DNA of 30,718 nt from a virus. This document shows, piece by piece, positions 1 through 30,718 of the stretch. Under the pieces are notes generated by a model, which was given only the letters and a program-made list of their open reading frames with translations, ran no database searches and was not told the DNA's origin. The stretch's first letter is position 1. Each line of letters opens with the position of its first letter. The translations under genes were made by a program, and so were the position numbers. The stretch is taken from the IMG/VR virus record IMGVR_UViG_3300017971_000628, positions 1 to 30,718 of that record; one strand, given 5' to 3'.

Positions 1-446
1 AGGACCTCGCCGAACTGATGCGGCTTGAGTGGTACGGCGGGCTGTACGTAGACGATCGCGGGGCCCCATGTTGGCCGGGCGAGAATATCGAGGCCATGCT
101 GAAGACGGCAGCCAAAACCGAGAAAATGGGCAAGCAGGTTGACAAGGGCCTTCGGTGCAACGGTAATTGGCCGCTGATCTACGACGGCCCCAAGACAGCC
201 GATGAACTGTGGGCGCTTGACCCGAAGTATCGGTTCTCCAAACTGGTAAGGGTTGGGCAGGTCAAGGTCATGCGAACGCGGCCCATATTTTCCGAATGGG
301 AACTGAAATGCGAACTGCTCTGGAACCCGTCCAAGTTCAACGCAAAGGACCTTGAGGGGTGGCTGGCAATCGCGGGTGACGAGGTGGGGCTGAGCGATTG
401 GCAGCGGAAATATGGGCTATTCGAGGTTGTGGATGTTTCGGCATAG
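1..446 (+). CDS. Conserved phage protein of unknown function (5' end outside window)
   Basis: The reading frame is open from base 3 and carries five codons before the first ATG at 18, so the gene probably begins upstream of the window. About 147 residues are visible. The sequence has the motif 'MRTRPIFSEW' followed by a strand-rich C-terminus ending in '...KYGLFEVV'. I associate this pattern with a conserved phage protein found near replication or recombination and packaging genes; that is recognition from memory, and no function is known to me. No signal peptide, membrane segment or catalytic motif is visible. Its TAG stop (444-446) overlaps the first GGA pentamer of the downstream array. 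The reading frame is certain; the start and the role are not. Confidence 0.7.
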   Translation, partial: DLAELMRLEWYGGLYVDDRGAPCWPGENIEAMLKTAAKTEKMGKQVDKGLRCNGNWPLIYDGPKTADELWALDPKYRFSKLVRVGQVKVMRTRPIFSEWELKCELLWNPSKFNAKDLEGWLAIAGDEVGLSDWQRKYGLFEVVDVSA

Positions 447-719
447 GATTGGACAGGAAAGGATGGGAAAGGAATGGCGAGGAGCGGATAGGACGGGAGC
501 GGAGAGGAAAGGAAAGGTTGTCATCATCTTTCGGTAGTGGAGGGGAGAGAGAGCGGATAGGAGCGCAGCGGAGATGATGGGAACGGAAAGGAGGGGAAAG
601 GGCTGCAATTGTCCATACAATAGAATGGGAGGCGATTGGAGCGGACTGGAATGGAATGGTCTGGATGTGAGCGGAGCGGAAAGGAGTGGACAGGACCGGA
701 TCGGAGGGGAAAGGAAGGG
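446..719. repeat. Degenerate GGANN pentanucleotide array in three blocks
   Basis: Block 1 (446-515) is a gapless run of 14 five-base units starting GGA, with one exception (GGCGA at 476). Block 2 (about 539-599) is looser and changes phase, with GGA at 539, 544, 555, 560, 570, 580, 585, 590 and 595. Block 3 (628-718) has GGA at 15 of 19 positions in strict 5-base register. The two bases after GGA vary freely, so this is conserved periodicity rather than recent copying of one unit. There are about 37 GGA motifs in all. Blocks 2 and 3 are separated by the inverted repeat ATTGT-CCAT-ACAAT (608-621). All reading frames through it give only 5-residue repeat peptides, so I treat it as non-coding DNA or untranslated RNA. 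Confidence 0.9.
608..621. promoter_or_regulatory. Short inverted repeat containing a -10-like hexamer
   Basis: ATTGT and ACAAT form a perfect 5-bp inverted repeat around CCAT. The right arm contains TACAAT (616-621), five of six matches to a sigma70 -10 box, but no -35 hexamer stands at the proper distance upstream (593-598 is GGGGAA). It breaks the GGA array and lies about 130 bp before the next gene. It could be a small operator or a weak promoter; the evidence is thin. Confidence 0.3.
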
Positions 720-747
720 TTTTTACTCACAATCTCGGAGCGAAACT

Positions 748-1221
748 ATGTCAACTACAGTTGCAGCCGGGCAACCAAACCGCTACCCCGTAGACTTCGA
801 CGCCCTCAACAAGGGTGACGTGCTCCCGGTAGCCGAACTCGAAGACATTTTCCGAATCAAGGAAGGTCACAAGGACTTCGTCTGGAAATCCCTCAACCTG
901 AAACAGCAGATTGAAAGGGAACTGGCTGACCGCGGAAGGCCCGTTACGGTCCGAAACGACCACGGAGCCCTTGTCATTTGCACAGACGAGGACGCCAGCG
1001 ACTACAACCACCGACAACGGAAGGTTGCCCTAAGAAAACTGGGCAGGTCCCACAAGCGAAGCCTGCAAGTCGACCGAAGCAGCCTCAGCAAAGAACAACT
1101 GGACAAACACGACCGGAACAACGGTATCTACGGAGCCGTGCTGGCCGCAGCCCTGAAGGTGCGACGGCGACTAGTGCTCAAAGCGGCAGGCAGAACAACC
1201 CCCACCCTGCCAGACAAGTAA
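748..1221 (+). CDS. Hypothetical phage protein, basic C-terminal half
   Basis: This 157-residue protein starts at ATG 748, where GGAG (737-740) gives a well-placed ribosome binding site. The frame is open further back to 574, but that part only translates the GGA array and is not believable protein. The N-terminal half is acidic and probably helical ('LPVAELEDIFRIKEGHKDF'). The second half is rich in Lys and Arg and ends in '...LKVRRRLVLKAAGR', which could suit nucleic acid binding. I do not recognise a family. Its position between a phage early-type gene and the terminase region suggests a phage accessory or regulatory role, but that is inference. Confidence 0.75.
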   Translation: MSTTVAAGQPNRYPVDFDALNKGDVLPVAELEDIFRIKEGHKDFVWKSLNLKQQIERELADRGRPVTVRNDHGALVICTDEDASDYNHRQRKVALRKLGRSHKRSLQVDRSSLSKEQLDKHDRNNGIYGAVLAAALKVRRRLVLKAAGRTTPTLPDK

Positions 1222-1350
1222 CCCCAAAACGTCAACAATTGTTGACAACCCTTACCTAACTTAACACGAGAGTAGTGGTAAGGGGTGGGTAATATCAACA
1301 GCAATTGGCATAGTAAAGAGGTAAGGCAGGGGTAACGCGGGCTAATAACC
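1222..1350 (+). promoter_or_regulatory. Regulatory gap: 16-bp perfect palindrome and overlapping hairpin before terminase
   Basis: Bases 1231-1246 form a perfect 16-bp palindrome, GTCAACAATTGTTGAC, the form expected of an operator for a dimeric helix-turn-helix protein. A TTGACA hexamer (1242-1247), identical to the -35 consensus, lies across its right half. I see no convincing -10 box at 16-18 bp, so promoter status is open. A second perfect inverted repeat, CCCTTACC (1249-1256) with GGTAAGGG (1277-1284), follows and could form a hairpin in RNA. GGTAAGG recurs near 1321. No gene is visible here. Confidence 0.5.
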
Positions 1351-1980
1351 ATGCTAACGGAACTAAGGGAAAGGGGTGCTAATCTGGGTCGCCTTAAAAG
1401 CGATAAGCAGAGGCGGTTCGTTGCTGAGTATCTTATCGACAAACGACCAAAGGCTGCCGCGGTGCGAGCTGGGTATGCCGAAAGCTGCGCGGCGGTGACC
1501 GCCAACAAGTTGTTGAACAACCCAATTATCAAGGCGTACATCGGCAAGCTAGAGCGACTGGATGTTGAGCAGTTGGAATTGGATCGGCACGAAGCGTTGC
1601 GGCAGTTGTACTATGCTCTGACGAGGGATTTGGCCGACTTTTGTCGGGAAGACGGCACGCCGAAATTGCCGCACCAACTGCCTAAGCGGTGCCGGTCTAT
1701 CGTCGACGGCTACAAGGTCAAGGTGCTGTGGACAGCAGAGAACGGCGATGAAATGCGAGAGGTGGAGTACAAGTTGACGCCGCATGCCGTGGCCAGGGAG
1801 CAGGCAATGAAGCACCTGGGACTCAACGCGCCCGAGGAAGTGAACGTACAAGTTGGGACGACCCAAAACATCCTCGCCAAGCTGTCCGAGCCGCTCCCAC
1901 CCGACGAGATCGAAGGGAGGCTCGCAGCCGAGGAACAGAGGGCGATCGAAGACAAGAGCGAAGAGGTGGGTGATGAGTGA
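1351..1980 (+). CDS. terS: Terminase small subunit (Terminase_2-like)
   Basis: This 209-residue protein carries the N-terminal signature of phage terminase small subunits: 'SDKQRRFVAEYL' at about 22-33, then 'KAAAVRAGYAES' and 'NKLLNNPIIKAYI', the helix-turn-helix region that recognises the packaging site. The C-terminal part (about 75-190) is where such proteins oligomerise and contact the large subunit. In the family it binds phage DNA at pac or cos and regulates the large subunit's ATPase and nuclease. The ATG at 1351 has no strong Shine-Dalgarno sequence, so the true start could be slightly downstream. The large subunit is about 1.5 kb away, separated by a recombinase, which is unusual. 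Confidence 0.85.
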   Translation: MLTELRERGANLGRLKSDKQRRFVAEYLIDKRPKAAAVRAGYAESCAAVTANKLLNNPIIKAYIGKLERLDVEQLELDRHEALRQLYYALTRDLADFCREDGTPKLPHQLPKRCRSIVDGYKVKVLWTAENGDEMREVEYKLTPHAVAREQAMKHLGLNAPEEVNVQVGTTQNILAKLSEPLPPDEIEGRLAAEEQRAIEDKSEEVGDE

Positions 1981-2203
1981 GACGTGCGGAGGGTGTAAGT
2001 GGTTCGGTAAGCCTCCAGCGGGGCCTGGTGTTCGGGTGCTCAACTCCCACGGATCGGCGGGGGTGTGCTACGCGATGCCTCCGGGGGTGGTTGCGGTGAT
2101 GACGCCTACGGGGCCGAAGCCGGCGGGTGCGCGGCCTCCGATCCTGCCGGGTGAGCGTGCCTGCGGGCTGTTCGAGCCGAGGGTAGCGGGGATGCCTGAA
2201 TAG
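1973..2203 (+). CDS. Small Cys4 protein, possible zinc or metal-binding
   Basis: This 76-residue protein starts at ATG 1973, overlapping the end of the terminase small subunit gene, with GAGGTGGG just upstream. The frame is open back to 1853 inside that gene, but the overlapping start with its ribosome site is more credible. Four cysteines are arranged as CGGC near the N-terminus, 'GVCYAMPP' in the middle and 'ACGLFEP' at the end. This layout recurs in small phage and bacterial proteins that probably fold around a metal. I know no specific function. Coupling to the terminase gene suggests co-expression. Confidence 0.7.
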   Translation: MSETCGGCKWFGKPPAGPGVRVLNSHGSAGVCYAMPPGVVAVMTPTGPKPAGARPPILPGERACGLFEPRVAGMPE

Positions 2204-2211
2204 GGGCATAG

Positions 2212-2279
2212 AGTTACGTTTCTGCATTGACGGGCCCAAATGGGCGTATATAATTACGGTTGTACGCCAAACCGTAACT
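2212..2279. promoter_or_regulatory. Operator-like repeats around the recombinase promoter
   Basis: Three copies of a half-site resembling A(G/T)TTACG(G)TT surround the promoter: AGTTACGTT (2212-2220), ATTACGGTT (2253-2261) and, inverted, AACCGTAACT (2270-2279). The last two make a perfect 8-bp inverted repeat, TTACGGTT and AACCGTAA, with an 8-base gap, placed over the -10 box and expected start point. That is where a repressor would block RNA polymerase. The binding protein is not identifiable here. Confidence 0.5.
2227..2254 (+). promoter_or_regulatory. Strong sigma70-like promoter for the recombinase gene
   Basis: TTGACG (2227-2232, five of six to consensus) and TATAAT (2249-2254, perfect) are separated by 16 bp. 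The spacer holds the partial palindrome GCCCA-AA-TGGGC. Transcription would start near 2261, about 40 bp before the recombinase ATG. This is the clearest promoter in the window and would let the recombinase be transcribed independently of the late operon. Confidence 0.7.
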
Positions 2280-2300
2280 ATAACGACGGAGGGCCCTGAA

Positions 2301-2903
2301 ATGTGCGAGATACAGAATGGGCGGAAGTTGCCGCCAGAGGTACTCACGGCAGACGAGGTGAACCGGCTCCTGAAAGCATGTTCCAAGCGTGCCCCTACGG
2401 GCATACGGAACCGAGCCCTGATAGCGGTGCTCTACCGGGCACAGTTGCGCATTAGCGAGGCACTGGCATTGAGACCGAAGGACCTGGATAGAAAGGCCGG
2501 CACGATTCGCGTGCTCCACGGCAAGGGCGACAAAGCCCGTACCGTGGCCATGGACGAGGCGGGCTGGGCGCTTGTGGATCTGTGGCAAATGGCCCGAAGC
2601 AAGTGTGGGGCCAACGGCCGACAGCCCCTATTCTGTACGCTCCAGAGGCGGCCCATGACGCCAGCCTACATCAGGCAGCTCTTTCCCCGTCTCGCGCGCA
2701 AGGCGGGCATAGACAAGCGCGTACATGCCCACGGGCTACGTCACACGGGGGCAGCGGAGATGAGGGCGGAGGGCGTGGATATCGGGGTCATCAGCCGGCA
2801 GCTCGGGCATTCGTCGATCGCTACGACGGCACGCTACCTAGACCACATAGCCCCACAGGCCGTGATAGACGCCGTGAAGGCGAGAAAATGGGAGCCTACC
2901 TAA
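2301..2903 (+). CDS. Minimal tyrosine recombinase (integrase or Xer-like)
   Basis: This 200-residue protein consists almost entirely of a tyrosine recombinase catalytic domain. All expected active-site residues are present: Arg50 in 'LRISEAL', Lys75 in 'HGKGDKAR', His144 and Arg147 in 'HGLRH', His170 in 'LGHSS' and the nucleophile Tyr179 in 'TARYL'. Typical phage integrases exceed 300 residues and have an N-terminal arm- or core-binding domain; here only about 15 residues precede the catalytic part. Such an enzyme cuts and rejoins DNA by a 3'-phosphotyrosine intermediate, for integration, excision or dimer resolution. It has its own strong promoter and sits between the terminase genes, so it could integrate the phage or act at a site near the packaging locus. 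Confidence 0.88.
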   Translation: MCEIQNGRKLPPEVLTADEVNRLLKACSKRAPTGIRNRALIAVLYRAQLRISEALALRPKDLDRKAGTIRVLHGKGDKARTVAMDEAGWALVDLWQMARSKCGANGRQPLFCTLQRRPMTPAYIRQLFPRLARKAGIDKRVHAHGLRHTGAAEMRAEGVDIGVISRQLGHSSIATTARYLDHIAPQAVIDAVKARKWEPT

Positions 2904-3077
2904 ATGCCCACGTCCCGCGAGATAGCCCGCTACAACTTCTACCGTCTCCTCATGGCCCTGTGTGACCTGGAGCCGCGGAGCCCGCAAGATTGGCTGGTGA
3001 CGTACTACCAGATGGAGCGGAGGCGGAAGAGGCGGGAAAAGTACCGGCAAAAGGAGCGAAGCGAAGGAGCGAAATGA
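2904..3077 (+). CDS. Small basic protein, hypothetical
   Basis: This 57-residue reading frame begins directly after the recombinase stop. GGGAG about ten bases before its ATG is a good ribosome binding site. It has an N-terminal helix-like part ('REIARYNFYRLLMALCDL') and a strongly basic tail ('MERRRKRREKYRQKERS'). No family is recognised. Its stop overlaps the start of the next gene, which supports a real translated unit. Confidence 0.55.
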   Translation: MPTSREIARYNFYRLLMALCDLEPRSPQDWLVTYYQMERRRKRREKYRQKERSEGAK

Positions 3078-3337
3078 TGTCGACTGACGATGGTGGCTCG
3101 GCATTTCCAATGCCCCATACTATCGCGGGCGCGAATGACTATGCGTTCAAGCCGGGCTGCCCCGGCATGTCCCTCCGTGACTACTTCGCGGCGAAGGCGA
3201 TGCAATCCCACCTCTGGCGAGACAAGTGGAAGAATCCGTTTACTGAAGGAGACCTAGCGTGCCTGGCAGCCTGCGCTTACGAGGCCGCCGACGCCATGCT
3301 GGCCGAACGCAACAGATCCCTGGAGCCCCCAACCTAA
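3074..3337 (+). CDS. Phage hypothetical protein with SLRDYFAAKA motif
   Basis: The start is one of two adjacent ATGs (3074 or 3077), preceded by a duplicated AAGGAGCGAA ribosome-site sequence; the frame is open back to 2990 without a better start. The protein has about 87 residues. The segment 'GMSLRDYFAAKAM' is a motif I recognise from many small phage proteins of unknown function, followed here by 'EAADAMLAERNR', a helix common at their C-termini. No catalytic residues or membrane segments are visible. It is packed tightly behind the small basic gene, suggesting a shared transcript from the recombinase promoter. Confidence 0.7.
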   Translation: MMSTDDGGSAFPMPHTIAGANDYAFKPGCPGMSLRDYFAAKAMQSHLWRDKWKNPFTEGDLACLAACAYEAADAMLAERNRSLEPPT

Positions 3338-3360
3338 CCCCCTTTACAACCTAACCGATC

Positions 3361-3439
3361 CCCGGAAAGTCGACGTTCCGGGTTTACGCCAACGAGAAGG
3401 CCGTGCAGGGCTGCACCTCTGCGCGGCCTTTTTCGTTGG
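3361..3439 (+). terminator. Two successive hairpins, probable terminator or attenuator before terminase large subunit
   Basis: The first hairpin is CCCGGAA (3361-3367) with TTCCGGG (3376-3382). The second is long: 3389-3403 (CCAACGAGAAGGCCG) pairs almost fully with 3424-3439 (CGGCCTTTTTCGTTGG), with a smaller hairpin GTGCA/TGCAC in its loop. The inner arm AAGGCCG...CGGCCTT followed by TTT resembles a Rho-independent terminator. It ends nine bases before the terminase large subunit ATG, so it may instead control that gene's transcription or translation. It could stop transcripts from the recombinase promoter. Confidence 0.55.
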
Positions 3440-3448
3440 CACAGAACC

Positions 3449-5047
3449 ATGATCCAAACCTCACGCACCTACGACCCTCTCCGCCTGGCTAGAGCCCTCT
3501 GGCCCGAGGTGCGTTTCTACCGGGAGCAGCAGGAGATCCTACGTAGCGTTTGGGAGAACGACGAAACCTACGTCTACGCGGGGAACATGCTGGGCAAGGA
3601 TTTCGTGTTCGGGCGGGGGGTTGTGTTGTTTTTCCTCACGCGGCACCCCTGTCGCATTATCACCACCTCCACGAAAGACGCTCACCTGGCCGTTCTATGG
3701 GGCGAGATCCACAAGGCAATTCAGGAGAGCGTGGTTCCGTTGTCCGTCAAGCAGAACGGGAACCTGATCGTCAATCAGAGGGAGTTGAAAAAGGTGGTCG
3801 ACGGGACGGAGTGCCCGTTGAGCTACGTCCGCGGCATGGTGGCCAATGACGACACGATGGAGAGTTTCCAGGGCCACCATATTGCGGACACGGGGGACGG
3901 GATACCTCGGACGGCGATCTTCGGTGATGAGGCCAGCAGCCTGCGCAACGGCATTCACAAGATGACCACTTCGTGGGCGCGTCGTGGCGGGTGGTTCGGC
4001 AACACTTGGCCCTGCGAGAATTTCTACAAGTGGGCCTTGAAGGGGCGGCCTGGGACGAAGGATCGGGGTGGCGATATCCCTCGCCCTGATGGCAACGGGT
4101 TCTATCGGCGGTGCTTCCAGATGCCGGCGGAGGTGTCGCCGAACATTCGCCTTGCGCGCATTCAGCTTGCTAAGGGCTTGGAGCCTACGGGCGAGGTGAT
4201 TATCCCGGGGGTGAAGCCGTGGAATGAGTACGTGAAAAACCGGGAGTTGTGGGACCCTATCCAGCAGCAGGTCTCACTGGACGCGGAATTTCCCGAGGAT
4301 GAGCACGTCAAGATGTTCCCGCCCGAATGGATCGACCGGGCGGAGGAGCTAGCCAAGCAGGGTGGATATGGGACGCAGGCGGAGTCTGCGGGCGTGGACA
4401 GTGCGCAGGGGGGGGACAACAGCTCGTTTGCCGCGGCCAATCGCAAGGCCCTCTTGGCGCTGGACGGGCTTAAGACCCCCGACACGACGCATATCGTGGA
4501 CCGCACGGTGGAGTTGTTGCGTCGATACCCGTTGCTGCGACCGGAGCGGATTTACTTTGACCAGGGGGGAGGAGGGTACCAGCATGCGTGTGTTCTGAGG
4601 CAGCACGGTTATGACGTTCGGACGGTTTACTTCGGTGCGGCTGCAACGCCGGAGCCGGAGCCTGGCGTGGTGACGTTGGACGAGCGTATTTCCCACGGGG
4701 AGCGCAGGTCGGCGTACAAGAACAAGCGTTCGGAGTTGTACGGGATTTTTCGGAAATACTTGAACCCTGCGGAGGGTTACAACTTCGCGCTGCCTGGAGA
4801 GGTCCTGAACCGCCCGCGCGCGGACGGGGGTCCATCGTTACGGGAGCAGATGCAGGCGGTGCCGTTGGATTACAACGAAGAGGGTCAGATTTGCATTCGT
4901 CCGAAGACACGTCGTGACGAGAAGGACAAGCGAGAGACGTTGACGGAGTTGGTGGGTTGCAGTCCGGACGAGTTGGACGCGGTAGCGTTGGCGGTGTACG
5001 GGCTGGAGTCGGAGGATCGTTGGTCGACGGTGGGGGTGGGTTACTAA
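3449..5047 (+). CDS. terL: Terminase large subunit (packaging ATPase and nuclease)
   Basis: This 532-residue protein has the usual two-domain layout. The ATPase domain shows a deviant Walker A at about 44-51 ('AGNMLGKD') and a Walker B with catalytic pair Asp160-Glu161 ('TAIFGDEAS'); 'ESFQGHH' fits the segment before Walker B. The RNase H-like nuclease domain shows three acidic positions typical of the fold: Asp317 in 'GVDSAQGGDNS', Asp371 in 'IYFDQGGGG' and Asp510 in 'PDELDAVALA'. It pumps DNA into the prohead through the portal and cuts concatemers. No Shine-Dalgarno sequence precedes the ATG at 3449; a long hairpin ends nine bases upstream. I find no better start downstream. Confidence 0.93.
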   Translation: MIQTSRTYDPLRLARALWPEVRFYREQQEILRSVWENDETYVYAGNMLGKDFVFGRGVVLFFLTRHPCRIITTSTKDAHLAVLWGEIHKAIQESVVPLSVKQNGNLIVNQRELKKVVDGTECPLSYVRGMVANDDTMESFQGHHIADTGDGIPRTAIFGDEASSLRNGIHKMTTSWARRGGWFGNTWPCENFYKWALKGRPGTKDRGGDIPRPDGNGFYRRCFQMPAEVSPNIRLARIQLAKGLEPTGEVIIPGVKPWNEYVKNRELWDPIQQQVSLDAEFPEDEHVKMFPPEWIDRAEELAKQGGYGTQAESAGVDSAQGGDNSSFAAANRKALLALDGLKTPDTTHIVDRTVELLRRYPLLRPERIYFDQGGGGYQHACVLRQHGYDVRTVYFGAAATPEPEPGVVTLDERISHGERRSAYKNKRSELYGIFRKYLNPAEGYNFALPGEVLNRPRADGGPSLREQMQAVPLDYNEEGQICIRPKTRRDEKDKRETLTELVGCSPDELDAVALAVYGLESEDRWSTVGVGY

Positions 5048-5068
5048 CTTTTTTAGAGGAGCGAAGCG

Positions 5069-5617
5069 ATGATACGAGTAGAAGTTGACTGGGCCCAAAT
5101 AGCGGGCTGGCTGGAGGCTAATCCGTGGGCGTACGCAGTGGGCGGAATTGTGGCGTGGTACTTGTTTGCGTGGATTGTCGTGCGGTGTGTGGCGGATGAG
5201 ACCTGGGTGCCTATCTGTCGCTGCGTGGCGTGGGTCGCAAGCCCGATATGGATGCCAGTTGCGGCGGTGTACCTTAGCGCAGATCCAGTGTGTCGGTTCA
5301 TATTTGGAGGCGCGGACGAAAGTGACGATAACGCTGGCCAATCGTCGTCTCCACCCCCTGCGCAAAAGAACCCCATCGAGCGACTGCCCAAGTATGCCAT
5401 TGATCGCCGCAGGAAAGTGCGAAACTATGGCCAGTGTGCATGTACAAGCGACACAAATCAATCACGCCTTCTGGAGTTGGCCCAGGCCCTCGGGATCGAC
5501 CCCGACGCGCACGACGACTGGCCGGCTGTTGCGACGAAAGTCAACGAGGTGCTTGACGAGCGTATGGGACTGAAACCAAAGGCCCCGGAGAGCGAGGAGC
5601 GAAGCAATGAACCGTAG
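5069..5617 (+). CDS. Predicted membrane protein, hypothetical
   Basis: This 182-residue protein has two likely transmembrane helices, about residues 20-42 ('AYAVGGIVAWYLFAWIVV') and 48-70 ('ICRCVAWVASPIWMPVAAVYL'), then a long soluble, polar tail. The tail includes a Pro-rich linker and a C-terminal 'LLELAQALGIDPDAHDDWPAVATKVNEVLDER' helical part, shown here only in outline. GAGGAGCGAAGCG precedes the ATG. Two helices near the N-terminus could fit a holin, but the long tail and the position between terminase and portal do not favour it. Function unknown. It overlaps the next gene by 11 bases. Confidence 0.7.
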   Translation: MIRVEVDWAQIAGWLEANPWAYAVGGIVAWYLFAWIVVRCVADETWVPICRCVAWVASPIWMPVAAVYLSADPVCRFIFGGADESDDNAGQSSSPPPAQKNPIERLPKYAIDRRRKVRNYGQCACTSDTNQSRLLELAQALGIDPDAHDDWPAVATKVNEVLDERMGLKPKAPESEERSNEP

Positions 5618-6146
5618 AAACCTATTTGCGATGTGTGGGGTGGCAGTTGTGAGATGGTTGTTGCCGGGCAGGGAGCGCCGCCGGAAGGTTGTTGTTCGTG
5701 GGGTAGACGAGAGCCCGAACATTCGGCTGGCCATGAAGCCACGGTTGCCCTGGAATGAAAGCGGGTGTGCTGGCTTTTACGGGGAGTTTCCTAGGCGATG
5801 TAACGGGAGTGTTCGTCCCGATTTCCTTCCGGAAGCCCTAATGGGTCGTAGCGGGCAAGTCAATTCCCTCCCCTATCTTGGCCACGCTGCGGGGACTCTA
5901 CAGATCTACGATATCACTATCGTAGAGTGTGGCCCTGAGCCGCAGCAGCTTTGTGGAATGTTGTGCATGTCAAAAGACGGTCGCATCGGTGGGTTCGACT
6001 TCACCCGCAAAACTGGGTATGCGGTGTTTGTATTCGTGACCATGCACCCCGGCCGGTCAATTCCGGTTCACCCGGGACGTCCCAGAGTCGACCTCAATGT
6101 ATTACTTAGAAAGGTGCCGCCGCTATGCCCCCTGACCCCCGCCTGA
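5607..6146 (+). CDS. Hypothetical phage protein
   Basis: This 179-residue protein starts inside the end of the membrane protein gene, with GAGGAGCGAAGCA before the ATG. A short hydrophobic stretch near the N-terminus ('LFAMCGVAVVRWLLPG', about 6-21) is followed by basic residues; this may be a weak signal anchor. Several cysteines are scattered without a recognisable motif. I do not recognise a family. Its 3' end overlaps the next start by 22 bases, so the three genes between terminase and portal are translationally linked. Confidence 0.65.
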   Translation: MNRRNLFAMCGVAVVRWLLPGRERRRKVVVRGVDESPNIRLAMKPRLPWNESGCAGFYGEFPRRCNGSVRPDFLPEALMGRSGQVNSLPYLGHAAGTLQIYDITIVECGPEPQQLCGMLCMSKDGRIGGFDFTRKTGYAVFVFVTMHPGRSIPVHPGRPRVDLNVLLRKVPPLCPLTPA

Positions 6147-6721
6147 TTCCCCCTGAAGTCACTCCTCCCAGCCCTTTCCTTGACCACACGGGTCAGACGG
6201 AGGGTGCCGTTGGGGAGGCGCTCTACGGCCAGCCTGGCATGGCGTTGCAGAATCTCGCCGCGTGCGAGATGGACTGGGACACCTACCGAGAGGAGTTCAA
6301 CAAGGAGCACGGCGGCTGTCCCGTGCAGATTGACGAATGGCTGGTGTGGGAAGACGGGTGGCGTTGTGATGCGTACGATCCCGGCGGGACGGAGCTGCCT
6401 CCACCGCAGGAGCCGCACAAGCTGCGCGAGTTGCAGGTGGCGTATTACGAGGCGTGCCGTGCCCAGTTGCGGACGTTCCGCGATGCTCACCGCAACTATA
6501 TCGAGATGGTCGAGAGCATTCAGGTGCGGAAGAGCATGCCCCTGCAAATGCGGTCGGTATCGTGGACGCGGCGTGTGGGAGACGACGGCTTTGATTCGTA
6601 CCTCCCCCTGACCAAACACGATCGGCTGGACCTAGCCCCGTCCAAACAGGCGTTGGCGGATTTGGAGCAAGACATAGCACGTTGCGAGAAGCGGATTCGA
6701 GAACTGAACCCCAGGGAATAG
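6125..6721 (+). CDS. Hypothetical phage protein upstream of portal
   Basis: This 198-residue protein starts at ATG 6125, with AAAGGTG upstream and a 22-base overlap with the previous gene. Most of it is polar and soluble. The middle ('HKLRELQVAYYEACRAQLRTFRDAHRNYIEMV') and the C-terminal 'ADLEQDIARCEKRIREL' look like amphipathic or coiled-coil helices. No catalytic motif is visible. Its position just before the portal gene suggests a packaging or head-assembly accessory role, but this is inferred from context alone. Confidence 0.7.
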   Translation: MPPDPRLIPPEVTPPSPFLDHTGQTEGAVGEALYGQPGMALQNLAACEMDWDTYREEFNKEHGGCPVQIDEWLVWEDGWRCDAYDPGGTELPPPQEPHKLRELQVAYYEACRAQLRTFRDAHRNYIEMVESIQVRKSMPLQMRSVSWTRRVGDDGFDSYLPLTKHDRLDLAPSKQALADLEQDIARCEKRIRELNPRE

Positions 6722-6725
6722 ACTG

Positions 6726-8627
6726 ATGCCAGACCAATTTGTGAGCGGGGCGGGTGCCCATTGGCATACCCCGATGGTTGCGCAGGTGACCGCCAACCAG
6801 GCGGTTCACAATGCTACTTACGGGCTTCCGCGCGGGGGCACGTACAGCCCTGGGGGCAGTCCTCGCCGTGACATTGACGACGAGTGTGGTTTTCCTCGCC
6901 GCGGGCAGATCAATCTGGAGGATTATGCGTATCTGTTCGAGCGGTGCTCGGTTGCGGCGCGCGTGGTGGAGATAGCGCCGCGTGAGTCGTGGAAGACCCC
7001 TCCGTCCGTCCAGGAGGATGAGGACGCTTCTACGACGACGACGTTTGAGACCGCCTGGGGCGACCTGGCTAAGAGCCTGCGCGGGGATAGCTGGTACGAA
7101 TCGAAAGAGGACGAGTTGGGCAACCCGATCTGGCAAGCGCTTCAGCAGGTGGACGAGTTGTCGGGTGTGGGGGAGTTTGGGGTGCTGCTGCTTGGGTTGG
7201 CTGGTGATGATGACTTGTCGCAGCCGGCGGCGGGCGTGGGCGAGGACGGGAGGCAGGAGGGAAGCGCGAAGAACGATTTGGTGTACCTGCGCGCGTACGA
7301 CCAGACGAAGGTGCGGGTTGACGGGTACGAACGGGACGAGAGCAACCCCCGCTACGGTCACCCTATCATGTATTCGATCAACGTGGCCGGGTACAAGACC
7401 GAGGGGACTTCCTCCGGGGCGTTGCCCGATACGAAGTCAGTCAAGGTCCACTGGTCACGTGTGCTGCACGTCGCGGATATCTTCCACCAGAGCACGGCGA
7501 GTGACGTGTTGGCCATTCCTCGCATGCGGCCGGTCTACAACGAGCTGCTTAACTGCCGGAAGATTGGCGGGGCGAGTGGTGAGTTCTATTGGTTGCATGG
7601 TAGTCGGGACCTGATCCTTGAAACCCACCCGCAGCTTGGCGGGAAGGTGCGGTTCCCGTCGAACATGCTTTCCGAGGTGGAGAAATTCCAGACGGGTTTG
7701 CAGCGGAACCTACGGCTTGCGGGGCTGAGCGCCAAGACGTTGAACCCGGCAGTGGCTGATCCGACGGCGCACTTGATAGCGCAAGTGAAGCTGATTTGCA
7801 TCAAGCTCGGGGTTCCGGAGCGTATCTTCTGGGGCTCGGAGCGTGGCGAGTTGGCAAGCTCTCAAGACGAGCGCGGTTGGGCCGATCGAATGATGGGCCG
7901 GCAGAACGGCTACATAACCCCGCGTCTTATCGTCCCGTTCATTGACCGTTGCATCATGCTCGGTGTTCTACCTCCGCCCGAGAAATACGGGGTAGTGTGG
8001 CCGAACTTGCGCGAGTCGTCGCCGCAGGAAAAGGCCACGATGGCCTCCACTCGCGTGGAGGCGATGGCGAAGTACGTGGGCGGTTCGGTGTTTGGGCTCA
8101 TGGCCCCGCTGGATTTCCTGACGCGCGAGATGGACTACTCGCAGGAAGAGGCTATGGAGATCATTAAGGCGGCCGATCAAGAGGAAAAGGAGACGGCGGA
8201 ACGTGAGGCGGAAGAGGCCGAGGAAAACGAAGTGGCGGAAGAGGAAGAGGTTGAGGAAGAAGAAGGCGACAACCCCTTTGCCGAAAACTGGAACCCTGAC
8301 CAGCCGCGAGACGAGCAGGGGCGGTTTGGGAGTGGAGGTGGCGTAGCGACGCTCGACGCATCAGCCCTAAGTGATGCAGAAGAGTTTAGCGAGCAAGCGG
8401 ATCTTGCGACACAGGTGGCTATTGAGGCAGGGACACGCATGCACCACGACATAGCGCGAGAAGCCCACCTGAAAGCAAGCGATGCAAATATGCGAGTCCA
8501 CCGAGAGGCAACAACGGCGGGGGACCAGAAAACCGCTGAACGCCACAAAGCCACAGCGCAGCGCCATGTAACAATGGCCACACGCCATGAGAACATGGAT
8601 ATTTCCAAAGCATCGCTTATCGGCTAG
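6726..8627 (+). CDS. Portal protein with acidic linker and helical C-terminal extension
   Basis: This 633-residue protein matches DUF1073-type phage portals in its N-terminal half: 'INLEDYAYLFERCSVAARVVEIAPRES' near the start, then 'VHWSRVLHVAD', 'KLICIKLGVPERIFWGSERGELASSQDER' and a C-terminal core around 'MTREMDYSQEEA', abbreviated here. The portal is the dodecameric ring at one capsid vertex through which DNA passes. After about residue 490 comes a Glu-rich stretch, then 'NWNPDQPRDEQGRFGSGG' (from 521), a linker I know from phage head proteins fused to extra domains. About 95 residues of Ala- and His-rich helix follow ('AIEAGTRMHHDIAREAHLKA...'), with no recognised domain. Context (terminase before, MuF-like protein after) supports the call. 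Confidence 0.85.
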   Translation: MPDQFVSGAGAHWHTPMVAQVTANQAVHNATYGLPRGGTYSPGGSPRRDIDDECGFPRRGQINLEDYAYLFERCSVAARVVEIAPRESWKTPPSVQEDEDASTTTTFETAWGDLAKSLRGDSWYESKEDELGNPIWQALQQVDELSGVGEFGVLLLGLAGDDDLSQPAAGVGEDGRQEGSAKNDLVYLRAYDQTKVRVDGYERDESNPRYGHPIMYSINVAGYKTEGTSSGALPDTKSVKVHWSRVLHVADIFHQSTASDVLAIPRMRPVYNELLNCRKIGGASGEFYWLHGSRDLILETHPQLGGKVRFPSNMLSEVEKFQTGLQRNLRLAGLSAKTLNPAVADPTAHLIAQVKLICIKLGVPERIFWGSERGELASSQDERGWADRMMGRQNGYITPRLIVPFIDRCIMLGVLPPPEKYGVVWPNLRESSPQEKATMASTRVEAMAKYVGGSVFGLMAPLDFLTREMDYSQEEAMEIIKAADQEEKETAEREAEEAEENEVAEEEEVEEEEGDNPFAENWNPDQPRDEQGRFGSGGGVATLDASALSDAEEFSEQADLATQVAIEAGTRMHHDIAREAHLKASDANMRVHREATTAGDQKTAERHKATAQRHVTMATRHENMDISKASLIG

Positions 8628-8632
8628 TTCCC

Positions 8633-8794
8633 ATGAAACCCCGCAACGAGCCCAGCAACAGGAAGCCCGACCCGACGCCCGAAGAGATAGCGGAGGCGAG
8701 GGCTGAGATCCGCATGGCGAGGCGCAGGCGTCGCAGTTCCAAGATGCGGCGCTGGAAGCCGCTGCCGTACAAGCGCAAGCGGGACAAGGAGTAG
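8633..8794 (+). CDS. Tiny very basic peptide, hypothetical
   Basis: This 53-residue reading frame fills the gap between the portal and head morphogenesis genes exactly, ending two bases before the next ATG. It has 'DPTPEEIAEARAEIR' in the first half, a pattern seen in small phage and plasmid proteins, then an Arg/Lys-rich tail ('MARRRRRSSKMRRW', 'YKRKRDKE'). No clear Shine-Dalgarno sequence precedes its ATG, so translation may depend on coupling to the portal stop six bases upstream. Function unknown; nucleic acid binding is possible from charge alone. Confidence 0.5.
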   Translation: MKPRNEPSNRKPDPTPEEIAEARAEIRMARRRRRSSKMRRWKPLPYKRKRDKE

Positions 8795-8796
8795 GC

Positions 8797-10038
8797 ATGC
8801 CCCTGCAACGATGCAAAGTACGCGGCAAGCTCGGCTGGAAGTGGGGCGACCGCGGGAAGTGCTACGTGGGCGAGGGCGCGGTCGCGCGGGCGCTTGAGCA
8901 GGCGCGCGCGATCAAAGCAAGCCAGCGCGTGGCCAATGCTACCCGCCGCCCCCCCAACCCACTCCGCCGCGATCCTACCCGGACCCTGATGCTGCGCAAG
9001 ACGTTCTCTGCCGCATTCTCCAAGCGATTCCGGCAACTCAAGGGCCGGATCTTGGAGCTGATTGTCAAGGAGGATGCTCTGGGGCTCAAGCAGGCGAACA
9101 GGGTGGAGGCGGCGGTGCCGAAACTCGGCTCGCCGTTTCCGGGCGGCCCAACAACCACCCTCAACATCCGCTGGCGTTTTCGCACCCAAGCCCAGAAGAT
9201 AGCCGAGTTCGAGCGATGGCTTGCCGATGAACTGCATGTTATTACGGGGCCCGGCATGTCCGCGGACGCCTACTGGGCCGACTTCATCGAACGGGGCTAT
9301 CGTCAAGGGGCGGGGCGTGCGTTCGAGGACACCCGCCGCTGGAAGTGGGGCGCAGGCGAGGGCGAGTTCTACGCCGGGACGAAAAAGCAATTCCTGCTCG
9401 ACTCGTTCGCGTTCCCGATTGCCAAGGAAAAGGTGGAGCTTGTCGCCGGCCGCGTGTTCACCGACCTCAAGGGCATCACCCAAGATATGGGCACGCGCAT
9501 GACGCGGGTACTGACCGAGGGGCTGGTGCAGGGCATGAACCCGCGTGAGGTGGCGCGACGGCTCAACAAGCAGGTGGAGATCGGGCGGAAGCGGGCGTTT
9601 CGCATCGCGCAGACCGAGACGATACGCGCACACGCGGAGGGGCAACTCGACGCCCTGGAAATGCTGGGGGTCGAAGAGTTGGGGGTGGCCGTCGAGTGGA
9701 GCACAAGCGGGCTCGGGGTCACGGAACTGGGAAACCCTTCGCCGTGCGAGGTGTGCGCGCCGCTACAAGGCATCGTAATGAAACTGGAGGAGGCGCGGGG
9801 GTTGTTGCCGAGGCATCCGAACTGCCGCTGTTCCTACATCCCGGCAAACGTCGGCGAATCCACGAAGGAACAAAAGCGCACCCGCGCCGAGATACGCAAG
9901 GCAATTGACCGCTCGATCCGCAAGGAGGTAGGCGGCAAGCGCACCCTAGAAGAGAAGCGAGCGAAGACACGTTGGGGCGGAGCAGATACGAAGATCGGGC
10001 GCAAACGACCGCAACCGTTAGTAGGGCTGAAGAAGTGA
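8797..10038 (+). CDS. MuF-like head morphogenesis protein with N-terminal 'GKCY' module
   Basis: This 413-residue protein combines two parts. The N-terminus ('CKVRGKLGWKWGDRGKCYVG', about 6-25, then a helix 'ALEQARAIKASQ') is a short module I recognise from several phage structural proteins. The C-terminal region has the MuF/SPP1 gp7 signature: 'IAQTETIRAHAEGQLDAL', then cysteines at about 317 and 320 ('SPCEVCAPLQG') and 'RHPNCRC' with His340, Cys343 and Cys345, likely binding a metal. Such proteins enter the prohead in few copies and aid head assembly or DNA ejection. AAGGAG precedes the ATG. Position after the portal is typical. Confidence 0.88.
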   Translation: MPLQRCKVRGKLGWKWGDRGKCYVGEGAVARALEQARAIKASQRVANATRRPPNPLRRDPTRTLMLRKTFSAAFSKRFRQLKGRILELIVKEDALGLKQANRVEAAVPKLGSPFPGGPTTTLNIRWRFRTQAQKIAEFERWLADELHVITGPGMSADAYWADFIERGYRQGAGRAFEDTRRWKWGAGEGEFYAGTKKQFLLDSFAFPIAKEKVELVAGRVFTDLKGITQDMGTRMTRVLTEGLVQGMNPREVARRLNKQVEIGRKRAFRIAQTETIRAHAEGQLDALEMLGVEELGVAVEWSTSGLGVTELGNPSPCEVCAPLQGIVMKLEEARGLLPRHPNCRCSYIPANVGESTKEQKRTRAEIRKAIDRSIRKEVGGKRTLEEKRAKTRWGGADTKIGRKRPQPLVGLKK

Positions 10039-10325
10039 GCGTAAACCTCGACGGATTTACGAAGACACAACTGCGCATTCTCAAGGTGTTGGCAGACGGG
10101 AAGCCGCACCAGCGCAAAGAATTGGAGGCGTGCCTGTGCGGGCCCAAGCGCAGCAACCTCAAGCCCCACCTGGCTGCGATGCGCAAGCTGCTGAGGCCCC
10201 AGGGACAGAACATTCTATGCGTCGTCCACCATCGTCGCTTTGAATACTGCTGGGTCCAGTTGTGTCCGTTTGCCTATCAGGCGCTTTTCCGAAACAACGG
10301 AGCGACGGCCTCCACAAAGGGGTAG
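10035..10325 (+). CDS. Small winged-helix-like protein
   Basis: This protein of about 96 residues starts at GTG 10035, overlapping the preceding TGA (GTGA); the frame is open back to 9972 but coupling favours the GTG. The segment 'TKTQLRILKVLADGKPHQRKELEACL' followed by 'NLKPHLAAMRKLLRPQ' and 'CVVHHRRFEYCWVQL' has the helix-helix-wing order of a winged helix, so DNA binding is plausible. Similar small proteins occur among phage structural genes. The target is unknown. It could act as a regulator of the following head genes, whose upstream region (10326-10424) is unusually structured, but this is speculative. Confidence 0.65.
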   Translation: MSVNLDGFTKTQLRILKVLADGKPHQRKELEACLCGPKRSNLKPHLAAMRKLLRPQGQNILCVVHHRRFEYCWVQLCPFAYQALFRNNGATASTKG

Positions 10326-10407
10326 CCTCTCTTTCCCCGTCCCCAAAGTAGACACACCCTCTTGTGGGTGCGTTTCACCCTGTTCCCAACGCAATTCCTA
10401 CGGGTAT

Positions 10408-10428
10408 CCGTACTCTCATAGAGTATGG
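10408..10428 (+). promoter_or_regulatory. Hairpin that hides the protease-scaffold start codon
   Basis: CCGTACTCT (10408-10416) pairs with AGAGTATGG (10420-10428) over nine positions, one of them a G-U pair, with a CAT loop. The initiator ATG at 10425-10427 is inside the 3' arm. No Shine-Dalgarno sequence stands upstream. A shorter CACCC/GGGTG hairpin lies just before it, in an otherwise gene-free 99-bp gap (10326-10424). The structure could restrain translation until ribosomes or a protein open it. Confidence 0.5.
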
Positions 10429-11711
10429 AAACCGTAATAGCTAACCTCTCAACTCCCCGTCGGGTGTCCGAGGCTGGGCGCGATTATATCGTTGCCCCGC
10501 TCACGCTCATTGTCCCGGGCGTGCTGAACGGCTCCCAGGGTGCGCTCTACTACCCACCGGATGAGATCCAGCGCACCACGGAGGCGTGGAACGGCGTGCC
10601 TATCACGCTGCGGCATCCGCGCAAAGACGGGCGGCTTGTGCCCGCGCGAGAGGGCGGGGTTGTTCTGGGCGACGTACGCAACGCCACCTACCAAGACAAG
10701 CTGACCGCCGAGGGGTGGTTTGACGTTGCGAACCTCGAAAAGGAATCGCCCCAACTGCTGCGTTCTATCGAGTCGGGCGAACGTGGCGAACTATCGACGG
10801 GCCTCTACACGGAAAACAAACCCGTGAAGAACGGCCAGCACAACGGGCGCGCGTACACGCACGTTGCGACCAACTACCGCCCCGACCACCTGGCGATTCT
10901 CCCCGACGAGACGGGGGCATGCTCGGTAGACGACGGATGCGGAGTGAACGTCAACAAAGACAACCGCGGTGCGCTGGAGAAGCTGGTGGACCTTTACCAC
11001 CAGACGGCGAACACGTTAGCGGGGCTGCTCGGAGCCGAGCCCGGCAAAACAGGTGACAACGAACCCTCTACCAACGAGGAGACAGATATGGCCATGACCG
11101 CCGCAGAGCGCAAGTCGCTCATTGACAACCTCGTCGGCTGTTGCTGGGACGCAGACGACCGCTCCGAGCTGGAGCAGTTGACGGACAACCAGTTGACGGC
11201 GTTTTCCAAACTCGCGGAAGAGAAAAGCGAACTGGACCTCGTAGCCAACGCCGCGCGCGAGACCTTCGGCCTCGGAGACGTTGCGGTCAACGCACTCCCC
11301 GAGGCGTTCAAGAAAGCCGCTGCCAAAAAGGGTGGCGACGAAGAGGAGGAGGAGGAGGAAGACGTGGACAAGAAAAAGAAGACCGAAAACACGTCGCCGC
11401 CCACCGAAGAGGAGTGGCTGGCACAAGCGCCGCAGGGTATTCGGGATCGATTGGACTTCGCGGCCAACGTCATGGCCGAGCAGCGACAAGAGGCCATCGA
11501 CACCGTCACGGCCAACCTGTCAGGCGACGAGAAAGCCAGGGTGGAGAAGCACCTGGCCACGCTCTCACTCGACCAGATTCGAGACTTCGCCGTACTCGTG
11601 CCCAAGCCTCGCCCCACGGCCAACTATGGCACCGTTCCCGCAGCGGACGCCGGCGGCGAAAAGGAAACGCCCCTTGGAACGCCTACGTGGAATTTCGAGC
11701 CGGCCGAATAA
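10425..11711 (+). CDS. DUF2213-type prohead protease fused to scaffold
   Basis: The 428-residue product begins with a DUF2213 domain: 'APLTLIVPGVLNGSQGALYY' (24-43), 'WNGVPITLRHPR' with His64, 'RGELSTGLYTE' with Ser124, and 'YRPDHLAILPDETGACS' (about 151-167). His64 and Ser124 are the likely catalytic pair, with Asp154 or His155 as third member, as in phage prohead proteases. From about 185 onward the protein is acidic, helical and low in complexity, including a run of glutamates near 305-312, as expected for an internal scaffold removed during maturation. The next genes are a decoration-type protein and the major capsid protein, the normal order. A nested in-frame start at 11088 may make scaffold alone. 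Confidence 0.87.
   Translation: METVIANLSTPRRVSEAGRDYIVAPLTLIVPGVLNGSQGALYYPPDEIQRTTEAWNGVPITLRHPRKDGRLVPAREGGVVLGDVRNATYQDKLTAEGWFDVANLEKESPQLLRSIESGERGELSTGLYTENKPVKNGQHNGRAYTHVATNYRPDHLAILPDETGACSVDDGCGVNVNKDNRGALEKLVDLYHQTANTLAGLLGAEPGKTGDNEPSTNEETDMAMTAAERKSLIDNLVGCCWDADDRSELEQLTDNQLTAFSKLAEEKSELDLVANAARETFGLGDVAVNALPEAFKKAAAKKGGDEEEEEEEDVDKKKKTENTSPPTEEEWLAQAPQGIRDRLDFAANVMAEQRQEAIDTVTANLSGDEKARVEKHLATLSLDQIRDFAVLVPKPRPTANYGTVPAADAGGEKETPLGTPTWNFEPAE
11088..11711 (+). CDS. Probable nested scaffold protein from an internal start
   Basis: Inside the protease gene and in the same frame, ATG 11088 (residue 222) is preceded by GAGGAG at a spacing of about six bases, better than the ribosome site of the parent gene. 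It would give a 207-residue protein containing only the helical, Glu-rich scaffold part and not the protease. This copies the known arrangement of lambda C and Nu3, where one gene makes both protease and scaffold. Inference from sequence only. Confidence 0.55.
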   Translation: MAMTAAERKSLIDNLVGCCWDADDRSELEQLTDNQLTAFSKLAEEKSELDLVANAARETFGLGDVAVNALPEAFKKAAAKKGGDEEEEEEEDVDKKKKTENTSPPTEEEWLAQAPQGIRDRLDFAANVMAEQRQEAIDTVTANLSGDEKARVEKHLATLSLDQIRDFAVLVPKPRPTANYGTVPAADAGGEKETPLGTPTWNFEPAE

Positions 11712-11745
11712 CCGACAACTACCTTCCGAATAAGGAGCCCTAAAT

Positions 11746-12273
11746 ATGGGTATGAAGGGAACGCGAATCCAAGTGTCCCATCCCGGCGGCGCTGCCAAGG
11801 GGATCTACAAAGAAGGGTTGATCGCCACCGGCCAGACTCCGAAGCCGGGAACGGTGATGGAGATGACGGCCACCGCGGCGGTCTCCAGCTTCTTCTACTG
11901 GACACCCTACGGCGTCACGGCCGCGAGCGGCGGCAACTTCGTCACTGCCGACGGTGACCGCAAACTGATCGCCATCCTCCTTGAAAACTACAAGGAGGGA
12001 AAGACCTACGACGACGCCTATGCGGCCGGGGATATGTGCTACCTGTACATCCCGGTAGCAGGCGAAGAGTTCAACATGATCCTCCAGAACCAGTCCGGCA
12101 CGGGTGACACGTTTACCCTCGGGCAGGAACTCATGGTGGACGACGGCACGGGCAAGCTGCTGGCATGCGATTCGGACGCCGAGGCCCACCCGTTCCACAT
12201 CATGGAGGCTGTGACCACGGCGCTGACTGCGGATGCCCACAACTGGGTGATGTTCCGCGGACATGGAGCCTAA
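11746..12273 (+). CDS. Capsid decoration or head-stabilising protein (putative)
   Basis: This 175-residue protein has a strong ribosome site (AAGGAG) and stands between the protease-scaffold and major capsid genes, the usual place for lambda gpD-like decoration proteins. The sequence is rich in Gly, Ala and Thr and predicted beta strands ('DGDRKLIAILLENYKEGKTY', 'GDMCYLYIPVAGEEF', 'TLGQELMVDDGTGKLLAC'). The N-terminal part 'GGAAKGIYKEGLIATGQT' and the closing 'HNWVMFRGHGA' fit a trimeric beta-barrel type of decoration protein. I do not see a diagnostic motif, so the call relies mainly on position and composition. Confidence 0.65.
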   Translation: MGMKGTRIQVSHPGGAAKGIYKEGLIATGQTPKPGTVMEMTATAAVSSFFYWTPYGVTAASGGNFVTADGDRKLIAILLENYKEGKTYDDAYAAGDMCYLYIPVAGEEFNMILQNQSGTGDTFTLGQELMVDDGTGKLLACDSDAEAHPFHIMEAVTTALTADAHNWVMFRGHGA

Positions 12274-12302
12274 CCCCTAGCCCGAAAAGGGAGACCCTTA
12301 AT

Positions 12303-13517
12303 ATGTACGTGAGCAACGCTCAACTCGACTGGTTGACCCCGAACGGGAACGGTGGGTTTGTCGGTGACGGCGAAGTCGCCCAAGAGATGCAACGGATCAA
12401 TTTCGATCCCGGTCTCAAGCGCCCCTTCCTCTCCCGGCGAGACGGTCGCGCCTATTGCGACGTTCGCACCGGCAAGTTTACGACGAACGCCGCTGGCCAG
12501 GAGGTGCCGGAAGTCAAAGCGGTGCCCGTAGACTACCTCGTCCAGAAGGGGCTGGTGCCGCCGACCTACAACGCCACCGCGTTGACGAAGGACGCGTGGG
12601 AGAAGATCGACCAGCGCGTCATTCCTGCGGCGCGCAAGCCCATGCAGGCGTGGGCGGACCTGCGGGCGCACGGGACGTACGGCGGCTTCGATGCCATGGG
12701 GGTCATGGGCCTGTCCAGGCACCGGGTCACCGGGGCGTCCGATGCGACGATGAGCATGCACGTTTCGACGCAGACGCGTCAAGACCGGCAGCTCTACGAC
12801 CTCGACACGTTGCCCCTGCCGATCACGCAATGCGGCTTTGAGTTCGACCAGCGCGAACTGGCCGTGGCCCGCAACGCCGGCACGCCGCTTGAGACGGGAA
12901 TGGCGGCCGAAGCCGGCAAGGCCGTGGGCGAACTGATCGAGAAGGTAACGATCGGCATGACCGATCTGTCAAGCCTCACGATTGGAAGTTCCGACACCTA
13001 CACGCGCCGGGGAATCTACGGTTTCCGTACGCAGCCCGGCCGGATCACGAAAACCGACGTCACGGCCACCGCCTCGTTTGTCGCCACCACGTTCCTGACC
13101 GACGTGATGGCTATGATCGAATTGGCTCGGGCCCAGAATATGTATGGCCCGTTCACCCTGTACTACTCAACCTCTTGGGCCCAGTATCTCAACCGAGATT
13201 ACTGGACCTACGTCACCAGCGGCGGTGCCGCGCCGACCAAGACGGTCAAGCAGCGGGTGCTGGAGCTGGAAGAGATCCGCGAGGTGAAGCCCCTCCAGTT
13301 CTTCACCAGCACGGATGAACTGCTTCTGGTTGGTTGGGACGACACGCTTGAGGCTATTAACGGAATGGAGTTGACGACCGTCCAGTGGGAAAGCCAGGGC
13401 GGTTCAATGGTACATTTCCGCGTGATGGCCATCCAGGTCCCGGCCATGCGAGAGCGATACATCGGGACGTCGACGAGCACAAAGTATGCGTCGATCGTCC
13501 ACGGAACCACGTCGTAA
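12303..13517 (+). CDS. Major capsid protein (HK97 fold, encapsulin-like branch)
   Basis: This 404-residue protein starts at ATG 12303 behind GGGAG; the longer open frame from 12165 overlaps the preceding gene and lacks a ribosome site. The sequence shows features of the encapsulin-like branch of HK97-fold capsid proteins: a spine-helix-like region ending near 'PMQAWADLRAHGTYGGFDAMGV', 'LPLPITQCGFEFDQRELAVARNAG', a helix 'AGKAVGELIEKVTIG', and a C-terminal 'GPFTLYYSTSWAQYLNRDY' and 'LLLVGWDD...HFRVMAIQVPAM' core. It forms the icosahedral shell. Order (scaffold, decoration, capsid, connector) confirms the role. A stable hairpin follows the stop. Confidence 0.88.
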   Translation: MYVSNAQLDWLTPNGNGGFVGDGEVAQEMQRINFDPGLKRPFLSRRDGRAYCDVRTGKFTTNAAGQEVPEVKAVPVDYLVQKGLVPPTYNATALTKDAWEKIDQRVIPAARKPMQAWADLRAHGTYGGFDAMGVMGLSRHRVTGASDATMSMHVSTQTRQDRQLYDLDTLPLPITQCGFEFDQRELAVARNAGTPLETGMAAEAGKAVGELIEKVTIGMTDLSSLTIGSSDTYTRRGIYGFRTQPGRITKTDVTATASFVATTFLTDVMAMIELARAQNMYGPFTLYYSTSWAQYLNRDYWTYVTSGGAAPTKTVKQRVLELEEIREVKPLQFFTSTDELLLVGWDDTLEAINGMELTTVQWESQGGSMVHFRVMAIQVPAMRERYIGTSTSTKYASIVHGTTS

Positions 13518-13529
13518 CCATCACCCCCG

Positions 13530-13562
13530 CGCCCCACCGGGCGGGCAGGGCCCAGTGGGGCG
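13530..13562 (+). terminator. Stable hairpin after the major capsid gene
   Basis: CGCCCCAC (13530-13537) and GTGGGGCG (13555-13562) form a perfect 8-bp stem, with further GC pairing possible in the loop. No U-run follows, so it is not a classical Rho-independent terminator. It may reduce read-through or protect the abundant capsid mRNA 3' end before the next gene, which begins 24 bases later with its own strong ribosome site. Confidence 0.5.
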
Positions 13563-13585
13563 TAAATACCATAAGGAGCGATCTT

Positions 13586-14014
13586 ATGAGTTCTGCCCCC
13601 ACCGGGGTCAAAGAAGCTGTTGACCCCTGGTCCCTTCGTCCTGTCGTCGGGAAATTCCGCATCAAAGAGGGTGTTCATTCCGAGGGTGCGATACCAGGCA
13701 CCTACCGGAGAGACCCGACGGGAGCGCCGATGTTCAGCCCTCGCGTCTATGTCGATGGCGACATCGTGGCCTCTCGCAGCGACCTGTCCAAGCACAACCC
13801 CGCCCACGGCGCGAAGAAATTCGAGCGAGTCGACGATTCCATGCCGGACAAGTACGACGGCAACGCACCGCCCGTGGACGAGCTGGAGGCGATGACCGTG
13901 GCGCAGCTTCGGGAGTTGTCCGTTGCCGAGGAGATCGACCTTGGCGAGGCCACAAAGAAGGCAGACATCATCGAGTGGATTCGCATGGTACGGCAAGAGC
14001 GTGACCAGGAGTAA
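13586..14014 (+). CDS. Head protein with C-terminal SAP/HeH-like DNA-binding motif
   Basis: This 142-residue protein starts at ATG 13586 behind AAGGAGCGA; the frame is open back to 13385 but that part lies in the capsid gene. The N-terminal two thirds are polar and probably strand-rich ('MFSPRVYVDGDIVASRSDLSKHN' in outline). The C-terminal segment at about 102-135 ('MTVAQLRELSVAEEIDL', then 'ATKKADIIEWI') matches the helix-extended-helix (SAP, HeH or Rho N-terminal-like) pattern that binds nucleic acid. Proteins of this kind follow the capsid gene in many phages and are likely part of the head or the head-tail joint. Role inferred from position. Confidence 0.72.
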   Translation: MSSAPTGVKEAVDPWSLRPVVGKFRIKEGVHSEGAIPGTYRRDPTGAPMFSPRVYVDGDIVASRSDLSKHNPAHGAKKFERVDDSMPDKYDGNAPPVDELEAMTVAQLRELSVAEEIDLGEATKKADIIEWIRMVRQERDQE

Positions 14015-14019
14015 AGGAC

Positions 14020-14433
14020 ATGGGATGGCGGGTGTCGGACGAGCAGGAGATCCGCGACTTGATTGAGGTCAAGGACACGGATTCCATGCGCCCGTTTCTC
14101 GACACGGCCAACGCTCTGACGGACAAGGTCGCCGCAGAGGATAGCTCCGACGAGCTTACCGACGCGATGCTCGCGGAGATCGAGAAGTACCTGGCCGCGC
14201 ATTTTGCCGCACATCGGCACCAGCAATACGCGAGCGAATCTACAGGCGGCGCTTCTGCAACGTACCAGGGGCAATTCGGCATGGGGCTCTCGTCCACGCA
14301 GTGGGGCCAATCAGCCATGATTATGGACGTGACCGGCTACCTCCGCGACCTCGACGAGGGAGTGACCACGGTGGACGTTACGTGGCTTGGATTGCCTCCA
14401 TCGTCACAGACCGACTACGCGAACAGGGACTAA
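14020..14433 (+). CDS. Head-tail connector (adaptor) protein
   Basis: This 137-residue protein opens with 'VSDEQEIRDLIEV', has 'FLDTANALTDKVA' and 'LAEIEKYLAAHFAAHRHQQYASESTGG', and ends with 'YQGQFGMGLSSTQWGQSAMIMDVTGYLRDL' (motifs shown in outline). This is the pattern of phage adaptor proteins that sit under the portal: helical N-terminal half, then a strand and loop with 'GLxxTxxGQxA'. AGGAG precedes the ATG. Its TAA stop overlaps the ATG of the next gene (TAATG). Location between capsid and neck genes is as expected. Confidence 0.78.
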   Translation: MGWRVSDEQEIRDLIEVKDTDSMRPFLDTANALTDKVAAEDSSDELTDAMLAEIEKYLAAHFAAHRHQQYASESTGGASATYQGQFGMGLSSTQWGQSAMIMDVTGYLRDLDEGVTTVDVTWLGLPPSSQTDYANRD

Positions 14434-14873
14434 TGGCCAAACTCGAACGAGCAGAGAACGTCACTCGCCTACTGCGGCAACTTTATGCCAAGGCAGCACG
14501 GCACCGCTACGTCTCGGTCGTTGTGGGCTACACACAGAACTACGCCCTGTGGGTTCACGAGACGGATAGGAACTACCGTGTGGGTGGATGGAAGTATCTG
14601 CAACGTGCGGCCACCGCGTTGCGCACGACGTTGCCCGCCATTGTCCGGCAGGCGATGCGTTCCAAGGCGGGCCTTGAGCAGGGCTTGCTTCTGGCTGGGC
14701 TAAGGCTCCAGCGGGACAGCCAAACGAACACGCCGGTTGACACGAGCGCCCTCAAGGCAAGCGCGTTCACGGCACTGGAAAAGGACGCTGGGTCTGCCGC
14801 GGCAGACGCGCGGGCCCAATCCGACGCCATCAGGGCAGACGTTATCAAGACACGCCAGCAGGTGGCCGGATGA
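14433..14873 (+). CDS. HK97 gp10-like neck or tail-joining protein
   Basis: This 146-residue protein starts at ATG 14433, overlapping the previous stop. It has 'VSVVVGYTQNYALWVHE' (about 26-42), the hallmark 'VGY...YA.WVHE' of HK97 gp10-like proteins, and later 'LRLQRDSQTNTPVDTSALKAS', a second conserved stretch of that group. Such proteins link the head completion ring to the tail tube in siphoviruses. The C-terminus is helical and Ala-rich. Gene order (adaptor, gp10-like, tail completion, tail tube) supports the call. The longer frame starting at 14301 is only a reading of the previous gene in another frame. Confidence 0.8.
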   Translation: MAKLERAENVTRLLRQLYAKAARHRYVSVVVGYTQNYALWVHETDRNYRVGGWKYLQRAATALRTTLPAIVRQAMRSKAGLEQGLLLAGLRLQRDSQTNTPVDTSALKASAFTALEKDAGSAAADARAQSDAIRADVIKTRQQVAG

Positions 14874-15319
14874 GCGGAGCATTAGACCACAGTCCGGCGC
14901 GGGTTGTTCGGCAATTGCTGGAAGACCTGTCTATCGGCACCGACCCGGCCGACGCGGGGAGCTGGCCTGTGTTCGCCACGCGCGAACCGGGAGACCCCGA
15001 CAACTGCATCACCGTTTTGGATTCGGGCGTAACCCTTGAGGGCTCGCACATGCAAGACGGACTGGTGTGCGATCGGTTCGGCGTGCAGGTACGGGTACGC
15101 TCGGGCTCCGACGACACCGGCTACGCAAAGGCAAACGATGCCGCCCAGGCTCTGGACAAGAGCGTCCGGCTAACGTCCACCAACGTCGGCAGTGCTACCT
15201 ACCTCGTATACAACGCTTCGCGCATGAATGGCCCCCTGGCCCTTGGCGCAGAACCGGAAAGCCGTGGGCGTGTGGTGTTCGCGCTTAACTACGACGTCGC
15301 TTTGAGACAAACAGCTTAA
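14870..15319 (+). CDS. Tail completion or minor capsid protein
   Basis: This 149-residue protein begins with ATGA overlap with the preceding gene. 'ARVVRQLLEDLSIGTDP' at the N-terminus and 'WPVFATREPGDPDNCITVLDSG' are typical of the small tail-terminator or minor capsid family located just before the major tail protein, as are 'FGVQVRVRSGSDDTGYAKANDAAQAL' and the final 'GRVVFALNYDVALRQ', quoted in part. These proteins cap the end of the tail tube and join it to the neck. Identification rests on motifs remembered from the family and on gene order. Confidence 0.75.
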   Translation: MSGALDHSPARVVRQLLEDLSIGTDPADAGSWPVFATREPGDPDNCITVLDSGVTLEGSHMQDGLVCDRFGVQVRVRSGSDDTGYAKANDAAQALDKSVRLTSTNVGSATYLVYNASRMNGPLALGAEPESRGRVVFALNYDVALRQTA

Positions 15320-15336
15320 ACCCCGGGAGATATACC

Positions 15337-15825
15337 ATGGCCGACCCTTCCACCATTACCCCCGTGGCTCCCGACGGTATCGACCTGAAGGACGGCTACC
15401 AGACTCTTATCGGGTTTGGCGAAGACACGAACATCTCGCTGTGGATCAAGGAGGTGACGCCGCCGGGCGTCGAGGGCGGCGAGCCGATCGACACTACGAC
15501 GATGCACAACTCGACGTACATAACGAAGATTGCGCAAGCGCTCATCGACCTGGAGCCCGTGTCTGCGGTGGTCGGCTACGACCCCGACGCCTACGACGAG
15601 TGCATAGCGATCTGCAATAAGGACGACAGTTCCGACTCGTCTTTCACGATCCAATTCCCCGACGGCTCTACGCTGGACTGTTGGGGATACCTGCGATCCT
15701 TCAAGGCTCAGCGACTTGCGCGGGGCACTTACCCTCTTGCTGATATCGTCCTGGTCCCGACCAACTGGGACCCGGTCAACCGCCTGGAAGCCGGTCCTGT
15801 TATGACGGAGGTTGCCGGCACGTAA
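15337..15825 (+). CDS. Major tail (tube) protein
   Basis: This 162-residue protein has GGGAG before the ATG and sits between the tail completion protein and the tail chaperones, the standard location of the major tail protein. 'GEPIDTTTMHNSTYITKIAQALIDL' and 'PDGSTLDCWGYLRSFKAQ' correspond to the loop and beta-sandwich strands of siphovirus tube proteins, including the typical 'ID.TTM.N' phrase. It polymerises as hexamer rings around the tape measure protein. Motifs are quoted only in part. Confidence 0.82.
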   Translation: MADPSTITPVAPDGIDLKDGYQTLIGFGEDTNISLWIKEVTPPGVEGGEPIDTTTMHNSTYITKIAQALIDLEPVSAVVGYDPDAYDECIAICNKDDSSDSSFTIQFPDGSTLDCWGYLRSFKAQRLARGTYPLADIVLVPTNWDPVNRLEAGPVMTEVAGT

Positions 15826-15846
15826 TCACACTATAAGGAGCGAACC

Positions 15847-16338
15847 GTGAGTGAAGTACAAGGGAGCGAATTCAACTTTGACGACCTGACCCCGATCCAG
15901 ATTCCGGTAAGGTACGGGGGCCACGTCTATCTTCTGTGCGAGGCCGACGGCGAGGCCGGCACCAAGTTCCGCAACTGGACGTTCGCGGCCGTGCGCGCGT
16001 CCAAAGAGGGCAAGGAGTTCGGGGTGCATGGGTTCGCCGACCGGGAGCCGCTGCTGGTTCACCTCTGCCTGTTCGAGGCCGAGGATCACGGCGGGGAACT
16101 GCGCCGGAAGATGGTGGACGGAGAAAACGGCGACAGTCACCCCGTCCGCGTGCCCGAGGCTACTATCCGCACCTGGCCCGCTCGCATCGTCAAACAACTC
16201 TACGAGAAGGCAGAGGAAATCAGCGAGCTGACCGAAGTTCGTGGTACGCTGAAGTCGTTGCGCGAACAACGCGACAAGCTGAACGAGCACATTGAATCCA
16301 TGTCGCAGCAAGAGGAGTCGCTGGGAAACGCGCAGTGA
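15847..16338 (+). CDS. Tail assembly chaperone, zero-frame product (gpG-like)
   Basis: This 163-residue protein starts at GTG 15847 behind AAGGAGCGAACC. It lies directly before a second small gene and the tape measure gene, the position of lambda gpG-like chaperones, which coat the tape measure during tube assembly and are absent from the finished tail. The C-terminus is a long charged coiled-coil ('LYEKAEEISELTEVRGTLKSLREQRDKLNEH' region). A slippery heptamer GGGAAAC lies nine bases before the stop, in the phase needed for -1 frameshifting into the next gene. Sequence similarity to lambda is not visible; the call is from organisation. Confidence 0.77.
   Translation: MSEVQGSEFNFDDLTPIQIPVRYGGHVYLLCEADGEAGTKFRNWTFAAVRASKEGKEFGVHGFADREPLLVHLCLFEAEDHGGELRRKMVDGENGDSHPVRVPEATIRTWPARIVKQLYEKAEEISELTEVRGTLKSLREQRDKLNEHIESMSQQEESLGNAQ
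16323..16329 (+). other. Programmed -1 ribosomal frameshift site GGGAAAC
   Basis: The heptamer is phased as G GGA AAC in the frame of the upstream chaperone gene, fitting the X XXY YYZ rule and close to the lambda G-T slip site GGGAAAG. A -1 shift reads on as CGC GCA GTG ACC and enters the frame of the gene that starts at 16335, giving a 292-residue fusion. ACCTAC (16338-16343) can pair with GTAGGT (16371-16376), a possible downstream stimulator eight bases after the heptamer, though the loop is long. Confidence 0.75.
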
Positions 16339-16724
16339 CCTACGGGAGTTGGATGCGTCTGTCCGCTCAAGTAGGTTTGCCGCTTCGCCAGACGATGAAG
16401 GCCGTCACCTGGAGGGAATACCGTACCTGGTTGGAGGTGGAAAAGCGCAGGTGGCCACAGCCCGGCCCCATTGACCGCGTAATGATGGACCCGGTGTTGT
16501 ACTTCCTGGCCCGTGTTGGCCAGCGCGTGCAGCAAGTGTTGTCCAAGGAGCCGGGGCAAATCCTGTTAGACGACCAACTGATTCAGTTTGAAGAACCCGA
16601 AGAACCACTTACGGAAGAGGAGAAGGCAGACAAGCTGAAGCGCGACAAGGGGTTGTGGAAGGGGATCATGCGGGCGATGGGCGGCAAGATCAAGTACAAG
16701 ACGCGGCCGAGAAATAATGAGTAG
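16335..16724 (+). CDS. Tail assembly chaperone, frameshift extension (gpT-like)
   Basis: This 129-codon frame can start at GTG 16335 (GTGA overlap with the stop before it), but is more likely read mainly as the C-terminal extension of the upstream chaperone through the GGGAAAC site. It contains 'VTWREYRTWLEVEKRRWPQPGPIDR', a phrase common in second tail chaperones, then an acidic part and a basic C-terminus ('KIKYKTRPRNNE'). In lambda the equivalent T domain binds tail tube subunits and brings them to the tape measure. The frame ends inside the start of the tape measure gene. Confidence 0.72.
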   Translation: MTYGSWMRLSAQVGLPLRQTMKAVTWREYRTWLEVEKRRWPQPGPIDRVMMDPVLYFLARVGQRVQQVLSKEPGQILLDDQLIQFEEPEEPLTEEEKADKLKRDKGLWKGIMRAMGGKIKYKTRPRNNE

Positions 16725-18861
16725 CGAAGTTGAACTTGAACGGATGGTGATGAGGCTTATCGGCGATGCCGAGAGCTATCTTGCCATGCTCAAGGAGGCT
16801 GAGGAAGGGACGGAAGAGACCGCTGACAAGGTTGAGGAAGCGGGCGAGAGAATCGAACGCTACGCCGCGGACCTGGAGAACCTTGGCAAGCAAATGTCGC
16901 TTGCCGTTACTGCGCCCCTGGCAGCCATGACGGCCGTGGCTACTGCGGCATATGCGGTTCAGGAGAATGCCGAGATCACCCTGCGCGGCATCATGCAGGC
17001 CACCGATCAATACACAGAAAAGAGCTTTGCCGATCTTCAGGAGTTCGCAAGCGGCCTGCAACTCATCACCACTACAGGCGATGAGGCGTACCTAGAAATG
17101 CTGCGTACCTCCTTTGCCCTGGGGCTTACGGCCGAGCAGGCCAAGGTGGCTGCGCGCGAGGCCAAGGCATTGGCGGCGGCCGTTGGCATGAACGCACGCA
17201 GCGCAGGACGATATACCGCGGCATTGGCGCAAGGCGAAACAATGATGTTGAATCGCTACCTTCCGTCGCTGCGTTTGATAGAAGACCAGGAAGAGCGGGT
17301 TGCCGAGGCCCACCGAATGCTGGGCACGATGTTTGCTGTTGCAGAAGCTGAGGCTGAGTCATTTGGGGGGCGCTTGCAGCAACTGAAGAACGTAATGGGT
17401 GATGTGCTGCAAGAGGAAATTGGGCAGATTATGGCCAAGTACCTCAAGCCGCTTATTGGCGTGGTGGAAGAGTTGGTGCGGTGGTTTCATGCCCTACCCA
17501 CAAGCATCAAGGAGGTTGTTATTGTTACGGCCGGGCTCGCTGCAACAGTTGGCCCCGTCTTGCTCACGATGTCCACGCTGGCAAAAATCCTTCCCTGGCT
17601 GGCGACAGGGCTCAAGGCTTATAGCTTTGCGGCCCTGGCCGCAAAGATCCAGACCGTGGCGTTCTATATCGCAACGCAGGCGGCGACGGTTGCGGCGATC
17701 GCCTTCAAAGCGATGGCTGGTCCCAAGGGGTGGCTTGCTATTGCTGGCGGCCTCACGGTTGCCACTGGTGCTATCATGCTATATCGCAACCGCGTTCAGG
17801 AGGCCACCAAAGAAGCGGAGGAGTCGGGAAAAGGGGTAGCCAAAATGGGCGGCGCGGCGAAAACGGCCATGGATCAAGCTGCGGCGGCAACGGATGGCTA
17901 TGCGGAATCGGTGCGCAATGCTTCGCGGGCAGTCAATGAAATGCCCGTAGAGAGGCAGCAATTTCTGGCTTTGTCTGCGCAAGTTGCGGAGGCCGAGGAG
18001 AAACTAGCAGCAATCAAAAAGGCATTTGCCTATGAAGAAGAGTCAGTGCGCCAGCAGGTGCCGGGCGCTGGCACCGTACAGATTGGTGGCATGGGGGTCG
18101 GGCTCGACATTGCCGCTTTGTATATCGAGGAGGAAGAGCAACGGCTAAACCGCTTGAGACAGAAGGCCGAAGATGCCCGCCAAGCCATGATGGCACCCAT
18201 CCCGTTAGAGATTGATACTTCAGGGCCAGAGGATGCTCTTGGTGAAATCGAAGACCAGTGGCGCGATGTGAGGTTTGAGTTGCAGGGGGCTACTGACCTT
18301 GAACAGGCAATGGTGCGTATCCACGAGGAGATGGACCAGCTTCCCGAAGAAGCATTCGCGCCGTTTGGCGGGGCCGCGGCATTCTTCGAGGACTACGAAA
18401 ACGCTGTGGCCGGTATGCTAGCCGACCGGGAGAAGTTAGAAACCCAGCAGCAAGGCGAGGCACTGATTGAGCAATTCGCCACCCCCTTTGAGATTGCCCA
18501 AAAGAAGATCGCAGATTACAAACGCATGCTCGATGTCCTCGGAGAGGAGCAGTTCGGCGAGACGTTCCGGCGCGCGACCAAGGCGGCCATCGACGAATAC
18601 GAAAATGCTGTCGGGGGTGTTGAGCGTATCCAGCCCGAAGCGGTGCAGACGATCCGCCGCGGTTCGGTGGCCGAGCAGCTTCTCATCCAAGAGTCGCGCC
18701 TTGCGATGAGCGCGCAGGAACCCAGCCAGGCACAAGAGGACAGCAGGAAACTGGGGGCCATTGCAAACGCCACGGCCCCCCTGGCAAACAAACTGGACGT
18801 TCTGAACGCCACCATGCAGTCACACGGGCTGGAGGCTGCCGACCTGGGGGGCATGGCATAA
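16717..18861 (+). CDS. Tail tape measure protein
   Basis: This 714-residue protein is mostly helical. 'LQQLKNVMGDVLQEEIGQIM' (about 220-239) followed by 'LKPLIGVVEELVRWFHALP' and a long hydrophobic zone (about 265-356, including 'AATVGPVLLTMSTL') is the classic tape measure pattern. N- and C-terminal parts are coiled-coil and Ala- or Glu-rich. The protein sets tail length and passes through the tube during DNA entry. By the usual 0.15 nm per residue, the tail would be roughly 105-110 nm, an inference that fits a siphovirus. The gene overlaps both neighbours slightly (ATG within the previous end, TAATG at its own end). Confidence 0.9.
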   Translation: MSSEVELERMVMRLIGDAESYLAMLKEAEEGTEETADKVEEAGERIERYAADLENLGKQMSLAVTAPLAAMTAVATAAYAVQENAEITLRGIMQATDQYTEKSFADLQEFASGLQLITTTGDEAYLEMLRTSFALGLTAEQAKVAAREAKALAAAVGMNARSAGRYTAALAQGETMMLNRYLPSLRLIEDQEERVAEAHRMLGTMFAVAEAEAESFGGRLQQLKNVMGDVLQEEIGQIMAKYLKPLIGVVEELVRWFHALPTSIKEVVIVTAGLAATVGPVLLTMSTLAKILPWLATGLKAYSFAALAAKIQTVAFYIATQAATVAAIAFKAMAGPKGWLAIAGGLTVATGAIMLYRNRVQEATKEAEESGKGVAKMGGAAKTAMDQAAAATDGYAESVRNASRAVNEMPVERQQFLALSAQVAEAEEKLAAIKKAFAYEEESVRQQVPGAGTVQIGGMGVGLDIAALYIEEEEQRLNRLRQKAEDARQAMMAPIPLEIDTSGPEDALGEIEDQWRDVRFELQGATDLEQAMVRIHEEMDQLPEEAFAPFGGAAAFFEDYENAVAGMLADREKLETQQQGEALIEQFATPFEIAQKKIADYKRMLDVLGEEQFGETFRRATKAAIDEYENAVGGVERIQPEAVQTIRRGSVAEQLLIQESRLAMSAQEPSQAQEDSRKLGAIANATAPLANKLDVLNATMQSHGLEAADLGGMA

Positions 18862-19835
18862 TGAGTGCAACCGCCCTAGACGGTGACAGCAACTTGCGAC
18901 GGGTGGCGTGGCGGCTGGAGCGGAACCGCGAAGGACACCGCACCTATCACGTAACGTGGTGCGTGTCGGCGGACGTGTCGGATGGCCCGAGCGTCATTAT
19001 GTCGGCGACGGGGTTGCCGGCCATTGGGAGCACATGGAACTATGGCGGCGCAGATTCGTTTGCGTACTGTTTGCCGACGATGAACGTAACACATGCTCCC
19101 GGCGTTCCGCCCGGCCACCCGGCTCGCTTGTGGCACGTTGAGCAGACGTTTTCCACGATCCCCATGAAACGGTGCCAGGACGAGTCTATTGAGGACCCGC
19201 TGCTGGAGCCGCAGGACGTGTCTGGCAGTTTTGTAAAGTATACCCAGGAAATTACCACAGACCGCTACGGCACTCTGCTCAAGACATCGTCGCACCAGCC
19301 GCTCCAGGGGCCGGACGTGGAATTCCCTGCCGGCAACCCGACCGTGCGAGTGTCGCAGAACGTGGCGGCCCTGGGGCTGAGCACGTTCGCTTCCATGTAT
19401 CTCACGGTGAACGATGACACGCTCTGGGGCCTGGCCACGCGCACCATCCTCCTTTCAAACGTCTCTTGGCAGCGGCTGATCTATGGAACGTGCGACTACT
19501 ACTATAAACGGACGTTTGATTTTGACATCGACTACGGCACCTGGGATCGACAGACGCCGGACTACTCCAATATGTGCATCAAGGGCGATTGGAATCGAAA
19601 GGTAGACCCGCCCGTGTGGACAGAGGCGAGCGGGGTCGATGAGGACAACCCGCAGGACTTTATGCGGTTCAAGGACGTGAACGGTGAAAACTGCCGCGTG
19701 TTGTTGAACGGATACGGCCGGCCGCTATCGGGCAGCGGTACGGGCACAGGCACGGGGGACGACATAGTGTATATCGACATCGAGCATTTTGACGAGAGCA
19801 ACTTCCTGACTCTCGGAATTCCAACCTCCTTCTAG
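18861..19835 (+). CDS. Putative distal tail or tail-tip structural protein
   Basis: This 324-residue protein follows the tape measure gene directly (TAATG overlap), where siphoviruses encode the distal tail and baseplate-hub proteins. It looks beta-rich and soluble, with many Trp, Tyr and Asp residues. No conserved enzymatic motif is apparent. A Gly-Thr linker, 'SGSGTGTGTG' at about 290-299, separates a short C-terminal strand segment ('DDIVYIDIEHFDESNFLTLG'). Similar linkers occur in two of the next three genes, suggesting a shared architecture. Identity as a virion protein is from position. Confidence 0.65.
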   Translation: MSATALDGDSNLRRVAWRLERNREGHRTYHVTWCVSADVSDGPSVIMSATGLPAIGSTWNYGGADSFAYCLPTMNVTHAPGVPPGHPARLWHVEQTFSTIPMKRCQDESIEDPLLEPQDVSGSFVKYTQEITTDRYGTLLKTSSHQPLQGPDVEFPAGNPTVRVSQNVAALGLSTFASMYLTVNDDTLWGLATRTILLSNVSWQRLIYGTCDYYYKRTFDFDIDYGTWDRQTPDYSNMCIKGDWNRKVDPPVWTEASGVDEDNPQDFMRFKDVNGENCRVLLNGYGRPLSGSGTGTGTGDDIVYIDIEHFDESNFLTLGIPTSF

Positions 19836-19845
19836 GGGGCTAAAT

Positions 19846-20271
19846 ATGAGTGACGAAGCTACGCGGCGCAGCAGCCTGTCATACAAAAAGGGCAATGTGG
19901 ACTGGCGGGAACACCCTACCAGTTTCACGTTTGACGTGAGCGGGACGGCTAAGGGCCCGGTACCCGGTGCGGTGCAGGCCACGGTGGCTGGTGTCAACAT
20001 TGATTTGACGGAACTGTCGACGCCCGGCGCGTGCCGCATCATGAACCTAGACGACACAAACCACGTCGCCTATGGAATCTGGGACGCCACCGACAGCATC
20101 TTTTTCGGGCTGGGCGAATTACTGCCCGGTGAATGGGTTGACCTTCGCCTCTGGCGATACCTGGGACAGGAGACGGGGACCGGGACGGGGACCATTGGCT
20201 CGGGCAACTCGCTGCGACTGAAAGCCGATACGGCGGCGTGTGAGTGTTATGTGGGGGCATTCGAGGCGTAG
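19846..20271 (+). CDS. Small virion structural protein with Gly-Thr linker
   Basis: This 141-residue protein, behind TAGGGGG, has phrases such as 'VAGVNIDLTELSTPGACRIMN' and 'LLPGEWVDLRLW' (in outline), a beta-sandwich pattern I recognise from small phage structural proteins encoded in tail modules. A Gly-Thr linker 'TGTGTGTIGSG' lies at about 110-120 before a final strand segment. No enzymatic residues are evident. It is probably a minor tail or head-fibre component. Confidence 0.6.
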   Translation: MSDEATRRSSLSYKKGNVDWREHPTSFTFDVSGTAKGPVPGAVQATVAGVNIDLTELSTPGACRIMNLDDTNHVAYGIWDATDSIFFGLGELLPGEWVDLRLWRYLGQETGTGTGTIGSGNSLRLKADTAACECYVGAFEA

Positions 20272-20289
20272 AGACAAAGGGAGCGAGCA

Positions 20290-20772
20290 ATGTCCGACGT
20301 GGAGCGAGTCGGCGAAAAGCAAGAGATCGACCTCGGCGCTATGCGGCATGCCAAGCCGCGGTTAACGGTGGTCGACAACCTCTATTACCAGGTTCCGGGG
20401 GATGAGCCGGAACATTTTCAGGCTACGTTCAGCCGGACGCTTGAAAGCGACGAGCAGCCGTACACCCGCAAAATCAGCGTGGGCCCCGAATGGCGGCTCC
20501 TTGACTTCGGGTGGATTGACGAGCCTGGCCTGTTCATTCTCGACAACCGCGGCCTCCCACGGATGCAGTTCATCCAAGAGAAGCAGCCCGACCCGGAAAG
20601 CCTGGCTGTGCTTGTTAGGCCCCGCGGTGTGTCCGGCCATTTCTCTTGGCGCGTCCCTGTGGGTGAGTCTGCCCGCTTTAGTCCCAACTGGGCGGCCGGT
20701 GCAGAGCACCCGGTAGAAGTCGCCTGCCCCGGCGGCGAGGTTCGCTGCATACTCCACGCGCTCCCGAGGTGA
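20290..20772 (+). CDS. Small virion structural protein, beta-rich
   Basis: This 160-residue protein starts at ATG 20290 behind GGGAGCGAGCA. The middle portion ('TRKISVGPEWRLLDFGWIDE' and 'LFILDNRG...RMQFIQEKQ') suggests a beta-sandwich similar in style to its upstream neighbour, and the ending 'SARFSPNWAAG...VEVACPGGEVRCILHALP' is again strand-rich. No family is recognised with confidence. Location within the tail block and equal gene orientation support a virion role. Confidence 0.6.
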   Translation: MSDVERVGEKQEIDLGAMRHAKPRLTVVDNLYYQVPGDEPEHFQATFSRTLESDEQPYTRKISVGPEWRLLDFGWIDEPGLFILDNRGLPRMQFIQEKQPDPESLAVLVRPRGVSGHFSWRVPVGESARFSPNWAAGAEHPVEVACPGGEVRCILHALPR

Positions 20773-20776
20773 TGAC

Positions 20777-21445
20777 ATGCCCGAACCGTTGCACGGATTG
20801 TCTTCTGGGGACGTAGCAGTATTGCGGCGACTTATCGCGTGGGCCGAAAAACAGGGGCTCAACACGCGCGGGCGCTTCCCTCGCGAGCGGCAACACGCGG
20901 AGAACGACGATCACCAGGCCCCGGAAGTGTATGTGGCTAAGACGCCGGCGGGCGGTATCGACGGACTAACCCTCGGGGACGGCGGCACGGGCACAGGGGG
21001 ATATGACGAGCCGGGCAGCGCAACGTGTGACATCTACGTAATTGACGAGACCGACACCGTGCCCGACTTGCGCGACATGGGCAAGGATGTGATTGTCTAC
21101 AACGTGTCCGGGGTGGCGGTGCCCGGGAGCGCGTATGTACCGATAGTGCGCGACAAGTCCGGACGGTGGCTGGCTGTAACCCCGCCTATTGGAACGCGGC
21201 GGCGGTTCAAGCTGAAGGATGCTTTGGTTGCAGACGATCACGCCACTGCGTATCTCGTCGAAGCCTCGGGCGGAAGCCTGACGGCCACCGATACAGAGTT
21301 CGAGGTCTACGACGGCATGAGCGAGTTCGAGGGCGACGCGGGCACCCTGGGAATGGCCGAGTGGTGGGACGACATGGCGCGGTGGGAAGTGTACCAGATG
21401 GCGTGTGACGCAAGTGACGCCGGAACCGGAACGGGGACGCCGTGA
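20777..21445 (+). CDS. Putative tail fibre-like or virion protein with Gly-Thr linkers
   Basis: This 222-residue protein has GAGGTG before the ATG. It begins with a helical segment ('LSSGDVAVLRRLIAWAEKQG'), then 'PEVYVAKTPAGGIDGL' and a Gly-Thr linker ('GDGGTGTGG', about 67-75), a beta-rich middle ('CDIYVIDETDTVPDL...VIVYNVSG', 'GRWLAVTPP') and a C-terminus ending in 'DAGTGTGTP'. The 'VYVAKTPAGGI' phrase recurs in virion proteins of phages from environmental bacteria, as far as I recall. It probably forms part of a fibre or tail tip; the function is inferred. Confidence 0.62.
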   Translation: MPEPLHGLSSGDVAVLRRLIAWAEKQGLNTRGRFPRERQHAENDDHQAPEVYVAKTPAGGIDGLTLGDGGTGTGGYDEPGSATCDIYVIDETDTVPDLRDMGKDVIVYNVSGVAVPGSAYVPIVRDKSGRWLAVTPPIGTRRRFKLKDALVADDHATAYLVEASGGSLTATDTEFEVYDGMSEFEGDAGTLGMAEWWDDMARWEVYQMACDASDAGTGTGTP

Positions 21446-22014
21446 TGGGTTGGTACAACGGTACTGATGGGGATTGTAGTTGCTGTGTTGGCACCTGTGA
21501 AGGGGGTTGTGTCCCTAAGTGTAGGCCAGCAGGCAACATGACAGTGGACTTAACCATCCCTGCCGGGGCATTTGCACCGGACTACTGCACAAGTTGTGGT
21601 GACTTCAGTGGGGACTATAACCTTACTGGCATATTCCCTACGTTGTGCTTTGACTTTACATACACTGAGAACAACTACTGCGTTGACCCCGACTGCGATT
21701 GTGGTGATGCTTGGGACCTCTACATATCAGCAGGGGTGAGGTGTAGAGCGCCCGACTATTATTGCTCGTGGTCGCTGATTGTTGCAATTAGGCATGACAG
21801 ATTTGGCTGGAATCAATTTCTCCAAGAATGGACATACGGCTATGATTGGTTCCCTGGGTCGAACGGTGAACAGACTTTAAGCTTCGAGTCATACCGGGAT
21901 GATGGTCAGGTTAGGGAACCGTGCCCGCCTAATGCCGGTGAATTAGAGTATTTCTACCCTTATGACAAAGACAGCTATCCAGATACGCTTACCGTCACTC
22001 CGGTAATCACATGA
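21445..22014 (+). CDS. Cysteine-rich protein, possible extracellular virion or adhesin component
   Basis: This 189-residue protein starts at ATG 21445 (or GTG 21442), overlapping the previous stop. It contains 15 cysteines: six within the first 30 residues ('CSCC', then spaced Cys), 'YCTSC', 'DPDCDCGDAW', 'VRCRAPDYYC' and one near the end. Trp, Tyr, Asp and Gly are abundant, there is no Lys-rich region, and no membrane segment. Such a pattern fits a disulfide-stabilised or metal-binding protein exposed outside the cell, for example at the tail tip. The DNA looks less GC-rich, with a different codon choice, than the genes on either side. No family is recognised. It could be a substrate of the downstream modification genes. 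Confidence 0.65.
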   Translation: MGWYNGTDGDCSCCVGTCEGGCVPKCRPAGNMTVDLTIPAGAFAPDYCTSCGDFSGDYNLTGIFPTLCFDFTYTENNYCVDPDCDCGDAWDLYISAGVRCRAPDYYCSWSLIVAIRHDRFGWNQFLQEWTYGYDWFPGSNGEQTLSFESYRDDGQVREPCPPNAGELEYFYPYDKDSYPDTLTVTPVIT

Positions 22015-22418
22015 GCCAAATCTGTAGACTAGTGGACATTGGGGGCGGTTTAGGTTACTGCCCAATATGCGACCCTGATCGGAAGAGCCCTATGGAGCTA
22101 AGCCGTAAAAGGACGTGCAGGGCATCTAATGCGCTCACGCAACTTCGTTCACGGGTTGTAAGGGAACGCCCCGAGGCGAACCTTGTCGCAAACCCTACGC
22201 CACCCCCCAGGAAACGCCTGGGGGACCACGTAGAAACCGCACTCACAGCCGTAGGCATTACCGCAGAGCGCGTCACAAGGTGGGTGGGGCGGCCGTGCAG
22301 GTGCAAGGAGCGAAAGGAGCGGCTGAACCTCCTGCACGCATGGGTGGAGAAAAAAGCCCGGGGGCTGTTCAGGGGCAACCGGGAAGCGGCAAAGGAACTG
22401 GAGGAGCTGCTGGAATGA
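22011..22418 (+). CDS. Small Cys-containing phage protein (CPIC and CRC motifs)
   Basis: This 135-residue protein begins by ATGA overlap with the Cys-rich gene. The N-terminal part has 'GYCPICDPDRK' and a later Cys, which may form a zinc site. The C-terminal part, 'LGDHVETALTAVGITAERV' followed by 'WVGRPCRCKERKERLNLLHAW', is a compact domain I recognise from small phage proteins at the end of tail operons, function unknown. The C-terminus is basic then acidic helical. Its TGA stop overlaps the ATG of the first glycosyltransferase, so the cargo cassette is translationally joined to the tail operon. Confidence 0.68.
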   Translation: MSQICRLVDIGGGLGYCPICDPDRKSPMELSRKRTCRASNALTQLRSRVVRERPEANLVANPTPPPRKRLGDHVETALTAVGITAERVTRWVGRPCRCKERKERLNLLHAWVEKKARGLFRGNREAAKELEELLE

Positions 22419-23167
22419 AATGGGCATATGGAGTCACGACGGTGCCCGAGCGGTTGGACGCGCTCTTGCCGCAGACGCTCCATTCCCTCGCACTGGCAGG
22501 GTTCGGGGAACCTCGCCTGTTCGTAGACGGTGCGGAAACTGACGTAGACTACCGGCACTTCGACCTGCCCATCACCACGCGGTTTCCTCATGTGCATGCT
22601 TATCCGCATTGGGTGCTGTCGGCGTGGGAGTTGTACCTGCGTTCGCCGGAGGCAGACCGCTACGCCATCTTTCAAGACGACCTCCTAGCCGTGCGGCATC
22701 TACGCCAGTACCTAGAGCGCACACCCTATCCAGCAAACGGCTACCTCAACCTCTACACGTTCCAAGAGTCCAACGAGACGCTCGTACGGGACAAGCCGCC
22801 GGGATGGTACGAGGCGAGCACCTTAGACAAGTCGGAGCAGTGGCAGACAGGACGGGGCGCGGTGGGGCTGGTGTTCGACCGAGCGGCGATGATTGCCTTA
22901 CTCGATTCTGGCTACTTGGCCCGACGCTTTCACGACTACCAGGGCAGGGACAAGGGCGGCACGAAGAACGGCCTTCCGCGTGCCTATTCCCGCATTGACG
23001 GGGCCGTTGTGACGGCGATGAACCTAAACGAGTGGCGGGAATACATTCACGCTCCCAGCCTAATTCAGCACACCGGGAAGCGCAGCTCTCTTGGCAGCGC
23101 CAAGATGCCGACGGCCAAGACGTTTCCCGGCGAGACTTTCGACGCAACGGAGTGGATCAATGATTGA
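22415..23167 (+). CDS. GT-A-like glycosyltransferase
   Basis: This 250-residue protein starts at ATG 22415 (ATGA) with GGAGGAG upstream; the open frame from 22280 is a shadow of the previous gene. It opens with 'YGVTTVPERLDALLPQTLHSL', typical of nucleotide-sugar transferases, and carries 'YAIFQDDLLA' with Asp88-Asp89 as the likely metal-binding acidic motif. 'GYLNLYTF' and the closing 'APSLIQHTGKRSSLG' (about 213-227) match the end of GT-A-type enzymes in which a His binds the metal or phosphate. It would transfer a sugar in the cytoplasm; acceptor unknown. It is the first of eight cassette genes. Confidence 0.75.
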   Translation: MKWAYGVTTVPERLDALLPQTLHSLALAGFGEPRLFVDGAETDVDYRHFDLPITTRFPHVHAYPHWVLSAWELYLRSPEADRYAIFQDDLLAVRHLRQYLERTPYPANGYLNLYTFQESNETLVRDKPPGWYEASTLDKSEQWQTGRGAVGLVFDRAAMIALLDSGYLARRFHDYQGRDKGGTKNGLPRAYSRIDGAVVTAMNLNEWREYIHAPSLIQHTGKRSSLGSAKMPTAKTFPGETFDATEWIND

Positions 23168-24221
23168 TTTGCACTGCTATAGTCCCCTCAAGGTGTTCCA
23201 TCATCGGGACCGCATTGACGCCATCCAGGCAGGGCAGCACCCCCCACCGCTGCACGTCCAGTTGATCCCAACGAACCGCTGCAACCAGAACTGCCGCGGG
23301 TGCGCCTACCGCAATGCGGAATACACTTCCGGCCAGGACTTTGAGCAGCGCGACGAGATCCCTTGGGCAAAGCTCCGGGAAGTGGTGCGCGACTGCTCGG
23401 CCATGGGCGTGCAGGCCATTCAGTTGACCGGGGGCGGCGAGCCCACGGTACACCCCCGCTTTCTCGATCTGTGTCATTGCATCCTCAAGGCCGACATCAG
23501 CCTGGCCCTAGTGACGAATGGTGTGAGCTGGTCCCAGCGCCACGTTGACCTACTCAAACAGGCCGCGTGGGTGCGGTTCAGCTTCGATGCTGCGACCCCG
23601 GAAACATACGGCCGATATCGCCGGGCACCCCTGGACACCTACCAGAGAGTGCGCGGCAACTTGCGGCGACTCACCAGCGAGAAAGGCCCGGACTGCGTTG
23701 TGGGCGTGGGGTTCGTCGTCAACGAGTACAACTGGCAAGAGATAGCACAGGCATGCAGGCACGCGCGCGAAGACGGGGCCGACAACTTCCGGATTAGCGC
23801 GCTGTTTCAGAATCGGGGCATTGCCTACTTCCGATCGTTCTATCACGCCGCGCGCGACTTGTGCCGCGAAGCCAAGGCCATGGAAACGGAGTCGTTCCGG
23901 GTGTTCGATCTGTTTGGCGACCGGCTGGAAGACTTGGAGCAGGCAAGCCCCGACTACGACCGTTGCGGGCAGAGTCGCCTGGTAACGTATTTGGGAGCGG
24001 ACCAGAACGCCTACGTGTGCTGTATCTACGCTTACAACAAGGCCGGGCGGTTGGGCTCGTTTCAAGAGCAGCGGTTTGCCGAGCTGTGGGACTCCGAAAA
24101 AGTCCGCGCGGTGCTCGACAATCTCGACCCCCGCCGGTGTGTCCGTTGCATGTTCAACGAGAAGAATCGCGCAATTGAGTACGCGCTGACCCCCTTGCCT
24201 CCCCATGTAGGGTTTGTGTGA
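23160..24221 (+). CDS. Radical SAM enzyme with SPASM-like C-terminus
   Basis: This 353-residue protein starts at ATG 23160 with GGAG upstream, overlapping the previous gene by eight bases. The radical SAM cluster motif CNQNCRGC is at Cys41, Cys45 and Cys48, and 'LTGGGEP' (about 89-95) is the SAM-binding GGE-type motif. The C-terminal region has several cysteines ('YDRCGQSR', 'YVCCIYAYN', 'RRCVRCMFN') and the phrase 'GRLGSFQEQRFAELW', features of SPASM/twitch domains that bind extra iron-sulfur clusters. Family members often modify peptides or proteins, or carbohydrates. Four base or catalytic residues beyond the cluster are not assignable. The substrate is unknown. Confidence 0.87.
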   Translation: MIDLHCYSPLKVFHHRDRIDAIQAGQHPPPLHVQLIPTNRCNQNCRGCAYRNAEYTSGQDFEQRDEIPWAKLREVVRDCSAMGVQAIQLTGGGEPTVHPRFLDLCHCILKADISLALVTNGVSWSQRHVDLLKQAAWVRFSFDAATPETYGRYRRAPLDTYQRVRGNLRRLTSEKGPDCVVGVGFVVNEYNWQEIAQACRHAREDGADNFRISALFQNRGIAYFRSFYHAARDLCREAKAMETESFRVFDLFGDRLEDLEQASPDYDRCGQSRLVTYLGADQNAYVCCIYAYNKAGRLGSFQEQRFAELWDSEKVRAVLDNLDPRRCVRCMFNEKNRAIEYALTPLPPHVGFV

Positions 24222-24973
24222 TGAAAACCGCACTTGCCATCCTTGCAACAGGTGACTATGCCGTTGGGGCTGAGGTGATGTTCCACACGTTGCGGCGCTA
24301 CGGCAACCTGCCGGATAGCGTCGACTGTTACGCCGTGGGGATGGATACCTGCACGTTTGCCCAAGCGTATCCGCTGTCTGTTGACTATTCGTGGGTACGG
24401 GTAAGCGAGACGCATTTCTCCGAGGTGGCAAAGAAATTCCAAGCACTGACCCTTGGGGTCGACCGGCTGATCTTGATGGATGCAGACATGCTCTGCGTGG
24501 GCGATTGCTCCTATCTGTGGAGCGGCTCTATCGGGCGATTGCCTTTCTACGCTTGTCGGGACACGGCCAGCGTCGTCTATTACGACAAGATTATCCGGAC
24601 GATCGGCCTAGATAGTAGCCGGTTGTTCAACGCGGGCACAATGGTATTCGACTTCCGGCACCTGCCGTCCACGTTTCACGATGACCTGCTGCGCGACATT
24701 GCCGATGGAGTGTGCCTAGCATACGACGGGGGCGATCAAGGCTACCTCAACCACTACTTCCAGTTGCACCGCTACGAGACCGGCGTGCTGCCTGTCGAGT
24801 ACAACGAGAGCTACGACGTGAACATGCCGGGAGTCCCGGACCATGCAAAACGGGTCATTCACTTTACGGGCGGCAATGCGAACCCGTGGAGCCCGCGACT
24901 GAAGGCCAACGATCCACGATGGCGATGGGTCACGAGGTGGCAGGAAGAATACGGGAGATGTAAAGCACAATGA
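24221..24973 (+). CDS. GT8-like glycosyltransferase (glycogenin type)
   Basis: This 250-residue protein starts at ATG 24221, sharing one base with the preceding TGA (GTG 24218 is possible). 'RLILMDADMLCVGD' holds the DxD motif (Asp87, Asp89), 'FNAGTMVFD' and 'GDQGYLNHYF' are standard GT8 signatures, and 'HFTGGNANPW' is the C-terminal His-containing metal-binding motif. These retaining enzymes use UDP-glucose or UDP-galactose-type donors with Mn2+. The acceptor in this cassette is unknown. The start of the next gene overlaps its stop (ATGA). Confidence 0.87.
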   Translation: MKTALAILATGDYAVGAEVMFHTLRRYGNLPDSVDCYAVGMDTCTFAQAYPLSVDYSWVRVSETHFSEVAKKFQALTLGVDRLILMDADMLCVGDCSYLWSGSIGRLPFYACRDTASVVYYDKIIRTIGLDSSRLFNAGTMVFDFRHLPSTFHDDLLRDIADGVCLAYDGGDQGYLNHYFQLHRYETGVLPVEYNESYDVNMPGVPDHAKRVIHFTGGNANPWSPRLKANDPRWRWVTRWQEEYGRCKAQ

Positions 24974-26493
24974 AGTTCTCCATTGTGATGACGACCTGCA
25001 ACCGCGACACCTTCCTGCGCTACGCGCTTGGCAGCCTCCAACGTCAAGGGCTGGGGCAAATGGATCACGAAGTGATTGTGGCCAATGACGGGCACCGCGA
25101 AGAAACGGAGTCGCTGTGCCGCACCTCGCCGGTTGTGGCCGGCTTGAACGTGCGTCACATTCACACCGGCACGCGCACACAAGCATACTGGCGGTGTATG
25201 GGGTTTGCTGCCAACGTAGGGATTCAGCAGGCGACGGGGGAAATCGTCGTCCTAACCAACTCGGACATTTTCCATATCGGCGAGACCCTGCGGCCAGTGA
25301 TTGCAGCCGCCGAAAACGACCGCATGGCCATGAGCACGCTGCACGACGTGTACGACGACGACGGCCGGCTGGTTACGCTCTTGGGTAAGGCCAAGGCCAC
25401 GGTCGCCCATCACCTAGGCGAAGTAGTGGACCGCATACGCAAGGGCCCCCGCCCGCCCGGTTTCTATCCGGCGAACCCTGATGTACCGTTCTTCCTGGCC
25501 GTGCGGCGTGAACACTTGTTGTACGTGGGTGGATACGATGAGGACTTCATCGGGTGCGCTTCGGAGGACTGCGATCTACTCGACCGGCTACAGGCTATCG
25601 GGTGCCGCTACGTGTACGCACCGCCGGGCGCAGAGGCAATCCATTTGTACCATGGGCGGAGGGGTATCAAAGAGCTAGAGGCCGATCCCGGGTTTGCGTA
25701 CAACATTCGTTTGCGCAAGGAACGCGCCGGGCAACTCGTGCGCAACGTCAACCGGCCGTGGGGTGAGCTAATCGACTCACACGCACCGTGGGACGGTGCG
25801 CCGCTGCACTTGGTCTTGTGGGTTACGAGTCGCTGCAACTTGGCGTGCCCGCACTGTAACCAGGCTGTCACGAGAAGCGAACGGCCTGACTACGAAATGG
25901 GCCGGGACGAGCTAGAACAGTTCATAGAGTCTTGTCGATCGCGTGGGATTCATTTTGCGACCATTGAATTATCCGGCGGCGAGCCTACGCTCTGGCCGTT
26001 GTTCGCGGAAAGTATCGGCCTACTACAAGAGTCGGGCATTACGGACGCCGTGACGTTTGTCACGAACGGACGCGATGCGGCCAACGTCGCAGAAACAGCG
26101 AACCGCTATGGATTACGGTACGTCGTCTCGGCTAACCAATGCACGGCAGAGGACGCCGACACACACCGGCGGCTCGGGGTGGCGGTTACTTGGAACGAGT
26201 TGCCGCACCGTGTGCCGCCTACGGAGGTGCAGGTAGGTTGCCTGCCGGCGGACTGTTCGCAACGGCGTGACAGCAGCGGGCGCGTTGTACGACAGCTCAT
26301 GTATCTGTATGGCAACGTGTGGTATTGCTGCATGGCGTTCGCAAACCACCGGCACATCGGAGCGGACGCAGGCTCGTTGCATTGTGGGTTTGATGAGGAT
26401 TTCAATGCCCGGTTTCACAAACGGGCTGATGACCTGCCGATTTGCGGGGCATGCCTCTGTAACAACAACGTCTGGAGGCAACTGGAAGAATGA
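24970..26493 (+). CDS. Fusion of GT2 glycosyltransferase and radical SAM enzyme
   Basis: This 507-residue protein joins two enzymes in one uninterrupted frame. Residues 1 to about 260 are a GT2-type domain: 'FSIVMTTCNRDTFLRYALGS', 'HEVIVANDG' (Asp40), the acidic metal motif 'LTNSDI' (95-100) and 'ASEDCDLLDRL' with Glu199-Asp200, the probable base region. Residues about 278-507 are a radical SAM domain: cluster motif CNLACPHC (Cys289, Cys293, Cys296), 'LSGGEPTLW' (334-342), and C-terminal cysteines 'WYCCM' and 'ICGACLC' that may bind an auxiliary cluster. GGGAG precedes the ATGA-overlapping start. A two-step sugar transfer and radical modification of the same substrate is plausible. Confidence 0.88.
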   Translation: MKFSIVMTTCNRDTFLRYALGSLQRQGLGQMDHEVIVANDGHREETESLCRTSPVVAGLNVRHIHTGTRTQAYWRCMGFAANVGIQQATGEIVVLTNSDIFHIGETLRPVIAAAENDRMAMSTLHDVYDDDGRLVTLLGKAKATVAHHLGEVVDRIRKGPRPPGFYPANPDVPFFLAVRREHLLYVGGYDEDFIGCASEDCDLLDRLQAIGCRYVYAPPGAEAIHLYHGRRGIKELEADPGFAYNIRLRKERAGQLVRNVNRPWGELIDSHAPWDGAPLHLVLWVTSRCNLACPHCNQAVTRSERPDYEMGRDELEQFIESCRSRGIHFATIELSGGEPTLWPLFAESIGLLQESGITDAVTFVTNGRDAANVAETANRYGLRYVVSANQCTAEDADTHRRLGVAVTWNELPHRVPPTEVQVGCLPADCSQRRDSSGRVVRQLMYLYGNVWYCCMAFANHRHIGADAGSLHCGFDEDFNARFHKRADDLPICGACLCNNNVWRQLEE

Positions 26494-27743
26494 GAGCAGC
26501 GCTGATCTACTTCAACAACGACAAGCTCATCAGTCGTGGCGTGGGGTATGTGCTCCAGTGTGCCAGGGATGCTGGGCATGACGTGGAGTTGCTGGATACC
26601 GTATGGATCGGCAACGAAGGGGCCATCAACCAGATACTTGGCGGCGAGTACGGCGCTGTGCTCCTGTCGGCCACGAGTCTATACTGGGAGCGGGCCGCGG
26701 CGACGGCCCGCACGATCAAGGCGCTCTTGCCCGATGTACCGATCATCCTGGGGGGCGCGCACGCAACCGTGTGCGGCGGTGACCTGTTGCGCAGTTGTGC
26801 CGCGATTGACTATCTCTGTGTCGGCGAGGGCGAGGGCTTCGTAGTCGAGGTGCTAGATTCCATTGAGCGAGGCAGGAACCTCACAAACATCCGCAATCTC
26901 GTTTATCGGGTGGGCCGCCGCGTAGTCACCAACCCGCTCCGACCGCCAACACCCCTGGACTCGTTGCCGCGATTTGATTATGAGGCGTGGAATCCGGGCT
27001 CGGTCATTCGGGAGCGCGGCAATCTGTTCCCCGGGTTCTGTTACGTCTTCGCTACGCGCGGGTGTCCATATAGTTGTACCTACTGCTGCAACAGCAGTTT
27101 TCTCCGTTTGTATCGCAAGGGATTGCTGCGCACCCATTGTGTCGATACGGTAATTGCCGAACTCAAGCACTTGCGTGACACGTATCCGCTGGAGTTGGCG
27201 TATTTCGGCGATGAGATGATTACCTTCGACAAACGATTCGTTGCCGAGCTGTTCACGGCCGTACACAAAGAAGTCGGCATACCCTACGGCTGCATGTTTC
27301 GGGCCGATACGGTGGATGACGATTTGGTTGACCTGCTCCGTCGCACTGGCTGTACGTACGTGGCGAGCGGTGTAGAGTGCGGCAACGAGGAGTTCCGGAG
27401 GCGCTGGCTAAATCGGCGCGACAGTAACACGCAACTCAAAGCCGCCTTTCGGTTGCTGCGGACCATTCCCGATATCTGGATTACCACCTACAACATGCGA
27501 GGGTTTCCGGTCTCGTTTGATAACCGGTTGACTGTTGCGACCCGGCGGCTAAACAACCGGCTTCGGCCGAATCATAGCCAGATGACCTGGTTTTTCCCGC
27601 TGCCGGGCACACGACTTTACGACTACTGTACGGAGCGCGACCTAATTGACATGAGCCTGATCGGCTCATCCGAAGACTACTTTCGCCGCTCGGTAATTCG
27701 CAGGCCCATTGACCCGTCACTAGACACCCCCATATACAAGTAG
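26490..27743 (+). CDS. B12-binding-type radical SAM enzyme
   Basis: This 417-residue protein has a Rossmann-like N-terminal domain typical of cobalamin-binding radical SAM proteins: 'PDVPIILGGAHATVCGGDLL' (81-100) and 'YLCVGEGEGFVVEVL' (108-122). The usual DxHxxG axial ligand motif is not seen, so cobalamin may bind base-off or not at all. The radical SAM domain has CPYSCTYC (Cys192, Cys196, Cys199) in 'ATRGCPYSCTYCC', followed by 'LAYFGDEMITFDKRF' and 'GVECGNEEFRRRWLNR'. Such enzymes methylate unactivated carbons or rearrange lipids, peptides and tetrapyrroles. It starts by ATGA overlap behind GGAAG. Substrate unknown. Confidence 0.87.
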   Translation: MRAALIYFNNDKLISRGVGYVLQCARDAGHDVELLDTVWIGNEGAINQILGGEYGAVLLSATSLYWERAAATARTIKALLPDVPIILGGAHATVCGGDLLRSCAAIDYLCVGEGEGFVVEVLDSIERGRNLTNIRNLVYRVGRRVVTNPLRPPTPLDSLPRFDYEAWNPGSVIRERGNLFPGFCYVFATRGCPYSCTYCCNSSFLRLYRKGLLRTHCVDTVIAELKHLRDTYPLELAYFGDEMITFDKRFVAELFTAVHKEVGIPYGCMFRADTVDDDLVDLLRRTGCTYVASGVECGNEEFRRRWLNRRDSNTQLKAAFRLLRTIPDIWITTYNMRGFPVSFDNRLTVATRRLNNRLRPNHSQMTWFFPLPGTRLYDYCTERDLIDMSLIGSSEDYFRRSVIRRPIDPSLDTPIYK

Positions 27744-27752
27744 GGTATTTGC

Positions 27753-28679
27753 GTGAAGCCCCCAAGCAATGTTACAGCCGTCTTCACTTCAGTGTGCCAC
27801 TACCGCTGCCGGTTCTGCTCTAACCGTCTGCACGTTAAAGATATGTGGCACTGGTCCTATGAGGATATCACTACCAAGCTGGACGCCTTGTGGAGCAGCG
27901 CCAAAGACCTGAACATCGGCGGGTGCGGCGAGGTAACACTACTGCCGTTCTTCGAGCAACTGCTGGAGTATTTTGACACCAAGCCGGGCCGCATTTGCTT
28001 CTCGACCAATGGGCACAGGTTGCGGCCTGAGTTGGTGCGGCGCTATCGGCTGGGCGAGATCGTGATTTCCCTGCACTCCCTTGTGCCGGACACGTATGAC
28101 GCCCTGACCGGCACCAAAGGACATTGGCCCACCGTCGTGGCGAACACGCGAGCTATGATGGCCAGGCCGCACGACTACCGTGCTGTTATCGCCGCAGTCG
28201 TCACGCAAAAGAACGTCCTGGAGGCTCCTGCGTTAGCCCGCTTCGCTCTGGAGGTAGGGGCCGATGAAATGCGCTTCCTTCCCCTATGCGACCCCGTGCA
28301 GACTGGGATGGAGAACGGCCAGTATGACGAGGACCTTGTGCTGCACGAAACGCCCGAGAACCTCCAGGCCATCGAGGAAGCGAACGCAATCATGGGCAAG
28401 GAGAAAAAGGTCGTCCGAGGCTTCTTGACGACGGACGAGCGGCGGGAGGTGGTAAGGCAGCGAATGCCGTTATGCCAAAGCCCCTCACAGCAACTCGTAA
28501 TCAATATGGACGGCACGGTCCAGCCCTGTTGCTTCATTCCGCCGACGTATGGCTTTGGCAACGTGCTGGAGCAACCGTGGGAAGAGGTGTGGAACAGCCC
28601 GAAATACCAAGAGTTCCGCGCGCAAACAAAGGCGGGTACATGCAAGATGTGCCTGGATCACTGCAAGAACTGGGGATGA
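27753..28679 (+). CDS. Radical SAM enzyme with SPASM domain
   Basis: This 308-residue protein starts at GTG 27753, nine bases after the previous stop. The cluster motif CHYRCRFC is at Cys15, Cys19 and Cys22. The SAM-binding stretch is the variant 'NIGGCGEVTLLP' (54-65). The C-terminal part reads 'PLCQSPSQQLVINMDGTVQPCC', 'GNVLEQPWEEVW' and 'CKMCLDHCKNWG' (given in pieces), a textbook SPASM domain with enough cysteines for auxiliary Fe-S clusters. SPASM members include peptide-modifying maturases and sulfatase-activating enzymes. It differs from the first radical SAM gene of the cassette (23160), so the two are not a recent duplication. Confidence 0.88.
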   Translation: MKPPSNVTAVFTSVCHYRCRFCSNRLHVKDMWHWSYEDITTKLDALWSSAKDLNIGGCGEVTLLPFFEQLLEYFDTKPGRICFSTNGHRLRPELVRRYRLGEIVISLHSLVPDTYDALTGTKGHWPTVVANTRAMMARPHDYRAVIAAVVTQKNVLEAPALARFALEVGADEMRFLPLCDPVQTGMENGQYDEDLVLHETPENLQAIEEANAIMGKEKKVVRGFLTTDERREVVRQRMPLCQSPSQQLVINMDGTVQPCCFIPPTYGFGNVLEQPWEEVWNSPKYQEFRAQTKAGTCKMCLDHCKNWG

Positions 28680-28682
28680 GCG

Positions 28683-29372
28683 ATGCGCTTTCTGTTGGTC
28701 AGTTCCGGCCGGTCGGGTACGCACATGCTGCGGTCAATCTTTCGCGCGCACCCAGACGTTGCGGCGTGGCACGATTACCAGGGCCGGTACGCCACGCGGC
28801 CGGGTGCGCTGCCCACCGAGTTGGCGGAATATTACAAGCGGCTTGACCCCGACGCGACCGTGGGCGCGATGGAGCATTTTCACGAGGCCGTGTTCCGCCG
28901 TTGCCCGCCGGACCCCGCCGCCTGGCACCAACACTGGACGAAGCTGCGCCGCATTCACAACCGGGTGATAGTCTTGACGCGAGACGATGTGCTAGGGCAA
29001 TACCTGTCTGTCTCCATTGCCAACCGCGACCTAACGCGCGGCGACTATGCGGCGTGGGCCTCGGAGCGCCCGAGGCAAACGCACCCGGAGCCTCTGCTGT
29101 TTGACATGGCAGCGTTTCGCTACCATGTAACTCGGCTGACATCAGCCCAGCAGCAGGTTCGGGCATTGTTGTCAACGTACTTTGCCGTCCGCTATGAAGA
29201 CCTGGTTGAACGGTGGGAAGATACCGTGCGCGGGATTTACGAGCACCTGGGGCTGCGATGGAACGACCCGGTGCCGGCAACGCACAAGCAGGAGACGCGG
29301 CCATATTCGGAGATCGTGGCCAATTGGGACGAGGTGCATGGTGCGCTGCGCGAAATGGGGGTGTGCGAATGA
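28683..29372 (+). CDS. Sulfotransferase (PAPS-dependent, NodH-like)
   Basis: This 229-residue protein starts at ATG 28683, three bases after the previous stop. The N-terminal 'VSSGRSGTHMLRSIF' (6-20) is the 5'-phosphosulfate-binding loop, with Arg10-Ser11-Gly12-Thr13. 'VIVLTRDDVLGQYLSVSIANR' (about 95-115, in outline) carries Arg100 and Ser109 of the 3'-phosphate-binding site. 'YFAVRYEDL' and 'YEHLGL' further on are usual in this family. It moves a sulfate from PAPS to a hydroxyl or amine, often on a carbohydrate. With the glycosyltransferases around it, a sulfated sugar is the simplest product; this is inference. Confidence 0.86.
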   Translation: MRFLLVSSGRSGTHMLRSIFRAHPDVAAWHDYQGRYATRPGALPTELAEYYKRLDPDATVGAMEHFHEAVFRRCPPDPAAWHQHWTKLRRIHNRVIVLTRDDVLGQYLSVSIANRDLTRGDYAAWASERPRQTHPEPLLFDMAAFRYHVTRLTSAQQQVRALLSTYFAVRYEDLVERWEDTVRGIYEHLGLRWNDPVPATHKQETRPYSEIVANWDEVHGALREMGVCE

Positions 29373-30082
29373 AGGCTAGCATTTGTATCGCCACACACGA
29401 CAAGCCCGAGCCCTTGCGGCGGGTGCTCGACTCTATCTATATTCAGCAGCCCCCTTTTGCATTTGAGGTGATTGTAGTTGACGACGGGCCTTCAACAGTG
29501 GCCACTGCTGAGGTGTGCAGGGGCTATGAGTGGGTGCATTACATTAGGCGGCGGTGGGATAACGAATATCGCAACCCCGCCCCCGCTCGCAATGCCGCGT
29601 ATCGGCGCGCGCGTGGGGAGATCATTATCTGTCAGAGCGACGATGTCGTTCACCGGGGCGAGGCGATAGAACAGCTTGTCGAGGAAATGGCCCCCGGCCG
29701 TTTCGTATTGGCGACCGTGCTCAATACGGACGAGATGTTGCGCCCCAAGGGGTGCGGACACCCACGGAACCCGGGGCTTGTTGAATTATGCGGCCCCAAG
29801 GGGCGGCGGCCGTTGTTCTTCTTGGGTGCCGTGTACCGGAGCGACCTCTACGCAGTGGGGGGGAATGACGAGCGGTTTATTGCACCAGGCAGGGAGGACG
29901 TGTGGTTCGTAGACTGTCTGACCAAGGGTCGCGGGCTGGAGCCGTTTTTCGGTTCGGCCCGCGGCTGCCACCTGCACCACGAGCGGCCACCGGTAGAGGC
30001 GTTTGCCCCGTCCCATGACGTGTATAGGAGCGTGGTGGTTCAGGGGGTCTGGCACACGCCCAGCGCCCCGTGGCCAGTCTGA
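29369..30082 (+). CDS. GT2 family glycosyltransferase
   Basis: This 237-residue protein starts at ATG 29369 with ATGA overlap and GGGGG upstream; the frame back to 29213 is inside the sulfotransferase gene. 'ASICIATHDKPEPLRRVLDSI', 'FEVIVVDDG' (Asp38-Asp39), 'NAAYRRARGEIIICQSDDVV' with Ser90-Asp91-Asp92, and 'GREDVWF' with Glu176-Asp177 are the standard GT2 elements (nucleotide site, metal site, catalytic acidic pair). The C-terminus is short and has no membrane segment, so the enzyme is cytosolic. It is the last cassette gene, and its stop codon lies at the first arm of the terminator-like inverted repeat. Confidence 0.88.
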   Translation: MKASICIATHDKPEPLRRVLDSIYIQQPPFAFEVIVVDDGPSTVATAEVCRGYEWVHYIRRRWDNEYRNPAPARNAAYRRARGEIIICQSDDVVHRGEAIEQLVEEMAPGRFVLATVLNTDEMLRPKGCGHPRNPGLVELCGPKGRRPLFFLGAVYRSDLYAVGGNDERFIAPGREDVWFVDCLTKGRGLEPFFGSARGCHLHHERPPVEAFAPSHDVYRSVVVQGVWHTPSAPWPV

Positions 30083-30139
30083 CGCGGGCATTGGGCCCGC
30101 CGGGTGCGGCCTTCGCTCCGCCGCGCCCGAGACTGGCCA
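30071..30139. terminator. Long inverted repeat, probable bidirectional terminator between convergent genes
   Basis: TGGCCAGTCT (30071-30080) and AGACTGGCCA (30130-30139) are a perfect 10-bp inverted repeat. Inside it, CGGGC/GCCCG and GCGG/CCGC can add pairing. The phage glycosyltransferase ends at its left arm and the minus-strand host gene ends at 30149, so the structure separates two convergent transcripts. No clear U-run follows on either strand. It could also mark the prophage end. Confidence 0.55.
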
Positions 30140-30148
30140 TGCTTACCA

Positions 30149-30718
30149 CTATTGCGCTCCCAGCAGCGTGTGATTGTCGATGTTGTCGAAGTTGTCCAAC
30201 GAGTCCGGCGTCCGCTTCGGGCCGTGCAACAAGTCCGCAGGATCTTCCGGCGGGTCCATTGCCGTGACCGACACGTTCCAACTGTTCACCGGAATCCCCG
30301 CTTCGTTGGGTTCCGGACTGCCGACAGGGCCGAATGAGTACGGGTCGCGCTGCTGGGTGAATTGATAGCCAGGCTCGAAATTCACGTCATAGATCCCGTC
30401 AGGCCCAGCGGAGTAGATGTACGGGACGAGTCGGTAAGCGCTGCCCTGGACGTTGCGGGAGTCGAAGAGGTCGTGGTCGACCGCGGCGGCCTTCTCCGCG
30501 GCTGCTGCGTTCCGCTCGTATAGCTTGTCGTCGTCGGCATCGAAAAACACCTGTTTCTGAAGCGGGGAGCCGACGAGCCCGGGAGCCCAGCGCAGGAACA
30601 TGATCGGGTTGCCCCAGCCGTCGTGAAATTCATACACCCCGTCGCCATCGGCATCGCCCACTTCGTTGTCGTGTAATCGGGCCAACTCTCCCCCGCCGCT
30701 GGCAAGCTCGCCTTCAAC
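30149..30718 (-). CDS. Host pseudopilin-like protein, C-terminal part (5' end outside window)
   Basis: The minus-strand frame is open to the right edge, so the start lies outside; about 189 residues are visible. 'GDADGDGVYEFHDGWGNPIMFLRW', quoted in outline, combines a calcium-loop-like DxDxDG with the 'DGWGNP' phrase of type II secretion-like pseudopilins. 'YIYSAGPDGIYDVNFEPG' is the matching C-terminal phrase, 'SAGPDG'. Proteins of this kind, with a prepilin N-terminus and long variable C-terminal part, are abundant in planctomycetes. This is the only non-phage gene recognised and indicates the host. It is convergent with the phage cargo cassette. Confidence 0.75.
   Translation of the reverse strand, partial: VEGELASGGGELARLHDNEVGDADGDGVYEFHDGWGNPIMFLRWAPGLVGSPLQKQVFFDADDDKLYERNAAAAEKAAAVDHDLFDSRNVQGSAYRLVPYIYSAGPDGIYDVNFEPGYQFTQQRDPYSFGPVGSPEPNEAGIPVNSWNVSVTAMDPPEDPADLLHGPKRTPDSLDNFDNIDNHTLLGAQ

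Follow-up and report, generated by a model that had tools for sequence, protein, structure and literature searches.

What might a run of glycosyltransferase (GT), radical SAM, and sulfotransferase genes be doing at the end of a phage tail operon? The window, by which we mean the whole 30,718-base IMG/VR virus record analyzed here, carries terminase, portal, head, connector, and tail genes through the tape measure protein, all on the plus strand. In the same-strand run with the tail genes stand eight ORFs at 22415-30082, all open at the coordinates given in Table 1, which together encode one PAPS-type sulfotransferase, four GT domains, and four radical SAM domains that fall into three types. 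An earlier note on this DNA had assigned these enzyme types by reading the letters; Pfam, NCBIfam, and motif matches agree with it, and the fourth GT domain, that of the gene we call gtA, is supported by its predicted fold.

Table 1. Coordinates of the window features referred to in the text, with supporting matches
Feature	Position	Strand	Match, motif, or remark
Small terminase	1351-1980	+	
Large terminase	3449-5047	+	
Portal	6726-8627	+	
Tape measure protein, precedes cassette	16717-18861	+	PHROG tail length tape measure 1.5e-17
Tail-module protein, SGSGTGTGTG tract	18861-19835	+	candidate glycan acceptor
Tail-module protein, TGTGTGT tract	19846-20271	+	candidate acceptor
Tail-module protein, TG tracts	20777-21445	+	candidate acceptor
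Small Cys-containing protein, frequent gtA neighbor	22011-22418	+	
gtA, orphan GT-A-fold glycosyltransferase, conserved; locus anchor	22415-23167	+	predicted fold
rSAM1, radical SAM-SPASM	23160-24221	+	Pfam Radical_SAM 3.6e-19, SPASM 1.8e-5; CNQNCRGC
GT8 glycosyltransferase, DAD motif	24218-24973	+	Pfam Glyco_transf_8 3.4e-9; MDADML
GT2-radical SAM fusion	24970-26493	+	Pfam Glycos_transf_2 1.9e-12, Radical_SAM 5.3e-10; CNLACPHC
B12-binding-type radical SAM	26490-27743	+	Pfam B12-binding 1.2e-14, Radical_SAM 1.1e-14
rSAM2, second radical SAM-SPASM	27753-28679	+	Pfam Radical_SAM 2.8e-11, SPASM 1.7e-16
PAPS-type sulfotransferase	28683-29372	+	Pfam Sulfotransfer_3 6.8e-12
GT2b, GT2 glycosyltransferase	29369-30082	+	Pfam Glycos_transf_2 1.1e-19
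Strong hairpin past last gene	30075-30135	+	-41.1 kcal/mol, z -2.6; possible transcript end

The layout is as compact as the earlier note had described: of eight junctions, the one to the preceding ORF included, six are overlaps of 4 to 8 nt and two are gaps, of 3 and 9 nt. Its reading of intact catalytic motifs also held for the four CxxxCxxC motifs, the DxD/DD motifs, and the GRSGT-like 5'-PSB motif of the sulfotransferase, the last by direct reading; by profile, this protein is a putative PAPS-dependent sulfotransferase, at 46.5 bits against a curated cut-off of 27. Continuity with the tail operon, another of its claims, is borne out by a single same-strand run in which promoter-like and terminator-like sites (20700-30718) occur at chance level. 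GC3 is alike in the cassette (0.71 to 0.77) and the structural genes (0.66 to 0.79). A simple hydropathy test found no transmembrane segment in any cassette protein. Among solved structures, the nearest relative of rSAM1 is the cytosylglucuronate decarboxylase BlsE (7vob, 3e-8), with a weaker match to SkfB, and that of the B12-type enzyme is AprD4 (6fd2, 3e-12). AprD4 and BlsE are sugar-modifying enzymes and SkfB is a peptide maturase; since the substrates of AprD4 and BlsE are free small molecules, the resemblance is no proof of a glycan substrate.

Several minor features of the window lie outside the cassette. Short purine-rich tandem repeats (GGAGCGGAAA and AGGATGGGAAAGGAA) occupy positions 445-715, around the start of an ORF at 574-1221 whose N terminus may be spurious. 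A Phage_integrase-family gene of only 200 amino acids (2301-2903; Pfam 7.9e-38) sits at an unusual site between the small and large terminase genes and has no homologue in the head-related loci. The gene at 13385-14014, with an Endonuclease VII-like C-terminal domain (PHROG 4.6e-8), overlaps a virion structural gene (12165-13517) and has homologues in 28 fetched loci. Scans for tRNAs and Rfam families found nothing. On the minus strand, an ORF at 30149-30718, open at the record edge, converges on the cassette; by eye it looks like a prepilin-type host protein, and it has no Pfam or plasmid match. The right end of the window is a possible, though unproven, host-phage junction. A scan of bacterial genomes for the head protein and single-sequence pattern scans for the GT-radical SAM fusion returned nothing, and since such scans require exact short peptides, this absence is weak evidence.

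The first cassette gene, gtA, had no match in Pfam, PHROG, NCBIfam, PDB sequences, INPHARED, or plasmids, and no sequence match was detected among 50,697 phage records. An AlphaFold model made with nine homologues (pLDDT 81, pTM 0.83) predicts a GT-A fold glycosyltransferase. Foldseek gave POMGnT1, a protein O-mannose GlcNAc-transferase (5ggi, E = 1.4e-8), as the best match in the PDB; a fungal galactofuranosyltransferase, mimivirus R655/R699, and GnT-I (1foa, 1.5e-6) were also matched. The best match in BFVD was gp87 of Mycobacterium phage Ardmore; TM-scores for the closest of these matches are moderate (0.5 to 0.6). The model thus has the GT-A fold of GT13 enzymes (POMGnT1/GnT-I), but sequence-level membership in GT13 was not found, either in Pfam or in a search of the PDB with a 9-sequence profile. 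An FQDD sequence, plausibly a metal-binding motif, is conserved. Homologues in relatives share 39 to 49% identity with gtA, and the gtA profile detected at least 84 IMG/VR contigs, 80 of which were fetched (66 once near-duplicates were removed). The small Cys-containing protein adjoins gtA in 25 of the 80 loci, upstream in 12 and downstream in 13, and in L073 the two share one open frame.

We asked how firmly gtA belongs to the phage backbone, using relatives chosen by an unrelated gene, that for the minor head protein (47 loci). Among 34 head-related records, the tail gene at 18861-19835 was present in 14, of which 13 also carried gtA; the sole record with the tail gene and no gtA, G016, ends less than 400 bases from the tail gene. 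gtA is a core gene of this phage group, found in 13 of 13 informative records. These relatives are mostly metagenomic fragments, and gene calling was mechanical. The earlier note had proposed co-occurrence with tail genes as a check, and across the 80 gtA loci the check came out in its favor: tail homologues, where present, always precede gtA on the same strand, and those of the cassette are found only downstream. Homologues of the tape measure protein were found in 35 of the 80 loci, upstream of gtA every time, and those of the tail-module proteins at 18861-19835 (again upstream), 19846-20271, and 20777-21445 in 54, 40, and 47 loci, respectively. gtA represents a core phage gene family missed by the protein libraries searched.

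The other seven cassette genes behave differently: in the tail-end regions fetched from head-related phages, their matches were weak or absent. They are a variable payload, and the cassette is one allele of a widespread slot. Proteins downstream of gtA, in a random sample of 150, matched methyltransferases, GDP-mannose dehydratases, epimerases, GTs, radical SAM enzymes, DegT aminotransferases, UDP-sugar dehydrogenases, and acetyltransferases, while most matches of 108 upstream proteins were to structural families of phages and two were to GT2. Radical SAM matches in 50 gtA records were concentrated 0 to 10 kb downstream of gtA on the same strand (28 of 31 matches, spanning 23 records), where uniform placement would predict 2.9. 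Two or more transmembrane segments were found in only 3 of 416 downstream proteins. In at least 80 viral contigs, gtA is tied to cassettes of sugar and radical SAM genes that are hypervariable.

Parts of the window's allele recur elsewhere. Homologues of rSAM1 (51 to 54%) lie directly or shortly past gtA in L161, L117, L101, and L287. L161 keeps gtA, rSAM1, sulfotransferase, and GT2b in the window's order, interrupted by a methyltransferase and a hexapeptide acetyltransferase; its sulfotransferase homologue, past rSAM1, is 23% identical over 226 amino acids (E = 4e-18). gtA, rSAM1, and GT2b are common to L101 and L287. The rSAM1-GT2b pair is also found without detected gtA in L288, L290, L302, L304, L307, and L312-L317, which indicates that sub-blocks move between backbones. 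The idea of one fixed pathway of eight genes had to be given up, since gtA is core, the other seven genes vary, and sub-blocks recur (L161, L101, L287, L302, and L312-L317). We also rejected the sulfotransferase as a constant part of the locus: PF13469 was matched in 8 of 50 gtA records, and in 3 of them within 10 kb downstream. In L308, where gtA was undetected, a GT2-like region (5238-6918) 34% identical to part of the fusion at 24970-26493 (4e-39) adjoins an rSAM1-like gene.

With moderate confidence, we interpret the cassette as an allele of a diversifying virion (tail) glycosylation locus in a group of tailed phages. Glycosylation of a virion protein fits the combination of a core GT that keeps its place by the tail module and a changing set of soluble sugar enzymes behind it: the phage encodes a GT whose gene is conserved in the group and linked to those of the virion, and the content of GTs and sugar enzymes varies at a fixed site beside the tail genes, as in hypervariable glycan islands. 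The cassette is probably transcribed with the tail operon, in which case its enzymes would act during tail assembly; the layout makes such late expression probable. The first (or a common) sugar would be attached by gtA to a core protein of the virion, most probably one of the tail proteins whose genes lie shortly before it, and the products of the exchangeable genes would go on to lengthen and edit the glycan. In the window's allele, sugars would be added by the GT8, the GT2-radical SAM fusion, and the GT2 enzyme; the radical SAM enzymes (two of SPASM type, the fused one, and the B12-type one) would remove, epimerize, or methylate sugar groups; and the sulfotransferase would cap sugars with sulfate. 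NDP-sugars, PAPS, SAM, and cobalamin would come from the host. The acceptor, the order of reactions, and the benefit are as we infer them, but the swapped genes behind gtA suggest that the virus particle bears a sugar coat that can change, and cassette swapping would alter the particle surface and so change adsorption or shielding.

If the virion is indeed the acceptor, these phages vary their surface by exchanging glycan enzymes, rather as bacteria do with their O antigens. A stronger version, in which this is a polymorphic viral "serotype" locus with a conserved initiating tail GT, interchangeable cassettes, and a radical-SAM-edited, sulfated virion glycan, is tentative, and we would not yet expect it to hold in full; we know of no report of virion glycan decoration that is radical-SAM edited and sulfated. 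The locus offers a specific place to seek new radical SAM sugar chemistry, and virion glycosylation is testable in this group.

Thr-Gly tracts in the upstream tail proteins were considered as a mark of the acceptor. Such tracts occur in 51 of 178 proteins within 3 kb upstream of gtA versus 2 of 416 downstream, and 89 were observed versus 7 expected from shuffling; they are written in mixed codons. However, similar tracts are found in many unrelated viral contigs: 80 tract-bearing contigs yielded no gtA in the stretches fetched, one of which came from a known gtA contig. Since the tracts are common in stretches where gtA was not found, they do not mark the acceptor, and we rejected them in that role, retaining them as a weak lead only. 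Homologues of the 20777-21445 protein in L065 (15875-18064) and L064 (697-2709) contain Ser/Thr/Pro-rich stretches, long and mucin-like, rich in Thr or Ser-Pro.

The same enzymes might instead act on the host, altering the glycans of envelope or capsule in an infected cell or a lysogen and so blocking competing phages. The authors who described GT-rich islands in pelagimyophages read them in this manner (PMC7029224), the window has an integrase-family gene, and its cassette may sit at the right edge of an integrated element. We nevertheless regard host-surface conversion as unlikely, given that a Phage_integrase match was present in only 4 of 50 gtA records, that the cassette is coupled to tail genes on the same strand, that gtA is core in the phage group, and that no membrane GT, flippase, or GtrA is encoded. 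GtrA was found in none of the 50 gtA records, and together with a cassette free of transmembrane segments this favors a cytoplasmic acceptor over export to the host surface. Quite improbable, in our view, is that the enzymes yield a peptide or small molecule carrying modifications, for instance a ribosomal peptide or a sugar compound resembling an antibiotic. SPASM radical SAM enzymes often serve in peptide maturation, and SkfB, BlsE, and AprD4 are among the nearest solved relatives, but no precursor peptide gene was recognized between the tightly packed genes, there is no exporter, and the alleles downstream of gtA consist mostly of NDP-sugar, methyltransferase, and GT enzymes.

That the slot is simply permissive and has gathered miscellaneous cargo with no common pathway would account for the wide differences in composition among relatives. 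It would leave unexplained the strong bias to sugar chemistry and radical SAM enzymes, the recurrence of rSAM1-GT2b pairs in unrelated phages, and an anchor, gtA, that is universal among informative records, and we give it very little credence. Least probable of all is hypermodification of phage DNA bases by the GTs. Virus-encoded GTs can glycosylate DNA, according to literature cited in PMC12619734, and a thymidylate-synthase-family gene is present in 11 of 50 gtA records; however, none lies within 10 kb downstream of gtA, which disfavors a DNA substrate, 39 of the 50 records have no such gene, the cassette stands beside tail rather than replication genes, and no base hydroxymethylase linked to the GTs was found. 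The thymidylate-synthase-family genes themselves (in G007, G019, G036, G038, G043, G045, G050, G051, G055, G067, and G073) are mostly long frames of 380 to 645 amino acids; they may be nucleotide hydroxymethylases, so that DNA modification in part of the group is possible.

Virion glycosylation by phage enzymes has precedent in mycobacteriophages, whose own GTs are reported to glycosylate capsid and tail tube (PMC12363180, PMC12619734); the enzymes named include Che8 gp110, Corndog gp38, and a Myrna GT (Freeman 2023, as cited in PMC12363180). A phage-encoded GT for virion proteins (capsid and tail tube in theirs) would be common to both, and among viral proteins the best fold match of gtA is the Ardmore protein. 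Unlike theirs, the GT here is joined to a large variable set including radical SAM enzymes and a sulfotransferase, and no sequence match to gtA was detected in the 50,697 phage records. The hypervariable region of pelagimyophages holds GTs, sugar enzymes, and radical SAM enzymes, for which the authors favor modification of the host O chain (PMC7029224). Like the host recognition cluster of pelagimyophages and cyanomyophages, in which GT8 is foremost (PMC7029224), our locus is hypervariable and lies within structural genes; theirs is by tail fibers. Pelagimyophages are T4-like myophages, however, and no core GT resembling gtA is reported to anchor their region. A T4-like backbone with the region between VrlC and gp14 was not found here: no T4-like neck or VrlC match occurred among the window genes scanned, and the portal, head, connector, and tail genes match PHROG families other than T4-like ones. 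Serotype conversion by gtr clusters (GtrA/GtrB/GtrC) likewise relies on phage-borne GTs, but neither GtrA nor a membrane GT is present here. Giant-virus glycosylation clusters (mimivirus) share virus-encoded glycan synthesis and, in R655/R699, a fold match to gtA; they belong to eukaryotic viruses, with no detected sequence relation to gtA and no radical SAM enzymes or tail linkage shown. The earlier statement that no such phage system had been described stands for the exact set as far as the open-access literature reaches, where the two papers found to bring together phage, GT, radical SAM, and sulfotransferase do not, by title and abstract, deal with a locus of this kind; but the pelagimyophages carry hypervariable GT-rich regions with radical SAM enzymes by their tail fiber genes (PMC7029224).

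Two further observations concern individual relatives. L077, from the gtA-bearing phage G017, contains dispersed repeats with a 37-base period, in which spacers of varying make-up separate GGCTGCGCTC and GGTTCGCTC units, at 57-345, 2785-2888, 18125-18411, and 19345-19492, and some of these adjoin gtA. In L101, a protein beginning MKPRKLLFEGLEVRTLLSA is encoded straight after the cassette (18272-19972); it resembles a planctomycete surface-protein leader, a possible hint at the host.
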